64,000 bases of DNA from the NCBI GenBank assembly GCA_003216195.1, contig QCJF01000007.1, forward strand, positions 1 through 64,000, written 5' to 3'. Numbering within the stretch: position 1 is the first letter of the stretch; each line of letters begins with the position of its first letter. Position numbers and translations under genes: made by a program. The notes beneath the pieces are model-generated. The model ran no database searches and was not told where the DNA came from. It saw only the letters and a list, made by a program, of their open reading frames with translations. Positions 1-64,000 of the stretch are shown here, piece by piece. Origin of the DNA: Pelagibacteraceae bacterium AG-404-P08. Its GTDB lineage: Bacteria; Pseudomonadota; Alphaproteobacteria; HIMB59.

Positions 1-233
1 CATAGAAGTCCAAACATTATTAAAATTCCTGATAGGAAACTATTACTCAAACCAATCGCGTTTGGAGAAAGACCACTTCCAAAAAAATAGAATAAAATTA
101 AATAAAATATTGAGCCAACAACCAGCATCCAAAAAAGTGAATTTTTAAATCCAACTTCCTTTGATGAAAATCTAGCTAAAAAATCTCCAACACCAAAACT
201 AAAAGCTGAGAGAATACCCAATAAGATTGCCAT
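1..233 (-). CDS. EamA/DMT-family permease, N-terminal part (runs off the window)
   Basis: The reading frame starts at an ATG at 233 and stays open to the window edge, giving about 77 residues. It begins MAILLGILSAFSFGVGDFLARFS and continues as alternating hydrophobic stretches with short charged turns, which fits the first two to three helices of a drug/metabolite transporter superfamily permease. It lies 15 bp downstream of sufA on the same strand, so it may be the last gene of the suf operon by read-through, without functional link. The substrate cannot be told, and family assignment rests on hydropathy and the N-terminal pattern only. Confidence 0.6.
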   Translation of the reverse strand, partial: MAILLGILSAFSFGVGDFLARFSSKEVGFKNSLFWMLVVGSIFYLILFYFFGSGLSPNAIGLSNSFLSGILIMFGLL

Positions 234-248
234 CAATATAACTAAAAT

Positions 249-584
249 CTAAACGTGAAAACTCTCACCACAACCGCATTCACTAGTCTGATTAGGATTT
301 TTAAAAATAAACCTTTCTCCAAATTCTTCTTTAATAAAGTCCATTTCTGTGCCTATTACATACATAACTGCTTTGTCCTCAATATAAAGAGGAAACTTGT
401 AATCATTGACTAGCTCACAACCTTGTATGTTATCATTACTAACATACTCCATTGTATAACTCAATCCCGCACAACCTTTAGTGCTTAAGCCAATCTTTAA
501 ACCAATAGCGTTACTATTTTTAACTAATAATTTAGAAATTTGTTCTTCAGCAGTTTTGGATAATGAAAATAAAGGACTGGTCAT
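249..584 (-). CDS. sufA: Iron-sulfur cluster assembly A-type carrier SufA/ErpA-like
   Basis: A 111-residue A-type carrier that would hold and hand over Fe-S clusters built on SufBCD in the cytoplasm. The three family cysteines are visible: one in KGCAGLSY near residue 38 and two in the C-terminal ECGCGESF. Length is normal for SufA, IscA and ErpA. It is the last suf gene on the minus strand, one base after sufT. The SufA name rests on operon position; by sequence alone ErpA or IscA would be equally possible. Confidence 0.9.
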   Translation of the reverse strand: MTSPLFSLSKTAEEQISKLLVKNSNAIGLKIGLSTKGCAGLSYTMEYVSNDNIQGCELVNDYKFPLYIEDKAVMYVIGTEMDFIKEEFGERFIFKNPNQTSECGCGESFHV

Positions 585-585
585 A

Positions 586-975
586 CTAAAAACCTAAAGC
601 TAACTTTGCATTTTCACTCATCATATCTTTATTCCATGGTGGTTGAAAGGTTAGTTTTATACTGACTTGTCCTACATCATTTAATTCATGAACTTTTTTA
701 GCAACCTCTAATGGAAAACTATCAGCAACTGGACAGTTAACTGTTGTCAGTGTCATGATAATTTTAATGTTGTTAAAATTATCTATTGATATGTCGTAAA
801 TTAAACCAAGATCATAAATATTCATATCCATTTCAGGATCTTTTATATCTGTGAGAACTTTGATTATATGATCATTTGTTAATGTCACTGACTGTGATGA
901 CGATTTTTCTCCGTAAGAAATCTCACCTTCAGAACTCACTTTTGGCATAAAGTCAGAGAGTGTTTTATTATCCAT
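586..975 (-). CDS. sufT: SufT-like MIP18/DUF59 family Fe-S assembly factor
   Basis: A 129-residue protein made of one MIP18 (DUF59) domain, with the typical KDPEMDMNIYDLGLIYDI segment around residues 46-63 and a conserved cysteine in TVNCPVADSFP. The first 35 residues are Ser-rich and look disordered. Proteins of this kind in suf operons (SufT) help maturation of Fe-S proteins. It lies between sufS (3 bp) and sufA (1 bp), which supports co-transcription. PaaD-like ring hydroxylase factors share the fold, but no paa genes are near. Confidence 0.88.
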   Translation of the reverse strand: MDNKTLSDFMPKVSSEGEISYGEKSSSQSVTLTNDHIIKVLTDIKDPEMDMNIYDLGLIYDISIDNFNNIKIIMTLTTVNCPVADSFPLEVAKKVHELNDVGQVSIKLTFQPPWNKDMMSENAKLALGF

Positions 976-978
976 ATC

Positions 979-2187
979 CTATTGAAGAAGTTTTAGAGTT
1001 TTTTTCAAAGAGTCTATAAAATGATCAATATCATTAAGATCGTTATAAATACCAAAAGAGACTCTGCAAGAACCAGGGATACCTAACTTTTTCATAAATG
1101 GTTGGCAACAATGGTGACCTCCTCTAATCATAATTCCATACTGGTCAAGAAAAGTGGCAATATCATTAAAATTTTGGTTTTTAATATTAAAAGAAACAAT
1201 GGATGTAGAATTTCCATCTTCATTAGAGCCATATATATCTACTTCTTTGAATTCACGTAAAGCTTCAATTAATGTAGATCTGAGTTTTTTTTCATTCAGA
1301 AAATAGTCTTGGTAATTATTATTATTCAAATATTCCATAGCTGTTTTGAAACCAATTGCTGCCTCAATTGAAGGCGTACCCGGTTCAAATTTATTGGGTA
1401 ACATAGCAAAGGAAAAATCATTTGATGAAACTTCATTGATCATCCCTCCTCCAAGTGTTGGAGGATTTAATTTATTTAAAATATCTTCTTTACCATACAT
1501 AATTCCAATACCAGATGGACCATAAAGTTTATGAGATGAAAAAGAGTAAAAATCACAATCCAAATCTTTTACGTCAATTTTTAAGTGTGCTATTGATTGA
1601 CAACCATCAACTGCAACATAAGTATCTTTATTAATTGATTTTTTAATCTTTTTAATATCAAGTATTTGGCCAGTTACATTTGACATGTGTGTTAAAGAGA
1701 GAACCTTTGTGGAGTCATCACAATTATTAATGATATCGTCTTCAGATAAAATGCCATCTTTCGAAATAGGAATTATTTTTAATTCTAAACCTAATTTTTT
1801 ACATAAGTTCATCCAAGGCAAATAATTTGAGTGATGTTCTAATTCAGTTACAACAATCTTATCGCCCTCTTTAAGATGTTCAGCTAATGAATTAGCAATA
1901 ATATTTATAGAGTCAGTAGCCCCTCTTGTAAAAATTATCTCATTTGTAGAATTAGAATTAATAAAATTTTTTGCTACATCTCTAGATTTTTCATATAAAT
2001 CTGTAGCATCTATACTAAGTGAATTCATTCCTCTATGAACATTTTCATAAGAATTTTCTAAAAATTCAGAAATAGAGTTAATTACTTGTTTAGGTTTCTG
2101 AGTGCTTGCTGCAGAGTCAAGATAAGTGATAGCTTTGTCTCTGATCTTTCTATCTAAAATTGGAAAATCTAATTTAATTTTATTCAT
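979..2187 (-). CDS. sufS: Cysteine desulfurase SufS
   Basis: A 402-residue group II cysteine desulfurase, a PLP enzyme that releases sulfur from L-cysteine as a persulfide for Fe-S cluster assembly. The PLP lysine is in SFSSHKLYGPSGIG near residue 220, the Asp-containing cofactor motif in VAVDGCQS, and the catalytic cysteine in RGGHHCCQPFMKKLG near residue 360. Its start overlaps the sufD stop by 4 bp, so the two are translationally coupled. No sufE or sufU is seen in the window, so the sulfur relay partner must lie elsewhere or be absent. Confidence 0.95.
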   Translation of the reverse strand: MNKIKLDFPILDRKIRDKAITYLDSAASTQKPKQVINSISEFLENSYENVHRGMNSLSIDATDLYEKSRDVAKNFINSNSTNEIIFTRGATDSINIIANSLAEHLKEGDKIVVTELEHHSNYLPWMNLCKKLGLELKIIPISKDGILSEDDIINNCDDSTKVLSLTHMSNVTGQILDIKKIKKSINKDTYVAVDGCQSIAHLKIDVKDLDCDFYSFSSHKLYGPSGIGIMYGKEDILNKLNPPTLGGGMINEVSSNDFSFAMLPNKFEPGTPSIEAAIGFKTAMEYLNNNNYQDYFLNEKKLRSTLIEALREFKEVDIYGSNEDGNSTSIVSFNIKNQNFNDIATFLDQYGIMIRGGHHCCQPFMKKLGIPGSCRVSFGIYNDLNDIDHFIDSLKKTLKLLQ

Positions 2188-3284
2188 GATAATAAACTTT
2201 CAATTAACTCATTTGAATAATTCTTTAACATATCGTCTTTAATTGACTCAATAATCTCAACAATAAATGCTTTTTTTAATATTTTTTTAGCTATTTCGCT
2301 ATCAATTCCTCTGGACTTAAAATAATAAATTTGCTCGTCATCTAATTTGGAAACAGTAGACCCGTGACTACATTTTACATCATCTGCATAAATTTCAAGT
2401 TCTGGTTTATTGTTGGCTTTCGATATGTCATCTAAAAGCAATGATCTACTCATTTGATATCCATCAGTTTTCTGAGCAATAGAGTCAACATATATCTTTC
2501 CTTGAAAGTTTGTAATAGCGCCCTTTTCAACAATAGATTTAAAAACTTCTCTACTTGAAGAAGAGGGCTTTAAATGTTGTATAAAAGAATAATTGTCATT
2601 TACACCATAATTGTTGATATTAAGACCATATAAATCAAAGTTACACTCTTGATTTAATGAAGCATAAAACTCGTTTCTTGTATGAATATTATCTGATTGA
2701 AAAGAAATAAAATTAAAATATGAGTTGTCTTGTAAATTAGTCTCAAAGTATAAAAAAGATTTATTATTTGAAACATTAAAGTGAACTACATTTAACTTAG
2801 AATTATTAGATAAATCTAAGAAAATTGATTTCGGGTACTCATCGTTTAATTTGCTATTTAAAATAATAAGATTGATTTCATTTGTAGAGGATTTAGATAT
2901 ATGTATGTTCTCATTTATTTGAGAAATATCTAAAAATAAATTTCTATCATTAAATGTATCTAAATTTACTGATTTAGTTTCTCTTTTTACTAAAGAGGAG
3001 ACTCTAAAAAAACTATCCTCATTATTGTAATTCCAGAGATTTAAATTAGCTGTTAAGTCGAATGGATTTGAAATAGAAGATGTAATATTTTTAGTATTAT
3101 CTAATAGTTTAGAAAAATCTATATCTCTAAGTAAGATTTCTGATTTGACATCTTTATGGAGCTGGGCGTATTTATAATTTTCAATTTTAAAATTTTTATA
3201 TGGGTTTTGATTATCTAAGATGTCTTTAGCATATTGAGATACACTTTTAGATTGTATCTTGTCTAAATTTAATACAAGTTCCAT
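2184..3284 (-). CDS. sufD: Fe-S cluster scaffold subunit SufD
   Basis: A 366-residue SufB/SufD-family protein with a long beta-helix-like middle and the family's conserved C-terminal part, which contains DDVKCSHGSTVSKLDDEQIYYFKSRG (residues about 300-325) with the Cys and His that matter for the SufB-SufD interface. It pairs with SufB and SufC to form the scaffold on which clusters are built. The sequence is much less conserved and more Asn/Ser-rich in its N-terminal half than SufB, which is usual. Overlaps sufC by 1 bp and sufS by 4 bp. Confidence 0.93.
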   Translation of the reverse strand: MELVLNLDKIQSKSVSQYAKDILDNQNPYKNFKIENYKYAQLHKDVKSEILLRDIDFSKLLDNTKNITSSISNPFDLTANLNLWNYNNEDSFFRVSSLVKRETKSVNLDTFNDRNLFLDISQINENIHISKSSTNEINLIILNSKLNDEYPKSIFLDLSNNSKLNVVHFNVSNNKSFLYFETNLQDNSYFNFISFQSDNIHTRNEFYASLNQECNFDLYGLNINNYGVNDNYSFIQHLKPSSSSREVFKSIVEKGAITNFQGKIYVDSIAQKTDGYQMSRSLLLDDISKANNKPELEIYADDVKCSHGSTVSKLDDEQIYYFKSRGIDSEIAKKILKKAFIVEIIESIKDDMLKNYSNELIESLLS

Positions 3285-4030
3285 TAAGCGGTTTGAGATA
3301 TCTCTTCGTAACCTTTTTCTTCTAGCTCTAAAGCTAAAGAGTAATCACCAGATTTTACAATTTTACCATCTGCAATAATATGAACAAAATCAGGCTTTAT
3401 ATAATTTAAAAGTCTTTGATAATGCGTAATAACTAAGAAAGAATTCTCACTATTTCTCAATTTATTTACTCCCTCAGAGACAATTCTTAAGGCATCAATG
3501 TCTAAACCGGAGTCTGTTTCATCTAAAATAGCCATTTTGGGACTTAACATAGACATCTGTAAAATTTCTTGTTTCTTTTTTTCACCACCAGAGTAATTAA
3601 CATTTAAGTCTCTTTTAAGCATTTCAGTACTTATATTCAATTCTTCTGCTTTTGATTTCATTAATTTAGCAAATTCCAATGCGTCCATTTCACTTTGACC
3701 TAAATATTTTCTTTTAGAATTGATTGCTGTTTTCAAAAAAAATGAAGTTTGCACACCTGGTATCTCCATTGGATATTGAAATGCAAGAAACAATCCCTCA
3801 TTTGCTCTTTCATCAACATCTAATTCCAATAAATTTTTTCCATTATAATCTATTGTTCCATCATTTATTTCATATTTATCTTTACCGGATAGCACGTAAG
3901 AGAGTGTGCTTTTACCAGAGCCGTTAGGGCCCATAAGTGCGTGCACCTCACCTTTATTAATAGATAAATCCAAACCTTTAATTATTTTATTTTCTTCAAT
4001 AGAGACATGAAGGTTTTTAATTTCTAACAT
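3284..4030 (-). CDS. sufC: Fe-S assembly ATPase SufC
   Basis: A 248-residue ABC-type ATPase without membrane segments. Walker A is GPNGSGKST near residue 34, the signature is NYSGGEKKKQEI, and Walker B is MAILDETDSGLDID, the form typical of SufC rather than of transport ATPases. It drives conformational change in the SufBC2D complex in the cytoplasm. One-base overlaps on both sides (with sufB and sufD) indicate tight coupling of the three subunits. Confidence 0.96.
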   Translation of the reverse strand: MLEIKNLHVSIEENKIIKGLDLSINKGEVHALMGPNGSGKSTLSYVLSGKDKYEINDGTIDYNGKNLLELDVDERANEGLFLAFQYPMEIPGVQTSFFLKTAINSKRKYLGQSEMDALEFAKLMKSKAEELNISTEMLKRDLNVNYSGGEKKKQEILQMSMLSPKMAILDETDSGLDIDALRIVSEGVNKLRNSENSFLVITHYQRLLNYIKPDFVHIIADGKIVKSGDYSLALELEEKGYEEISQTA

Positions 4031-5487
4031 TATCCAACGCTTCCCTCTAAGCTAATTGCGACTAATTTTTGAGCTTCAACAGCAAACTCCATTGGTAAAT
4101 GTTGAAGTACCTCTTTACAAAAACCATTCACAATTAACCCCACTGCATCCTCACTGTTTAATCCTCTTTGCTGACAATAAAATAATTGATCTTCGTTAAT
4201 TTTTGAGGTTGTGGCCTCGTGTTCAACCATTGAGTCGGAATTACTTGACTGTATATATGGAACTGTATGAGCTCCACATTGATTACCAATTAATAAAGAG
4301 TCACATTGAGTAAAATTTCTTGCATTTTTGGCTTTCGACAAAATATTTACCAGGCCTCTATATGTGTTATTAGCTTTTCCAGCTGAAATGCCTTTTGATA
4401 TAATTTTAGAGGAAGTGTTTTTACCAATGTGTATCATTTTTGTACCAGTGTCAGCTTGTTGCATATTGTTAGTTATGGCTACTGAATAAAATTCTCCTTT
4501 AGAGTTATCTCCTTGTAAAATGCAACTTGGATATTTCCATGTAATTGCAGATCCTGTCTCGACTTGAGTCCATGATATTTTAGAATTTTTCCCTCTGCAG
4601 GCACCTCTTTTAGTTACAAAGTTGTAGATGCCTCCCTTACCCTCTTTATCTCCTGGGTACCAGTTTTGAACTGTTGAATACTTAATTTCAGCATTATCTA
4701 GGGCAACTAACTCAACATTAGCAGCATGAAGTTGGTTTTCATCTCTCATTGGTGCAGTACAACCTTCTAGGTAACTCACATAACTTTCTTTATCAGCAAT
4801 GATGAGCGTTCTTTCGAATTGACCTGTGTTCATTGCATTAATTCTAAAATATGTAGATAATTCGACTGGGCACCTTACTCCCTCAGGAATATAAATAAAC
4901 GAGCCATCAGTGAAAACGGCTGAGTTTAATGCTGCGAAAGAATGATCTGATACCGGAATTACACTTCCTAGATATTTTTTTACTAATTCTGGGTGAGTTT
5001 TTACTGCCTCAGAAATTGAACAAAATACTATACCTAAGTCACTCAGTTGTTTTTTATATGTCGTGGCAACTGATACGGAGTCGAAAACAGCATCAACAGC
5101 TATACCAGATAACATTTTTTGTTCTTTTAATGGAATACCGAGTTTTTCATAAGTTTTTAGTATTTCTGGATCTATATCATCTAATGACTTTGGTTTATCT
5201 TTTAAACTTTTAGGTATCGAGTAATAATAACAATCTTGATAATCGATTTCTGGAATATTCAATTTAGCCCATTGAGGCTTCGGTAATTTGTTGAAGACTT
5301 TAAATGCATTTAGTCTCCATTCAAGCATCCACTCTGGTTCATCTTTTTGGGCAGATATGAATTTTATTATTTCTTTATTTAAACCTTTTGGAGGTCGGAT
5401 CTCGTCTACTTCAGTAGAAAAACCATATTTGTAATCACTACTACCTAGTGTGTTTACTTGTTTAATTGTTTGTTCTGTAGCTGCCAT
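4030..5487 (-). CDS. sufB: Fe-S cluster scaffold subunit SufB
   Basis: A 485-residue SufB, full length for the family. Conserved blocks include [42 protein letters not shown] and the C-terminal [23 protein letters not shown]. It is the first gene of the minus-strand suf operon; the 60 bp between it and mnmA must hold the promoter unless mnmA reads through. No IscR/RirA-type regulator gene lies in front of it, unlike the arrangement in many Alphaproteobacteria. Confidence 0.96.
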
Positions 5488-5547
5488 AGATCTCGATATA
5501 TATGATAAATAAGGATTTTTACAAGAAAATACGAGTAAATACCCTAA

Positions 5548-6648
5548 TTAGTTCAGTTTCTTTTTAATAATCCCACCACCTAAAACCCTATCATTATCAT
5601 ACAAAACACAAGCTTGACCTTTGGTTATTGCCTCTGCGGGTTCATTAAACTCAAAAGAGTAGGAAGTAGATTGTTTAATAAGTTTTCCCTTTTTTGGCTC
5701 AGATAAAGATCTAATTTTTGCACTACAAGGAATTTCAACAGTTTTTTTGGAAAAGTCGTACTCTGGCATAATAAAATTCAAATCACCCAATAAGAGGGAT
5801 TTACCTAAGAGATCTTTCTTATCACCAACAATTATTTGGTTTTTATCTTTAATAATATCAACAACATAAAGTGGGTCTTCATTTGCTATACCTAAGCCTC
5901 TTCTTTGACCAACAGTAAAATTTTGAATACCATCATGAAAAGATAAAACATTACCTGAAAGGTTGAGTATCTCACCTTTCTTCTTATTTGACTTAATAAA
6001 TTTTTTATAATCTCCATCTGGAATGAAACATATATCTTGACTATCCTTCTTGTCATAAACGATAAGACCAAGATCCTCTGCTATTTTTCTAGTTTCTGCT
6101 TTAGATATCTCACCAAGTGGAAATCTTAGGTAATCTAACTGATCCTGTGTTGTTGCAAATAAAAAATAACTTTGATCCTTCGATTTATCCTCAGCCCTAT
6201 ACATATGGGCATCTTTAATATTACCTTTTCTTCTAATGTAATGTCCTGTTGCCATACAATCTGCCTCTAATTTTTTTGCAAAGTTCATTAAATCTCTAAA
6301 CTTAACAGTCTCATTACACTTAACACAAGGTATAGGTGTTTCACCGTTTTCGTAAGCGTTGATAAAATAATCAATTACATCTGATTTAAATGTTTTTTCA
6401 TAATTAAATACATAGTGGGGTATGTCTAATTTTTGGGCAACACGTCTAGCATCATAAATATCAAGACCAGAACAACAAGAACCTTTTTTTGCAGAGTTAT
6501 TAGACGTGTAGAGCTGAAGAGTTATACCGATGACATTGTATCCCTCTTTTTTTAGTAGACCAGCTGTGACAGAACTATCCACTCCACCAGACATAGCAAC
6601 CACCACTGTTGTGCTTGATGGATCTTTGTTAAAACCTAATGAATTCAT
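5548..6648 (-). CDS. mnmA: tRNA-specific 2-thiouridylase MnmA
   Basis: A 366-residue enzyme that thiolates U34 of Lys, Glu and Gln tRNAs. It has the PP-loop VVAMSGGVDSSVTAGLL near residue 17, the first catalytic cysteine in TPIPCVKCNETVKF, the second in DSQDICFIPDGDYK, and the KDQSYFLF motif between them. The C-terminal beta-barrel with GQACVLYDNDRVLGGGII is intact. Because MnmA needs persulfide sulfur, its place upstream of sufBCDS makes sense. It is divergent from the hydrolase gene at 6699. Confidence 0.96.
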   Translation of the reverse strand: MNSLGFNKDPSSTTVVVAMSGGVDSSVTAGLLKKEGYNVIGITLQLYTSNNSAKKGSCCSGLDIYDARRVAQKLDIPHYVFNYEKTFKSDVIDYFINAYENGETPIPCVKCNETVKFRDLMNFAKKLEADCMATGHYIRRKGNIKDAHMYRAEDKSKDQSYFLFATTQDQLDYLRFPLGEISKAETRKIAEDLGLIVYDKKDSQDICFIPDGDYKKFIKSNKKKGEILNLSGNVLSFHDGIQNFTVGQRRGLGIANEDPLYVVDIIKDKNQIIVGDKKDLLGKSLLLGDLNFIMPEYDFSKKTVEIPCSAKIRSLSEPKKGKLIKQSTSYSFEFNEPAEAITKGQACVLYDNDRVLGGGIIKKKLN

Positions 6649-6698
6649 TTATAACTTGCTTTTTTTATCAAAAGTAATCTATGATCTCTTCTTTAATT

Positions 6699-7337
6699 AT
6701 GCCAGAAGTATTTATACAAGGTGGTGAAGGTAAACTTCAAGCCAAATACTCACCTAGTGAGCAAGAAAAACCGAATATAGCTATAATTCTCCATCCCAAT
6801 CCTAAGCACGGTGGAACTATGGACACTAAAGTTAATTATGCTGCATTTAAAGTAATGAAAGATGCGGGTTTTTCAACTTTAAGAATAAATTTTCGTGGTG
6901 TTGGCAAGAGTGATGGTGCCTTTACTGAGGGAGAGGGAGAGCTAAATGATGCGAGTGTCTCTTTAGATTGGCTCCAAAAAAAAAATGAAGATTTTAGGTC
7001 GTGTTGGATTGTAGGATTCTCCTTTGGTGCATGGATTGGATTTCAAACTCTAATGAGAAGACCAGAAGTAGATGGATTAATTTTAATAGCCCCACCTGTA
7101 AATTTGTACGATTTTAATTTCTTATCACCTTGTCCTATCAAAACATTGATAGTTAGAGCTGAGCAAGATGAAATAGTAAAAAGAGATAACTTAAAAGAAT
7201 TTTTTGAAACATTTAAAAAACAAAAAAACGCAGAAGTGTCCATGGAAACTATCTCAAAATCAAATCACTTATTTGAGGGAAAGCTAGATCCTCTTATGAA
7301 TACTTTAAATAAGTATATTCAAAAACACAAAAGCTAA
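6699..7337 (+). CDS. Alpha/beta serine hydrolase of the small dienelactone-hydrolase-like type
   Basis: A protein of about 212 residues with a serine hydrolase fold: the oxyanion-side HPNPKHGGTMDTKV, the nucleophile elbow GFSFGAWIGF, an acid in VRAEQDEIV and a late histidine in SKSNHLFEG. I prefer the ATG at 6699 (MPEVFIQGGEGKL) because the six residues before it are not family-like. This family is widespread in Proteobacteria without a known substrate. Its stop overlaps the 3' end of anmK by 4 bp in convergent orientation. Confidence 0.8.
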   Translation: MPEVFIQGGEGKLQAKYSPSEQEKPNIAIILHPNPKHGGTMDTKVNYAAFKVMKDAGFSTLRINFRGVGKSDGAFTEGEGELNDASVSLDWLQKKNEDFRSCWIVGFSFGAWIGFQTLMRRPEVDGLILIAPPVNLYDFNFLSPCPIKTLIVRAEQDEIVKRDNLKEFFETFKKQKNAEVSMETISKSNHLFEGKLDPLMNTLNKYIQKHKS

Positions 7338-8383
7338 CACTTTTCACCTAAGTAAATATTTTTTAAAACTTTTGTAGTTTCATAATATGTAGACTGTTTT
7401 TTTAGCATATATCTTATACCAAGTAATGCCATTCCTTTGGATTCTATAAAATCTCCATCTATTTGGTAATTATCAATTAAAGAAATATTATCAAAATACT
7501 TACTGAAAATTTTTTGTAAAGTTAGATTTTTTCTTCCACCGCCCATTAAAATAATTTTGAAGTCTGATTGCGAGGAAATCAAAGAATTAATAGCAAATGG
7601 AATTACTTCAAGTAATGTATAAATTAAATCATTTAAATTTTTATCTTTAATAGAATTATCTATATATTTATGAAAATAATTTCTGTCTAAAGATTTAGGA
7701 AGGTTTTCAAAAAAATATTTGTCACTTATTACTCTGTTAAATAGAACATCTATTTTTTGACCATTATTAGATAATGAACCATCAACATCAAATCTTTCTT
7801 TAGTTTTTTCATAAACTAAATCATTAACGATGGCATTACCAAAAGAACTATCACCAGCAGTAATTTTTTGGTTATCAATTACAGTTATATTAGTAACACC
7901 TCCTATATTGACAAAAATAACCTTTTTTAAATCTAGTTGATTAGCTAAGACTCTATGGAATTCTGGCATTATTGGTGCCCCATTACCACCATTTAACAAA
8001 TCATTTTTTCTAAAGTTACATATAACAGGGGAGTTAGTGTTAAATCTAATACTCTTATCAAATAGTTGTATTGAAATTTTTGTTTTTTGATCGTGATATA
8101 CTGTTTGTCCATGCATTGCAATTAAATCTATTTCAAAATTATTTTTTTTAATAAAATTGTTTATGGAATCCTTATATTCTTGATTTAGCTGATTTATAAC
8201 TTTGATATCGTCTAAGTATCCTTTCAAAATTACATTATGTAATTTTAGTTGTAGGTCATCACTATATGGTATGAATTCATTTGATATATCAGTCACATAT
8301 GAAACTCCATCAGATTTGACCAAGCTACAATCAATACCATCTAAAGAAGTACCAGACATGCAACCGAGGGCGATATATTCCAT
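7334..8383 (-). CDS. anmK: Anhydro-N-acetylmuramic acid kinase AnmK
   Basis: A 349-residue sugar kinase of the ASKHA fold, which opens the 1,6-anhydro ring of anhydro-MurNAc and phosphorylates it during cell-wall recycling. The N-terminal GCMSGTSLDGIDCSLV signature is clear, as are FVNIGGVTNITVI, AGDSSFGNAIVND and ILMGGGRKNLTL. It is slightly shorter than the 360-370 residues usual for the family. Divergent from tyrS with only 33 bp between the starts. Confidence 0.94.
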   Translation of the reverse strand: MEYIALGCMSGTSLDGIDCSLVKSDGVSYVTDISNEFIPYSDDLQLKLHNVILKGYLDDIKVINQLNQEYKDSINNFIKKNNFEIDLIAMHGQTVYHDQKTKISIQLFDKSIRFNTNSPVICNFRKNDLLNGGNGAPIMPEFHRVLANQLDLKKVIFVNIGGVTNITVIDNQKITAGDSSFGNAIVNDLVYEKTKERFDVDGSLSNNGQKIDVLFNRVISDKYFFENLPKSLDRNYFHKYIDNSIKDKNLNDLIYTLLEVIPFAINSLISSQSDFKIILMGGGRKNLTLQKIFSKYFDNISLIDNYQIDGDFIESKGMALLGIRYMLKKQSTYYETTKVLKNIYLGEKC

Positions 8384-8416
8384 TTGATATCTATAAAATT
8401 ATGTTAATTATTATAT

Positions 8417-9613
8417 ATGATTGATTATATACAGTTATTTAAAGATAGAAATCTATTCAATCAATGCACTAATGAGATAGAACTTAATAATTTACTCAAT
8501 AAGAAAAAAATTATTTTTTATATTGGATTTGATGCTACAGCTGATGCATTACATGCTGGTAGTCTTGTACAATTAAGAGCTATTAAGACTCTAATCAAAC
8601 ATGGTCATCAGGCAATAGTACTATTAGGTGGAGGCACAACAAAAATTGGTGACCCCTCTGGCAAAGATGCCTCAAGACAAATTTTAACTTACGAAACAAT
8701 CCAAAAAAACATTGAGAATTTTAAAAGAATATTTGAACATTATTTTAGAGATTTCAAAGAAAATATAAAATTTATAAATAATGATCAATGGCTTGATAAA
8801 TTAAACTACATAGAGTTATTGAGAGATTTGGGAAGTCAAGTCTCAATAAATCGTATGCTTACATTTGAGAGTGTTAAAGAGAGACTTAAAAGAGAGCAAT
8901 CATTATCATTTTTAGAATTTAATTACATGATACTTCAAAGTTATGATTTTCTTCACTTAAATAAACATGAAAATTGCGAGTTACAAATTGGTGGCTCAGA
9001 TCAATGGGGTAATATCGTTTTGGGTATGGAAATTATATCAAAAATAAACAAAAAGGATGCTTTTGGTCTGACTACACCTCTTTTAACTACCTCTACCGGT
9101 AAGAAGATGGGCAAGACCGAGCAAGGCGCTGTCTGGATAGATCAAAATAAATACAGTTCTTACGATTTCTATCAGTATTGGAGAAATGTGGATGATAATG
9201 ATGTGGAAAAACTATTACTTATTTTTAGTGATTTAGACAAAGAAGAAATAAAATTATTAATTAAAGAAGATATCAATAATGCGAAAAAAAAATTAGCATA
9301 CTTAGTGACAACAGATTGTCACTCAGAAAGCTCAGCACAAGAGGCTGAAGAAAAAGCAAGATCAATTTTTGAAAATAATTCTTACGATAATATTGATGAA
9401 ATTAACTTTAAAATAGACTCAAAACTCATAGATACACTAACATCCAATAGTACGGTCTCATCAAAATCTGAAGCAAAAAGGCTAATTGAAGGTGGTGGTA
9501 TAAAGATTGACGACGAACAAATTAACGATATTAATCTTACAATTAATAAGTCTTATAACGGAAAAATACTCAAGATTGGTAAAAAAAAATATTTTAAAAT
9601 TATTGTTAAGTAA
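8417..9613 (+). CDS. tyrS: Tyrosyl-tRNA synthetase
   Basis: A 398-residue class I aminoacyl-tRNA synthetase. The tyrosine site block YIGFDATADALHAGSLVQL holds the HIGH-like motif, QIGGSDQWGNIV is the conserved substrate block, and GKKMGKT is the KMSKS-like loop. A C-terminal S4 RNA-binding domain covers about residues 335-398. The 3' end overlaps the MetX-like gene by 8 bp in convergent orientation. Confidence 0.97.
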   Translation: MIDYIQLFKDRNLFNQCTNEIELNNLLNKKKIIFYIGFDATADALHAGSLVQLRAIKTLIKHGHQAIVLLGGGTTKIGDPSGKDASRQILTYETIQKNIENFKRIFEHYFRDFKENIKFINNDQWLDKLNYIELLRDLGSQVSINRMLTFESVKERLKREQSLSFLEFNYMILQSYDFLHLNKHENCELQIGGSDQWGNIVLGMEIISKINKKDAFGLTTPLLTTSTGKKMGKTEQGAVWIDQNKYSSYDFYQYWRNVDDNDVEKLLLIFSDLDKEEIKLLIKEDINNAKKKLAYLVTTDCHSESSAQEAEEKARSIFENNSYDNIDEINFKIDSKLIDTLTSNSTVSSKSEAKRLIEGGGIKIDDEQINDINLTINKSYNGKILKIGKKKYFKIIVK

Positions 9614-10622
9614 CCAATATATCCTTTATAGCATCATTAACAAAATTTAAATCATCTTTAGACTTACCTGCTCCAGCATAGTGACCGTAGCTTGAAGGAA
9701 TGATACGTAATTCTCCATTTTTAATATTTTTTAATTCAATTTCATTATCCTCTGGGGGGAAGTATAAATCATTTTTACCTGGCATTAAAATACATCGCGC
9801 AGAAATAGAGTTAAGAGCTTTATCAAATTGATTATTAAATTTATTATTGTTGCTAATGTCGTGCTCTTGCCAAGTTCTTATCATCGCTAATAAATCATTT
9901 GCATCCTTACGATAATAAATTCTATTCCAAAGTTTATCCAAAACTTCTTTTGCATCTTTGTAACCATCATCGATATATTTTTTTTCCCTAAACCAGTCTT
10001 GCCCATGCGCCCATCCAGCCCATACTCTTGCCATTGTTGTTTTTCCATTTTGAGGTTGTTTTTCATAATTTCCAGAATTCCAGTTTGGATCTGAAGTCAA
10101 AGCAGCATATACACCCTCTAAAAATACATATGTATGCTCTGTGGTTTTCGCATGACCACACATAGAAATCATATTTTCTACCATGTCTGGAAAATATGAC
10201 GCCCACTGAAATGCTTGTTGTCCTCCCATTGACCAACCTATAACTAATTTAATTTTTTCAATGTTAAATATTTCTTTTAGAAGTGTGTATTGTGCTTGCA
10301 CGTTATCATATATTGTAATTAAGGGAAAATTAGGTCCATTAAAGGGTTTTTCTGTATTACTGGGTGAGGATGAAACACCATTACAAAACATATTTGGTAT
10401 AATGATGAAATATTTATCTGGATCTATGGGAAGGTTATTACCGATCAGATATCCTTGCTCAAGATGTGTACCAGCATACCTAGTAGGAAATAAAATTACA
10501 TTTGATTTATCAGAATTTAGTTTCCCAAATGCTAAATAATTTAATTGTAAATCTATTATGTCGCCTGATTTTAATTTGAAATTATTTAGTTGGTATTTAT
10601 GAAGTTCCTCTTTACTAATCAA
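9606..10622 (-). CDS. MetX-like alpha/beta hydrolase (homoserine O-acetyltransferase-related)
   Basis: A 338-residue protein of the homoserine O-acetyltransferase fold group. The nucleophile serine lies in VIGWSMGGQQAFQWA near residue 140; the acid and histidine are probably D in MPGKNDLYFPP and H in SSYGHYAGAG. However, the block that in true MetX is rich in Gly around the substrate site reads NMFCNGVSSSPSN here. MetX-like hydrolases that are not methionine enzymes are common. It is directly downstream (0 bp gap) of a GS-like ligase on the same strand, so it may act on that enzyme's product; this is inference. I do not assign methionine synthesis. Confidence 0.7.
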   Translation of the reverse strand: MISKEELHKYQLNNFKLKSGDIIDLQLNYLAFGKLNSDKSNVILFPTRYAGTHLEQGYLIGNNLPIDPDKYFIIIPNMFCNGVSSSPSNTEKPFNGPNFPLITIYDNVQAQYTLLKEIFNIEKIKLVIGWSMGGQQAFQWASYFPDMVENMISMCGHAKTTEHTYVFLEGVYAALTSDPNWNSGNYEKQPQNGKTTMARVWAGWAHGQDWFREKKYIDDGYKDAKEVLDKLWNRIYYRKDANDLLAMIRTWQEHDISNNNKFNNQFDKALNSISARCILMPGKNDLYFPPEDNEIELKNIKNGELRIIPSSYGHYAGAGKSKDDLNFVNDAIKDILVT

Positions 10623-12020
10623 TTAAAATAACTTTAGATATTCTTTGATTTCCCAATCAGTTGTAGTTGTATGATATCTAGACCACTCATCATATTTATA
10701 TCCAATAAAATTGTTTATCATAGCCTCAGAAAAAACTTTTTTTGTTAATTTATCAGCAGCAAAAGCGTCTACTGCCTCTAATAAATTTCTTGGCAGTGTA
10801 GTAACCTCTTTTTTTTCTTTCTCGGTCAAATCATAAAGACTTTTATTAGTTGGTTTTGGGGGCTTCATTTTTTTGTCGATACCCTCTGTAACAGCTGCGG
10901 CTAATAAAGAAAAGGTTAAATAAGGATTTTGAGTTAAATCAGACGCCCTATTTTCTATACAATATCTATTTTGTGGTAGTCTTATCATAGCTGATCTATT
11001 ATTACTGCCGTATGTCATGTGCGTAGGAGCCCATGTATGACGGCCACCATCAAGGCCCTCAACTGTAGGAACAAATCCGTTATATGAGTTAACAGTTGGA
11101 CACGCTAGAGCTGTAATCGCTGCTCCATGTTTTAAAATTCCAGCGACAGCATTGTAGGCTTTATCAGAGAAATAATTTCCATTCTTATATATGTTATTAT
11201 TTTTCTTTTTAATTGATGCCACACTATGATTTATGTGAGCGCCAGCTCTCCAATCACTAATAGTTGTCTTTGGCATAAATGATACAAAATATCCATATTT
11301 TTTTGCAACTTCCTTGAGTAATACTCTTAAAAATACAAATCTATCAGCCATCCCTAAAATATCTGTGTAACCGAAATCTAATTCATACTGGCCATATGCG
11401 CCCTCAGCAACGACGTCATGGAGATCCCATTTCAAATCATTATTTAAAATATCTATTATTTCTTTTAAAAAATGCATTCCATCTATTGAGTACTCTGAGT
11501 CATACCCAAAAGCTTGTCTTCTCAAATTTATAGGATCTCTGTCAATTGCTTTAACTGGTTTGTCGCCTTCCCACTTCATTAAGAAAAATTCAGGTTCGAT
11601 ACCAACAAAAAATTTCAAGTCAGATTTAGCGCTTTCCTTTATTTGTTTTTTTAACGTCATTCTTGGGCAAACATCGTAAGGTTTGTCATTCCAATATAAA
11701 TCTGCAAAAACCCATGCACATGTTTTATCCCATGGACATATAACGAGACTATCTAAATCTGGCACAGGAATTTGATCATTATCTGCTGGAGTTAATTCTG
11801 GAACAAAGGAAACAGAATGAACAGCAAATTGAGGGCCCTTGCCCATACAAAGATCCTCAAAATCAGATATAGGCATAGGCTTAGTTTTTGGACTACCCAG
11901 AAAATCAATCCAATTAGAATAAATGTATTTTACGCCTTTTTTTTCTAAATCCTTTTTTATTTTTCTAACTTTTTTTACATCAGGTAATGCGTCTTTAAAA
12001 TTTTCAAAATATTGACCCAA
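10623..12020 (-). CDS. Glutamine synthetase family ligase (GS-like, substrate unknown)
   Basis: A 465-residue member of the glutamine synthetase superfamily with an intact catalytic set: GIEPEFFLM (metal Glu pair), VAEGAYGQYELDF (metal and glutamate site), AGAHINHSVAS (His), TVNSYNGF, and NNRSAMIRLPQNRYCIENRASD (Arg, Glu, Arg). It is unlike the gmaS product at 15009 and the GS-like protein at 20531, so it is a third paralog. It ends where the MetX-like gene begins. Family members ligate glutamate to ammonia or to amines such as methylamine, putrescine or ethanolamine; which one applies here cannot be read from sequence. Confidence 0.8.
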   Translation of the reverse strand: MGQYFENFKDALPDVKKVRKIKKDLEKKGVKYIYSNWIDFLGSPKTKPMPISDFEDLCMGKGPQFAVHSVSFVPELTPADNDQIPVPDLDSLVICPWDKTCAWVFADLYWNDKPYDVCPRMTLKKQIKESAKSDLKFFVGIEPEFFLMKWEGDKPVKAIDRDPINLRRQAFGYDSEYSIDGMHFLKEIIDILNNDLKWDLHDVVAEGAYGQYELDFGYTDILGMADRFVFLRVLLKEVAKKYGYFVSFMPKTTISDWRAGAHINHSVASIKKKNNNIYKNGNYFSDKAYNAVAGILKHGAAITALACPTVNSYNGFVPTVEGLDGGRHTWAPTHMTYGSNNRSAMIRLPQNRYCIENRASDLTQNPYLTFSLLAAAVTEGIDKKMKPPKPTNKSLYDLTEKEKKEVTTLPRNLLEAVDAFAADKLTKKVFSEAMINNFIGYKYDEWSRYHTTTTDWEIKEYLKLF

Positions 12021-12095
12021 GTTAGTTTCCTCCTAAATTTAAGTCTTATCGAATTGAAATTATATGACCATAATATAAAATTACTACTTCAAATT

Positions 12096-12341
12096 ATGAA
12101 TATTGATTACTTTAAAAAATCATGGATTAAATTTTACAAAAGAGGCTTTATGATGGGTTTTTTTGTTTTAACTTTTATACTCACTGTTGATCAGTTTCTA
12201 CAGACACCACTTTTTTTTAGTAAGATTACAGATATAAAAGTATTTATGTTCATTATATCCACTATTTTTTTTGCAGCAGTTTTTTGTGGTCTTTTAGCAG
12301 TGATTTTTTTATCACTAATTATGATCGCTACTAAAAAATAA
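12096..12341 (+). CDS. Small two-helix membrane protein of unknown function
   Basis: An 81-residue ORF starting at the ATG MNIDYFKKSW. The first 20 residues are basic, then two hydrophobic helices follow, about residues 23-40 and 51-75, with a final basic tail. An earlier in-frame ATG at 12012 lies inside the GS-like gene's 5' end and gives an unlikely N-terminus, so I chose 12096. It abuts the stop of the amidotransferase gene in convergent orientation. I recognise no family. Confidence 0.55.
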   Translation: MNIDYFKKSWIKFYKRGFMMGFFVLTFILTVDQFLQTPLFFSKITDIKVFMFIISTIFFAAVFCGLLAVIFLSLIMIATKK

Positions 12342-13082
12342 TTATAATTTAATATTTTCTAACCAATTCAGTAATTCAAGTTCTCTATTAAATTGATCTT
12401 CATTTTCAAAACTTTGTAATTTATTTAATAATGCTTCAAATTCATTTTCACTCATAATCTTTAAATAATTTCTTTTCCAATAACTCATTAATTTACCAAT
12501 ATAGTTGTATGGTAGTTCTGGATGATATTGAGTACAAAATATGTTTTGTTTTTTATGACATATGGATTGAATAGAATGATTATTCTCAGAAATTATGTCA
12601 AAGTCCTTGGGAAGCGTTTCTAAACTATCGTAATGATGACCAGGGGCAGTAAATAAATTCTTTTTATTTTTATAAACAAAATGATTTTTTATAATTTTTA
12701 TTTTTTCAGAATATCCAAACTCTGGACTCATAGAACTTGATATTTTTCCTCCAAATGCAGTCACAGCCACTTGAAGACCCCAACAACTTCCCCAAATCGG
12801 TCTTTCTAAAGTTGCTATTCTATCAAATATCTTCAACTGGTTTTTATTGTGGTAATTGTCATCATAAATATTACCTAGACCTCCGGTCCATAAAAAAACA
12901 TCATAATCTTTGAAACTAAACTTATTTACATCCTCAATGTATGGTTTATAAACCGAGATATTTGAGAGGGGATTTTGCTTTTTTATAATTTCTTCAAAAA
13001 AACTATATTGATAAGAAGAATTTGATTTAACATGTTCATTATCATGGTTTTTATCCATGCCACTGATAATTAATAAATTCAA
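12342..13082 (-). CDS. Class I glutamine amidotransferase-like protein
   Basis: A 246-residue stand-alone class I amidotransferase/peptidase C26-type domain. The nucleophile Cys is in WGSCWGLQVAVTAFGG near residue 99 and the His-Glu pair in CTQYHPELPYN near residue 188. No synthetase domain is attached. Such stand-alone proteins either give ammonia to a partner or hydrolyse gamma-glutamyl compounds. A clear paralog lies at 61510-62295. Being near a GS-like ligase, a gamma-glutamyl hydrolase role is thinkable but unproven. Confidence 0.75.
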   Translation of the reverse strand: MNLLIISGMDKNHDNEHVKSNSSYQYSFFEEIIKKQNPLSNISVYKPYIEDVNKFSFKDYDVFLWTGGLGNIYDDNYHNKNQLKIFDRIATLERPIWGSCWGLQVAVTAFGGKISSSMSPEFGYSEKIKIIKNHFVYKNKKNLFTAPGHHYDSLETLPKDFDIISENNHSIQSICHKKQNIFCTQYHPELPYNYIGKLMSYWKRNYLKIMSENEFEALLNKLQSFENEDQFNRELELLNWLENIKL

Positions 13083-13091
13083 GTTTTCTGT

Positions 13092-13262
13092 TTATTTATG
13101 TCTAGAGAATTTCTTTTTTAAAATCAATTCGTTATCTTTTTTTGCTATTTTTCTTAAAATAAAAATCATGAATGCAATCCAAATAACTGCTGCTATTAGT
13201 TTATTTTCAGCTATTGATTGAATGAGATTTTGAAAAAAGAGATTTGAAGTGTTGTAATCCAT
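13092..13262 (-). CDS. Possible 56-residue single-pass membrane peptide
   Basis: An ATG-started ORF encoding MDYNTSNLFFQNLIQSIAEN, then a hydrophobic helix (about residues 22-36) and a strongly basic tail ending KKKFSRHK. The layout, a short polar N-terminus, one helix and a positive C-terminus, is protein-like, but there is no good ribosome binding site and the start is directly after the hairpin that follows the amt group. It could be a gene or chance. Confidence 0.35.
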   Translation of the reverse strand: MDYNTSNLFFQNLIQSIAENKLIAAVIWIAFMIFILRKIAKKDNELILKKKFSRHK

Positions 13263-13269
13263 TTATTAT

Positions 13270-13293
13270 AAGGCGGGGATAATTCCCCGCCTT
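13270..13293 (-). terminator. Hairpin at the end of the amt transcript
   Basis: A perfect 10-bp stem, AAGGCGGGGA paired with TCCCCGCCTT, with a 4-nt loop. It is the only GC-rich stretch here and lies 11 bp after the stop of the 57-residue ORF downstream of amt. The tail is only moderately U-rich, so it may serve as terminator or as 3'-end stabiliser. Confidence 0.7.
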
Positions 13294-13303
13294 AAATTAT
13301 ACA

Positions 13304-13477
13304 TTATTTTGTTTTTTTTGCAGTATCAGACTCGTGTCTTGCTGTTGCCATAGTGACTAGCACGCATAGAGCAATAACAAAAAGGGTCCAAAATATCAGT
13401 GCACCTTCACTGTTGGCATATGTGAAATAAGCGTCCACACCTTCCCAACTGTTTTCAGGTCCTGGAAATGTATTCAT
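13304..13477 (-). CDS. Small amt-linked membrane protein, 57 residues
   Basis: An ATG-started ORF with a clear AGGAG ribosome binding site 6 bases upstream. It begins MNTFPGPENSWEGVDAYF, has one transmembrane helix (ALIFWTLFVIALCVLVTMA, about residues 27-45) and ends in a basic tail. It starts 20 bp after the amt stop on the same strand and is followed by the hairpin, so amt and this ORF form one transcript. Function unknown; an accessory or regulatory peptide for the transporter is a guess from position. Confidence 0.65.
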   Translation of the reverse strand: MNTFPGPENSWEGVDAYFTYANSEGALIFWTLFVIALCVLVTMATARHESDTAKKTK

Positions 13478-13497
13478 ATTTTCTCCTTCCTTATATG

Positions 13498-14775
13498 TTA
13501 CTGATATGCCTTGAGATTTAACTCAGCGCTATCAATACCTGCTTTTTGAACTGCATCCGGTACACGTAACCAATTCATCATTTTCATAATGAATGATAAA
13601 CCGTAACCAGGTACAAATCCTACTAAGAACATGACTATACATCCAACTAACTGTCCACCAAAACTTGTTGGAGGAATATCACCAGATGCTGGATAGCCTG
13701 ATGCAAATAATCCCATTGCAATCACACCCCATATACCGGCAACTCCGTGAACAGAGATAGCTCCTACTGGATCATCGATCTTGAAAACACTATGTAACCA
13801 ATTATTCGCAGGAATAATTATTACACCGCCAACAAAACCAAGAACAAAGGCTAATCCTGGATACCAAACATCAAGTCCCGACGCACAGGAGAATATACCT
13901 GCAAGTCCACCTGACATCATCCAGAATGGGTTACCTTTACTCATCCAAAATGCACCAATCATTCCACCGCCAAGACCCATTAGGGTATTGAATGCGAAAG
14001 AAGATAGTGTTGCTGGAGCACCGTAAATGTTTATCCAACCACCAAACTCTGCACCTGCCCAGATTAAACAACCACCGAGGAATCCGAAGAAACCAACAAT
14101 AATCATTAAAAGGCCTATAAATGAGAAACGAAGGTCGTGACCCTCAATCTCATTCGCAGAACCGTCAGCATTGTATTTACCAACTCTAGGTCCTAAGTTT
14201 AAGACAACTCCGAAAGCAAACCAACCTGCTACCATGTGAACAACACCAGCTGCTCCAACATCATGATATCCAAATTGTGTTACTAACCAACCATCAGGAT
14301 GCCAGCCCCATGAAGCGGCTAAGATCCAAGCTACAGATCCTAAAACAACAGCTAAGAAAGTAAATGAGCTAATTCTTATTCTCTCAAGAACAGATCCTGA
14401 AAAAATAGATGCTGTGGTACAAGCAAATAATGTAAATGCCGCCCAGAAAACACCTGTGGCTTGGTCACTCAACATAGGTCCCATAGATACATTCCATGGA
14501 GTACCATAACCATCAAGTGCTATTGGAGTAAATCCCTCTGGAAATGCAAGATAAATATACCAACCAAATAACCAGAAGGTTGGTATCATAAACGCGAACG
14601 CTAAAAGGTTTTTTGTAGCTGAAGAGACCGCGTTTTTAAAACGAGACGATCCTACTTCATACATCAAAAAACCTACGTGAATTGCAACCATTAACGCAGT
14701 ACACCACCAATAGTAAGCTTCCATACTGACGTTCGCTTGCATCATCACGTACGATTCAAGTTCTTCAAGTGTCAT
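13498..14775 (-). CDS. amt: Ammonium transporter Amt (possible methylammonium uptake)
   Basis: A 425-residue Amt/Mep/Rh channel with about eleven helices. Visible family blocks are GVVHMVAGWFAFGVVL (with the first pore histidine) and DPVGAISVHGVAGIWGVIAMG (with the second). It imports ammonium, and proteins of this family also pass methylammonium. It is divergent from gmaS across 233 bp, so uptake and first assimilation step of methylamine face each other. No signal-type N-terminal extension is evident. Confidence 0.95.
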   Translation of the reverse strand: MTLEELESYVMMQANVSMEAYYWWCTALMVAIHVGFLMYEVGSSRFKNAVSSATKNLLAFAFMIPTFWLFGWYIYLAFPEGFTPIALDGYGTPWNVSMGPMLSDQATGVFWAAFTLFACTTASIFSGSVLERIRISSFTFLAVVLGSVAWILAASWGWHPDGWLVTQFGYHDVGAAGVVHMVAGWFAFGVVLNLGPRVGKYNADGSANEIEGHDLRFSFIGLLMIIVGFFGFLGGCLIWAGAEFGGWINIYGAPATLSSFAFNTLMGLGGGMIGAFWMSKGNPFWMMSGGLAGIFSCASGLDVWYPGLAFVLGFVGGVIIIPANNWLHSVFKIDDPVGAISVHGVAGIWGVIAMGLFASGYPASGDIPPTSFGGQLVGCIVMFLVGFVPGYGLSFIMKMMNWLRVPDAVQKAGIDSAELNLKAYQ

Positions 14776-15008
14776 TATATGACCTCCTTATTAATTATTA
14801 CTTTTTATTTTTATAAAAATAAAAAAGGACAGAGAAAAAATCTTTTTACAACTTTATAGAATCTTCTTTCCTGTACTTTTATGTATTTTACTTTTAATTG
14901 ACTTAATTATAAAATCAAAAGAAGTTAATTAATGTTAAAAAAAGATTGAGTTCAATTGTTTTTTTAATGGTATGCACTATTTGCATATTCAAATAGAGGA
15001 GATATATA
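14776..15008. promoter_or_regulatory. Divergent amt/gmaS control region with palindromes
   Basis: The 233 bp between the amt and gmaS starts are very AT-rich. Two inverted repeats stand out: a perfect AT-only 24-bp palindrome at 14802-14825, 26 bp upstream of amt, and TATGCA-CTATT-TGCATA at 14971-14987, 22 bp upstream of gmaS. The gmaS ribosome binding site is AGAGGAG at 14995-15001. The IclR-type palindrome seen at other methylamine operons is not present here. Confidence 0.5.
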
Positions 15009-16316
15009 ATGGCAACTAACCTTCACCAATTTGCTAAAAAAAATGGTGTCAAATATTTTTTTGTAAGCTTTGTAGATTTATTTGGGGTGCTTAGATCAAA
15101 GCTTGTACCTGCTACAGCTATAGATGAAATTCAATCTGAAGGAGCTGGATTTGCAGGTTTTGCAACATGGCTTGATATGTCTCCAGCTGACTCTGATATG
15201 TTTGGTATGCCTGATGGTGATAGTGTTATCCAGCTTCCTTGGAATAAAGAAATAGCTTGGGTTGCCTCTGATTTGTATATGGATGGTAAACCAGTAGAAG
15301 CTTCACCAAGAATAGCCTTAAAAAGACAAATAGAAAAAGCAGCTAAAAAAAATCTTTATATGAAGTCAGGTGTTGAATGTGAATTCTTTTTGGTCAACGA
15401 AGACGGTACATCTTTATCAGATCAAAGGGATACGCAAGCAAAACCATGCTATGACTCCTCTGCTTTAATGAGAAGATATGATGTTATCACTGAGATATGT
15501 GACTCAATGATCGCACTAGGATGGAAACCTTACCAAAACGATCATGAAGATGCGAATGGGCAATTTGAAATGAACTGGGATTTCTCGGATTGTTTAGTAA
15601 CAGCAGATAGACATGCTTTTTTTAAATTCATGGTGAAATCTATAGCAGAAAAACATTCACTAAGGGCAACTTTCATGCCCAAACCTTTTACAAATTTAAC
15701 AGGTAATGGATGTCATTGTCATATTTCTATTTGGGATAAATCTGGCAAAAAAAATATGTTTTTAGATAAAAAAGATGAATTAGGTTTATCCAAAACTGGT
15801 TACAATTTCTTAGGTGGAATAATAGAAAGTGCGGACAAAATGGCTGCTGTTTTTAACCCAACTGTAAACTCCTATAAAAGAATTAACGGTAGTGTAACAA
15901 CATCAGGTGCAACATGGTCGCCAAGCTCGATTACTTGGGCAGGTAACAACAGGACACACATGGTAAGAGTTCCTGGAGCAGGAAGATTTGAATTAAGATT
16001 AATGGATGGAGCTACAAATCCTTATTTACTTCAAGCAGGTATTTTACTTTTAGGTTTGGACGGTTTAAATAATAAAAGAGACCCTGGAAAACGATTAGAT
16101 ATTAATATGTACACAGAGGGTCACAAGGCTGGGAAAGTAAAAAAATTGCCATTAAATCTTCTTGATGCAATACGTGATTTTGATAAATCAAAAATCATTA
16201 GAGCAGGTTTTGGTGATGATTTAGTCAATAGCTATGTAAAATTAAAAAATCAAGATTGGGGTACTTTTAATAAACACCTTTCTAGTTGGGAAAGAGAAAC
16301 AACTCTAGATTGTTAA
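15009..16316 (+). CDS. gmaS: Gamma-glutamylmethylamide synthetase GmaS
   Basis: A 435-residue glutamine-synthetase-family ligase that joins glutamate and monomethylamine with ATP, the first step of the N-methylglutamate pathway. The N-terminus and the blocks GAGFAGFATWLDMSPADSD, QNDHEDANGQFEMNWDF, GNGCHCHISIW and VRVPGAGRFELRLMDGATN match the GmaS/glnT type III group known from marine bacteria. All GS catalytic residues are present. The preceding GAGGAG site fixes the start. It faces amt and is followed 7 bp later by an unknown gene in the same direction. Confidence 0.88.
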   Translation: MATNLHQFAKKNGVKYFFVSFVDLFGVLRSKLVPATAIDEIQSEGAGFAGFATWLDMSPADSDMFGMPDGDSVIQLPWNKEIAWVASDLYMDGKPVEASPRIALKRQIEKAAKKNLYMKSGVECEFFLVNEDGTSLSDQRDTQAKPCYDSSALMRRYDVITEICDSMIALGWKPYQNDHEDANGQFEMNWDFSDCLVTADRHAFFKFMVKSIAEKHSLRATFMPKPFTNLTGNGCHCHISIWDKSGKKNMFLDKKDELGLSKTGYNFLGGIIESADKMAAVFNPTVNSYKRINGSVTTSGATWSPSSITWAGNNRTHMVRVPGAGRFELRLMDGATNPYLLQAGILLLGLDGLNNKRDPGKRLDINMYTEGHKAGKVKKLPLNLLDAIRDFDKSKIIRAGFGDDLVNSYVKLKNQDWGTFNKHLSSWERETTLDC

Positions 16317-16323
16317 ATTATTA

Positions 16324-16878
16324 ATGACACCTGAAGTTTTACAAGAAAAGTTTCTTGATTGGCAATGTCAATCTAGAATTCAGGCATTTAGAACACAAAA
16401 TGGTAGACCAAACTCATCTATGGCACCAATATTGCTTGATAAGAAAGGAAATGAACTTCTAAGAATTATTGTTGTAATTTCAGAAAATGATCCTGTAAAC
16501 ACGACAAAACTTTTTGAACACACATTTAAACGAACTTACGATCCAGCTGATCGATTTGATAAAATGAATAAATTTTTATCTTCTGAATATTTTATGGATA
16601 AAGATAAATTTTCAGACTCTTTATTTGCTACTTTTCCAAAAAACTCAAGTATCTCAAAAAAAGTAGTTAAAGACGGCGCATGTATCTTAGATTTTATTCA
16701 CCTTTCTACAAATTATAGATTGTCATGTTCTCCTTTTATTCTCGATAAAAATGAGGAACATTGGGAAAATATTTTTTGGCATAATAAAAATTTTAATCCT
16801 GGTTTGGGAAATGACATCGATGTTATAAAATTTATTCCAAACTGGAAAAAATCTAAATTAATAAGAATTAAAGATTAA
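16324..16878 (+). CDS. Unknown protein co-transcribed with gmaS
   Basis: A 184-residue soluble protein with no signal peptide or membrane helix. It has several Trp residues, a segment RIIVVISENDPVNTTKLFEHTFKRTYDPADRF in its middle that looks like a beta strand followed by a helix, and a C-terminal basic end. I do not recognise the family. It starts 7 bp after gmaS and is closed off by the shared hairpin at 16892, so it is probably made together with GmaS. Confidence 0.7.
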   Translation: MTPEVLQEKFLDWQCQSRIQAFRTQNGRPNSSMAPILLDKKGNELLRIIVVISENDPVNTTKLFEHTFKRTYDPADRFDKMNKFLSSEYFMDKDKFSDSLFATFPKNSSISKKVVKDGACILDFIHLSTNYRLSCSPFILDKNEEHWENIFWHNKNFNPGLGNDIDVIKFIPNWKKSKLIRIKD

Positions 16879-16891
16879 AATATTTGAAAGT

Positions 16892-16915
16892 ATAAGGGAG
16901 CAAAGGCTCCCTTAT
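16892..16915. terminator. Bidirectional hairpin terminator between convergent operons
   Basis: A perfect 10-bp stem, ATAAGGGAGC paired with GCTCCCTTAT, with loop AAAG. It sits between the ends of the gmaS transcript (plus) and the mgs1 operon (minus), 14 bp after one stop and 11 bp after the other. Confidence 0.75.
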
Positions 16916-16925
16916 TTATAAAATT

Positions 16926-17402
16926 TTACTCAACTAACTTAAAGTTCTCACCCTTAGCGTATGTTCTTTTTAACTGTACCAAGGGATGATTAGGTGACAT
17001 TTGAAACTTAATTAAAAGTTCTCTTGCTAACATATCTCTATCTTGTTGGTTTTTTGGAAGTTTAATCTTCTTTGGCAAAGTGATCCAAGCGTTTGCATTT
17101 CTGTCAAACACAGCAGGGGTATCACCTTCAAAACCCATATGGATGTCCTCTAACCAATTTAAATCATCCCAACCCATAATTTCGATATATTGTTTAAGAA
17201 ATGGTGTTAAGTGCTTGTAATCAGGAATTAAGTTAACATCATAACGATAGCCAATATGCTGGCCAATCATTTTTTCTCTTGATGTTTTAATTTCCTTATC
17301 TTTTAATTTAGCTCCACCGACAACTTGATAACCTTTTGACTTAGTAGGTTTTTTTGATTTTGCAGAAGTTGATTTCTTTTTTGTAACTTTCTTTTTAACC
17401 AT
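16926..17402 (-). CDS. Unknown Lys-rich protein at the end of the mgs1 operon
   Basis: A 158-residue protein. Residues 1-25 are almost only Lys, Ser and Thr (MVKKKVTKKKSTSAKSKKPT), a likely disordered, nucleic-acid or membrane-surface binding tail. The rest has a compact look with YRYDVNLIPDYKHLTPFLKQYIEIMGWDDLNW and is rich in aromatic residues. It lies 9 bp after mgsC1. I do not recognise it. Conserved placement next to a synthase would suggest an accessory role, but that is inference. Confidence 0.65.
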   Translation of the reverse strand: MVKKKVTKKKSTSAKSKKPTKSKGYQVVGGAKLKDKEIKTSREKMIGQHIGYRYDVNLIPDYKHLTPFLKQYIEIMGWDDLNWLEDIHMGFEGDTPAVFDRNANAWITLPKKIKLPKNQQDRDMLARELLIKFQMSPNHPLVQLKRTYAKGENFKLVE

Positions 17403-17411
17403 AATACTCTC

Positions 17412-18746
17412 CTAAATTGAGTGGTAGTTATCTACACCTACTGTTAAATCTGTACCGGCTAATGGAACTTTCGCCATTGCTGATGATTCCATTGTCAATG
17501 CAGCTAGATCTTCTGGCTCAAGTGAGTGAATGTTTGTCTTACCACATGCTCTTGCTAGCATTTGGCACTCAAGAGTCATAGTGCTAAGTAAATTATAAAC
17601 TCTTTCTGCTGCCTCTGTTGGGTCTAATCTACTTCTAAGAACAGGATCCTGTGTGGCAACACCAACTGGACATCTACCAGTATGACAGTGATAGCAGTAA
17701 CCTGCCTCCACTCCCATTTCTTTTTCATAGTCAGCTTCTGGAATATCTTTATTACAGTTCAGTGCTACTAATCCAGCTGTGCCGATAGCAATAGCATCTG
17801 CGCCAAGGGCTAAGGCTTTAGCCATGTCAGCTCCATCTCTAATACCTCCAGCAAATACCAATGATATTTCACCAGTTTTACCTACATCGTCCAAAGCTCT
17901 TCTTGCTTCTCTAATTGCCCCAATACCAGGAATACCAGTATTGGCTGCTGCAATGTGTGGGCCAGCTGCTGTTGAACCTTCCATGGAGTCTAAAAATATA
18001 GAGTCTGGGTCACATTTTGCTGCCATTCTGACATCGTCGTAAACTCTTGATGCACCTAACTTCAATTGAATTGGCACTTGATTGTCAGTTAATTCTCTTA
18101 ATTCTTGAACCTTAAGAGCTAAATCGTCCGGTCCCATCCAGTCTGGGTGTCTAGCAGGAGACCTTTGATCAATACCAGCAGGTAGTGATCTCATCTCAGC
18201 TACTTGGTCAGTAACTTTCTGGCCCATTAAGTGACCACCCATTCCAACTTTTTGACCTTGGCCAATAAAAACCTCAATGGCGTCAGCTAATTGAGCATGG
18301 TGTGGGTTGAAACCATACCTGGATTGAATACATTGATAATACCATTTGTGAGAGTACCTTCTCTCATCAGGTATCATACCCCCTTCTCCAGAGCATGTTG
18401 CACTTCCAGCCATTGATGAACCTCTAGCTAAAGCAGTTTTTGCCTCATAAGAAAGAGCACCAAAACTCATACTTGTTATGTAAACAGGAATATCAAGTTT
18501 GATAGGATTTTTTGCTCTAGGACCTATAATTGTTTCTGTAAGACACTTCTCTCTGTAACCTTCAATAACAAATCTTGTTAATGTACCTGGTAAAAAAACT
18601 AAATCATCCCAGTGAGGAATTTTTTTCATTAACGCCATACCACGCATTCGATAACGACCAAGTTGTGATTTGATATGAATGTCGTCCATCACCTCGGGGG
18701 TAAAAATTGAGTTTTGTCCTAATAATTGTGTATTACGTTTTGCCAT
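17412..18746 (-). CDS. FMN-binding glutamate-synthase-like subunit, MgsC paralog 1 (cysteine cluster kept)
   Basis: A 444-residue protein matching the FMN/synthase domain of glutamate synthase: TSMSFGALSYEAKTALARG, LKLGASRVYDD, VFAGGIRDGADMAKALALGADAIAIGTA and the C-terminal LEPEDLAALTMES. Residues 351-359 read CYHCHTGRC, like the Fe-S ligand region of glutamate synthase, while the mgd-linked paralog at 24326 has none of these cysteines. It would join an alpha-keto acid with an amine-bound nitrogen, as in N-methylglutamate synthase. It overlaps mgsB1 by 1 bp. Substrate unknown. Confidence 0.85.
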   Translation of the reverse strand: MAKRNTQLLGQNSIFTPEVMDDIHIKSQLGRYRMRGMALMKKIPHWDDLVFLPGTLTRFVIEGYREKCLTETIIGPRAKNPIKLDIPVYITSMSFGALSYEAKTALARGSSMAGSATCSGEGGMIPDERRYSHKWYYQCIQSRYGFNPHHAQLADAIEVFIGQGQKVGMGGHLMGQKVTDQVAEMRSLPAGIDQRSPARHPDWMGPDDLALKVQELRELTDNQVPIQLKLGASRVYDDVRMAAKCDPDSIFLDSMEGSTAAGPHIAAANTGIPGIGAIREARRALDDVGKTGEISLVFAGGIRDGADMAKALALGADAIAIGTAGLVALNCNKDIPEADYEKEMGVEAGYCYHCHTGRCPVGVATQDPVLRSRLDPTEAAERVYNLLSTMTLECQMLARACGKTNIHSLEPEDLAALTMESSAMAKVPLAGTDLTVGVDNYHSI

Positions 18747-19582
18747 TAGCCTAATATTCCTTTCTTTTCTGCTGGCTCTAGGTTGTCATAATTCCAGAGC
18801 ATTCTTCCTGCAACGTATTTCTTAAATTTTGAAGCTGGGACCTTGCAATCAATCTCAGCATTTTTAATTTTTTGTTCTAGCCATCTAACCTCGTGTTCAT
18901 TCATTTCACCAGGTACGCAGTCTGTTCCAAGCGAATGAGGCTCTCCTCCTACAAAAATAATTCCATCATACATTGAGTCACCCATGTTTGCGTTTACATC
19001 ACCACAAACGATAATTCTTCCTCTTTGCATCATAAATCCAGTGTAAGCTCCAGCATTACCGCCAATAAGAATGGTGCCACCTTTCATATCAATTCCAGTT
19101 CTTGCACCTGCATCGCCTTTAACTATAAGGTCACCACCTCTAAGAGCAGCACCAAAACAAGATCCTGCATTGTTTTCAACAACAACTTTTCCTGACATCA
19201 TATTTTCTGCACATGACCAACCAACTCTTCCGTTAACTCTTACTGTTGGTCCATCGATACAACCGATACCAAAATAACCTAAGCTACCCTCAAAGATTAA
19301 GTTTAACTTATTTAGAATTCCCACACCAAGTGAATGTTTTGCACCAGGGTTTTTAATAACTATAGACCCATATCCCTTTCGAATTGCATCTCTAATTTTT
19401 TGATTCAATTCATGAGCATCAATGCCTTCACAATCAATGGAGGTTCTTTTATTAAAATCAACTTCGTGATTACCGTAGTAGGTATAATTTTCTTCTTCTG
19501 TTACTTCAAAATATAATTTTTGCGATCTACCTGATAAATTTTCATCATCAAAAGCAGTAGTTCTTTTTGTTATGCCTGCCAT
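18746..19582 (-). CDS. GXGXG-domain subunit, MgsB paralog 1
   Basis: A 278-residue protein dominated by the GXGXG beta-helix found at the C-terminus of glutamate synthase: turns such as GSLGYFGIGCIDG, GRVGWSCAENMMSGKVVVENNAGSCFGAALRGG and GGNAGAYTGFMMQRG. It is about 50 residues longer than the second copy (227). It acts as structural partner of the amidotransferase and FMN subunits. Its 5' end overlaps the amidotransferase gene by 13 bp. Confidence 0.87.
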   Translation of the reverse strand: MAGITKRTTAFDDENLSGRSQKLYFEVTEEENYTYYGNHEVDFNKRTSIDCEGIDAHELNQKIRDAIRKGYGSIVIKNPGAKHSLGVGILNKLNLIFEGSLGYFGIGCIDGPTVRVNGRVGWSCAENMMSGKVVVENNAGSCFGAALRGGDLIVKGDAGARTGIDMKGGTILIGGNAGAYTGFMMQRGRIIVCGDVNANMGDSMYDGIIFVGGEPHSLGTDCVPGEMNEHEVRWLEQKIKNAEIDCKVPASKFKKYVAGRMLWNYDNLEPAEKKGILG

Positions 19583-20511
19583 ACTTTTACCTCCGCTTCA
19601 TAAGGGTCATATGTTTTAATTTCGTGAGGAAATATATTCCTAATTGCAACTTCCTCTGATGCACATGCTACGATGTCTTTACTTTCGTAGATTACCATTG
19701 GCTTAGCGGCCATATGGTCTTTGGCCATTCCCAACTGATCCTTTGTTGCTACAACATATGTAAAAACTCCATCGAGCTCATCCAAGCTATCATGCATAGC
19801 TTTTTCTAGTTCAATGCCGTTAGCCATCTTATCAGCTATATAGACAGCAATTATTTCTGAGTCACAATTTGAATTAAACCTGTAACCTTTTCTTTCAAGT
19901 ACTCTTCGATTGCCCCAATAATTAGTCAATTGACCATTATGAACAACTGACACATCCTCAAAAGGAAAAGCCCAATAAGGGTGTGCGGATTTAATATCTA
20001 CATCAGACTCGGTAGCCATCCTTGTATGGCCAATACCGTGGGTGCCCATAAATTTATCAAGGCCATATTGATTGGATACAGTATTTGCATCGCCTAAGTC
20101 TTTAATGAGCTCAAGACCCTTACCAATAGATAAAATTTCAGTTTTTTCGACTGTTTCTATCTCAGTAGCCAAATCTGTGAGGTCACCTTTAAAATCAAAT
20201 ATATATCTGAAAGCGTATGGGGTGCTGGAGCTTTCTTTTGTTACTTTAGCACCATGTTTTTTTAAAATAGAGTCGACAGCATTTTTTCTATTTTTTAAAT
20301 CAGCAGGTGAGTCGACAGTTGCATTTACCTTTTCAGCCTCGTTTTCAGATATTTTAAATCTCATAACAAAGCCTTTTTTTAAAGGTGTTCCGTACATAGC
20401 ATATCCTGTTGAGTCAGGTCCCCTATGTTTAAGACCTTGTAACATAAGGCCCATTTGTTCACCGACGTTTACTGTCTTATTTTTATTTATAACTCCAGCT
20501 ATTCCACACAT
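19570..20511 (-). CDS. Class II glutamine amidotransferase subunit, MgsA paralog 1
   Basis: A 313-residue N-terminal nucleophile amidotransferase. Met1 is followed by Cys2 (MCGIAGVINK), the catalytic residue after Met removal. GTHGIGHTRMATESDVD and VVHNGQLTNYWGNRR are the glutaminase motifs. In the Mgs complex this subunit binds the gamma-glutamyl compound and frees the amine. The insertion around residues 55-110 also occurs in the second copy. Part of the operon 23368 to 16926. Confidence 0.87.
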   Translation of the reverse strand: MCGIAGVINKNKTVNVGEQMGLMLQGLKHRGPDSTGYAMYGTPLKKGFVMRFKISENEAEKVNATVDSPADLKNRKNAVDSILKKHGAKVTKESSSTPYAFRYIFDFKGDLTDLATEIETVEKTEILSIGKGLELIKDLGDANTVSNQYGLDKFMGTHGIGHTRMATESDVDIKSAHPYWAFPFEDVSVVHNGQLTNYWGNRRVLERKGYRFNSNCDSEIIAVYIADKMANGIELEKAMHDSLDELDGVFTYVVATKDQLGMAKDHMAAKPMVIYESKDIVACASEEVAIRNIFPHEIKTYDPYEAEVKVWQA

Positions 20512-20530
20512 ACTTTTCTCCTATCTTATC

Positions 20531-22000
20531 TTATGGTAAGCAATCTAGGTATTTATCGAGATCCCATTGAGTCGGAGTTGCTAAAAATTCTTCCCACTCG
20601 TCTCTTTTATACTCCATAAACACTTTCATCATGTCACCTGGTAGAGCATCTTGAATTACCTTGTCGGTTTCTAATCGATCTAATGCCTCACCAAGAGTCA
20701 TTGGTAATTTTTCAACTTGTTTACCAGCTTTCATTTGTTCATACATATTTTGTTGTTCTGGTTTGCCTGGATCCATTTTCTTTGAAATACCATGGTCAAA
20801 TGCTTTCAACAGACCGCTTCCCATTAAATATGGGTTGTGGGCTGAGTCAACTGATCGATATTCAAATCTACCAGGGGCAGATACCCTTAAACCACAGGTT
20901 CTGTTTTGATATCCCCAGTCCGCATAAACTGGAGCCCAAAAACCTGTATCCCAGAGTCTTCTATATGAATTCACAGTTGAGGAACCCAAGGCTGTTAAAG
21001 CAGGAAGGTGTTCCATGACACCACCAATTGCTTGAAGGCCTATTTTTCCAGGAATTCTTCTATCTTTTCCATCCGGCATAAAGACATTTGTACCTCCCCT
21101 ACGATGATGAAATACATTTTCCATACCTGGGATAGTCTTGTTACCACATGGTATTAACTCATCTTTTCCGCCCTTCCAGAGTGAAATATTTGTGTGACAC
21201 CCAGAAGCAGACACGCCAACAAATGGTTTACTCAGAAAACAAGCAATCAAATTAAATTCTCTTGCTACTTGAGCACAGATTTGTCTGTAAGTTGATAACC
21301 TGTCAGCGTTTCTAACAACATCGTCGTAGTTGAAATTTAGTTCTAATTGTCCAGGCGCATCCTCATGGTCACCTTGGATAATGTCCAAACCCATTGCACG
21401 TGAATACTCAATTACTTTCATGTAAACAGGTCTTAATGATTCAAATTGGTCAATGTGATAACAGTAGGGTTTAGAGAAACCTGATCCAGTAGGTGAACCA
21501 TCTTCGTTTTTTGTTAACCACATCATTTCAGGTTCTGTCCCTGCTCGTAATTCTAGTTTGTGTTTCTTTTTAAATTCTTCGTGGGCTCTTTTTAAGTTAC
21601 CTCTGCAATCAGATGTAAGATATCCACCAGGATCGTTCTCTTCTTCCCTGTTTCTAAAACAAGTACAAAAAACTCTAGCAATTCTTTTATCCCATGGAAT
21701 TTGAACAAATGTTTCAGGGTCAGGTATACCAACTAATTCGTGGGCCTCTGGTCCATAACCTATGTAATCACCATGTCTATTTGTAAATAGATTAGCAGTA
21801 GCTCCATAAACTAATTGGAAACCTCTATTTGCTACACTCTCCCAATGATCTGCAGGAACACCTTTACCTACAATTCGGCCTGTAACAGAAATAAATTGAT
21901 AATAAATATACTCAATTCCTAATTTATCAATTTTTTTTCTTACTTGTTTTATATAGTCTTGTCTCTTTTTATCCTTAACGTACGTTTCTAGCGCTGTCAT
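20531..22000 (-). CDS. Glutamine synthetase family ligase linked to MgsABC-1
   Basis: A 489-residue GS-superfamily protein, the longest of three in the window. Catalytic blocks are intact: LRAGTEPEMMWL, QGDHEDAPGQLELNFNYDD, SASGCHTNISLW, SSTVNSYRRLW and NRTCGLRVSAPGRFEYRSVD. It sits between an FAD oxidoreductase (22 bp upstream) and MgsA-1 (19 bp downstream), with AGGAGGAG just before its start. Because gmaS is present separately, this one probably ligates glutamate to some other amine. That is inference; a methylamine-specific isoenzyme is the alternative. Confidence 0.83.
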   Translation of the reverse strand: MTALETYVKDKKRQDYIKQVRKKIDKLGIEYIYYQFISVTGRIVGKGVPADHWESVANRGFQLVYGATANLFTNRHGDYIGYGPEAHELVGIPDPETFVQIPWDKRIARVFCTCFRNREEENDPGGYLTSDCRGNLKRAHEEFKKKHKLELRAGTEPEMMWLTKNEDGSPTGSGFSKPYCYHIDQFESLRPVYMKVIEYSRAMGLDIIQGDHEDAPGQLELNFNYDDVVRNADRLSTYRQICAQVAREFNLIACFLSKPFVGVSASGCHTNISLWKGGKDELIPCGNKTIPGMENVFHHRRGGTNVFMPDGKDRRIPGKIGLQAIGGVMEHLPALTALGSSTVNSYRRLWDTGFWAPVYADWGYQNRTCGLRVSAPGRFEYRSVDSAHNPYLMGSGLLKAFDHGISKKMDPGKPEQQNMYEQMKAGKQVEKLPMTLGEALDRLETDKVIQDALPGDMMKVFMEYKRDEWEEFLATPTQWDLDKYLDCLP

Positions 22001-22021
22001 TTTATTCCTCCTCCTTTTACA

Positions 22022-23368
22022 TCAACTCCAAGGGAACGGGCTCTTTGAAACCGGATGTAACTTCCCTTCTTCATAACGAGAAAATCTAAAAGGTTCTAGA
22101 ATTTCAGATTTCTCACCAAGTAACTCATTAGATACAAGGTCACCTAACCCAGCCATTTTGTATCCATGGTTTGCATCAGCTATAATATATACGTTTTCTC
22201 TGTATTGGTCGAATACGGGAAAACGATCTGGAGTAACACAGCCAATACCGCCAGCTTTTTGCTTCTTGTATTTTGCGTGACATCCATCAAATTGCTTTTG
22301 GCAAAAAGCCAAAGCAGAGGTCCATTTGTCCTCAAAAGAAGCCCTTGGTTGAAACTCATCTGAGTCATGACCATAAGGATCAAGACTTATATCGTTTACA
22401 GGTTTATTTATGTCATATGGAGAGGAACCGCCTTGTATACCATCTCTGTAGATATCGGGCTTATAGTAAAAACCCCACATAACATTTTCATGTATAACAT
22501 CTCCTGTTTTATTTGAGACAAGTGTAGCTTCTGTATCAACATGAATAACTGGGTACTCTGTTCCGTTTGCTGTTTTATAGCTTCTTGGATCAACTTCCAA
22601 CTCACCCTCTTCAAGTGCCATGTATGACCACATAGGTATGTCATCAGTAAATGAACCATCAGGTTTTTTTATTTTTACGGTGTTAGGTAATTCTAAGATT
22701 TCCCAGAATTTTCTTACCCATGGACCAGCAGCAACAACTAATTGAGTGCATTCAATTTTACCCTCTGATGTTTCTACAGCCGAAACTGCGCCACTACCAT
22801 TTGAAGAAATTAAATTATTTACAGTCACACCTTCTAAAACTTTTGCTCCAGCAGATACTGCTAACTTATGAAAGCCCTCTATAGCTCCTCTATTAGCTCC
22901 ATATCCTGTTTTCTTTTCGTGTAGAACTGAAGTGATACCTTGAGCTTGCCAATCTGGCAACATGTCTTTCATATACTTATCACAATCTGATGCTCCCTCG
23001 ATAAACTCGGAGTCAAATCCTATTTCTTTTTGCTGCTCATAAACTTCAGACATGCCCTCTTGCATTAGCTCGGAGTTGATCTGCATGTAACCGACTGGCT
23101 TGTAAGTTAAAGCCTCAGCATTCTCATTCCAAACATTTACAGAATGAGCCATTAATCTTCTCATTGCAGGTTGATAGTAGTTGTTCCTTACAATTCCACA
23201 TGCAACACCACTTGCCCCATTTGCAACTTTGGATTTTTCCAAAACGACTACAGAATTTTCTTTGAGTTGGCCCTTGCTAGATAATTTTTTACAAAGATGC
23301 CATGCGGTGCTAAGACCGTGAATTCCAGCCCCGATTATTAAATAGTCACATTTAGTAGGTAAGCTCAT
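22022..23368 (-). CDS. FAD-dependent amine oxidoreductase (sarcosine-oxidase-beta/DAO type)
   Basis: A 449-residue DAO-family flavoprotein with N-terminal dinucleotide fold YLIIGAGIHGLSTAWHL and C-terminal FAD segment NVYIIADANHGYKMAGLG. I place the start at ATG 23368 (MSLPTKCDYL), which has GGAGG 11 bases upstream; a start at 23425 would put the N-terminus inside the operator palindrome and add a Cys-rich leader unlike the family. It leads an operon with a GS-like ligase and MgsABC-1, so it may oxidise that pathway's N-substituted glutamate. It has no partner subunits like MgdBCD. Confidence 0.8.
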   Translation of the reverse strand: MSLPTKCDYLIIGAGIHGLSTAWHLCKKLSSKGQLKENSVVVLEKSKVANGASGVACGIVRNNYYQPAMRRLMAHSVNVWNENAEALTYKPVGYMQINSELMQEGMSEVYEQQKEIGFDSEFIEGASDCDKYMKDMLPDWQAQGITSVLHEKKTGYGANRGAIEGFHKLAVSAGAKVLEGVTVNNLISSNGSGAVSAVETSEGKIECTQLVVAAGPWVRKFWEILELPNTVKIKKPDGSFTDDIPMWSYMALEEGELEVDPRSYKTANGTEYPVIHVDTEATLVSNKTGDVIHENVMWGFYYKPDIYRDGIQGGSSPYDINKPVNDISLDPYGHDSDEFQPRASFEDKWTSALAFCQKQFDGCHAKYKKQKAGGIGCVTPDRFPVFDQYRENVYIIADANHGYKMAGLGDLVSNELLGEKSEILEPFRFSRYEEGKLHPVSKSPFPWS

Positions 23369-23423
23369 TATTTTAGTAACCTCCAAGCAATTACATTTTG
23401 TCTGCGAGGTATGAAAAAAACAC

Positions 23424-23450
23424 ATTTTGTTTCATATTATGAAACAAAAT
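23424..23450. promoter_or_regulatory. Candidate IclR operator in front of the FAD/GS/mgs1 operon
   Basis: A 27-bp inverted repeat, perfect except for the central base, with core GTTTCATATTATGAAAC. It is 56 bp upstream of the corrected start of the FAD oxidoreductase and downstream of iclR's stop. It shares its core with sites at 24274, 32393 and 41720. Confidence 0.65.
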
Positions 23451-23485
23451 TTTTATAAAAATCTATTATTTATCAACAATAATCG

Positions 23486-24256
23486 TCAATTGGCAACAAT
23501 TAGTCGAGAAATTTTAATTGAGGCAGATTGAAGGAGATCAACATAATTCATCATAGTTTTTGGGTTTAAAATATTTTTACTTCCTGATAAAGCGATTCCC
23601 GCGAATGATCTTTTATCTTTGTCTAAAATAGCAACTCCTATTCCATAAGAATTTTCAAAAGCTTCTCCATGATTAAGCGCATAACCGTTAGATCTAATTT
23701 TGCCAAGTTGTCTTTTTAAATCATTTAAATTTGTAATTGTATTATTTGTGTGAGGATAAAAATTATAACTTCTATAAATCGTTGCAATTTCATTTTCAGG
23801 TCTGTACGCAAGCATGACTTTTCCTAAAGCACAGCAATGAGCATCAAGTCTCATTCTAAAAGTTCTGATAGTTGCATCATCATTGTTGTCTGAAATTTTA
23901 TCGGAATGAACTATTTGAGAGCCTTCAAGCATTGCCAAATAAGTAATTAAATTCGTTTTACTAGAGACGTCTTTTAGAATTTCTTTAGAAGTCTCAGAAA
24001 TTGACTGAAGATAATCTGAGGTTTCTCCAAATTGAAAAGCTTTATGCCCCATAGTGTATGTATTCGTTCCAGTATTTTTATGGATATAACCAAGTTGAGA
24101 TAAGACAGACAATAGTCTAAATGTAGTTGTTCTAGATAAAACTGCTTTTCTAGAAATATTTGATGCCTTCAATGGGAAAATTGATTTTGATAAAATTTCA
24201 AGAATTTTAAAAGATTTTTCCAGAGACTTGTTTATATATTTTAAATCTTGTTGCAA
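23486..24256 (-). CDS. IclR-family transcriptional regulator
   Basis: A 256-residue IclR protein: an N-terminal winged helix-turn-helix (residues about 12-62, with ISRKAVLSRTTTFRLLSVLSQLGY) and a C-terminal effector domain ending in the family-typical AILDKDKRSFAGIALSGS. It lies between the two mgs operons, in the same direction as both. A perfect palindrome is 18 bp in front of its start, so it probably controls itself as well as the neighbouring methylamine operons. The ligand is unknown; an N-methylated compound or gamma-glutamyl amide is plausible. Confidence 0.9.
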   Translation of the reverse strand: MQQDLKYINKSLEKSFKILEILSKSIFPLKASNISRKAVLSRTTTFRLLSVLSQLGYIHKNTGTNTYTMGHKAFQFGETSDYLQSISETSKEILKDVSSKTNLITYLAMLEGSQIVHSDKISDNNDDATIRTFRMRLDAHCCALGKVMLAYRPENEIATIYRSYNFYPHTNNTITNLNDLKRQLGKIRSNGYALNHGEAFENSYGIGVAILDKDKRSFAGIALSGSKNILNPKTMMNYVDLLQSASIKISRLIVAN

Positions 24257-24273
24257 ACTGTCCTCCTACCAAC

Positions 24274-24290
24274 GTTCCACAGAGTGGAAC
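24274..24290. promoter_or_regulatory. Candidate IclR operator in front of iclR
   Basis: A perfect 7-3-7 palindrome, GTTCCAC-AGA-GTGGAAC, 18 bp upstream of the iclR start and 36 bp after the mgsC2 stop. Same GTTYCA...TGRAAC frame as the other three sites, with G/C at the inner positions. Confidence 0.6.
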
Positions 24291-24325
24291 ATTATAGTAA
24301 AGTCTAAGTTATTGGCAACTAATTA

Positions 24326-25645
24326 TTAAATCTTACCAGGCACCCAACCGGTTCCCGCTAAAGGAACCCTTGCCATTGCAGCAGCTTCAACTGTCAATGC
24401 ACATAGGTCCTCAGGTTCAAGATTATGTAAATCGTTTTTACCACATGCCCTAGCTATAGTTTGGGCTTCAAGAGTCATAACCTTGAGATAATTAGATAAT
24501 CTTTTTCCACCTTTTACTGGATCTAATCTTTTCATTAATTTTGGGTCTTGTGTATTTATACCTGATGGGTCTTTACCTTCATGCCAATCATCGAAGGCAC
24601 CAGCTGTTGTTCCAAGTTTTTTGTAATCACTCTCCCACTTTGGATCATTATCACCAAGTGCAATTAATGCTGATGAACCAATGGAAACAGCATCAGCACC
24701 CAATGCCATAGCTTTTGCAACATCTGCACCATTTCTAATTCCACCTGAAATAATTAACTGAACCTTCCTGTGCATATCTAAGTCTAATAAAGCATCTACT
24801 GCTGGCCTGATACACGCCAATGTTGGCTGACCTACGTTTTCGATAAATACCTCTTGTGTAGCCGCAGTACCTCCTTGCATGCCATCAAGCACCACCACAT
24901 CAGCTCCTGCTTTTACTGCAAGAGCAGTATCGTAGTAAGGCCTAGATCCTGCAATTTTTACAAAAATAGGAACTTTCCAACCTGTTATTTCCCTTAGTTC
25001 TAATATTTTAATTTCCAAATCATCTGGTCCAGTCCAATCTGGATGTCTACATGCTGATCTCTGATCAATTCCTTTTGGTAATGTTCTCATCTCAGCAACA
25101 CGATCACTTATCTTTTGACCGAGTAACATACCTCCACCACCAGGTTTGGCACCTTGACCTATCACAACTTCAATAGCATCTGCTTTTCTTAAATCCTCTG
25201 GATTCATTCCATACCTTGAGGGAAGTAATTGGTAAACCAAATGCTTTGATTGTCCTCTCTCCTCAGGAGTCATACCTCCATCGCCTGTTGTCGTTGAAGT
25301 CCCAGCAATACTAGCTCCTCTTCCAAGCGCTTCTTTTGCAGGTCCTGAGAGAGCTCCAAAACTCATTCCAGCAATTGTTATTGGAATATCTAATTCAAGC
25401 GGTTTTTTTGCAAATCTAGTTCCAAGAGTGACGTTAGTGCTGCACTTTTCTCTGTAACCCTCTAATGGGTATCTTGACATTGATGCGCCTAAAAAAAGAA
25501 GATCGTCAAAATGAGGTAATCTTTTTTTTGAACCACCTCCTCTAATGTCATAAATACCTGTTTCTGCAGCTCTTCGAATTTCAGAGTTTGTATAGTCATC
25601 AAAAGTCCAAGATTTTCTTGGTGTGGTTTTAAATTTTTCTGCCAT
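24326..25645 (-). CDS. mgsC: N-methylglutamate synthase subunit C (FMN-binding)
   Basis: A 439-residue FMN/synthase-domain protein: IAGMSFGALSGPAKEALGRG, VFVKIAGSRPYYD-like strand, IISGGIRNGADVAKAMALGADAVSIGS, then LEPEDLCALTVEAAAMARVPLAGTGW. At residues 351-360 it reads FDDWHEGKDP, with no Fe-S cysteines. It is collinear residue for residue with paralog 1 up to that point. It would transfer methylamine nitrogen to 2-oxoglutarate, making N-methylglutamate. It overlaps mgsB by 1 bp and is the last gene of the mgd-mgs operon. Confidence 0.88.
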   Translation of the reverse strand: MAEKFKTTPRKSWTFDDYTNSEIRRAAETGIYDIRGGGSKKRLPHFDDLLFLGASMSRYPLEGYREKCSTNVTLGTRFAKKPLELDIPITIAGMSFGALSGPAKEALGRGASIAGTSTTTGDGGMTPEERGQSKHLVYQLLPSRYGMNPEDLRKADAIEVVIGQGAKPGGGGMLLGQKISDRVAEMRTLPKGIDQRSACRHPDWTGPDDLEIKILELREITGWKVPIFVKIAGSRPYYDTALAVKAGADVVVLDGMQGGTAATQEVFIENVGQPTLACIRPAVDALLDLDMHRKVQLIISGGIRNGADVAKAMALGADAVSIGSSALIALGDNDPKWESDYKKLGTTAGAFDDWHEGKDPSGINTQDPKLMKRLDPVKGGKRLSNYLKVMTLEAQTIARACGKNDLHNLEPEDLCALTVEAAAMARVPLAGTGWVPGKI

Positions 25646-26328
25646 TAGTACTCCGATACATTATCTATATTAAAATTATAAAGTTTTCTTGCTGAACCAT
25701 ACATTTTGAAGTTTTTAATCTCACTTTCATTTATACTTGCTTTTTTTAAAAGAGATCTCAAAATATTTTGATCTTTTTTATTCATTTTTTTCTCTTCGCA
25801 GTCAGCACCAAGTGATTTCACTTTACCCTTAATAAAAATATTTGCTTCATAGATACTGTCTCCAAGAGCATCTCCGGCATCTCCACATATAACTAAATTA
25901 CCAGATTGAGCCATAAATGCAGACATATGGCCTACCGATCCTTTGACTATAATATCTATTCCTTTCATTGAAATCCCACAACGTGAACTAGTATCACCAT
26001 CAATAATCAAAGTTCCACCATGTGCTGTAGCACCGGCTGATTGGGATGCATTGCCCTTAACATGAACAGTTCCTGACATCATATTTTCAGCAACACCTGT
26101 GCCCACATTTCCATTTACAATGATATTTGCATTCATATTCATACCAGCACAATAGTATCCTGTGTGACCATCAATAGTGACTTCAATCTCGTCTTTTAGT
26201 CCAGCACAAATAGCGTGATTTCCATCTGGATTTGAAATTTTAAAAATCTTTTTGTTTGATTTTCTATCTATACTTTGAAGAGTTTCATTGACTTTTCTCA
26301 ATGACTCTTTTTTTAAATTTAAATTCAT
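25645..26328 (-). CDS. mgsB: N-methylglutamate synthase subunit B (GXGXG domain)
   Basis: A 227-residue GXGXG beta-helix protein with repeated turns such as GHTGYYCAGMNMNANIIVNGNVGTG and SVGHMSAFMAQSGNLVICGDAG. It holds together the amidotransferase and FMN subunits of N-methylglutamate synthase. Exactly 1 bp overlap with both mgsA and mgsC. Shorter at the N-terminus than paralog 1. Confidence 0.88.
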   Translation of the reverse strand: MNLNLKKESLRKVNETLQSIDRKSNKKIFKISNPDGNHAICAGLKDEIEVTIDGHTGYYCAGMNMNANIIVNGNVGTGVAENMMSGTVHVKGNASQSAGATAHGGTLIIDGDTSSRCGISMKGIDIIVKGSVGHMSAFMAQSGNLVICGDAGDALGDSIYEANIFIKGKVKSLGADCEEKKMNKKDQNILRSLLKKASINESEIKNFKMYGSARKLYNFNIDNVSEY

Positions 26329-27209
26329 TATTTCCCCCAGCTGTATACTTTTCCGGGCTCTGGTTCAAAAATTTTTGCTGAATTTACATTTGGTAAATGT
26401 GCCATTGCTTGAAACTCTGAGGCAATAGCAACATAATCCTTTGTTTCTGCAACAACTGCGGGTTTACAAGCTATCTCATCTCTAACAATTGCCATGCCAT
26501 TTTTGGTTCCAGAAATAAATGTGTAAAAACCATCGAGGTCCTTCAGTCCATCCAAAAGTGTTTCTTTAAGTGATTTTTTGTCAGATAATCCGTTTGAGAT
26601 ATAACCTGCAGCGACTTCTGTATCATTCATGGACTTTATTTCAATCCCTTTTTTCTGAAGCGATCTTCTTAAATTGTTATGATTTGATAAAGATCCGTTA
26701 TGAACAAGGCATTCATCCTCACCTGTGGAATATGGATGAGAGCCATCTGTCGTGATTGCACTTTCTGTTGCCATCCTTGTATGCCCGATAGCATGTGAGC
26801 CAGAAAACTTCTCTAGTGAAAAATTTTTAACAACATCCTTCGGATTTCCAACTTGTTTAAATATTTCTATGCAACTACCATATCCAACTAAACTTAATTC
26901 ATCATGATTTTTTAAAATTTCTATAAATTTTTTAGGCTTTATTGCTGTTTCAATTATTAAGTGATCTGAAATAGATTTTACTTTAATATCTTTTACTTGC
27001 TTAGATAATTTTTTTGAAATTTCTTTTACCTGATCAGTATTTGAGCAGACTGAATATTTATATTTCTTTTTTTTTTCAGATGAGTATATCGCAAAACCTG
27101 CACTATCAGGTCCACGAGTAGCCATACTATTCATCATTCCAGTAAGAAATTTACCTAATTGTGAATTGTATTTTTTATTTTTTAAATATATTCCAACTAT
27201 ACCACACAT
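26328..27209 (-). CDS. mgsA: N-methylglutamate synthase subunit A (class II amidotransferase)
   Basis: A 293-residue Ntn-type amidotransferase with Cys2 in MCGIVGIYLK, GSHAIGHTRMATESAIT and CLVHNGSLSNHNNLR. It would cleave gamma-glutamylmethylamide, releasing methylamine within the complex. A Lys-rich stretch around residues 50-55 and the divergent middle distinguish it from paralog 1. It lies 5 bp after mgdD. Confidence 0.88.
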   Translation of the reverse strand: MCGIVGIYLKNKKYNSQLGKFLTGMMNSMATRGPDSAGFAIYSSEKKKKYKYSVCSNTDQVKEISKKLSKQVKDIKVKSISDHLIIETAIKPKKFIEILKNHDELSLVGYGSCIEIFKQVGNPKDVVKNFSLEKFSGSHAIGHTRMATESAITTDGSHPYSTGEDECLVHNGSLSNHNNLRRSLQKKGIEIKSMNDTEVAAGYISNGLSDKKSLKETLLDGLKDLDGFYTFISGTKNGMAIVRDEIACKPAVVAETKDYVAIASEFQAMAHLPNVNSAKIFEPEPGKVYSWGK

Positions 27210-27214
27210 GAATA

Positions 27215-27811
27215 TTAAATAGCCTCATACCCATACTCTAATGATGAGTCAGTGATGCTATGGTAAAAAGAACCACCAAAGCTTCTTAATGCATAAAGGT
27301 TAAAACAAAACGGTTGGTCGTCTAAATAGTCGATCAGTATGTTAATTCCGTTATATGTAGTATTCACGCAATTATTTGGTTTAAACATATTTTCGTTAAA
27401 ATTTATTGGAGAACCTTTTTTTAAAACATTTTTTGCATATACGCCTGATATTTGTAATACAGCTCTTGACTGTGAAATATCTGTAATAGCAAAATCCTCA
27501 TCTCTAATCGATTTATAAATTTCGTCTTTCAAGTCAATTTTTTTTGAGATAATTAACCAGGTATCGGGACCGGACCACAATACTCTTGTTTCCTGGTTGT
27601 AAGAAACTTTTAGACTTTCTGTCGGTAAATTAAGTTGATTTATGGTAACTTTTTCAATCTCAATTGAGCTTTTTTTAAATTTAGCAATTTGGAAAATACT
27701 TAGGTCTTTAATTTCCGAGATTTTTAATAGGTTTTCTTTATTCTCATGGTCGCCAAACAGGCCGAGCTTATGATCAAAATGAAGTGGTGATAGATTTTGT
27801 GCTTGTTCCAT
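27215..27811 (-). CDS. mgdD: N-methylglutamate dehydrogenase subunit D (SoxG-like)
   Basis: A 198-residue protein related to the gamma subunit of heterotetrameric sarcosine oxidase. The C-terminal half shows TDISQSRAVLQISGVYAKNVLKKGSPINF, the SoxG pattern, and NLYALRSFGGSFYHSIT. It forms the tetrameric dehydrogenase with MgdABC. It overlaps mgdC by 1 bp. Confidence 0.87.
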   Translation of the reverse strand: MEQAQNLSPLHFDHKLGLFGDHENKENLLKISEIKDLSIFQIAKFKKSSIEIEKVTINQLNLPTESLKVSYNQETRVLWSGPDTWLIISKKIDLKDEIYKSIRDEDFAITDISQSRAVLQISGVYAKNVLKKGSPINFNENMFKPNNCVNTTYNGINILIDYLDDQPFCFNLYALRSFGGSFYHSITDSSLEYGYEAI

Positions 27812-30810
27812 TATGATCTAACTCTTGAGCCTTCGGGATCAACATAGTGTGAGGATACTACCTCAACAGGAATTGAAATATCTTTCAAAGGAGAGACAGC
27901 ATATAGATTTTTACCGATTTTATTTTTACCATCTTTTATAATGGCTATGGAAAAAGGATTATTATATTCAACACTCCAACAAGAAGATGAAACATGTCCA
28001 AGTTTGGGTATTGGGGCAACAGCACTATTATCTTCTATAATATGTGAACCCTCTGGGATCTTTGTTTTTTTGTCTAGTGGAACAAGTCCAACAATAGTTT
28101 GTCTATCCGACTCAGTGAAAGCGTCTTTAGATAAAGATCTTTTACCTATGAAATCTTTTTTCTGACTCACCATACTATTCAGTCCAACATCAAAAGGAAT
28201 AGTACGTCCGTCTAATTCTGCTCCTGCGACATGACCCATTTCTATTCTTAAGGTTGATAAAGCTTCTGTTCCGTATGGTTGAATATCAAATGACTGTCCT
28301 ACCTCCATGATCTTTTTCCACATATAAAGACCATAGTTTGACTCGACATTTACCTCATAAGCTAGTTCACCAGAAAAAGAAATTCTATAAATTCTAGCTT
28401 TGATACCGTCCATTGAAGAGTCCACAAGCCCCATGAATGGTAAGCCCTCATTAGACATATCTACATCAGGAAATAATTTTGATAAAAGATCTCTGGACTT
28501 TGGACCTGCCACAGCTATACCAGACCACTGTTCAGTAGTTGATAAGACATTTACATCTAAATCTGGCCATACAACTTGTAAATAGTACTCTAAGTGCGAT
28601 AAAACATTTGCAGCTTGAGCAGTAGTGGTAGTCATATGAAAATGATTTTCAGATAATCGAGATGTTGTTCCATCATCAAAAACCATGCCATCTTCTCTTA
28701 GCATTACTCCATATCTAGCTTTTCCAACGGGCAGTTTCAGCCATGCATTTGTATAAACTCTGTTTAAGAATTCTGGTGCATCAGGACCTTTAATATCAAT
28801 CTTACCAAGTGTCGTAACATCACAAATTCCAACGTTTTTTCTTACATTTGCAGCTTCCCTATTAACAGCACTGTTCATATCCTCAGAACCCCTTGGGTAG
28901 TATCTGGGTCTTTGCCATAAACCTGCTGCTACAAAAACAGCATTATTTTCCTCATGCCATGTATGAATGGGAGATTTTCTTGTCGGTAAATAGTGATTAC
29001 CAACTTCTCTACCCACGATAGCTCCAATTGTTACAGGAGTGTATGGTGGTCTAAATGTTGTATGACCAACTTCTGGAACAATCTTTTTTTCTATTTTAGA
29101 TACATATTGCAAACCATTTAAATTACTTGTCTTACCTTGATCGCCAGCCATCCCAAGAGTTGTATATCTTTTGACGTGCTCAATTGATCTGAAGCCTTCT
29201 CTGATTGCTAGCTCAACATCAGAAACTGCAACGTCATTTTGAAAGTCGATAAAGCGTTTTGGTTTTTTTCCAGATGGTAAAGGCATACACCAGAGCTTTT
29301 CATGTTTTTCATAGCTAGGTTCATTTGAGTTGGGACTATTTGTTGGATTATTTTGATCTGTGAATTTGTTTGATAAATCAAAGCCCACTTGAAAACCTTC
29401 AGCTAGAGATTGATTTAAGGTGAAAGAACCATTAGCTGCTCCAATTGCTGTTTCTTTTTGTCTTTTTTTATCCGGTACGAACGCATCAATATCATCGTTA
29501 AACTTTAATTTATTTCCAGCTTGGGAAGATAAATGAACCGTTGGTGTCCAGCCTCCGGACATACAAATGCAATCACACTCTACTGTTTCTTCTGAAATAA
29601 AAGACTCTTTTGCAGAGTCAAGCTTGCCGATGATAGCAGAATTTATTTTCAAATGGCCTTTAGTGTCTGCGATCCCTGAATTAAATTTTATAGAAATACC
29701 CTTTTGCTGAACTTCCTTGACTAATTCACCGTTTGAGCTGTCTCGAGTGTCTACAATGATTGGTTCAATATCGTTTTTAATAAACTCAAGGGCAGTTGAA
29801 TATGCTGTATCATTATTGGTAAATATAATTGGTTTCTTACCAACTAATGTTTCATAAACCTTCATATATTCTTTTGCTGCTGAGGCTAATACTATTCCTG
29901 GTCTATCATTGTTTCCAAAAGATATTGGTCTTTCAATAGAACCAGTAGAAACAATTACTTCTCCAGCTCTAATATAATGTAGCCTTTGTCTTGGAGTGTA
30001 TTTTGAGGGATTTTCAATATGATCGCTAACTCTTTCGATCATTACGGTCATATTGTGATCATAGTATCCGAAAACTTGTGACCTTTTTTTTAATATTACA
30101 TTTGGCATGCTTTTTAGCTGGGAAATGGTATCACTAGCCCACTCTTTTCCTGACATGTTACCAATCGTAACTTCGTCAGTTAGAAGAGAGCCACCATAAT
30201 TAGGCTTGTCTTCTGCTAATATTACCCTTGCCCCATTTTTAGCAGCAGCCAGGGCACTTGCGAGGCCTGATGGTCCAGAGCCAACAACTAGTACATCGCA
30301 GTGTTCATAATTATGTTCGTACCTATCTGGGTCAGGTAACAGTGGTGCTTTACCCATACCAGCAGCTTTTCTTATAAATGGTTCATAGATTTTCATCCAA
30401 AAACTTTTTGGCCACATAAATGTTTTGTAATAGAAACCTGCAGGAAAAAGACGATTTAAGACATTATTGATTTCTCCAATATCAAATTGAACTGAAGGCC
30501 AACAATTTTGACTTTTAGCTTTTAATCCCTCAACTAACTCAACTTCGGTTGCAATGATATTAGGTTCAGATTTATTACCATCATGCAATTGTACCATTGC
30601 ATTTGGTTCTTCAACACCAACTCCCAAAAAACCGCGAGGTCGATGATACTTAAAACTTCTTCCAACTAAATGAACACCATTTGCAATTAACGCAGATGCA
30701 AGAGTGTCTCCTTCATAGCCATGATAAATAGTACCGTTAAATGTAAAGTTAATTTTTTTATCCTTATTAATAAGTCCAGTTGAGTTGGTTGTTCTAAAAC
30801 TGTTAGACAT
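27811..30810 (-). CDS. mgdC: N-methylglutamate dehydrogenase subunit C (SoxA-like alpha)
   Basis: A 999-residue alpha subunit, full length. The N-terminus is a ferredoxin-like domain (INFTFNGTIYHGYEGDTLASAL), then an FAD/NAD-binding domain from about residue 172 (VLVVGSGPSGLASALAAAKNGA), and from about 610 a GcvT-type folate domain (VGICDVTTLGKIDIKGPDA). This lets the methyl group leave as a tetrahydrofolate-bound C1 unit. It overlaps mgdB by 8 bp. Paralogous sarcosine oxidase alpha has the same plan; the link to mgs genes decides for N-methylglutamate. Confidence 0.9.
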   Translation of the reverse strand: MSNSFRTTNSTGLINKDKKINFTFNGTIYHGYEGDTLASALIANGVHLVGRSFKYHRPRGFLGVGVEEPNAMVQLHDGNKSEPNIIATEVELVEGLKAKSQNCWPSVQFDIGEINNVLNRLFPAGFYYKTFMWPKSFWMKIYEPFIRKAAGMGKAPLLPDPDRYEHNYEHCDVLVVGSGPSGLASALAAAKNGARVILAEDKPNYGGSLLTDEVTIGNMSGKEWASDTISQLKSMPNVILKKRSQVFGYYDHNMTVMIERVSDHIENPSKYTPRQRLHYIRAGEVIVSTGSIERPISFGNNDRPGIVLASAAKEYMKVYETLVGKKPIIFTNNDTAYSTALEFIKNDIEPIIVDTRDSSNGELVKEVQQKGISIKFNSGIADTKGHLKINSAIIGKLDSAKESFISEETVECDCICMSGGWTPTVHLSSQAGNKLKFNDDIDAFVPDKKRQKETAIGAANGSFTLNQSLAEGFQVGFDLSNKFTDQNNPTNSPNSNEPSYEKHEKLWCMPLPSGKKPKRFIDFQNDVAVSDVELAIREGFRSIEHVKRYTTLGMAGDQGKTSNLNGLQYVSKIEKKIVPEVGHTTFRPPYTPVTIGAIVGREVGNHYLPTRKSPIHTWHEENNAVFVAAGLWQRPRYYPRGSEDMNSAVNREAANVRKNVGICDVTTLGKIDIKGPDAPEFLNRVYTNAWLKLPVGKARYGVMLREDGMVFDDGTTSRLSENHFHMTTTTAQAANVLSHLEYYLQVVWPDLDVNVLSTTEQWSGIAVAGPKSRDLLSKLFPDVDMSNEGLPFMGLVDSSMDGIKARIYRISFSGELAYEVNVESNYGLYMWKKIMEVGQSFDIQPYGTEALSTLRIEMGHVAGAELDGRTIPFDVGLNSMVSQKKDFIGKRSLSKDAFTESDRQTIVGLVPLDKKTKIPEGSHIIEDNSAVAPIPKLGHVSSSCWSVEYNNPFSIAIIKDGKNKIGKNLYAVSPLKDISIPVEVVSSHYVDPEGSRVRS

Positions 30811-31075
30811 TAAAGTCCTCGTTCATTTTACAAGTGTCAAAAATTTCATGTGTAGCGGTGTCTCTTGAGACTTTAAACCATTGTCTACATCCAGAAACAT
30901 GATGCCATAGTTCTGAGTGTTTTCCTCTTGGGTTATCTCTGTAGTAAACAAAATTATCCCAATCCTCGGTAGAAATTTCTTCTCCTAGTTGAGGTCTTTT
31001 TATTGTGGCATCCCCGCCATAAGAAAATTCATTTTGTGAGCGCTTGCCACAGTAAGGGCATTTTATTTCTAACAT
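30803..31075 (-). CDS. mgdB: N-methylglutamate dehydrogenase subunit B (SoxD-like delta)
   Basis: A 90-residue zinc-binding delta subunit. CPYCGKR at residues 6-12 and a later LWHHVSGCRQWFKVSRDT give the Cys and His ligands. Length and motif match SoxD. It bridges the alpha and beta subunits. It lies 3 bp after mgdA. Confidence 0.92.
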   Translation of the reverse strand: MLEIKCPYCGKRSQNEFSYGGDATIKRPQLGEEISTEDWDNFVYYRDNPRGKHSELWHHVSGCRQWFKVSRDTATHEIFDTCKMNEDFNV

Positions 31076-31078
31076 CTA

Positions 31079-32335
31079 TTAACCGATCCAAGGTTTAGGG
31101 CCTACACCCTTTTCATCTATAATTTTTCCAGTGTGGAATCTTTCAAGGTTAAAGTCTGAGTTAAGTTCATGTACTTGATCTTGTGCTATTGTATGAGCAA
31201 AAACAAATCCTGAGCTGGGAGTGGCTTTAAAGCCTCCGTAACACCAACCGCAATTAAGATATACGCCCTCAATATGAGTTTTATCGATTATTGGAGAACC
31301 ATCCATGGACATATCCATAATACCTCCCCAAGTTCGAAGCATTTTGAGTCTACTAAAGTTTGGAAAGACAGCCAATCCACCTGTTAAAACATGCTGTATC
31401 ATTGGCATATTTCCTCTTTGAGCATAGCTATTGTAACCATCTAAATCACCACCCATAACCATTTCACCTTTGTCAGATTGGCTACAATAAAAGTGACCTG
31501 CTCCGAATGTAACTACGTTGTGAAGTAAAGGTTTAACTGGTTCTGAGACGCAAGCTTGCAGAACATGTGCTTCAATTGGAAGTCTCATATTTAACATGTC
31601 TGCTAAAAGTGTAGTACTTCCGGCAACACACAATCCAACTTTTTTAGTTTTAATGTTTCCTCTTGATGTTTGAACACCTTCTATTTTTCCATTGTTAACA
31701 TCAAAACCTGTCACTTCACAATTTTGAATTATATCGACACCCATGGAGTCTGCCTGTCTCGCATATCCCCAAGCAACTGCATCATGTCTTGCAGTTCCTC
31801 CACGTGGTTGCATTAAACCACCATGAATGGGAAAACGACATGTTTCTGAAAAATCTGCAAATGGGATCATCTTTTTTAAATCATCCCTTCCAAGAAGAAT
31901 TGCATCAATACCATTTAATCTCATAGAGTTACCTCTTCTAGCGTAAGCATTCATTTGCGCATCAGAGTGAGCTAAGTTTATAATTCCTCTCGGTGAGTAC
32001 ATCACGTTGTAATTTAATTCTTGGCTAAGTGTTTCCCAAAGCTTCATGCCAAACTCATAAAAATGAGCGTTTGAGTCAAACATATAGTTAGATCTCAAGA
32101 TGGTAGTGTTTCTTCCAACATTACCTCCACCAATCCAACCCTTTTCAAGTATGGCAACGTTTGTGATGCCATGTTCTTTTGCAAGATAATAAGCTGTTGC
32201 AAGACCATGACCACCGCCACCTACAATTATGACATCGTATTCTTTTTTAGGCTCAGGGTCTTTCCAAGCTACCTCCCAATTTTCATGGTTGGTGAAAGCA
32301 TTTTTTACTAAACTAAATACTGAGTACTTTTGCAT
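31079..32335 (-). CDS. mgdA: N-methylglutamate dehydrogenase subunit A (SoxB-like beta)
   Basis: A 418-residue beta subunit with the DAO fold: YDVIIVGGGGHGLATAYYL near residue 33, RNTTILRSNYMFD, and the C-terminal YLNCGWCYGGFKATPSSG. It oxidises N-methylglutamate and passes electrons through the alpha subunit. First gene of the mgdABCD-mgsABC operon (32335 down to 24326), divergent from tmm with the IclR-type palindrome between. Confidence 0.9.
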   Translation of the reverse strand: MQKYSVFSLVKNAFTNHENWEVAWKDPEPKKEYDVIIVGGGGHGLATAYYLAKEHGITNVAILEKGWIGGGNVGRNTTILRSNYMFDSNAHFYEFGMKLWETLSQELNYNVMYSPRGIINLAHSDAQMNAYARRGNSMRLNGIDAILLGRDDLKKMIPFADFSETCRFPIHGGLMQPRGGTARHDAVAWGYARQADSMGVDIIQNCEVTGFDVNNGKIEGVQTSRGNIKTKKVGLCVAGSTTLLADMLNMRLPIEAHVLQACVSEPVKPLLHNVVTFGAGHFYCSQSDKGEMVMGGDLDGYNSYAQRGNMPMIQHVLTGGLAVFPNFSRLKMLRTWGGIMDMSMDGSPIIDKTHIEGVYLNCGWCYGGFKATPSSGFVFAHTIAQDQVHELNSDFNLERFHTGKIIDEKGVGPKPWIG

Positions 32336-32392
32336 GATTCAATTAAACCTCTTCGAAAATATATATTCCTAATATAATGCTACAATAAACCT

Positions 32393-32409
32393 GTTCCATA
32401 ATATGAAAC
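32393..32409. promoter_or_regulatory. Candidate IclR operator between mgdA and tmm
   Basis: GTTCCATAATATGAAAC, an inverted repeat with one mismatch pair, 58 bp from the mgdA start and 100 bp from the tmm start. A small second inverted repeat, CTGTA-TTTAT-TACAG at 32426-32440, lies on the tmm side. The site is well placed to control both divergent operons. Confidence 0.65.
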
Positions 32410-32508
32410 AACATTTTTATTATCCCTGTATTTATTACAGAGTATGACAAAAAATGGATTGGAAATTAAAATTTAATTATTAATATTAATTCAAATCGGA
32501 GGAGAATA

Positions 32509-33843
32509 ATGACAAAAGTAGCACTTATTGGTACAGGTCCCTGTGGACTATCTTTTTTAAGATCTCTGCATCAAGCGCAAAGTAAAGGCGAAAATATTCC
32601 TGAGGTTGTTGCCTTTGAAAAACAAGAAAGTTGGGGTGGTCTTTGGAATTACACTTGGAGGACCGGGTCTGACCAATATGGAGATCCAATTCACAATAGT
32701 ATGTATAGATACCTTTGGTCGAATGGACCAAAAGAGTGTCTTGAATTTGCAGATTATTCTTTTGATGAGCATTTCAAAAAACCAATTCCCTCCTTCCCTC
32801 CAAGAGCCGTCCTTCAAGATTACATTTTAGGTCGTGCAGAAAATTCAGATGTAAAAAAATACGTAAAGTTTAATACCACTGTTACCTCTGTTGCTGATAA
32901 TGGTAATGGATTTGACATTACATACCGAAATAAAAAAGACGATCAAACTAAAACTGAGAGTTTTGATAAATTAGTTGTTGCGACTGGTCACTTCTCTGTT
33001 CCATACATTCCTGAATATGAGGGAATGAATAGCTTTCCAGGGAGAATAATGCACTCTCATGATTTCAGAGATGCTGAAGAGTTTAGAGATAAAAACGTTG
33101 TAGTTCTCGGAAGTAGTTACTCTGCTGAAGACGTAGCGTTACAGTGCCATAAATATGGAGCTAAAACTGTTACTATTGGTTATAGAAACAATCCAATGGG
33201 TTTCAATTGGCCTGAAGGCATGAAAGAAGTACATTACATGGATAAGATCGATGGAAACAAAGCAGTTTTTAAAGATGGCACAGTTCAAGAAATGGATGCC
33301 TTAATACTATGTACAGGTTACTTGCATCATTTTCCTTTTTTACCAGAAGATCTAAAATTAAAAACTCATAACAGGCTATATCCTCCAAACTTATACAAAG
33401 GAGTAGTATGGCAAAATAATCAAAATTTGTTTTATCTTGGTATGCAAGATCAGTTTCATACTTTTAACATGTTTGATGCCCAAGCTTGGTATGTTAGAGA
33501 CATAATAATGAACAAAATAACTCTGCCTTCAGCTGATGAGTTAGCAAAGGATATTGATAACTGGGTTAAAAAGGAAGAGGCTCTAGAGGATGCCTATCAA
33601 ATGATTGATTTTCAAACAGATTATTGTGTGGATTTATGTTCTGCTGTTGACTACCCAAAAATTGACTTTGAGTTAATTCGTAAACATTTTTATGATTGGG
33701 AACACCATAAGGAAGAAAATATCCTGACTTATAGAGATAAATCCTTTTCCTCGCCTGTCACTGGCACCACTGGTCCCTCACATCACACTACATGGTTGGA
33801 TGCTATGGATGACTCTATGGCTACATATTTAGATACAAAATAA
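32509..33843 (+). CDS. tmm: Trimethylamine monooxygenase Tmm (flavin-containing monooxygenase)
   Basis: A 444-residue class B flavin monooxygenase that oxidises trimethylamine to the N-oxide with NADPH and oxygen. FAD motif ALIGTGPCGLSFLRSL at residues 4-19, the FMO fingerprint FPGRIMHSHDF near residue 178, and the NADPH motif VVLGSSYSAEDVAL near residue 200. A strong GGAGGAG site sets the start. Length matches bacterial Tmm. The surrounding TMAO transporter, Tdm and methylamine genes support Tmm over other FMOs. Confidence 0.93.
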   Translation: MTKVALIGTGPCGLSFLRSLHQAQSKGENIPEVVAFEKQESWGGLWNYTWRTGSDQYGDPIHNSMYRYLWSNGPKECLEFADYSFDEHFKKPIPSFPPRAVLQDYILGRAENSDVKKYVKFNTTVTSVADNGNGFDITYRNKKDDQTKTESFDKLVVATGHFSVPYIPEYEGMNSFPGRIMHSHDFRDAEEFRDKNVVVLGSSYSAEDVALQCHKYGAKTVTIGYRNNPMGFNWPEGMKEVHYMDKIDGNKAVFKDGTVQEMDALILCTGYLHHFPFLPEDLKLKTHNRLYPPNLYKGVVWQNNQNLFYLGMQDQFHTFNMFDAQAWYVRDIIMNKITLPSADELAKDIDNWVKKEEALEDAYQMIDFQTDYCVDLCSAVDYPKIDFELIRKHFYDWEHHKEENILTYRDKSFSSPVTGTTGPSHHTTWLDAMDDSMATYLDTK

Positions 33844-33850
33844 ATATTAT

Positions 33851-34024
33851 ATGTCCAATAATACTCTTAATTTTATTGGATGGGTTTTATTTATTATTTC
33901 TGCCGTAGGCTTTATAATATCAAGTATTGGTAGTTTCTGGGCTATGTTTGGAAGTCTTTTTTTCTTTGTAGCTTGTTTTGTTTTTTTAATACCATTCTTT
34001 AGAAAAGAAAAAAATAAAGATTAA
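33851..34024 (+). CDS. Small two-helix membrane protein downstream of tmm
   Basis: A 57-residue ORF starting MSNNTLNFIGWVLFIIS, with two hydrophobic helices (about residues 8-27 and 31-50) and a basic end RKEKNKD. It begins 7 bp after the tmm stop, so it is probably on the same transcript, and its stop overlaps the convergent GcvT-like gene by 4 bp. I recognise no family. Confidence 0.55.
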   Translation: MSNNTLNFIGWVLFIISAVGFIISSIGSFWAMFGSLFFFVACFVFLIPFFRKEKNKD

Positions 34025-35190
34025 GGAATATTTTTGTCAATCCCCTTTGGGATGAGTTTTTCTTTATCGTAAAATGGTAAATCAATTATTTCGCAGTCAG
34101 CTAAATTATCATTAACAGACTCAACTTTAATTTGAAATTCTTTCCACTCACCAGGGTAGTCAAAACGTACATAGCCCACATACTTTTCTAAAGTAGGAGA
34201 CCAAGTTGATGCTGAAAGATATCCAATTTTTTGTTCATTTGATGATAAATAAACTTTTGCTCTTGGAATAATTTCTTTATCGGTAGTTATACCAAATAAT
34301 CTCTTTCCAAATTTTGTTGATAAAAATTCTAAAGCTTTTTTTCCAATAAAATTTTCTTTTTCCAAATCAACTAAAGAGCCTAATCCAATTTCATAAGGAT
34401 TCATTGAAGAGTCAAAATCTGTGTTGTTATCTAGGATGCCTGCTTCAATTCTTCTTATATCCATTGATTCTAGACCATCAAATGTCATACCCATCGGATA
34501 TCCAATTTCACAAAGAGTATCCCAAATTTTTTTATAATTAGTCTTATTTCCTAGAGTATAAATTTCGAAGCCTAATTCAGAAGTCCATCCTGTTCTAGAG
34601 ACATATACATTTTGATCAGCAATTTTTGAATAACCTGATTGATAGTATTTAAAATCATCGTTTATTTCTCCATTTGTTAGCTTTGAAATTATATCTTTAG
34701 AAATTGGACCTTGAATTTGTATCACTCGAGAATTAGGGTCAGTTATAGTAACTTCATAGTTTTTTTGATGAGCTTTTAACCAAGTTTCAAGGGGCCCATC
34801 AGGTTGGACGTACCAAAATTTATTTTGCTCTAATCTAAAAAGTACACCATCTATAAATATTCCGCCATTTTCATAACAGGCAATTGCATATTTACCCCTG
34901 CCTACTTTCATATCTTTAATTTTGCGACAAAATATTTTATCAAGAAATTCCTCTGACTGTGGTCCCTCTATTTGAATAGGTTTTTCAGGTACATCATACA
35001 TGACAGCTTTTCTTCTCAAATTCCAGTAACTATCTTTGATTTTATTTCCAACAGATATTGGAAAATAGCGATCAGCGTATACGCCATAAGAATTATCTTC
35101 TTTATGATAAAATTCAAAAAAAGGTCCTTTATCAAACCTGTTATCACTAATTGGTAAAGTTGAAGATTTATCTAAAAAAATTGAACTCAT
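34021..35190 (-). CDS. GcvT-family folate-dependent aminomethyltransferase-like protein
   Basis: A 389-residue stand-alone GcvT-fold protein: IQIEGPQSEEFLDKIF, GRGKYAIACYENGGIFIDGVLFRL, VSRTGWTSELGFEIY and a C-terminal barrel. No FAD domain. It is the last gene of the tmoX-tmoW-tmoV-tdm operon, 16 bp after tdm, so it may bind the formaldehyde or methyl group released from TMAO or dimethylamine on tetrahydrofolate. DmdA-like DMSP demethylases share this fold; the context favours methylamine use, without proof. Confidence 0.78.
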   Translation of the reverse strand: MSSIFLDKSSTLPISDNRFDKGPFFEFYHKEDNSYGVYADRYFPISVGNKIKDSYWNLRRKAVMYDVPEKPIQIEGPQSEEFLDKIFCRKIKDMKVGRGKYAIACYENGGIFIDGVLFRLEQNKFWYVQPDGPLETWLKAHQKNYEVTITDPNSRVIQIQGPISKDIISKLTNGEINDDFKYYQSGYSKIADQNVYVSRTGWTSELGFEIYTLGNKTNYKKIWDTLCEIGYPMGMTFDGLESMDIRRIEAGILDNNTDFDSSMNPYEIGLGSLVDLEKENFIGKKALEFLSTKFGKRLFGITTDKEIIPRAKVYLSSNEQKIGYLSASTWSPTLEKYVGYVRFDYPGEWKEFQIKVESVNDNLADCEIIDLPFYDKEKLIPKGIDKNIP

Positions 35191-35206
35191 TTAAAAGATA
35201 AAAAAA

Positions 35207-37558
35207 TTAGGATTTAACTCTTGATTTAGTTGGATCATAAAATGGGAAAGGTACAACCTTAGCCTTTATTCTTTTTTGTTGACCGTCTAACTTACCTATT
35301 TCAACTTCAGTATTAAGCTCGCTGTATTTGACATTTATTTTACAAAGAGCAATATTTTTATTTAGTACAGGGGATTTCATACCACTTGTTATAATTCCAA
35401 CTTGTTCCCTTCCATTATTTGAAGGATGAACACAGTCGCCATGCCCGGTAGTTTCATTTCCCTCAATCTCAAGTCCAACTAGTTTTCTTTGAGGATTTGC
35501 CTTTCTTTCAAGTAAAGCTTCTTTACCAATAAAGTTATCTTCTTTTGATTTGAGAGGAACTGTAAAACCAATACCCGCCTCAAACGGATCAGTTTGATCA
35601 TCGAATTCATAATTTGCGAAAACTAAACCAGCTTCAATTCTAACTAAATCCAAAGCGTCCAATCCCATAGGCACAATTCCAAACTCTTCTCCAGCTTTCA
35701 TTACAGCATCCCAAACTTCAGCAGCTTTACTCGGATGACAGAATATTTCATAACCTAGTTCACCTGTATATCCAGTTCTAGAAACCATTAAAGGAATTCC
35801 ATCTAAAGTATTTAACCTAGCTATAGAAAACCTAAACCACTCTAAATCAGTCAATGATGTTTGATGAGGAGGGGTCCAGATTATCTTTTTTAATATTTCT
35901 CTACTCTTTGGACCTTGGACAGAAACATTATGTAAATTATCAGTAGAAGATTTAATCCATACCTTAAAGTTATGTTCCTTTGCTTTTTCTCTTAACCATT
36001 CACCGCAATACTCATCTCCACAAATCCACCTAAAGTTATCATCCGTCATTTTGAATACTGTACCGTCATCAAGCATACCTCCATGCTCGTAGCACATCGC
36101 AGTATAAACAACTTGGCCAACAGATAGTTTTCTGATGTTTCTGGTGCAAGTCATTTGCAAAAGTTCTTCAGCGTCTGGGCCTCTTACTTCAAACTTTCTA
36201 AGTGCTGATAAATCCATAATGATAGCCCGCTCTCTGCAAGCTTCATATTCTTGGTGCGCCCCGTGATTGTTATAATTAGAAGCTAACCAGAAGCCTTTGT
36301 ACTCAACAATATTTTCAGTAAGTTTTGATACTCTTGGGTGAAAACCAGTTTCTTTAGTTAATTTAGGTTCAGAGTCTGCTTTCATTCTAAATGCCATTCC
36401 TTTACTAAAAGGTCTATTCGGTCTATAGACTCTAACAAAAATGTCAGTAGGATTCCATCCATTAGCTGCATCTACATCGTCTGGACAGGCAGAGGAGACA
36501 CAAACTAAATTTTTCAGAGCTTTAAACATCACATAGTCTCCTGGTCTAGACCATGGTTCATCAAAAATTAAAGCATTATTTGCATCAATGGCTGTGTTGT
36601 AAAATAAATTTATAGCATTCCAACCTAGTCTTTTTCTTACAGTAAACTTATCTAATACATAATTGAAATTATCAGAGCAATTTGGATGACCAAAATAGCC
36701 AATATCATCATAAAATTTTGAAGTACATGCAGTACCGAACGTATCATGTCTTCCGACAGTGTCTCTGTAGACTTCAACCATGGGCTTTTGATTTTCATCA
36801 TAATATTTAGAATGGAGACCTGGCATCGGAAAAGCACTTCCCATTAGATATCTACTATTAGTTGTATCTATTGAGAGCTCTTGGCCTTTTTGAAGACTCT
36901 CTGAGTCGAATGCCATAAAGTCAGAACATTGTCTTCCATAAACATCAATTATCTGAATAAAATCTCCTTCTTTTACCTCATAGGCCATTGCGGTATATCT
37001 TTTAACAAAAATTTCTTCAACAGGATCCATTAAAGGGTCTGGTAATAAAAATTCCCCCTCTTCACGTTTTTTATTTCTTTGAACAATTACTCGTAGTTCA
37101 GATGCAGGAATATTTTCATGTGTAATTTCACTTTCGCCTGGTGCAGAAATTATACAAACAATGGAGTCGTTTGTTTTAAACTCCTCAATTGAACCTGAAA
37201 GCGAATTTTGAGAAAATACTAAAATCGATTGATTAATAGACTCTACCTCATATCCAAGTTTTTTTAATTTAGTATGTGCTATTTGAGCTGACTCCTCCTC
37301 GCTCGTAAGGATTTTTTTTGTTAATTGTCCGTTGTGCTCGTTATTAAGACCTAAAGGTGATAGATTACACTCTCGCTTTGAATTGAAGCATACAATCTCG
37401 GCCTGTTGATGGCCTTCTAGATTAATTATTTTAAATTTGTCATCTGGTTCTAATTTTAATGTGAGAGAACCTCCACCAATTACCAAATAATTTTCTAAGT
37501 CGTCACCAAGAGCTGGTAATCCAGGTTCATAAGGTTGAGTAACTCTTGGGATGATCAT
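35207..37558 (-). CDS. tdm: Trimethylamine N-oxide demethylase Tdm
   Basis: A 783-residue two-part protein. Residues about 1-370 are DUF1989-like, with a candidate metal block of cysteines around TACTSKFYDDIGYFGHPNC, and residues about 410-783 form a GcvT-type folate domain (MDLSALRKFEVRGPDAEELLQ, VSRTGYTGELGYEIF). This fusion is the known plan of Tdm, which splits TMAO into dimethylamine and formaldehyde. It lies 3 bp after tmoV, next to tmm across the region. Confidence 0.92.
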   Translation of the reverse strand: MIIPRVTQPYEPGLPALGDDLENYLVIGGGSLTLKLEPDDKFKIINLEGHQQAEIVCFNSKRECNLSPLGLNNEHNGQLTKKILTSEEESAQIAHTKLKKLGYEVESINQSILVFSQNSLSGSIEEFKTNDSIVCIISAPGESEITHENIPASELRVIVQRNKKREEGEFLLPDPLMDPVEEIFVKRYTAMAYEVKEGDFIQIIDVYGRQCSDFMAFDSESLQKGQELSIDTTNSRYLMGSAFPMPGLHSKYYDENQKPMVEVYRDTVGRHDTFGTACTSKFYDDIGYFGHPNCSDNFNYVLDKFTVRKRLGWNAINLFYNTAIDANNALIFDEPWSRPGDYVMFKALKNLVCVSSACPDDVDAANGWNPTDIFVRVYRPNRPFSKGMAFRMKADSEPKLTKETGFHPRVSKLTENIVEYKGFWLASNYNNHGAHQEYEACRERAIIMDLSALRKFEVRGPDAEELLQMTCTRNIRKLSVGQVVYTAMCYEHGGMLDDGTVFKMTDDNFRWICGDEYCGEWLREKAKEHNFKVWIKSSTDNLHNVSVQGPKSREILKKIIWTPPHQTSLTDLEWFRFSIARLNTLDGIPLMVSRTGYTGELGYEIFCHPSKAAEVWDAVMKAGEEFGIVPMGLDALDLVRIEAGLVFANYEFDDQTDPFEAGIGFTVPLKSKEDNFIGKEALLERKANPQRKLVGLEIEGNETTGHGDCVHPSNNGREQVGIITSGMKSPVLNKNIALCKINVKYSELNTEVEIGKLDGQQKRIKAKVVPFPFYDPTKSRVKS

Positions 37559-37561
37559 TCT

Positions 37562-39634
37562 CTATGCTAATCCAAGAGCTTTTTTTCTTTCCTCGGCCCA
37601 TTTTCTCACAATTACATCTACTGAAATAGCCATTAAAGAAACGAATAAACCTAGTGTTATAGCAACACCAGGACCGTCTTGAGCTCTTGATAATGCTCCA
37701 AAAATAAGTTGGCCTAAATCTTCAGTTCCAATTAACGCTCCTAAAATTACCATTTGAAGAGTGAAAACAACTGTTTGATTAACGCCAAGCATAATAGTCG
37801 GGAAAGCTAAGGGAATTTCAATATTTGTCCATCTTTGTATTCTTGAGACACCGGACATGGTGCCTGCTTCATGTAAGGAGAGTGGGACACTATTTAGACC
37901 CCAGACAGTATATCGAGTAGCAGGAACAGTAGCATAAACAATAGCAGCTATTAACACTGAGGTATCAGTAATATTGAACAAGAAAATAACAGGTATTAAA
38001 TAAACAAAGGATGGAAATGTTTCAAAAAAATCACACACGGAGAGAATAATTTTTGACCCCCTCTCAGTTTGTGCAAATATTGATCCAACTATTATTCCAT
38101 TGAGAGATGCCATAATTACAGCAAATGTTGCCATGTACATTGTAATTAAAGCTCTGTCCCAATATTTTGACATAGCAATAAATAACATCATGCCCCCAAC
38201 TAATAAGCTTGTTCTAATTCCACCAATGATATAAGCGACACCCATAGTAAGAGTCAACGTGGCAACTACTGGCATACCTAGATAAGCCTTTTTCATAGGA
38301 CCTAGAACTTCAGTTAGAAGAAACTTATTGAAAGAATTGAGAGAATAGAAAAAAGTTTCCCAAACCCAATCAACAGCAGCATCAATATAGTGAGCAAAAG
38401 TAAAACCTTTTTCAATAGGTATGACATATAAGTAATTAATTTTATCGAAGTAACCATTTGCTATAAAAGCTATGATTGAAAAAATTAAAATTGAGGTTCC
38501 AAAGATGATTAAGAGTTTATATCTTTGAAAAAAAGTTAAATTTTCAAAATAATCAACTTGTTTATTCGCCCATGCTTTTGTAAATCGATCAAGGATAACA
38601 GCAATTAAGACGATACAAAAACCTGCTTCAGCAGCTTTGCCAATTTTTAAACTATTTAAGGCAATTTTTAAATTTAGACCAAGTCCTTTTGCACCAACGA
38701 AAGACGCAATTACAACCATTGCTAGGCATTGCATAATAACTGTATTGACACCGTTTAAAATATCTCGTCTAGCTGTTGGTATTAATACTTTAAATAAAAG
38801 CTGAGTTTTTGTACAACCGCTCATAAGTCCCGCTTCTACTACCTCAGGTGAAATTCGTTTTAATCCTAAAATGGTATTTCTTATCATTGGTGGGGTAGCA
38901 ATTACTATAGTAGCTATCGAACCTGCATGATCGCCCAAACCAAATAAAGCAATAATAGGGACTAGATATGCAAATTGAGGCATAGTTTGCATTACATTTA
39001 GTACTGGTTGTAAAGCTGTCTCAACTTTTCTATCTAGGTATCCCCATATTCCAAAGGATAGACCTAGTACAAAACAAATTGGTGTTGTAATTAGAACAAA
39101 AGAGAGTGTTTGTATAGATGGTACCCAATTTCCAAAGATTGATACATATAAAGATCCTATCCCTCCAAGCAAAGCCAATCTGATACCACCAAGTTGGAAC
39201 CCAAGCAAAAAAGCACCGACTGTAGCTGCTGTCCATGGAAGTGCTGGCCATGTCATCCAATCATTATCTTTCAGCCAAGCATCACTAACAAAAACATCAA
39301 TTATTTTGTCACCACCCAATAAAAGTTCTCTTACAAAAGTAATTAAAAATAATAAACCTTTAGATATAGATTTTGTGAATTCACGAAATGCTGCTTTTTC
39401 TTCATACATTTCAAATATGGGGTCCCATACTTTGAGAGGAAACCATTCATATAAAGCTGCATATATAATCTCATTTAACTTAATTGGTATGAAAGCTAAT
39501 AAAGAGGGAAGTCTCCAAAAATAGTTACCCTCATTATGTGGAACTAAATTGTATAAAAGCAAAAATACAATTAATAAAATACCAAACTGAGCTAGTTTTG
39601 AAGATCTAATGATATTTAAATAATTCTTATCCAC
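37562..39634 (-). CDS. tmoV: TMAO ABC transporter permease TmoV (double permease)
   Basis: A 690-residue protein with two ProW-type permease halves. The first holds GYLDRKVETALQPVLNVMQTMPQFAYLVPI and GLMSGCTKTQLLFKVLIPTARRDIL, the second FFETFPSFVYLIPVIFLF and GTMSGVSRIQRWTNIEIPLAFPTIM: two EAA-type loops, so one chain could replace a homodimer. About twelve or more helices. It overlaps tmoW by 8 bp and precedes tdm by 3 bp. Confidence 0.9.
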   Translation of the reverse strand: MDKNYLNIIRSSKLAQFGILLIVFLLLYNLVPHNEGNYFWRLPSLLAFIPIKLNEIIYAALYEWFPLKVWDPIFEMYEEKAAFREFTKSISKGLLFLITFVRELLLGGDKIIDVFVSDAWLKDNDWMTWPALPWTAATVGAFLLGFQLGGIRLALLGGIGSLYVSIFGNWVPSIQTLSFVLITTPICFVLGLSFGIWGYLDRKVETALQPVLNVMQTMPQFAYLVPIIALFGLGDHAGSIATIVIATPPMIRNTILGLKRISPEVVEAGLMSGCTKTQLLFKVLIPTARRDILNGVNTVIMQCLAMVVIASFVGAKGLGLNLKIALNSLKIGKAAEAGFCIVLIAVILDRFTKAWANKQVDYFENLTFFQRYKLLIIFGTSILIFSIIAFIANGYFDKINYLYVIPIEKGFTFAHYIDAAVDWVWETFFYSLNSFNKFLLTEVLGPMKKAYLGMPVVATLTLTMGVAYIIGGIRTSLLVGGMMLFIAMSKYWDRALITMYMATFAVIMASLNGIIVGSIFAQTERGSKIILSVCDFFETFPSFVYLIPVIFLFNITDTSVLIAAIVYATVPATRYTVWGLNSVPLSLHEAGTMSGVSRIQRWTNIEIPLAFPTIMLGVNQTVVFTLQMVILGALIGTEDLGQLIFGALSRAQDGPGVAITLGLFVSLMAISVDVIVRKWAEERKKALGLA

Positions 39635-40640
39635 CGAATAAAACTTTTATAACTTTAGAAGGGTTTATAGAGCCAACTACTGAATTTTTATCATCAACAA
39701 CTTTAATAATTTCTTTACTATTTAAAATTTTTTCTGCTACGGTTTCTATAATATCATCTTTTTTAACAGCTATTTCTCCGGAGGCATGTGGATCAGAGGC
39801 ATCCATGATTGACTCTATCTTCAATACTTTTTCACGAGGGACATCCTCAGTAAATTTCCTAACATAGTCAGTAGCAGGATTTAAAACTATATTATCTGGT
39901 TTATCTAATTGTTCTATTATTCCATCTTTCATAATAGCTATTCTGTCAGCAAGCCTCAATGCTTCGTCAAAGTCATGAGTGACAAACATAATTGTTTTAT
40001 TCAAAACAGACTGGAGTCTCAAAAACTCGTCTTGCATTTCTTTTCTAATTAGAGGATCAAGCGCGGAGAAAGGCTCATCTAAAAACCAAATATCAGGTTC
40101 AACTGCTAATGACCGCGCAATTCCAACTCTTTGTTGCTGTCCACCAGAGAGTTCTCTTGGAAAGTAATTTTCTCTACCCTTTAGGCCTACAAGCTCAACC
40201 ATTTCAAGTGCTTTATGAATACTATTTTCAGTAGTGACTCCTTTTACTTGAAGCGGAAAAGCAATATTTTCTAAAACTGTTTTATGTGGAAGAAGAGCGA
40301 AATTTTGAAATACCATTCCCATCTTTTCTCTTCTTAGTTCGATTAATTGCTTATTATTCATTAAGCAAATATCCTCACCATCAATTAAAATTTTACCAGA
40401 AGTTGCGTCTGTTAATCTAGATATACACCTTAGTAATGTTGATTTTCCTGATCCGGAGAGACCCATAACTACAAGCATTTCTCCCTGATTTACATCAAAA
40501 GAAGCATTGTTAACTCCAACTATGCACCCTGCTTCTTGAAATTTTTTGGCGTCTACATTCCCTCCACTTTCAGATAAAAGTGTCTGAGCGTTATTACCAA
40601 AAATTTTATAGACAGATGAACAGCTAATAGTTGGTGACAT
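39627..40640 (-). CDS. tmoW: TMAO ABC transporter ATPase TmoW
   Basis: A 337-residue ProV-like ATPase: Walker A MGLSGSGKST near residue 57, signature LSGGQQQRVGIARSLAVEP, Walker B WFLDEPFSALD. After residue 260 comes a shortened CBS-like regulatory tail ending SINPSKVIKVLFGG, shorter than the two-CBS tail of osmotic ProV. Between it and tmoX lies a hairpin. Confidence 0.92.
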   Translation of the reverse strand: MSPTISCSSVYKIFGNNAQTLLSESGGNVDAKKFQEAGCIVGVNNASFDVNQGEMLVVMGLSGSGKSTLLRCISRLTDATSGKILIDGEDICLMNNKQLIELRREKMGMVFQNFALLPHKTVLENIAFPLQVKGVTTENSIHKALEMVELVGLKGRENYFPRELSGGQQQRVGIARSLAVEPDIWFLDEPFSALDPLIRKEMQDEFLRLQSVLNKTIMFVTHDFDEALRLADRIAIMKDGIIEQLDKPDNIVLNPATDYVRKFTEDVPREKVLKIESIMDASDPHASGEIAVKKDDIIETVAEKILNSKEIIKVVDDKNSVVGSINPSKVIKVLFGG

Positions 40641-40666
40641 AAATTAATCTTTCCTAAAATAAAATA

Positions 40667-40694
40667 AATTCCCCCCTCAAAAGAGGGAGGAATT
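40667..40694 (-). terminator. Intercistronic hairpin between tmoX and tmoW
   Basis: On the transcript, AATTCC pairs with GGAATT and, after one mismatch, CCCTC pairs with GAGGG around a UUUU loop: an 11-bp stem with one bulge-type mismatch. It lies 14 bp after the tmoX stop and 27 bp before the tmoW start. Such a hairpin commonly lets the binding protein be made in excess over the membrane parts. Confidence 0.65.
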
Positions 40695-40707
40695 CAAATT
40701 AGAAATA

Positions 40708-41649
40708 TTACTTCATAAATAGATCGATTTGATCTCTATTATTTGCAATATATGCAGTTGCAGCTTCAGCATGAGTCATGCCTTCGTTGTCAACGTAGTT
40801 TGCCATTTCACCGATGTTAGGTGCTGTAAATTCCATTTTTGTATAGAACTTATATGCAGATGTATGAGTGATTGGGAACTTAATGTGAGCAGCTTTTTTA
40901 AGCCAACCTTTTGGAGAACCACAACCAGTAGTCTCTAAAGAACCACCTTGTTCTAGTCTACATCCCTCAAAGTATGGAGGAAATTCAATGAAAGTAAAAC
41001 CAGCTGCATCTGTGAAGTTTGGAGACCAGTTAAAGATAATTGTGCCTCTTCCTTCTTTTTTAGCTGCTTCTAATTCAGCCCATAATGCATCTGCAGTACC
41101 TGCAAATTTTACCATCCATAAATCATCTATACCAAGACCTTTAAGTCTGTTAGGCATAACTTCTGTGTGCCACTCATAAGGACCTTCTAACCATCTACCT
41201 TTACCTTCAGAGTCTGGTGTTGCAAAGTTTGCTGCACACTCTGGAGATTTAAGTGCTTCCCAGCTTGGAAGACCAGGACATAATCCATCTTCGATTACCC
41301 AGTTAGGAACGCCCATTTCTTCAAAAGTAATAAGGTCGTGACTTCCAGCATCAATTAATCCCCCTTTATCCATAGCTTCATAAAAAGGCAGAGCCATTGT
41401 TGACTCCCAAGTTTCGTGAGCAACGTGAAGTTCACCTACTCTGACAGCTTCATATCTTGTTGCTGACTCAGCAGGGACTAATTCTACATCATAACCAAGC
41501 TCTTCAAAAGCTTGTGCCATAACGTTAGCCATAACGATTTGGCTTGACCAGTTTAGAACTGGAATTCTAATCGGGTCTGCTGCTTTTGCTACAGTTGTAA
41601 AACCAGCAAACAGGACTAGAGCGTAAAATAATGAAATAAATTTTTTCAT
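40708..41649 (-). CDS. tmoX: TMAO-binding periplasmic protein TmoX
   Basis: A 313-residue ABC substrate-binding protein of the OpuAC/glycine-betaine type. A signal peptide covers about residues 1-23 (KKFISLFYALVLFAGFTTVAKA), cut before ADPIRIPVLNW. Trp residues in LNWSSQIV, HETWEST, FNWSPNF and YEWHTE could form the aromatic cage for a quaternary or N-oxide group. First gene of the operon tmoXWV-tdm-gcvT, led by an IclR-type half-conserved palindrome. A betaine or carnitine role is possible; neighbours favour TMAO. Confidence 0.88.
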   Translation of the reverse strand: MKKFISLFYALVLFAGFTTVAKAADPIRIPVLNWSSQIVMANVMAQAFEELGYDVELVPAESATRYEAVRVGELHVAHETWESTMALPFYEAMDKGGLIDAGSHDLITFEEMGVPNWVIEDGLCPGLPSWEALKSPECAANFATPDSEGKGRWLEGPYEWHTEVMPNRLKGLGIDDLWMVKFAGTADALWAELEAAKKEGRGTIIFNWSPNFTDAAGFTFIEFPPYFEGCRLEQGGSLETTGCGSPKGWLKKAAHIKFPITHTSAYKFYTKMEFTAPNIGEMANYVDNEGMTHAEAATAYIANNRDQIDLFMK

Positions 41650-41719
41650 TTACTCCTCCTATATCTATTATAATAGTAATTGTAATATAGGGCATAAGAC
41701 AACAAGGTTGAAGCCTTAA

Positions 41720-41736
41720 AATCCATAATATGAAAC
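41720..41736. promoter_or_regulatory. Candidate IclR operator in front of tmoX
   Basis: AATCCATAATATGAAAC, identical to the mgd/tmm site over its last 14 bases, with the first two bases changed, so the left arm is degenerate. It is 71 bp upstream of tmoX and 39 bp upstream of the chosen alr start. Confidence 0.55.
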
Positions 41737-41774
41737 AACTAGTCTTTAAAAAAAACCAAAAAATCAATAAAAAA

Positions 41775-42818
41775 ATGATTTTTGTGAGCAAAGAAAATCT
41801 GTCGCATAATTACAGGCAAATCGACAAATTGTCAGGTAATTCAAAGATTATAAGTGTAATAAAAGGTGATGGTTATGGGCACGGCCTTTTGGAATGTTGT
41901 AAAATATTAAAAACGAATAAGTGTAAAGATTTTTATGTTGCTAGGTTAGATGATGCTATCAAGCTGAGAGAAAATTTTAAGAATATAAATATTTACTTGT
42001 TATCGGGTGTGATTTCAAACAATGATTTAAAAGAAATAAAAAAATATAAAATAATTCCTATTATAAATAATGTCGATCAATTATCTTTATTAAAAACTTC
42101 ACAAAAACTCAAGTACGTTTTGCATATTGATACTGGAATGAATCGTCTCGGATTGCAGTCAAGCGAACTTGAAAAATATTCAAATTTAATCGATAAAAAG
42201 AATATTATTTTTTTAATGTCTCACCTATCTTCTGCAGATGATTTAAAAAAAAATGAGTCAAGTAAACAATTAAATAAACTTATTGACCTAAATAAAAATT
42301 TTAATTTACCTCTAAGCATAGCTAATTCATCTGGAATTTTTTTGGGAAAGCAATATCATTTAAATTATGTAAGACCTGGAAAAAGTCTATACGGAATTAA
42401 TCCTTTCTATAAAAAAAGATTTAACTTAAGACAGGTTATGAGTATTTACTCACCTATATTACAAGTTCAAAATGTCAGAAAAGGAAATTCAATTGGCTAC
42501 AGCCAAACTTATAAACTTAAAAGAGACTTAAAAGTTGCAACAATAGATTTTGGTTACTCTGATGGATTTCTTAGAAGCGGAAGCAATAAAGCTTCAGTTT
42601 ATATAGATAAATTTCAATGTAGAATTTTAGGAAGAGTTTCAATGGATTTGATCACGATTGATGTGTCTAAAGTTCCCAATAACAAATTGTATCTGGGCAA
42701 ACCTGTAGAAATAATTGGATGTAATCAACGATATGAGAGAATTGCATACGAAACTGGGACTAATGAACACGAGATTTTAATTTCTTTAGGCAGGAACTTA
42801 AGAAAAGTATATATATAA
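41775..42818 (+). CDS. alr: Alanine racemase
   Basis: A PLP enzyme of about 347 residues making D-alanine for the cell wall. The PLP lysine is in VIKGDGYGHGLLECC and the catalytic tyrosine region in IGYSQTYKLKRD. GYSDGFLRSG and GRVSMDLITIDVS are further family blocks. I choose the ATG at 41775 (MIFVSKENLSHNYRQI) because the in-frame ATG at 41730 falls in the palindrome and gives an extra Lys-rich leader not seen in the family. It precedes the acyl-CoA dehydrogenase by 3 bp. Confidence 0.92.
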   Translation: MIFVSKENLSHNYRQIDKLSGNSKIISVIKGDGYGHGLLECCKILKTNKCKDFYVARLDDAIKLRENFKNINIYLLSGVISNNDLKEIKKYKIIPIINNVDQLSLLKTSQKLKYVLHIDTGMNRLGLQSSELEKYSNLIDKKNIIFLMSHLSSADDLKKNESSKQLNKLIDLNKNFNLPLSIANSSGIFLGKQYHLNYVRPGKSLYGINPFYKKRFNLRQVMSIYSPILQVQNVRKGNSIGYSQTYKLKRDLKVATIDFGYSDGFLRSGSNKASVYIDKFQCRILGRVSMDLITIDVSKVPNNKLYLGKPVEIIGCNQRYERIAYETGTNEHEILISLGRNLRKVYI

Positions 42819-42821
42819 GTC

Positions 42822-44585
42822 ATGTACGAGGCTCCAATTAAAGATTTAAATTTTGTAATTAAAAATCTTATAGATTTAGGCAAACTAAATAAAGTTAGTG
42901 ATTATTCTGAATTCTCTGATGATTTAGTTGAAGCTGTTCTTGAAGAGGCAGGAAAAATAGCTTCTGAAGTGTTAGACCCTTGTAACCTTTCAGGAGACCA
43001 TGAGGGCTCAAAAAGACTCGATAATGGTGAAGTCGTAACTCCTAAAGGCTACAAAGAAGCTTATGAGAGTTTAAGAGATGGTGGGTGGTTTGGCTTAGAG
43101 GCCAAAGAAAAATTTGGTGGTCAACAGATACCAGTAACTTTATCTGCCGCTGTTAATGAGATTTGGCATAGTTCTAATATGTCATTGGCGCTTTGCCACC
43201 TATTAACACAAGGTCTGATATATGCTTTACAAAAATCAGCATCAGAAGATCAAAAAAGCTTTTATATACCAAAATTAGCATCAGGTCATTGGACAGGTAC
43301 AATGAATTTAACTGAACCACAATCCGGAACAGACCTGTCTACGATTAAAACTAAAGCTATAAAAGAAAATGGTCATTATAAAATTTATGGACAAAAAATT
43401 TATATTACCTATGGGGAACATGATTTATCTGAGAATATTATTCATTTGGTTTTAGCAAGAACACCTGAAGCGCCAGAGGGTAATAAAGGTATTTCTGTTT
43501 TTCTTGTTCCTAAATTTATTCCAAATGATGACGGCAGTATTGGCAAAAAAAATGATGTAACCTGCTTGTCTATTGAAAAAAAACTTGGTGTTAAAGGTTC
43601 TCCTACTGCAGTTTTACAGTTTGGTGAAAAAGATGGAGCAATTGGTTATTTGGTTGGAGAAGAAAATCAGGGTTTAAATATCATGTTCGAAATGATGAAC
43701 CATGCAAGGTTCTCAGTTGGAGTACAAGGACTTGCTGTTTCTGAAAGAGCTTATCAACAATCTAAAATGTATGCCTTTGATAGAGTTCAAGGAGTTCCAA
43801 TTGATGGTCAGAAAGGCGATCCTATTATTCATCACCCTGATGTGCTTCGATTGTCCTCGACCATGAAATCTGAAATCGAAGCTATGAGAGCTCTTGCGAT
43901 TTATGGAGCTTTTGCTTTGGATATGACTAAGTCAGATGAGAGTGAATATTGGGAAACAAAATCATCTTTAATGATACCTATTATTAAAGGGTGGTTGACT
44001 GAAAGGTCACTTGAGATTACATCAAATGCTATTCAAATTCATGGTGGTATGGGTTTTATTGAAGAAACAGGTATCGCACAACATTATAGAGATGCTAGAA
44101 TTCTCCCCATATACGAGGGCACAACTGCAATTCAAGCAAATGATTTAGTTTTTAGGAAGACGCTTCGAGACAATGGTAAAAGCATATTAGAATTAATTGA
44201 TGAAATTAAAACTGATACAGAAGCATCTGCGAGTTCAGATCGATTAAAAGAGTTATGTAAAAAAATGGATAGTTCAATTGACTCTGCAAAAAAAGTTGTT
44301 GAGCACATTGTTTCTACATCTAACAATAAAAAAAGACCTGCTGTATCGAGTGTAAATTATTTAATGATGTTAGGTTATATTTTTGGAGGTTGGATGATGA
44401 TTAAAACTGCCAAAAAATCACTTGAATTAAAAGATAAAGGTGAAATTGATAATGAATTTCTGGACGCAAAAATAGCTACATCAAGCATTTATGTATCAAG
44501 TATTTTGCCAAAAATTGATAGTTTAGCTTCCATAATTTTACATGGTGATGAGGATGTTTTAGCTATGAAGCATCAATGGTTGTAG
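42822..44585 (+). CDS. DmdC-like long acyl-CoA dehydrogenase
   Basis: A 587-residue acyl-CoA dehydrogenase with the extra C-terminal domain. It starts MYEAPIKDLNFVIKNL, has FAD and substrate blocks TMNLTEPQSGTDLSTIKTKA and MFEMMNHARFSVGVQGLAVSERA, and the catalytic Glu in PIYEGTTAIQANDLVF. This long type includes DmdC, the methylmercaptopropionyl-CoA dehydrogenase of DMSP breakdown, but also other dehydrogenases. dmdB and dmdD are not here, so I leave the symbol open. ETF and ETF-QO are encoded close by and would take its electrons. Confidence 0.8.
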   Translation: MYEAPIKDLNFVIKNLIDLGKLNKVSDYSEFSDDLVEAVLEEAGKIASEVLDPCNLSGDHEGSKRLDNGEVVTPKGYKEAYESLRDGGWFGLEAKEKFGGQQIPVTLSAAVNEIWHSSNMSLALCHLLTQGLIYALQKSASEDQKSFYIPKLASGHWTGTMNLTEPQSGTDLSTIKTKAIKENGHYKIYGQKIYITYGEHDLSENIIHLVLARTPEAPEGNKGISVFLVPKFIPNDDGSIGKKNDVTCLSIEKKLGVKGSPTAVLQFGEKDGAIGYLVGEENQGLNIMFEMMNHARFSVGVQGLAVSERAYQQSKMYAFDRVQGVPIDGQKGDPIIHHPDVLRLSSTMKSEIEAMRALAIYGAFALDMTKSDESEYWETKSSLMIPIIKGWLTERSLEITSNAIQIHGGMGFIEETGIAQHYRDARILPIYEGTTAIQANDLVFRKTLRDNGKSILELIDEIKTDTEASASSDRLKELCKKMDSSIDSAKKVVEHIVSTSNNKKRPAVSSVNYLMMLGYIFGGWMMIKTAKKSLELKDKGEIDNEFLDAKIATSSIYVSSILPKIDSLASIILHGDEDVLAMKHQWL

Positions 44586-44586
44586 T

Positions 44587-45078
44587 TTGGAAAAATTTAA
44601 AAATAAATTAAGTAATTTTTTTAGTTGGCTTTCAAAGGCAGAATTAGTTGAGTTAGACTCAGTGGATACTAGCGAAGATCCAATCAGACCAGACATTGAT
44701 AATGAATTTCGCACCTCGTATGGCCGCAAGATTTATGGATTAAAATCTAATGAAGATGTCGAAGGGTTTATTTGTCTAGCATTCTGTAACGATGTACCAC
44801 AAACAATGAAAGAATTAGACTTAATGAGCAAAAATGCTTTTCATGAAAAAAACGCAAACATTGCTGTAGCCTATACTGTTTGGTCAAGAAAAAGAGGAGC
44901 AGGTAAACAAACTATTTTTACAACAAAAAAGCTTGTTAAAGATGAGATGAAAAATATAGATCGCTTTATCACACTTTCTCCTTTAACACCTATTGCAACA
45001 CATTTTCACATAAAGCATGGTGCTAAATTAGTAAATATAAATGCAACTTCGCAAAACTTTGAATACGACTTTAATTAG
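44587..45078 (+). CDS. Unknown protein, perhaps GNAT/malonyl-CoA-decarboxylase-like
   Basis: A 163-residue protein that uses a TTG start one base after the dehydrogenase stop; no ATG lies early in the frame. The C-terminal half has NIAVAYTVWSRKRGAGKQTIF and RFITLSPLTPIATHFHIKHGAKL, which recalls the acyl-CoA-handling part of malonyl-CoA decarboxylase and GNAT folds. Family assignment is weak. It is probably co-translated with the dehydrogenase and overlaps the ETF-QO gene by 4 bp in convergent orientation. Confidence 0.5.
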   Translation: MEKFKNKLSNFFSWLSKAELVELDSVDTSEDPIRPDIDNEFRTSYGRKIYGLKSNEDVEGFICLAFCNDVPQTMKELDLMSKNAFHEKNANIAVAYTVWSRKRGAGKQTIFTTKKLVKDEMKNIDRFITLSPLTPIATHFHIKHGAKLVNINATSQNFEYDFN

Positions 45079-46712
45079 GTCCCAGAGTAAATAGGTCCAC
45101 CCCCACCCTCAGGAGTTACCCACTCAATATTTTGAGAAGGTTCTTTAATATCGCATGTCTTACAATGAATACAATTTTGAGAATTAATTTTTAAAATTTT
45201 TTTTTGAAGATCATTATCAAATTCAACTTCATACACACCTGCAGGGCAATACCTTTGGGCAGGTTCATCGTATTCTTCAATAGTAAAATTAGTTGACAGA
45301 TCTTTATCATTAAGTAACAAATGGTTAGGTTGATCATCTGCGTGGTTAGTTCCTGATAGATAAACTGAGCTGGGTTTATCAAAAGTAATAACACCATCAT
45401 ATTTAGGATAGGTAATTTTTTTTGCTTTTTTAGCTGGGATCAAAGATTCATGATCAGCGTGCTTATGTTGAAGGGTAAAGGGAAGTTTACCTCCAAATAT
45501 TTTTTGATCTAATCCAGTAAAAATCATTGCAGGTATCAGGCCCCATTGAAAACTGGGCTTTACATTTCTTGCTTTGTATAATTCTTCAAATACCCATGAG
45601 TTTTTAAATTTTGACTCATACTCTGACAGTTCTTTATTGCTATTTATGTGATCATTTATGACTTCTGCAGCAATTATTCCACTTTTCATTGCGGTATGTG
45701 ATCCTTTAATTTTTGGCATATTTAGAGTTCCTGCATCACATCCTATCAACAATGCCCCAGGCATATACATTTGTGGAAGGCTCTGCAATCCTCCCTCTAT
45801 TAGAGCTCTTGCCCCATAAGAAATTCTTTTACCACCATCTAATAATTTTTTGATATCAGGGTGAGTTTTAAACTGTTGAAATTCATCATAAGGAGAAAGG
45901 TATGGATTCTTATAATCCAAACCGATTACGTAACCTAGGTATATTTGATTATTTTCAGCATGATAACAAAAACTACCTCCATATGTATCACTTTCAAGAG
46001 GCCATCCCACACTATGTGAAACTTTACCAAGTTTATGATTTTCAGAGTTGATCTCCCAAATTTCTTTAAAGCCTATACCGTATTGTTGAGGAGATTTGTT
46101 GTTGGAGTCTAAATTAAATTTTTTAAGAACCTCTTTCCCCAGGTGACCTCTACATCCCTCTGATAAAACTGTAACTTTACCTTTGATATTAATCCCAGGT
46201 TCATAATTATCTTTAGGTTTAAAATCTTTGTCTAAACCCATATCACCTGTTTGAACACCAACTACCTTTTGATCATTATCATAAAGTAATTTACTAGCTG
46301 CAAATCCTGGAAAAATCTCTACTCCTAAGTTTTCGGCAAATTCACCTAACCATTTACAAAGATTAGATAAGCTAATTATGTAATTTCCATGATTTTTTAA
46401 AACATTTGGTAAAAAAAAGTTTGGCACCTTCATGCTTTTAGTTTTTGTATAAAATAAAAAATCTTCTGATGTTACTGATGTTTTGATTGGACTATTAAGT
46501 TCTTTCCAATTTGGAATGAGTTCATCTAAAGCCTTAGTTTCAAAAACATTACCACTTAAAATATGAGCACCGACTTCAGATGCTTTTTCTAGTAAACAAA
46601 TAGACAAATTCGTATCGAGTTGTTTTAGTTTAATTGCTGTTGATAGACCAGCTGGACCAGCTCCAACTATTACCACATCGTAATTTAATTCTTCTCTCTG
46701 CACTTCGCTCAT
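45075..46712 (-). CDS. etfD: Electron transfer flavoprotein-ubiquinone oxidoreductase
   Basis: A 545-residue membrane-bound flavoprotein that passes electrons from ETF to ubiquinone. FAD motif VVIVGAGPAGLSTAIKL at the N-terminus, GGLQSLPQMYMPGALLIGCDAG in the middle, and a C-terminal 4Fe-4S ferredoxin part with INSQNCIHCKTCDIKEP. Length matches the family. It is 22 bp after etfA in the same direction, forming etfB-etfA-etfD. Confidence 0.95.
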   Translation of the reverse strand: MSEVQREELNYDVVIVGAGPAGLSTAIKLKQLDTNLSICLLEKASEVGAHILSGNVFETKALDELIPNWKELNSPIKTSVTSEDFLFYTKTKSMKVPNFFLPNVLKNHGNYIISLSNLCKWLGEFAENLGVEIFPGFAASKLLYDNDQKVVGVQTGDMGLDKDFKPKDNYEPGINIKGKVTVLSEGCRGHLGKEVLKKFNLDSNNKSPQQYGIGFKEIWEINSENHKLGKVSHSVGWPLESDTYGGSFCYHAENNQIYLGYVIGLDYKNPYLSPYDEFQQFKTHPDIKKLLDGGKRISYGARALIEGGLQSLPQMYMPGALLIGCDAGTLNMPKIKGSHTAMKSGIIAAEVINDHINSNKELSEYESKFKNSWVFEELYKARNVKPSFQWGLIPAMIFTGLDQKIFGGKLPFTLQHKHADHESLIPAKKAKKITYPKYDGVITFDKPSSVYLSGTNHADDQPNHLLLNDKDLSTNFTIEEYDEPAQRYCPAGVYEVEFDNDLQKKILKINSQNCIHCKTCDIKEPSQNIEWVTPEGGGGPIYSGT

Positions 46713-46734
46713 AATATTGATTATATATTAAATA

Positions 46735-47688
46735 TTACGATTCTATCTGATTAAGTAGATCTAACTCTTTAATAATTTCAGGTATTGCTTGAAATAAATC
46801 CGAAGAAAGTCCGTAGTCAGCTATATTAAATATTGGTGCCTCTAAATCCTTATTAATAGCGACTATGACTTTACTTTCTTTCATACCCGCTAAATGCTGT
46901 ATTGCACCTGATATACCTACGGCAATATAAAGCTCAGGGGCAACCATTTTACCAGTTTGTCCGACTTGGTATTCATTGCCAATATATCCTGAGTCAACAG
47001 CAGCTCTCGACGCTCCAACAGCTGCATTAAGTTTATCAGCTAAATCATATAAAAGTTTGAAATTATCAGAGTTTTCTAGTCCTCTACCTCCAGATACAAC
47101 CACTCGAGCATTACCCAATTCAGGTCTGTCACTCTTTGATACTTCTCTACTTACAAATGTTGTTTTAACCTCTGAGTCAATGAAATTAATATTTTCTACA
47201 GCAGCATCACCACCTGCTTCTTCACATTTTTCGAAAGAAGTGGGCCTGACAGTCATTAAATTAATTTTTTGATCAGTTTGAACATAAGAAATAGCGTTTC
47301 CCGCGTAAATAGGTCTGATAAAAGTATCTTCGGACTCTATGCCTATTATATCACTTATTTGCGTGACATCTAACTGAGCAGATACTCTAGGTAGCAGGTT
47401 TTTTCCAAATGTACTAGAGGGTGCTAAAATGTGTGAATAGTTTTCAGCTAAATTAGAAATTATAGGAGATGATAATTCTGGTATTTGATTTTCTAATTTC
47501 TCATGATCACAAATAATTACTTTTTTCACTAATTGTATTGATTTTGAACTTTTAGCAAGATCTTCAATTTTATTCCCTAAAATTAAAAGATGAATATCTT
47601 CGCTTAATTTTTCGGCAGCACTAATAGTATTAAGAGTTGATGATTTTAAATTTTTGTTATCATGTTCCGCTATTACAAGTACAGACAT
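46735..47688 (-). CDS. etfA: Electron transfer flavoprotein alpha subunit
   Basis: A 317-residue EtfA. The C-terminal FAD domain shows [37 protein letters not shown] and [18 protein letters not shown], the family signature. Pairs with EtfB; accepts electrons from acyl-CoA, dimethylglycine and sarcosine dehydrogenases. Directly adjoining etfB (0 bp). Confidence 0.96.
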
Positions 47689-48438
47689 TTAAATTACTTT
47701 TGCCTCGTATTTTAGTTTTTGAACCAATTCTTTAACATCATTAACCATAATCCCTGCTTTTCTTTTTGGAGGCTCAATTACTTTTAAAGTTTTAATTTTT
47801 GATGATGTATCAATTCCAAGAGTGTCAATATCAATTGTCTCAAGAGGTTTTTTTTTAGCCTTCATTATATTTGGAAGAGAGGCAAACCTTGGTGTGTTTA
47901 ATCTTAAATCACATGTTAAAACAGCTGGAAGTGAAGTTTCTAGGTTTTCAATACCTTCATCTATCTCCCTTGATATAAAAACTTTATTATTTTCAATTTT
48001 TAAATTTGAAATAAAACATCCTTGTGGCCAATTTAATAATGCAGATAAAATCTGACCTGTTTGATTTGAGTCATCATCTATAGCTTGTTTGCCCATTAAA
48101 ACGAGATCTGGTTTTTCTTTATCAATAATTATTTTAAGTGTTTTAGCAACTGCTAATGGCTCTAAAGAGTTTTGACTCTTAACCAATATAGACCTATCAA
48201 TTCCCATAGCCATGGATGTTCTTAAAACATCTTGGGATTTATCATCTCCAATTGATACAGATATTATCTCATTTGCAAGACCCTGTTCCTTAAGCTTTAC
48301 TGCCTCTTCAATGGCATTTTCATCTGGTGGGTTAACAGACATTTTAACATTTTGGGTTTCTACTCCACTATTGTCGCTTTTTACTCTAATCTGCACTTTG
48401 TAATCAACGACCCTTTTAACAGCAACTAAAACTTTCAT
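47689..48438 (-). CDS. etfB: Electron transfer flavoprotein beta subunit
   Basis: A 249-residue EtfB: MKVLVAVKRVVDYKVQIRVK at the N-terminus, NPPDENAIEEAVKLKEQG, and VLMGKQAIDDDSNQTGQ, the AMP-binding loop. First gene of etfB-etfA-etfD, divergent from the Nudix gene with 52 bp between the starts. Confidence 0.96.
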   Translation of the reverse strand: MKVLVAVKRVVDYKVQIRVKSDNSGVETQNVKMSVNPPDENAIEEAVKLKEQGLANEIISVSIGDDKSQDVLRTSMAMGIDRSILVKSQNSLEPLAVAKTLKIIIDKEKPDLVLMGKQAIDDDSNQTGQILSALLNWPQGCFISNLKIENNKVFISREIDEGIENLETSLPAVLTCDLRLNTPRFASLPNIMKAKKKPLETIDIDTLGIDTSSKIKTLKVIEPPKRKAGIMVNDVKELVQKLKYEAKVI

Positions 48439-48490
48439 TTGAATTCCAATAAAATAAACTAAGTTAAATAACTTACAAGATCCAAAAACT

Positions 48491-49036
48491 ATGACAAATA
48501 TTAAGAAGAGGAAGATCTATAAAAACATTTATGAATTATTTATTAAATATACTAATAAACTTGATTTTAAAGAGGTAAGAGAAAACTACATTTATAATGG
48601 AAATAGTGTCTCAGCTATTTGTTTTAATAAACAAGATCAAGTTTTTTATTTCATAAGACAGATGAGACCAAATTATTTTTTTAATAAATTTTCACCCTAC
48701 CCTCTGGAAATAGTAGCTGGTGGGATTAACAAGAAAGAATCAAGTAGACAAGCTATTATTAGAGAAATTAAAGAGGAACTTGGTGTCAAACCTATTTCGG
48801 TAAAAAAGTTGGAGTCACTTATTATTGCTCCAGATATTTTAGAAGAAATTACTGATATCTATCTTGCATACATACCTAGAGTTACAAACTTTAAAATTTT
48901 TAATCCTAATGAGGGAGAATATATAAAGGTAATCCCGATGAAAAAAAAACAAATTTTAGAGATTTTAAATACAAATAAAACACAAAATATTGTTACAAAA
49001 TACGCTTTTTTAAAAATAAAAGAGCTTAAGATTTAA
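48491..49036 (+). CDS. Nudix hydrolase, ADP-ribose pyrophosphatase-like
   Basis: A 181-residue protein with a complete Nudix box, GGINKKESSRQAIIREIKEELGV near residues 79-101, which binds the metal for diphosphate hydrolysis. The upstream strand pattern and the APDILEEITDIYLAY segment after the box fit the ADP-ribose/sugar nucleotide group. The 3' end overlaps the DMGDH-like gene by 11 bp in convergent orientation. Confidence 0.85.
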   Translation: MTNIKKRKIYKNIYELFIKYTNKLDFKEVRENYIYNGNSVSAICFNKQDQVFYFIRQMRPNYFFNKFSPYPLEIVAGGINKKESSRQAIIREIKEELGVKPISVKKLESLIIAPDILEEITDIYLAYIPRVTNFKIFNPNEGEYIKVIPMKKKQILEILNTNKTQNIVTKYAFLKIKELKI

Positions 49037-51458
49037 TCTTAATCATCTCTTTATCATAGATAGGATAAAGATGCACATTGCAGGGAACTTTTTTAGTAGC
49101 TATCTCTAATTCGTAATTACCACTTTCTACAAAGTTTTGATCAATAAAATCTTTACTTCTTATGTAACCATAACCAATAGATTTGCCTATAGTGTATCCG
49201 TAACCCCCACTTGATAACCAACCTACTTGTTCACCATCTCTAAATATAGTTTCTCTTCCTAAAAGTATTTGATTTGGATCATCACATGTAAAACCTGCAA
49301 AAATCTTTTTCAAACCTTTTGATTTTTGATTTAACAATGCTTTTTTTCCTATGAAATCTTTATCAGAGTTAATTTTTGTTGCCCATCCTAGTCCAGCCTC
49401 AAGAGGAGTATGGTCCGGCCCAATATCTGAACCCCAAGCTCTGTAGCCCTTTTCTAAACGACAACTCTCTATACATCGATATCCAGCATTAATTAGTCCA
49501 AATTGATTTCCATATTCCATTATCTTTGAATAAATTTCTGAGGAAAAATCTATTGGGAAGTGAAGCTCCCAACCTAACTCACCCATATAGGTTATTCTAA
49601 TCGCATAAACATCTTTTGATGCAATTTTGATTTTTTTACATGTAGCAAATGGAAAATTATCATTTGATAAATCTGTATTTGTTAGTCCTTGAAGGATTTT
49701 TCTAGAATTTGGTCCCATTAATGAAAAAACTGAATTATCAAATGTTATATTTTTAACTTCTACTTCTAAATTATTTGGAATATTTGAAATTATCCAATCA
49801 TAGTCATGGGTCATAAAACCTGTTCCGGTAATGATATAAAAGGTGTTTTTATCTAAGACTGTTATTGTTAAATCACATTCAATTCCACCATCGTCATTCA
49901 ACATTTGGGTATAGATTGTCGAACCAATTGGTCTGTCAATTTTATTTGCACACAAATACTCTAAAGCTTGTAGTGAATCTTTACCTGATACAATAAACTT
50001 AGCGAAAGATGTTTGATCAATTAGAACAGCGCTCTCTCTTGCGGCTTTTACTTCATTTCCAACAAATTGAAACCAATTTTGTCTGTCAAAGGAATAAATA
50101 TCTCTAGGCTCACTTCCTTTTGGTGCAAACCAATTAGGTCTCTCCCAACCCATTTTTTCACCAAAGCATGCATTTGAGTTTTTAAGTTTTTCATAAATTG
50201 GAGATTTTTTAAATTCTCTCACTGAGGAGTTTTCCTCAAAAGGCCATGCCATAGTGTAATGTTTAGCATAGGCCTCATAAGTTCTTTTTCTTACCCACTC
50301 CAAATCTTGATGGGGTTTTCCAAATCTTCTTATATCAACTGGCCATAAATCGTAAGGTGGTCTTCCATTGGCTACCCATTCTGCAAGTGCCATACCTGCT
50401 CCACCTCCAGCAGCTATCCCATATGCATTGAAACCTGCACCAACATAAAAGTTTTTTAATTCAGGACTCTCACCTAAAATAAAGTTTCCATCTGGTGTAA
50501 AACTCTCTGGTCCATTTATTAATTCTTTGACTCCAGCAGTTTCAAGACTAGGAACCCTTCCAAGAGCATTATTCATTATTTGTTCAAAATGATCGTAATT
50601 TGAGTCTAAAAGTGAAAAATGAAAATCTTCTGGGACTGATTTTTCAGCCCATGATAAAGGATTTGGTTCATACCCTCCCATTGCAAGGCCTCCAACTTCC
50701 TCTTTAAAATAAATTAACCTATCAGGATCTCTTAAAGTAGGAAGGTCTGATTTAACACCCTCTATTTTTTCAGTTACCAAATATTGATGTTGAAAAGATA
50801 CTAAAGGGACATTAACACCTACATCTTGTGCAAATTGTCTAGTCCACTGACCACAACAACAAACAATTTTTTCACACTTTAATTTACCTTTAGATGTTTC
50901 AATACCTTCAATTACGCCATTATTTATAATTACCTTTGATACCCTAGTTTCCTCAAATATTTTTGCTCCTTTGTTTCTTGCTCCTTTAGCCAATGCTTGT
51001 GAAATATCTGTCGGATTTGCTTGTCCATCTGTAGGAAGGAAAGCTGCTCCATAAACATCATCTATATTCATAATAGGCCATAAATCTTGAGCCTCTTTTG
51101 GAGTAAGTAGCTCCATCTCCAAACCAAATGAATGAGCTGTAGTAGTTTGTCTTAAAACCTCCTGCCATCTCTCTTTATTACAAGCTAGTCTCAATCCACC
51201 ATTCATCTTCCATCCTGTTCCTAATCCTGTTTCTTTTTCAAGCTTGTCATACAGATCAACAGAATATCCTAATAATTGAGTAATATTTGCATTTGTTCTT
51301 AATTGGCCAACTAGTCCAGCAGCATGCCATGTACTACCAGAGGTTAATTTACCACTTTCAATAAGTACAACTTCATGTCCTAAATCAGCTAAGTGATATG
51401 CAGTAGAACAACCTACTATACCGCCCCCAATTACTACAATTTTTGAACTATCTACCAT
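49026..51458 (-). CDS. Dimethylglycine/sarcosine dehydrogenase-type FAD plus GcvT protein
   Basis: An 810-residue fusion. The N-terminal DAO domain has KIVVIGGGIVGCSTAYHLADLG and SGSTWHAAGLVGQL with the His that carries covalent FAD in this family. From about residue 440 a GcvT folate domain follows (VLIDQTSFAKFIVSGKDSLQALEYL, YRCIESCRLEKGYRAWG). It demethylates dimethylglycine or sarcosine and gives methylene-tetrahydrofolate, with electrons to ETF. The BHMT-like gene nearby makes dimethylglycine the more likely substrate. It overlaps the kinase-like gene by 1 bp. Confidence 0.88.
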   Translation of the reverse strand: MVDSSKIVVIGGGIVGCSTAYHLADLGHEVVLIESGKLTSGSTWHAAGLVGQLRTNANITQLLGYSVDLYDKLEKETGLGTGWKMNGGLRLACNKERWQEVLRQTTTAHSFGLEMELLTPKEAQDLWPIMNIDDVYGAAFLPTDGQANPTDISQALAKGARNKGAKIFEETRVSKVIINNGVIEGIETSKGKLKCEKIVCCCGQWTRQFAQDVGVNVPLVSFQHQYLVTEKIEGVKSDLPTLRDPDRLIYFKEEVGGLAMGGYEPNPLSWAEKSVPEDFHFSLLDSNYDHFEQIMNNALGRVPSLETAGVKELINGPESFTPDGNFILGESPELKNFYVGAGFNAYGIAAGGGAGMALAEWVANGRPPYDLWPVDIRRFGKPHQDLEWVRKRTYEAYAKHYTMAWPFEENSSVREFKKSPIYEKLKNSNACFGEKMGWERPNWFAPKGSEPRDIYSFDRQNWFQFVGNEVKAARESAVLIDQTSFAKFIVSGKDSLQALEYLCANKIDRPIGSTIYTQMLNDDGGIECDLTITVLDKNTFYIITGTGFMTHDYDWIISNIPNNLEVEVKNITFDNSVFSLMGPNSRKILQGLTNTDLSNDNFPFATCKKIKIASKDVYAIRITYMGELGWELHFPIDFSSEIYSKIMEYGNQFGLINAGYRCIESCRLEKGYRAWGSDIGPDHTPLEAGLGWATKINSDKDFIGKKALLNQKSKGLKKIFAGFTCDDPNQILLGRETIFRDGEQVGWLSSGGYGYTIGKSIGYGYIRSKDFIDQNFVESGNYELEIATKKVPCNVHLYPIYDKEMIKIKS

Positions 51459-52315
51459 TATAGTTTATCAAATGACTCCTCAAATTTTTTGAGATTATCT
51501 GAAGTATATTCAACATAATTAAATTCTATCTTAGAGGTGATCTCAGAGACCATACTCCACATTGTCTCTCTTAATAAACTTGCGGTTTTCATTGCGTTAT
51601 ATTTAATTATTAAATCTTTTGATGGTTTTTCTTTAAAATACATTTCTAAAACTTCGTTTTCTAGATTTTCATCTAAATCATTATTAGAAGATAAACCTCC
51701 TATATCAAATAAAGGATCATTAAAACCACCATACTCCCAATCTACTACCCATATTTTAGAGCCATCATCAAGGAAATTTGCAGCCAATAAATCATTATGA
51801 CCAAATACAATTTCTCTTGGAGAGGAAAGTTTTTCTAACTTTTCTGCTTTTTTTAATAAACTTGGAATTAATGAAATGTAAGAACTATTATTATTTAATA
51901 AGTAATTTGAATAGTACTTTATGACATAAAAAACCCAGAAAATTTGAGGCTGACCTGATAGCTTATTAGGTATTTCATCATGAATTTTTCTTACGATCGG
52001 AACAATTTTATTTAAATTTTCTCTTACAGTTTTTGGTTCAAGAGTTTTACTTTCAATGAATTCTAAGACTAATACTCCAGGTTCATTATAAATTAATTTT
52101 GGAGATACCCCTATTTGATAGGCTGCTTCACTAACAATAATTTCGTTTGATCGATAAACTAAATGTTCTGGAATATCAGACCCTAATCTAACAACTGATT
52201 TAGAGCCAGAGTCTGATACCAGGAAATTAAGGTTTGTAATTCCTCCCTCTAAAGGTTCAATATTTTCAAGATTTTTCCATATTGGAAGACTCTTAATTTT
52301 ATTTTCAAATTCCAT
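51458..52315 (-). CDS. Choline/aminoglycoside kinase-like phosphotransferase
   Basis: A 285-residue kinase-like protein with EPLEGGITNLNFLVSDSG (glycine-rich loop), the catalytic loop VFGHNDLLAANFLDDG and the metal motif VVDWEYGGFNDPLFDIG. These are the APH/ChoK motifs. Choline kinase and ethanolamine kinase are the closest known activities, but in this operon with a DMGDH-type enzyme the substrate might be choline, another quaternary amine or something else. First gene of the two-gene operon, divergent from the BHMT-like gene. Confidence 0.8.
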   Translation of the reverse strand: MEFENKIKSLPIWKNLENIEPLEGGITNLNFLVSDSGSKSVVRLGSDIPEHLVYRSNEIIVSEAAYQIGVSPKLIYNEPGVLVLEFIESKTLEPKTVRENLNKIVPIVRKIHDEIPNKLSGQPQIFWVFYVIKYYSNYLLNNNSSYISLIPSLLKKAEKLEKLSSPREIVFGHNDLLAANFLDDGSKIWVVDWEYGGFNDPLFDIGGLSSNNDLDENLENEVLEMYFKEKPSKDLIIKYNAMKTASLLRETMWSMVSEITSKIEFNYVEYTSDNLKKFEESFDKL

Positions 52316-52437
52316 TTGACTAAAACATACTGATCTTTGAATAATTTTCTATGGGTAAAATCTAAAAATATTTTAAAATTTTTTTATAGAATTTTTTTTA
52401 AAAGCTATAATAATCTTCATATTATTTGGGAGGTAGG

Positions 52438-53475
52438 ATGGATCTAATACATAGACTTAATGAAGGACCTATTTTGTGTGCAGAAGGCTATCTTTTTGCC
52501 ATGGAGAGAAGAGGATATTTACAAGCAGGAACTTACGTACCTGAAGTTGTTCTTGAGAATCCAGAAGTGGTAACTCAACTTCACAGAGAGTTTATTAGAG
52601 CGGGTAGTGATGTTGTTCAAGCATTTACTTATTACGGTCACAGAGAAAAGTTACGTTTGATTGGGAAGGAAGAATTATTAGAACCTCTTCAAAAAAATGC
52701 ATTAGAAATTGCAAAAAATGCTGCAGCTGAATTTCCCCAGTTAGATTTAATGATAGCTGGTAATGTAGCTAATACTAATATTTATGACCCTGATGACAAA
52801 CAATCTCACATTGATTGTCAAAAAATGTTTGAAGAACAAATAGCTTGGGCAAAAGAAGCCAATGTTGATTTTATTATTGCTGAAACAATTAATTGGACTG
52901 AGGAGGCTAAATTAGCATTAAAGGAAATTAAAAATGCAGGTTTAATAGCTGTCGTAAATCTTGCTATACCTAAAGGTGACAAAACAAGAGAAGGCCATAG
53001 TGCTGCAGAGGCCTGTAAAATTTTGGAAGACCATGGTGCTGACGTAGTTGGCCTTAATTGTTATCGTGGCCCTGAAATGACAATGAAACTGCTGCCAAGC
53101 ATTAGAGAAAAAGTCTCATGCCATGTGGCTGCATTACCTGTTCCATATAGAACCACTGAAGAATTCCCAACACACATGTATATAGAGGATCCAAATTGTA
53201 ATTGTTTAGATGGTAATGTTTCTCATATTGCTCTTGATGGATTAACATGTAACAGGTTTGAAATGGCTGAATTCACCAAACAATGTATGGACATCAATGT
53301 AAATTTTATTGGTATTTGTTGCGGTGCCGACCCTCATCATGTAAGAGAAATGGCAGTTGCTATGGGTAGAAAACCAATTTCTTATAAATATTACCCTGAT
53401 ATGAGCAAACATTTTTCTCATGGCACAGAAAGCAGTCTTAAGGACATTAACAAAACTAACGAATGGCTTAAATAA
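52438..53475 (+). CDS. Betaine-homocysteine S-methyltransferase-like protein
   Basis: A 345-residue zinc methyltransferase of the homocysteine S-methyltransferase family. Zinc cysteines are in GLNCYRGPEM and IGICCGADPHHVREMA; GSDVVQAFTYYGH is another family block. I take the ATG at 52438 with GGGAGG 4 bases before, not the TTG at 52426 that lies across this site. With the DMGDH-type enzyme it forms a betaine to dimethylglycine to sarcosine route. Similar proteins use S-methylmethionine, so the donor is not proven. Confidence 0.85.
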   Translation: MDLIHRLNEGPILCAEGYLFAMERRGYLQAGTYVPEVVLENPEVVTQLHREFIRAGSDVVQAFTYYGHREKLRLIGKEELLEPLQKNALEIAKNAAAEFPQLDLMIAGNVANTNIYDPDDKQSHIDCQKMFEEQIAWAKEANVDFIIAETINWTEEAKLALKEIKNAGLIAVVNLAIPKGDKTREGHSAAEACKILEDHGADVVGLNCYRGPEMTMKLLPSIREKVSCHVAALPVPYRTTEEFPTHMYIEDPNCNCLDGNVSHIALDGLTCNRFEMAEFTKQCMDINVNFIGICCGADPHHVREMAVAMGRKPISYKYYPDMSKHFSHGTESSLKDINKTNEWLK

Positions 53476-53505
53476 TTAATAAGACTTATAAAAAATAAAT
53501 TTTAG

Positions 53506-54237
53506 ATGAGTATATGGGGAAAACTTTTAGCTGGGACTTTTGGTTTTGCTCTTGGGGGGCCAATCGGAGCTATGTTAGGTGTAATAGCGGGTCACAGTGT
53601 TGATCGTATTCGAAACCAAAAATCTGACTCTAATATAGCCTCTAATTCACCACAAGAAATTATAACGATAGGTATAATTATTTTAGCAGCTAAACTGGCT
53701 AAAGCAGATGGTCAAGTTACAACTGATGAAATAAGCGCCTTTAAAGAAAAATTTAAAATACCTCCTGATTTTCAAAGCGATGTTAGCAAAATATTTAATG
53801 AAGCTAAAAAAAGCTCTGATGACTATCATCAATATGCTCAACAAATAGGAATGCTATTTCGTGGACAGCCTCAAGTTTTGGAGCAAATTTTAAATTTACT
53901 TTTTTATATCGCAGAGGCTGATGGTGAAATCAGCGACTCAGAGATAGTATTTATTCAAAATTGTTCTGATTATTTTGGACTAAATAAAGCTCAATATGAA
54001 AGCATAAAAACTATTTGGATGGATAAACAAATTGATCCATACAAAATTTTAGGAGTTGAAAAAAGTTTTTCTGATGGTGAAATTAGAAAGAGATGGATAC
54101 AGCTAAGCAAAGAGTTACACCCTGACCAATTAAGGGCACAGGGTGTTCCTCACGAATTAATCATTAAATCTGAAGACAGACTATCCGAGATAAATCAAGC
54201 CTACGATAAAATAAAAAGTATTCGCAAAATCAATTAA
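53506..54237 (+). CDS. djlA: DjlA-like co-chaperone with TerB and DnaJ domains
   Basis: A 243-residue protein with three parts: a Gly-rich hydrophobic N-terminus ([22 protein letters not shown]), a TerB-like helical domain with acidic metal sites ([12 protein letters not shown] and [12 protein letters not shown]), and a C-terminal J domain ([14 protein letters not shown], with HPD in [12 protein letters not shown]). It would stimulate DnaK at the inner membrane. Its stop overlaps the cold-shock gene's end by 4 bp. Confidence 0.9.
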
Positions 54238-54437
54238 ACTTTTTTTAACTGATCTGCTTTGGATTTGCCTTTGTCTTCAACAACTTCAAATTCGACTTTG
54301 TCGCCTTCATCGAGGCGGTCTAAACCTGCTTGTTGAACAGCTGTGATGTGGACAAAGATATCTTTATCTTCTCCATCAGGGGCAATAAACCCATATCCTT
54401 TTTTTGGGTTAAACCATTTCACTGTTCCTGTAGCCAT
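54234..54437 (-). CDS. CspA-family cold-shock protein
   Basis: A 67-residue single cold-shock domain. RNP1 is [11 protein letters not shown]2 is DIFVHITAV. It binds single-stranded RNA or DNA. The Lys/Asp-rich C-terminus is typical. The 144 bp upstream, towards thiD, carry no gene and hold its promoter and leader. Confidence 0.96.
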
Positions 54438-54581
54438 TTATAGTCCTTTCTTAATCTTAAGTAGTAAATATTTAGCGTATCCAAACATAGTTAAAAATTT
54501 TATGAAATTTTTTTAATTAGTATTCAAATAGTAAGCCTAAATATTGGTAAACTTTTTATAGCAATTTTTCTAAATTTAAAG

Positions 54582-55373
54582 TTAAAAATGGTAAACTGGG
54601 CCGCTACCTTTACCAATTTTATATAAACTTCCTTTAATTATGGCTCTTTTTATATAATTTCTTGATTTTTTGACAGAATTTAAAATATCTTCACCTAAAG
54701 CTAAATTCGAAGCAATTGCTGACGATAAAGTACACCCAGTTCCATGTGTGTTTTTACTTTTAATGATACTAGACTCAAAAAAGTGAATTTTTTTATTTTT
54801 TTTTATAAATAGACAGTCGAATATTTTTCCATTTTTAATTAAACCTTTGATCAGTATATCCTTAGCGCCAATTTTTTCTAAAATTTGAATTGCATTAATC
54901 ATATCATCTTTACTATTAATCTTGGTATTTGTAAGAATTTCTGCCTCCTTCAAATTAGGAGTAATTATCATAGATTTTGTTATAAGGTTTTTAGTTAAAC
55001 TTGATATAGCGCTTTTCTTTAAGAGTAAATAACCAGATGTTGAAACCATAACAGGGTCTAAAACAACTTTAGATATTTTATAGTTGTCAATAAATTTTGA
55101 AATTTCTTGAATAATTTTTTTATCACTTAACATACCAATCTTTATTGAGTCTGGTTTAATATCACTACACGTCGTATTAAGTTGTTCTCTTATGAACTTT
55201 GGGGTTGTATTAATAATACTTTTGACCTCTTGAGTATTTTGTGCAGTTAAAGCAGTAATTACAGACATCGCATAACATTTAAAGTATGTTATAGCTTTAA
55301 TGTCAGCTTGGATACCTGCCCCTCCTGATGAGTCAGATCCTGCAATTGTTAATACAGTTTTATATCTTTTCAT
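54582..55373 (-). CDS. thiD: Hydroxymethylpyrimidine (phosphate) kinase ThiD
   Basis: A 263-residue ribokinase-fold enzyme that phosphorylates HMP and HMP-P. Motifs TIAGSDSSGGAGIQADIKAI at the start and NTHGTGCTLSSAIASNLALG with the catalytic Cys region. It ends the thiamine salvage operon and overlaps thiE by 14 bp. Confidence 0.95.
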   Translation of the reverse strand: MKRYKTVLTIAGSDSSGGAGIQADIKAITYFKCYAMSVITALTAQNTQEVKSIINTTPKFIREQLNTTCSDIKPDSIKIGMLSDKKIIQEISKFIDNYKISKVVLDPVMVSTSGYLLLKKSAISSLTKNLITKSMIITPNLKEAEILTNTKINSKDDMINAIQILEKIGAKDILIKGLIKNGKIFDCLFIKKNKKIHFFESSIIKSKNTHGTGCTLSSAIASNLALGEDILNSVKKSRNYIKRAIIKGSLYKIGKGSGPVYHF

Positions 55374-55983
55374 AACTTGAAAAAATTTTACTTACATCCA
55401 TACAATTCTTTTTAATATTACCTTTTAATAAAGAGGATATCATAGCAACACCATGGATTTTTAGTTTAAGTATACTATTTACATCACTAATATTGATTCC
55501 TCCTATTGCTATTAAAGGAATTTTTGTAGCTTTAGCACAAATTTTAAGCCCGCTTAAACCAAAATAATTTTTCATTTCTTTTTTTGTATTAGACGAGAAG
55601 GCTGAAACACCTATGTAGTCAACTCCCTTTAACTTTTTTACCTTTATGAATTCATTTTTATTACTTGCTGAAACTCCTATTATAGATTTTCTTCCCAATA
55701 TTTTTCTAGCTTGATTATAGGGTAAATCATCCATACCAACATGTGCACCATGAGCATTTATAGATTTTGCAATATCCACACGATCATTAACAATGAGAGT
55801 TTTTTTAAATTTAACACAATCTTTTTTTAAATCTTTTCCTAAGTTGTATAAATCAATTGTTTTTAAATTTTTAAACCTTAATTGAATACAATCGACCTTA
55901 CTCTCAAATATTATTTTCAAATAATTATCCAACTTACTTAATGGTGTAAGTTTATCATCAGTAACAAAACAAAATTTAAACAC
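55360..55983 (-). CDS. thiE: Thiamine-phosphate synthase ThiE
   Basis: A 207-residue TIM barrel that joins HMP-PP and thiazole phosphate. Blocks QLRFKNL, LIVNDRVDIA, HVGMDDLP, IGVSASN and IAIGGINISDV are in the right order. Overlaps thiM by 8 bp. Confidence 0.94.
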   Translation of the reverse strand: MFKFCFVTDDKLTPLSKLDNYLKIIFESKVDCIQLRFKNLKTIDLYNLGKDLKKDCVKFKKTLIVNDRVDIAKSINAHGAHVGMDDLPYNQARKILGRKSIIGVSASNKNEFIKVKKLKGVDYIGVSAFSSNTKKEMKNYFGLSGLKICAKATKIPLIAIGGINISDVNSILKLKIHGVAMISSLLKGNIKKNCMDVSKIFSSYEKI

Positions 55984-56773
55984 TAGTAATCTTTAAATTA
56001 TCTAAAATTTCTTTTTCTGTAATATTATTTAATTTGTTCAAGAAATTTACTTGGAAATCTCCTGGCCCCTCTGATTTTGATGCTGCGAGCTCTCCTGCGA
56101 TTGAAAAAATAGCCGCTGAGCTTATCGCAGATTTATATAAACTTTCACCTACAGCAGCAAATGCTCCTACAATGCACGATAAAGAGCAACCAATAGCTGT
56201 AACCTTCGTCATTACATTCGATCCATTTGAAATTTTAGTGACATTATCTTCATAGATAATAAAGTCATCACTACCGCTTATGAATACAACACAATTATTC
56301 TCGTTAGATAAAATTTTTCCAGACTCAATAGCTGCGTGACTTTCAATTGATGAGTCAACTCCCTTTGAGGATATTTTATTTTGATCTACTAGTGATTGAA
56401 TTTCAGATGCGTTCCCTCTAATGATTAATTTTTTAGAGCTTTTAATAATGTCAAGAGAAGTTTGTGTTCTTAACTTACTCGCACCTGAACCCACAGGGTC
56501 TAATATGATTGGTTTTTCTTGTTCAACATAATATTTAGAAGCCTCTAAAAAGCTAGGCCTCCAATTATCGTCTAACGTTCCAATATTATTAACAAGACAA
56601 GACGATATAGCAGCTATTTCTTTAAGTTCATTTGTTGCATGAGACATCAAAGGAGATGCTCCGATAGAGAGAAGAATATTAGCGTTTATGTTCATTGCCA
56701 CGTAATTTGTAATACAATGTACAAGCGCTCCTTTATCTCTTAAATTTTTTAAATCATTATAAATATGCTCCAT
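55976..56773 (-). CDS. thiM: Hydroxyethylthiazole kinase ThiM
   Basis: A 265-residue kinase that salvages thiazole alcohol. VHCITNYVAMNINANILLSIGASPLMSHA and DPVGSGASKLRTQTS are diagnostic. The catalytic Cys block reads VTAIGCSLSC, where the family usually has GTGC, so the second Gly-Thr pair is replaced by Ala-Ile. Overlaps the symporter gene by 1 bp. Confidence 0.93.
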   Translation of the reverse strand: MEHIYNDLKNLRDKGALVHCITNYVAMNINANILLSIGASPLMSHATNELKEIAAISSCLVNNIGTLDDNWRPSFLEASKYYVEQEKPIILDPVGSGASKLRTQTSLDIIKSSKKLIIRGNASEIQSLVDQNKISSKGVDSSIESHAAIESGKILSNENNCVVFISGSDDFIIYEDNVTKISNGSNVMTKVTAIGCSLSCIVGAFAAVGESLYKSAISSAAIFSIAGELAASKSEGPGDFQVNFLNKLNNITEKEILDNLKITSV

Positions 56774-58158
56774 TATATACCTTTCTTTTTCATCAAAAGT
56801 GTCAATATTGTTGAAAATAGAATTGGCACTAAAAATGATGAGAATAATTTATAGTTATTAATAAATGTGAAATTAATATTTAAAAAATCACTCAATATAT
56901 TTTTACTATAAGAGGGGTCAGGAAATATTAATACTCCCAGTAGTAAGCTCAAAAAAGAAATTATGTATATTTGTTTAGTAGTGATATTAAAACCAAATAA
57001 TCCCAACAAAAAAGGTAAAACTAAACAACAACAAATTAAATCGGCAATTAAGAACACGTATAAGACATTGTAGCCTTGTGAAGATAGTATGAAAACTGCC
57101 ACCAAGAAAACAATAACAAAGTATAAATTTGAAGAGGATTTTAAGGAGTAACTTGTGCTCAGGGAGACAATCTGAGAATTTATCGCATTTATTAATGTAT
57201 CAATACTACTCAATACTAGGGAAGTAGCTAATATTACAAAAATGTATTTTATAAATGAAGTCTCGAGTAAACCGAAAAGTTTCACAAATGTTAAATCAGG
57301 ATCGTCCATTGCGTAAAGTGAGATTGAAACTAGTCCAGAGTATCCAATGAAATAAACAATTATAAATATAATTAAAGCAGATATAACTAAACCAATACTA
57401 AGTGTTTTATTATCTTTAGCAGCATAAATTCTTTGCCAATTACCATGGTGAAAAAGATTGGTAAATGTAACTGCTATTAAAAAAGTCAAACCTGTTATCC
57501 ATAGGAATTGATTATTAAAATCAAATAAATGTGCATTTTCGATCATAAATGAAGAGTTATTTGAAAAGTCTTGGAATGGAATTTTAAAAACTAAAAACAA
57601 ACAAATTCCTATAATGAATATGAATTGAATTAAATCGGTGAATATTGTTGCCGACAATCCTCCAATTAGAACGTACGATAAAGCAATTAATATAATTATC
57701 ATTGAAGAAATCCAATAAGGTGTATCATTTAAAAAATTAAAGAACTTTGAGATAGCTGTAATTTCAGCTATTAAGAAAACTGTCATATAAACTAACGAGA
57801 CTATTATAACAAAGTGGGATAAGTTCTTGCCAAACCGATTTTCGATACAATCGTGAAAGCCTGTTGAGTTTGGAAAAACCTTTCTTACATATTTTCCTAT
57901 AAAGATGAATAAAACTAAAGGCATCGCAGCTCCAAGAGCATAACCAATCACATTACCCATTCCGCCCCAAGTAGCTGCTGCGGCAGGCGAAAATATTATC
58001 CAAAAACCCAATGCAGAAGATACAAAAGAAGATATTGAAAAAAATAAGTTATATTTATTTTTAATAACGAATTTATCATCTGATAATTCATTTTTTTTCA
58101 AAAAAAAGAATGACGCAGTAAAAATTAATCCAAATAAAATTAAAAAAAGAATTTCCAT
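56773..58158 (-). CDS. thiV: Sodium:solute symporter, predicted thiamine-precursor (HMP) transporter
   Basis: A 461-residue protein with about 13 helices and the SSS pattern GGLSATIFTDLIQFIFIIGICLFL and NLFHHGNWQRIYAAKDNKTL. The TPP riboswitch ends 25 nt upstream of its start and thiM, thiE, thiD follow, so it most likely brings in HMP or thiazole. ThiV in SAR11 has this arrangement. The substrate assignment rests on context. Confidence 0.83.
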   Translation of the reverse strand: MEILFLILFGLIFTASFFFLKKNELSDDKFVIKNKYNLFFSISSFVSSALGFWIIFSPAAAATWGGMGNVIGYALGAAMPLVLFIFIGKYVRKVFPNSTGFHDCIENRFGKNLSHFVIIVSLVYMTVFLIAEITAISKFFNFLNDTPYWISSMIIILIALSYVLIGGLSATIFTDLIQFIFIIGICLFLVFKIPFQDFSNNSSFMIENAHLFDFNNQFLWITGLTFLIAVTFTNLFHHGNWQRIYAAKDNKTLSIGLVISALIIFIIVYFIGYSGLVSISLYAMDDPDLTFVKLFGLLETSFIKYIFVILATSLVLSSIDTLINAINSQIVSLSTSYSLKSSSNLYFVIVFLVAVFILSSQGYNVLYVFLIADLICCCLVLPFLLGLFGFNITTKQIYIISFLSLLLGVLIFPDPSYSKNILSDFLNINFTFINNYKLFSSFLVPILFSTILTLLMKKKGI

Positions 58159-58183
58159 CTAATTTACTCTTGTTTTAAAAGTA

Positions 58184-58270
58184 TTTAAGGGAAACTTCCT
58201 ACGCCAGAATTACCTGGATCAGGTTCGAGGGTTAAGTATTACCTTTCTCAGCCTTTCAGCACCCCTTAAA
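58184..58270 (-). ncRNA. TPP riboswitch (thi-box)
   Basis: On the transcript the element begins with P1 strand TTTAAGGG and closes with CCCTTAAA, an 8-bp pair. Between them are the thi-box hallmarks GGGGTGC, GGCTGAGA, AACCC and ACCTGATCC...GGTAATTCTGGCG. It precedes the symporter start by 25 nt with no clear terminator or Shine-Dalgarno, so control probably acts on translation start, or P1 masks nearby sequence. Confidence 0.95.
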
Positions 58271-58344
58271 GGTCAATATTATCAAACTTACTAAAATAAA
58301 TCAATTATCTTTACTAAAAACAAATTTAATATTAAAAACATCAC

Positions 58345-59835
58345 ATGAAAATAATTGAAAACTTCTCTGACTCTAAATTAATATCTAGTAATTCAGAAGA
58401 TTTCATAAAATTATATAAACCTAGTACGGGTGAGGAATATGCGCATGTTCCAAAAACAACAAAAGATGAGTTTGAAAAAATTATCAATAAAATGAAATTA
58501 GCACAACCTTTATGGGCTAATACACCAATTACGAAAAGAGGTGAAATTTTATTTAAATTTAAAAATTTAATTGAAAAAAATTTTGATTTAATAGCAAAAA
58601 TAATATCTGAAGAACATGGCAAGGTTTTTTCTGATGCTAAAGGATCTTTGCAGAGAGGTCTAGAAGTAGTTGACTTTGCATGTGGTATTCCTCATTTATT
58701 GAAAGGAAATCACTCAATTAACGTTGGAACAAACGTAGATTTGTTTGATATTAAGCAGCCTTTGGGAATTTGTGCTGGTATTACACCATTTAATTTCCCA
58801 GCTATGGTTCCAATGTGGATGTTTCCATTATCTATAGCATGTGGAAATGCCTTTATGTTAAAACCCTCTGAGAAAGTTCCTCAATGCTCTTTAAAACTTG
58901 CAGAATTAATGAGTGAAGCTGGTCTACCTGATAACGTCCTCACGGTCGTAAATGGCGATAAAAATATTGTAGATCTAATACTTCAGTGTGAAGATATTTC
59001 TTCAGTAAGTTTTGTTGGCTCAACACCTGTTGCTAAGTACATTTACACCGAGTGTTCAAAAACAAATAAAAGAGTTCAAGCTCTTGGTGGTGCTAAAAAC
59101 CATATGCTTATAATGGAAGACGCGAATTTAGAGGATGCAGTAAATGGACTAATTGGAGCAGCTTTTGGATCTGCTGGTGAACGTTGTATGGCAACATCAG
59201 TTGCTATGCCTGTTGGAAATATTCAAAAACCATTTATGGATTTGCTAAAGGAGAAGGCAAGTAAAATCAAAGTTGGGGAGTCTTTAGACCCACAAAGTGA
59301 AATGGGACCTCTCATTACAAAGGAACACAAACAAAAAGTTCTATCATATATTGAAAAAGGTGTTCAAGAGGGTGCAAAATTAGAGTTAGATGGAAGAGGA
59401 ATTAGTCTTCAAGGTTATGAAAATGGTAATTTTGTTGGTCCTACAATATTTAATAATGTTACTGATGGTATGACTATATACAAAGAAGAGATTTTTGGCC
59501 CTGTTTTATCTGTCCTTAACATGAATAATTTTGAAGAGGCTATAAAACTGATTAATAAACATCAGTTTGGCAATGGCACTTCTATTTATACATCAAGTGG
59601 TTCATTAGCGAGAAATTTTATGAAAAATGTCCAAATAGGAATGGTTGGGATAAACATTCCAATTCCAGTTCCAATGTCTTTTTATACTTTTGGTGGCTGG
59701 AAAGGTTCAATATTTGGTGGTCATGGAATGCACGGAGAAGAAGGGATTAATTTTTATACCAAACGTAAGACAATAACATCGAGATGGCCAGATGATGTCG
59801 CAGGGGCTTCACTCAACATGCCAACTATGAAATAA
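58345..59835 (+). CDS. mmsA: Methylmalonate-semialdehyde dehydrogenase (CoA-acylating)
   Basis: A 496-residue aldehyde dehydrogenase: GICAGITPFNFPAMVPMWMFP, VSFVGSTPVAKYIY, catalytic Cys in GSAGERCMATSVA, EIFGPVLSV. The NFPAMVP block and GERCMA are typical of MmsA, which oxidises methylmalonate or malonate semialdehyde to propionyl-CoA or acetyl-CoA in valine, inositol and beta-alanine breakdown. Divergent from the thiamine operon. Confidence 0.92.
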   Translation: MKIIENFSDSKLISSNSEDFIKLYKPSTGEEYAHVPKTTKDEFEKIINKMKLAQPLWANTPITKRGEILFKFKNLIEKNFDLIAKIISEEHGKVFSDAKGSLQRGLEVVDFACGIPHLLKGNHSINVGTNVDLFDIKQPLGICAGITPFNFPAMVPMWMFPLSIACGNAFMLKPSEKVPQCSLKLAELMSEAGLPDNVLTVVNGDKNIVDLILQCEDISSVSFVGSTPVAKYIYTECSKTNKRVQALGGAKNHMLIMEDANLEDAVNGLIGAAFGSAGERCMATSVAMPVGNIQKPFMDLLKEKASKIKVGESLDPQSEMGPLITKEHKQKVLSYIEKGVQEGAKLELDGRGISLQGYENGNFVGPTIFNNVTDGMTIYKEEIFGPVLSVLNMNNFEEAIKLINKHQFGNGTSIYTSSGSLARNFMKNVQIGMVGINIPIPVPMSFYTFGGWKGSIFGGHGMHGEEGINFYTKRKTITSRWPDDVAGASLNMPTMK

Positions 59836-59841
59836 TGAATT

Positions 59842-60123
59842 ATGGACAAATTTAAAGACAGACAAAAAGCCTTTGAAGCAGAGCAAAGCCAAAAAGAGCA
59901 AACAGAATTTGAAAAAAGAAATTCAAGAAACAAAATCTTTGCTCAATACATTTTAGATGATATCGGACAATCCGATAATTCAGAATTACTGAGAGAAATA
60001 ATATTATCTGATCTTGAGGAACCAGGAGATGAAGACATCATACGTAAAGCCTTAGATGTATTAGCTCAAAATAACGGTAGTCTGACTAGAGAAGATCTAG
60101 TAAAAAAACTCTCAGAAATATAA
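59842..60123 (+). CDS. F1-ATPase inhibitor zeta subunit (DUF1476)
   Basis: A 93-residue helical protein: MDKFKDRQKAFEAEQSQKEQ, RNKIFAQYILDDIG and DLEEPGDEDIIRKALDVLA are the alphaproteobacterial zeta/DUF1476 pattern. It blocks ATP hydrolysis by F1 when energy is low. It follows mmsA by 6 bp. Confidence 0.9.
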   Translation: MDKFKDRQKAFEAEQSQKEQTEFEKRNSRNKIFAQYILDDIGQSDNSELLREIILSDLEEPGDEDIIRKALDVLAQNNGSLTREDLVKKLSEI

Positions 60124-60124
60124 T

Positions 60125-60565
60125 CTACCAAGACCCATTATTTTGCATACTGGCCCAAGGCTCCTTTATTTCAAGGCTATCACCTTTTTGAAGTAACTCT
60201 ATTGATATGCCGTCTGGTGATTTTATGAATGCCATATATCCATCTCTAGGAGGCCTGTTTATCACAACATCCTTTTTAATCAGATTTTCACAAACTTGAT
60301 AAATATTATCTACTCTAAAAGCTAGATGACCAAAATTTCTGCCACCTTTGTATTCTTCTTTGTCCCAATTGTAAGTTAATTCTAAAAGAGGTTTCTTTTT
60401 ACTATCAGCAGTGTCTTTATCATCAGGAGCACAAAGAAAAATTAGAGTAAATCGACCCTTTTCACTCTCTTTTCTCGAGTATTCAATTAGTCCTAATTTA
60501 TTACAATAAAAGTCAAGTGATTGCTCAATATCACTTACTCGAACCATTGTGTGCAAATATTCCAT
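60125..60565 (-). CDS. gloA: VOC-family metalloprotein, glyoxalase I-like
   Basis: A 146-residue vicinal-oxygen-chelate protein: HTMVRVSDIEQSLDFYCNKLGLIE at the N-terminus, LLELTYNW, GHLAFRVDNIYQVCE and a C-terminal SPDGISIELLQK with the metal Glu. Candidate metal ligands (His6, Glu in LLELTYN, His in FGHLA, Glu in IELLQ) match lactoylglutathione lyase. Convergent with the zeta gene, 1 bp apart. Confidence 0.85.
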   Translation of the reverse strand: MEYLHTMVRVSDIEQSLDFYCNKLGLIEYSRKESEKGRFTLIFLCAPDDKDTADSKKKPLLELTYNWDKEEYKGGRNFGHLAFRVDNIYQVCENLIKKDVVINRPPRDGYMAFIKSPDGISIELLQKGDSLEIKEPWASMQNNGSW

Positions 60566-60607
60566 TAAGATTAAATATCAAAAAATTTTAAATCTGTCTA
60601 AAAATTT

Positions 60608-61481
60608 CTAAAATTGCTTATTGCTTCCAAGGACTATTTTTTTTCGAAGGACAGTTTCACGATAAAAAATATATCCGACTGAAAGTAAAATTAATGGACC
60701 TCCTAGTAGCACCTCTTTCGAGAGAAACTCACCAAAAAAAATATAACCGATGACAAATGCCCAAACAACAGAAGTGAAGTCTAAAGGAGCAAGAACAGAG
60801 GCTTCTGCTAATTGAAAAGATTTTGTAAGACAAAATTGAGCAGTAAACCCTAAAAAAACCCGAAGCAATTAGAAAAACTAAGTCTAAATTATTTGGCCAT
60901 ATCCAATCATCACTATAGAAAAATAAACTTGAAACTGTTCCAAATAAAGTAAAGGCCCATACCGTTAAAATATTATTATTAGTTATTAATATTTTTTTTA
61001 GAATTATCACTGCCATTGACAAAAAAATACTAGCTAAAAGTGGTAAAACAGAATAGTTGTTTAATAAATTCACGTCCGGTTTCAAAATAATTACTACTCC
61101 TATAAAACCAATAATAATTGCAATTACCCTCCTATATCCAATTTTTTCACCCAGAAAAAAAATTGATAATATAGATATAAAAAAAACAGATGAAAAACTG
61201 ATTGTTTGCATTTCGATCAGTGGAACATATCTAAGAGATATGAAGAAAAGACTCATAGCTGAAATTCCTACTAAACCTCTAAAAAAATGAAGTTTATAAT
61301 TGTTAATAGAAGATATTTTTAGATTTAAATAATAAATGACAACTATCAATGGAATAAGAGCAAATAGATTTCTGAAAAAAACTACCTCAAATAATGGTAA
61401 GTTGTCGCCTGTTGCTTTTATACATACGCTCATTAAAACAAAAAAAAGGACGGACAAAGACTTGTAGATAAATGCTGACAT
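60608..61481 (-). pseudogene. EamA/DMT permease with a single-base frameshift
   Basis: The first part (61481 down to about 60858) encodes an EamA-type protein with about eight helices. At an A7 run on the plus strand (60852-60858) the frame slips; downstream the second part continues in another frame with the typical QFCLTKSFQLAEASVLAPLDF and ends at 60608. Removing one A gives 873 bp, exactly 290 codons plus stop, the normal length. The gene may be broken, slipping in translation, or show an indel error. Confidence 0.8.
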
Positions 61482-61509
61482 GTGGTTAATCTAAATATAT
61501 TAAATATGA

Positions 61510-62295
61510 ATGAATTTACTAATAGTTAATGGATATGACAAAAACGGATGGGGTAAACTAGCTAGATATGGATTACAACCAATATGTGAGTTTTATAGAG
61601 ACCAATTAAAAATAATTAATTCAAAAATAAAAACTACATTCATTTATCCTTCTATGAACTTAGATGAAAATTATGATGAAAGTTTCATCAAATCATTTAC
61701 TGGCATTGTATGGACAGGTTCAAGTCTTAATATTTATGACAATACAAGAGAAATTAAAAACCAAATTTCTCTCATGAAAAAGTTATCAAAGTTAAAGGTA
61801 AATATGTTTGGTAGTTGTTGGGGTATGCAACTTTTTACTGTTGCAAATGGTGGCACAGTTAAAAAAAATCCTAAAGGTAGAGAAATAGGTATAGCCTATA
61901 ATATAAGTATTAATAAATATGGTGCGCATCATCCAATGTATAAAGATAAGCCCTTGATATTTGATGCTTTTGCTTCTCATATTGACCATATATCCCAAAA
62001 GCCAAATAGCTCTCATGTTCTGTCAGACAATCATTACTCAATTCAGTCTCTTGTAAGCAATAAATTTTGGGGTACCCAATATCATCCTGAATTTAATTTT
62101 AAATACACAGGACAAATTTTAAATGCAAGAAAAAATATTTTACTTAAAGAAAAACTATTTAGTAAAAATCAAATACAAAGCTTAATTAAAGACTTTAAAA
62201 GACCTAATATAAAGAGCTATAGTCAATCTTTGTTAAAAGATACGTTAAGACACAAAGAATTAAAAAATTGGCTAAGTTATTTAAGAAAAAATTAA
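61510..62295 (+). CDS. Class I glutamine amidotransferase-like protein, second copy
   Basis: A 261-residue stand-alone protein. Cys nucleophile in MFGSCWGMQLFTVANGG near residue 103, His-Glu in GTQYHPEFNFKY near residue 194. Its start MNLLIVNGYDKNGWGK resembles the other copy (12342-13082) and they share the IYD and GSCWG blocks. Lys/Asn-rich C-terminal helix. It overlaps the LOG gene by 4 bp in convergent orientation. Confidence 0.75.
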   Translation: MNLLIVNGYDKNGWGKLARYGLQPICEFYRDQLKIINSKIKTTFIYPSMNLDENYDESFIKSFTGIVWTGSSLNIYDNTREIKNQISLMKKLSKLKVNMFGSCWGMQLFTVANGGTVKKNPKGREIGIAYNISINKYGAHHPMYKDKPLIFDAFASHIDHISQKPNSSHVLSDNHYSIQSLVSNKFWGTQYHPEFNFKYTGQILNARKNILLKEKLFSKNQIQSLIKDFKRPNIKSYSQSLLKDTLRHKELKNWLSYLRKN

Positions 62296-62843
62296 TATAA
62301 TTCTTTAAATTCTTTTAGATTATTACAAACTGAAAATAAATCTTTAAAGTTCTTATAAGCAAATTTGGAGTTCATTACTTTCTTATATTGATTAATTATA
62401 TCAGACCAATAATTATTATAATTAAACAAAATACATTTTTTACCTTTTATAACACCCAATTGAAGAGCGCTGATTACTAAACTAATTTCTTCTATTGTGC
62501 CCCCGCCTCCGGGTAAAGCGATAAAACTATCTGACAGTTGTAGAAACTTTTTTTTTCTTTGCTCCATTGTTTTCGTAACATGAATTTTGTTAATTTTTGT
62601 GTGAATTTTCTCACGCTTATTTAAAAAAGATGGGATAATACCAGTTACATGGGCGTTATATTTTAATGCAGTCTTAGCTACAACACCCATTAATCCATTT
62701 TCTCCCCCTCCATAAACAATGTCATAATCATTTTGTGCTAGATATTTTGTAACTGTTATAGCTAAATCTTTAAAATTTTTGTTTGATCCAAACATAGATC
62801 CACAAAATACAGCAACTTTATGTTTAGAATTTTTTAATTTCAT
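62292..62843 (-). CDS. LOG-family protein (nucleoside 5'-monophosphate phosphoribohydrolase-like)
   Basis: A 183-residue protein with the LOG motif PGGGGTIEEISLV near residues 111-123 and VYGGGENGLMGVVAK near residues 43-57. Family members split cytokinin ribotides or other nucleotides into base and ribose phosphate. Basic, Lys-rich. Divergent from chorismate mutase. Confidence 0.9.
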   Translation of the reverse strand: MKLKNSKHKVAVFCGSMFGSNKNFKDLAITVTKYLAQNDYDIVYGGGENGLMGVVAKTALKYNAHVTGIIPSFLNKREKIHTKINKIHVTKTMEQRKKKFLQLSDSFIALPGGGGTIEEISLVISALQLGVIKGKKCILFNYNNYWSDIINQYKKVMNSKFAYKNFKDLFSVCNNLKEFKELY

Positions 62844-62874
62844 ATAAATTTACTGTACAGCAATATTGAAAAAA

Positions 62875-63165
62875 ATGACTAAAAAAAATAACATTGAAGA
62901 GCTTAAAAAAGTAAGAAAGAAAATTGATAATATTGATAACAAGATTATTGAGCTGATTGGTGATAGATTTAAAGAAATACACAAAGTCACTAAATTAAAG
63001 GAAAATAGAGAAGAAATAATTGATCACGAAAGAATTACTCATATTTTAAAGTCTGTTCAATCAAAAGCAAAAAAAAATAAAATTGATGCTGAAATAATTG
63101 TTAGAATTTGGCAAATTTTTATCCAAGAAGCTATTAAACTAGAGTCTGCAAAAATAAAAAAATAA
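62875..63165 (+). CDS. AroQ-type chorismate mutase
   Basis: A small all-helical protein of about 96 residues. LKKVRKKIDNIDNKIIELIGDRFKEIHKVTKLKEN carries the first helix with Arg and Lys active-site residues; the last helix ends IIVRIWQIFIQEAIKLES. Chorismate to prephenate. I take the ATG at 62875; a TTG at 62866 is upstream in frame. Confidence 0.88.
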   Translation: MTKKNNIEELKKVRKKIDNIDNKIIELIGDRFKEIHKVTKLKENREEIIDHERITHILKSVQSKAKKNKIDAEIIVRIWQIFIQEAIKLESAKIKK

Positions 63166-64000
63166 TCACACCAAAACGATAACTAGCATTATAAATAAAA
63201 TTGATATTAGAATTGTGCCTGCAAAACTAGGTGTTGTAACTTTAATGTAGGATAAATTACTAAATTTATAAGATTTACTTAATACTTGTTTAAAAGATAA
63301 ACCTAAATTTTTATATAAACTTTCTGTTAATATACCTATTTTTTTAAATAAGGGTTTACCAATACCAGGTAACATTTTTCTGTAAAACCAATCAGAATTT
63401 AAAACAGTTGATCTAATCTCGGAGGGATAAAGTTTAAATTTAACTAAAAATAAAAATGCAATAATTGCAAAAACTAAAAGTTGTAGCTGACTTATTACAT
63501 GGTCTAAAGTATAAGGCTGATAGTCTACTGTGTATGGAAGTATTTGATACAAATATTTTGGGAATACACCTATAGCAATACATAAAAAAGCAGCGATACC
63601 CATTGCAATGAGCATATTAATTGGAGCCTCTTTAACTTTATTTTTCCTCTCGTGTGCAAAAAAAGCAAAGTAAGGAATCTTTATCCCTGAGTGCTCCAAA
63701 ACACCTGCGGAAGCAAAGAATAAAATAAAGTAAATTAAAACCATTCCCATACCTCCAAGCGAGGACATTATCAAAGATTTAGCGACAAATCCGCTGAACA
63801 ACGGAAATGCAGAAATAGACATGGCCCCTATAATGCAAAATATTGTTGTGAATGGCATGTATTTGTAAAGGCCACCTAATTCAGAAGCTTTTGTTGTTCC
63901 AGCTCTGTATAAAACAGCACCCATACTCATAAACAAAAGAGCTTTATAAATTATATGAACGAACGCATGCGCTACCGTTCCATTAAGAGAAAGTTCTGTC
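63166..64000 (-). CDS. Mrp antiporter/complex I-type membrane subunit, C-terminal part
   Basis: Open from the window edge to 63166, about 277 residues. Upstream of the internal Met the frame reads NGTVAHAFVHIIYKALLFMSMGAVL, the family block of NuoL/M/N and MrpA/D proton-conducting subunits, followed by MSISAFPLFSGFVAKSLI. The C-terminus has a final hydrophobic helix. It could be MrpD, MrpA, NuoL-like or HyfB; the subunit cannot be fixed from this part. Confidence 0.8.
   Translation of the reverse strand, partial: TELSLNGTVAHAFVHIIYKALLFMSMGAVLYRAGTTKASELGGLYKYMPFTTIFCIIGAMSISAFPLFSGFVAKSLIMSSLGGMGMVLIYFILFFASAGVLEHSGIKIPYFAFFAHERKNKVKEAPINMLIAMGIAAFLCIAIGVFPKYLYQILPYTVDYQPYTLDHVISQLQLLVFAIIAFLFLVKFKLYPSEIRSTVLNSDWFYRKMLPGIGKPLFKKIGILTESLYKNLGLSFKQVLSKSYKFSNLSYIKVTTPSFAGTILISILFIMLVIVLV

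Follow-up and report, generated by a model that had tools for sequence, protein, structure and literature searches.

In the window, that is, the whole stretch of 64,000 nucleotides from Pelagibacteraceae bacterium AG-404-P08 that was analysed, six genes lie in a row on the minus strand. Read from FAD467 to Lys158, they are separated by only 21, 19, –13, –1 and 9 bases, and thus form one operon. The operon and its neighbours are as follows:

FAD467, 22022–23368, minus strand: single-chain FAD amine/amino-acid oxidoreductase of the DAO family (Pfam)
GS489, 20531–22000, minus strand: 489-residue ligase of the GS superfamily (Pfam Gln-synt_C)
GlxB, 19570–20511, minus strand: class II glutamine amidotransferase domain (Pfam GATase_6/7), N-terminal MCGI, paralogue of MgsA
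GlxC, 18746–19582, minus strand: GXGXG domain protein (Pfam), paralogue of MgsB
GlxD, 17412–18746, minus strand: FMN glutamate-synthase domain (Pfam Glu_synthase), paralogue of MgsC
Lys158, 16926–17402, minus strand: small protein with a Lys-rich tail and a conserved core, no Pfam family
Transporter, 13498–14775, minus strand: presumably an Amt-type ammonium/methylammonium transporter; often beside the operon
gmaS, 15009–16316, plus strand: gamma-glutamylmethylamide synthetase (TIGR03105, 646.1 bits; PDB 7cql, E 4e-184)
u184, 16324–16878, plus strand: conserved uncharacterised gene, convergent with the operon
IclR-type regulator, 23486–24256, minus strand: directly upstream of the operon on the same strand (Pfam)
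mgsCBA, 24326–27209, minus strand: N-methylglutamate synthase genes, our comparison set
mgdDCBA, 27215–32335, minus strand: N-methylglutamate dehydrogenase genes, proposed to act after FAD467
Tmm-like gene, 32509–33843, plus strand: FMO-like protein (Pfam), presumably a trimethylamine monooxygenase
GcvT-type gene, 34021–35190, minus strand: resembles DmmD (27% to a DmmD-type gene)
Tdm-like gene, 35207–37558, minus strand: presumably a TMAO demethylase, given its domain make-up (DUF1989, GCV_T and GCV_T_C) and its neighbours
TmoV/W/X-like genes, 37562–41649, minus strand: presumably a TMAO ABC transporter, adjoining Tdm in SAR11 loci too

The open reading frame of FAD467 could be extended to 23425; the alignment of its relatives starts at the Met at 23368. 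Of 80 loci drawn from named genomes, 69 show all six genes in this order and on one strand, and in the remaining 11 the gene set runs past the end of the available sequence; such an arrangement is thus not due to chance. The order is conserved in SAR11 as well as other Alphaproteobacteria. Homologues of u184 (22%–41% identity) also adjoin the operon in other families. The first-pass annotation had described the same six products, which the reading frames and Pfam bear out, together with a complete MgsABC–MgdABCD set next door, found at 24326–32335, upstream of the operon, and a separate gmaS, whose 646 bits are well above the curated TIGR03105 cut-off of 469.6.

GS489 shares 29% identity with the GmaS of the window and scores 300.4 bits against TIGR03105, under that cut-off. 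In the ligase tree the GS489 group (96/91) stands apart from the group of GmaS and RhGmaS (100/99); given the long branches nearby, we did not rely on the branching order among GmaS, GS489 and other GS types. All aligned operon-type GS489 sequences keep the RhGmaS residues K30', Y147, Q175, D177, E179, E186, N188, W300 and R312. In the same alignment, the Asp50', the Glu flap and the His (RhGmaS position 177) of ammonia-dependent GS are absent from GS489 and replaced by V, W and D. Near the pocket, A48' and Y174 of RhGmaS are changed to V and I, respectively. Furthermore, G231 of the glutamate site is changed to A and H237 of the ATP site to N, so that glutamate as the acid partner stays putative. 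Judged from its identity and its own clade, GS489 is neither an ammonia-dependent GS nor a GmaS by descent, yet it has a GmaS-like amine pocket and catalytic residues. We propose that it may be a gamma-glutamyl-dimethylamide synthetase. The rhizobial glnT (type III GS) resembles GS489 as a member of the GS superfamily; plasmid-borne rhizobial GlnT, annotated as type III, is about 31% identical to it. A sample across the phylum, which is a weak measure of spread outside the class, held GS489 in 2 of 289 genomes, both from this class.

In the window, GlxB is 32% identical to MgsA, GlxC 37% to MgsB and GlxD 50% to MgsC. GlxD proteins share 50%–55% identity with MgsC, as against 69%–100% for the sequences taken as MgsC, and both genes occur in the window's genome; by this comparison GlxBCD are not orthologues of mgsABC. 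The separate ligase clade and the identities of 29%–50% also argue against a tight clustering with monomethylamine (MMA)-specific MgsABC and GmaS, which the first-pass annotation had named as evidence that would count against its reading. Cys2 of GlxB is present in 102 of 102 sequences, and Cys331, Cys354 and Cys359 of GlxD, the Fe–S cluster ligands of glutamate synthase, in all 96 aligned. We rejected these cysteines as a marker to tell GlxD from MgsC, since 3 of 23 MgsC sequences (L129, L148 and L172) carry them too. The redox cofactor of N-methylglutamate synthase is stated as unknown in the accessible part of one source (PMC6237917).

The AlphaFold model of FAD467 (pLDDT 91.2) is closest to the folds of the sarcosine oxidase beta subunit, monomeric sarcosine oxidase and dimethylglycine dehydrogenase, with which it would share an N-methyl amino acid substrate. 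It differs from this family in its low identity (14%–21% across the 50 best fold matches) and in its domains: Pfam found DAO and a weak NAD_binding_8 match only, and no folate-binding GCV_T domain. The DAO domain and the predicted fold point to a DAO-family N-methyl amino-acid oxidoreductase. Single-chain FAD enzymes of this fold accept several N-methyl amino acids. Based on the model, we propose that FAD467 may be an N,N-dimethylglutamate demethylase. A role in place of Mgd, as first suggested, is less supported: MgdA-like genes occur in all 37 genomes with an operon-type ligase, and in one genome (G451), beside Tdm, FAD467 heads the mgdABC operon directly upstream of mgdABC. FAD467 thus more likely acts just before Mgd. 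The same search found MgdA-like genes in 2 of 4 operon-less genomes, so their co-presence is a weak prediction.

The small protein had been called unknown and Lys-rich. The former holds, for Lys158 probably represents a new small protein family: the window protein has no Pfam or NCBIfam match and no PDB fold match, and the family was not matched in 72,556 plasmids. The latter applies to the N-terminal tail only. The core of about 110 residues is 63%–100% identical to that of the window in 32 other members, with 49 invariant positions in the 33-member alignment. Its best PDB profile match (E 0.012) looks like chance. Three weak NCBIfam matches occur, each in one or two of the 33 members.

Tdm converts TMAO to dimethylamine (DMA), and the operon tracks Tdm. 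In a class-wide sample of 385 genomes, GS489 is present in 26 of 34 Tdm-positive and 13 of 351 Tdm-negative genomes (odds ratio 84.5, p 6e-24, ignoring kinship). Without G304 and G410, which have a GS489 paralogue only, the latter figure is 11 of 351, against the same 26 of 34 (p 7e-25, ignoring kinship). These two are likewise excluded from the 37 genomes with an operon-type ligase, and G231, with a partial GS489 match and no GlxD shown, is included. Among 158 Pelagibacterales genomes of at least 85% completeness, 86 have both GS489 and Tdm, 64 have neither, and four and four are discordant (p 4e-34, ignoring kinship); in seven of these eight, the contig breaks off at either the operon or Tdm. 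Of 112 loci, 61 carry Tdm on the same strand as GS489 and two on the opposite one; in 43 the locus contains no Tdm, and six have neither gene. Where a locus holds both, Tdm and FAD467 are 433–472 bases apart on one strand in 55 of 60.

The operon and the dimethylamine monooxygenase DmmDABC also exclude each other among the Tdm-positive genomes. We propose that the operon meets the same metabolic need as DmmDABC, the removal of the DMA that Tdm makes. The proteins are unrelated: DmmDABC is a haem-dependent oxidative N-demethylase with reductase subunits, as opposed to glutamate-conjugate chemistry. A dmmABC-type cluster occurs in 4 of the 34 Tdm-positive genomes (G198, G290, G321 and G348), never together with GS489: in none of the 26 with the ligase and 4 of the 8 without (p 1.5e-3, ignoring kinship). 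A dmmD match accompanies three of the clusters and is absent from the stretch of G321. PF11927 was found in none of 17 genomes of SAR11 and its near kin, and the window has no match to DmmA/B/C-type queries, which speaks against a DmmDABC system here. Not every PF11927 match can be read as Dmm, since G061, one of five strong matches among Tdm-positive genomes, and the HIMB59 match have no DmmB/C in their stretch; an earlier p of 2e-4, with G061 counted as Dmm, was replaced by the value above. HIMB59-type genomes hold a lone weak homologue of the haem N-demethylase (51–59 bits), in the window's genome a lone 57-bit protein as the sole PF11927 match, with no adjoining reductase partners; it could still act as a DMA enzyme there. 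G061 and G373 have Tdm with neither the operon nor a dmm cluster, and their Tdm homologues are the least window-like (44%–45%).

These comparisons lead us, with moderate confidence, to read the operon as a module for DMA assimilation and demethylation, the N-methylglutamate pathway entered one methyl group earlier. The first-pass annotation had proposed a parallel gamma-glutamylation route for another amine; the separate module and the GmaS pocket stand, and by comparison among genomes that amine is most likely DMA. The following model is putative as regards the amine, the two intermediates and the sequence of reactions. Initially, Tdm yields DMA from TMAO, a known step, and GS489 would use ATP to join DMA and glutamate into gamma-glutamyl-dimethylamide. 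The GlxB domain of GlxBCD, perhaps with Lys158, would hydrolyse the amide, after which the FMN of GlxD may load the amine onto 2-oxoglutarate or exchange it on glutamate to give N,N-dimethylglutamate, a putative reductive amination with a secondary amine. Afterwards, FAD467 would remove one methyl group to yield N-methylglutamate, as dimethylglycine dehydrogenase does with dimethylglycine. Finally, MgdABCD would oxidise N-methylglutamate to glutamate. The module resembles the N-methylglutamate pathway (GmaS, MgsABC and MgdABCD) in enzyme classes, gene layout and ligase pocket, and differs in its diverged sequences, its added single-chain FAD enzyme and new small protein, and its ties to Tdm and against dmmABC.

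The operon was earlier said to be the best candidate for an undescribed pathway, which holds in part. SAR11 ligases are 74%–79% identical to GS489 and the gene order is the same; judged from the published gene order of HTCC1062, the SAR11 glxBCD–glnT operon (SAR11_1313–1316) is almost certainly the same operon. A 2011 account described it and interpreted it as a putative route for methylamine; the portion available does not bring in the FAD oxidoreductase gene, Lys158, the linkage to Tdm or DMA (PMC3160333). Among the matches listed in the open-access PMC literature, none described a DMA route through glutamate, and those for dimethylglutamate or glutamyl-dimethylamide concerned unrelated subjects by title and start of abstract. 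The AEGEAN-169 paper contains none of six terms on methylamines or GS. According to the accessible text of PMC5520151, all Pelagibacterales are without dmmDABC, and SAR11 with Tmm, Tdm and GmaS would face a metabolic bottleneck at which DMA may accumulate and pass to the air and marine aerosols. HTCC1062 is reported to grow on TMAO as the sole nitrogen source, an unnamed DMA enzyme being invoked (PMC8918994). We count this gap in favour of the DMA reading. If the operon does handle DMA, the proposed bottleneck may not exist, counts of dmmDABC genes undercount DMA users, and the growth of HTCC1062 on TMAO gains a genetic basis. It is possible, and we put it forward tentatively, that an undescribed N,N-dimethylglutamate pathway bypassing free MMA is the DMA step of SAR11, HIMB59 and other marine Alphaproteobacteria. 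The locus further contributes a ligase clade of its own and a small protein that probably founds a new family, and it suggests a reassignment of genes annotated as glutamine synthetase or glutamate synthase.

Alternatively, the operon might be a second MMA route, with GS489, GlxBCD and FAD467 as alternative GmaS, N-methylglutamate synthase and N-methylglutamate dehydrogenase, respectively. The enzyme classes are identical, the pocket is GmaS-like, and the reading proposed for SAR11 in the part of PMC3160333 at hand comes close to it. Moreover, GlxD without MgsC is the pattern in 14 of the 17 genomes of SAR11 and its near kin, and GmaS is present in 13 of those 14, so that GlxBCD there may also serve MMA. 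However, such a route would be redundant in the genomes with MgsC (17 of 37, including that of the window) and GmaS (28 of 37), and it leaves the exclusion of dmmABC unexplained. Eight of the 37, three of them at least 95% complete, have neither enzyme at the thresholds used; the module thus stands without the MMA enzymes. We consider a second MMA route unlikely, while giving it some weight.

Those same 13 SAR11-type genomes would also fit a DMA module in which GlxBCD serves the products of both GmaS and GS489, or in which FAD467 strips both methyl groups and MgdABCD is dispensable. The broad substrate range of single-chain enzymes of this fold favours the latter, whereas the MgdA-like genes in all 37 genomes speak weakly against it and the gene arrangement in G451 suggests a division of labour. 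This variant appears rather improbable. We give little weight to an amine other than a methylamine, such as a short alkylamine, ethanolamine or a fragment of a nitrogenous osmolyte. Relatives of GS489 without GlxBC are paired with a second GS-like gene or, on plasmids, lie near P450, aldehyde dehydrogenase or gamma-glutamyl hydrolase genes, so that the family as a whole may act on a range of amines, and Tdm is missing at threshold in 11 of the 37 genomes; against this, the operon is tightly coupled to Tdm. Plain GS/GOGAT-like ammonia assimilation, which the first-pass annotation had named as fatal to its proposal, is very improbable despite the frequently adjoining Amt gene and the Fe–S cysteines kept in GlxD, for GS489 departs from ammonia-dependent GS at all three residues described above, and another gene of the window's genome, L001, carries all three.

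The operon comprises six minus-strand genes that overlap or are separated by gaps of no more than 21 bases, and checking of the ORFs confirmed both the coordinates and the gene list of the first-pass annotation. Along the minus strand, the order is mgdABCD, mgsABC, iclR, FAD467, GS489, glxB, glxC, glxD and Lys158.

24326–25645, minus strand: mgsC of the monomethylamine (MMA) pathway
16926–23368, minus strand: the operon, encoding FAD467 (single-chain FAD oxidoreductase), GS489 (GS-like ligase), GlxB, GlxC, GlxD and Lys158 (small protein)
16324–16878: u184, a neighbouring gene, convergent with the operon in many stretches

The genome carrying the window is 1.24 Mb and 82% complete, and its kin are uncultured marine Alphaproteobacteria from single cells or MAGs. 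Across 80 loci from named genomes, six-gene order and strand are identical in 69; in the remaining 11 the gene set extends past the stretch end. This operon type is present in 26 of 32 stretches from other genomes, with Lys158 in 25 (the lone exception is a contig ending in glxD) and FAD467 on the same stretch in 20. The other six carry a GS489 paralogue (53%–64% identity) and another GS-like gene, without glxBC; paralogues beside another GS-like gene were seen in L161–L166 and L009–L013. In annotated records, plasmid relatives of GS489 adjoin P450, aldehyde dehydrogenase or gamma-glutamyl hydrolase genes (one plasmid record is unannotated there), and the homologous stretch of Gordonia sp. KTR9 pGKT2, flanked by P450 genes, coincides in part with a gene annotated as FAD-dependent oxidoreductase. 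The u184 protein is conserved at 22%–41% identity across other families; its sole Pfam match is weak and at chance level.

Against TIGR03105, GS489 scores 300 bits versus 646 for the window gmaS (cut-off 469.6). In a 62-row tree, operon-type GS489 forms one group (32 rows, support 96/91) and GmaS one group of its own (11 rows, 100/99). Alignment with the characterised RhGmaS revealed that the MMA-pocket and catalytic residues named in PMC7948447 are conserved in every operon-type row, as is the Trp replacing the GS catalytic Glu, and that Asp50', the Glu flap and the His of ammonia-GS are absent from these rows. Four changes relative to RhGmaS are constant: Ala48' to Val and Tyr174 to Ile, which we infer would suit a bulkier, more hydrophobic amine, and Gly231 to Ala and His237 to Asn, at the glutamate and ATP sites. 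A genome search found seven GS-superfamily genes in the window's genome. At 9606–13082 of the window, a 465-aa GS-like gene without the GmaS Asp177 lies beside class I amidotransferase-like and alpha/beta hydrolase genes, possibly a separate gamma-glutamylation route.

GS489, the TMAO demethylase Tdm, which makes dimethylamine (DMA), and PF11927, the haem N-demethylase alpha subunit of the DMA monooxygenase DmmDABC, were all searched in one draw of 385 genomes. The counts were 39 genomes for GS489, 34 for a Tdm homologue and 50 for PF11927, with GS489 and Tdm together in 26. Four of the eight Tdm-positive genomes without GS489 carry a dmmABC-type cluster, checked with Pfam in G290 and G348, with Pfam for just the alpha subunit in G321, and by similarity in G198. 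As for the others in which GS489 was not found, G383 has glxD, Lys158 and u184 at a contig edge; the contig of G297 stops inside tdm, and this genome also lacks GmaS and MgsC; G061 and G373 hold neither operon nor dmm cluster, and their Tdm identities are the two lowest (44%–45%). Three genomes (G000, G004 and G069) combine GS489 and Tdm with a weak PF11927 protein. The PF11927 haem N-demethylase-like protein of G000 C1 (L174, 6507–7247; 57 bits) adjoins a permease-like gene, without reductase partners, and a PF11927 match occurs in all four same-genus genomes of the class sample. Among 158 Pelagibacterales genomes, GS489 and Tdm co-occur in 86 and are both missing from 64, and eight carry just one of the two; seven of these eight are cases of a contig end, and the eighth is G451.

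Tdm is encoded in 57 of the 63 loci from SAR11 and near kin (L079–L141), and the remaining six stretches include under 800 bases of sequence ahead of the operon. In eight loci inspected among L079–L142, a small ORF lies between tdm and FAD467 (116 aa in seven, 101 aa in one), by eye perhaps a MarR-like regulator; in L086 the tdm–FAD467 gap is just 8 bases. In G451 (L184), FAD467 stands immediately before mgdABC, divergent from tdm; GS489 was not found in this genome, nor GlxBCD within the stretch. PMC3160333 names SAR11_1313–1316 glxBCD-glnT and proposes N-methylglutamate synthase and GMAS roles; PMC5520151 reports dmmDABC missing from all Pelagibacterales; and PMC8918994 shows that TMAO as sole N supports HTCC1062 growth and suggests an isoenzyme not yet known for DMA. 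The comparative evidence connects these reports, in that the module tracks the enzyme that makes DMA and occurs where dmmDABC is absent. The operon had first been read as a gamma-glutamylation module for another amine, which proved right in kind; judged by genome comparison, that amine is most likely DMA, and the intermediates of the proposed pathway are putative, drawn by analogy.

The N-terminal Cys characteristic of class II amidotransferases is conserved in 102/102 GlxB rows. Cys331, Cys354 and Cys359 of GlxD, present in 96/96 rows, align by eye with the Fe–S cysteines of glutamate synthase, the ligands of its cluster. Such cysteines are absent from the window MgsC, yet present in 3 of 23 MgsC rows. 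For the AlphaFold model of FAD467 (pLDDT 91.2), the fold matches include sarcosine oxidase beta subunits and monomeric sarcosine oxidase, with dimethylglycine dehydrogenase further down the list. This family strips N-methyl groups off methylated glycine, so a methylated glutamate would be a natural guess for the FAD467 substrate. The fold-match list also includes proline dehydrogenase, glycine oxidase and L-amino acid deaminase, so the reaction cannot be read from the fold by itself. Lys158 has a core of about 110 residues with 49 invariant positions in a 33-member alignment; the window protein gave no family match in Pfam or NCBIfam and its predicted model (pLDDT 76.5) no fold match in the PDB. 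It may be a GlxBCD subunit.

Among 37 genomes with the operon-type ligase, MgsC was found in 17 (at least 69% identity), GmaS in 28 and neither in eight; for SAR11 and near kin, 14 of 17 genomes lack MgsC and GmaS reaches threshold in 16. Given this distribution, the operon does not simply duplicate the MMA enzymes, nor does it depend on them. SAR11 may use GlxBCD for both amines. MgsC in the window shares 91% identity with that of two SAR11 or near-kin genomes versus 75% with that of the sister genome G069, whose MgsC retains Fe–S cysteines; the window gene is likely a replacement through transfer. In one SAR11 genome, the gmaS match is split in two pieces (L100, 17123–18446), perhaps by a frameshift.
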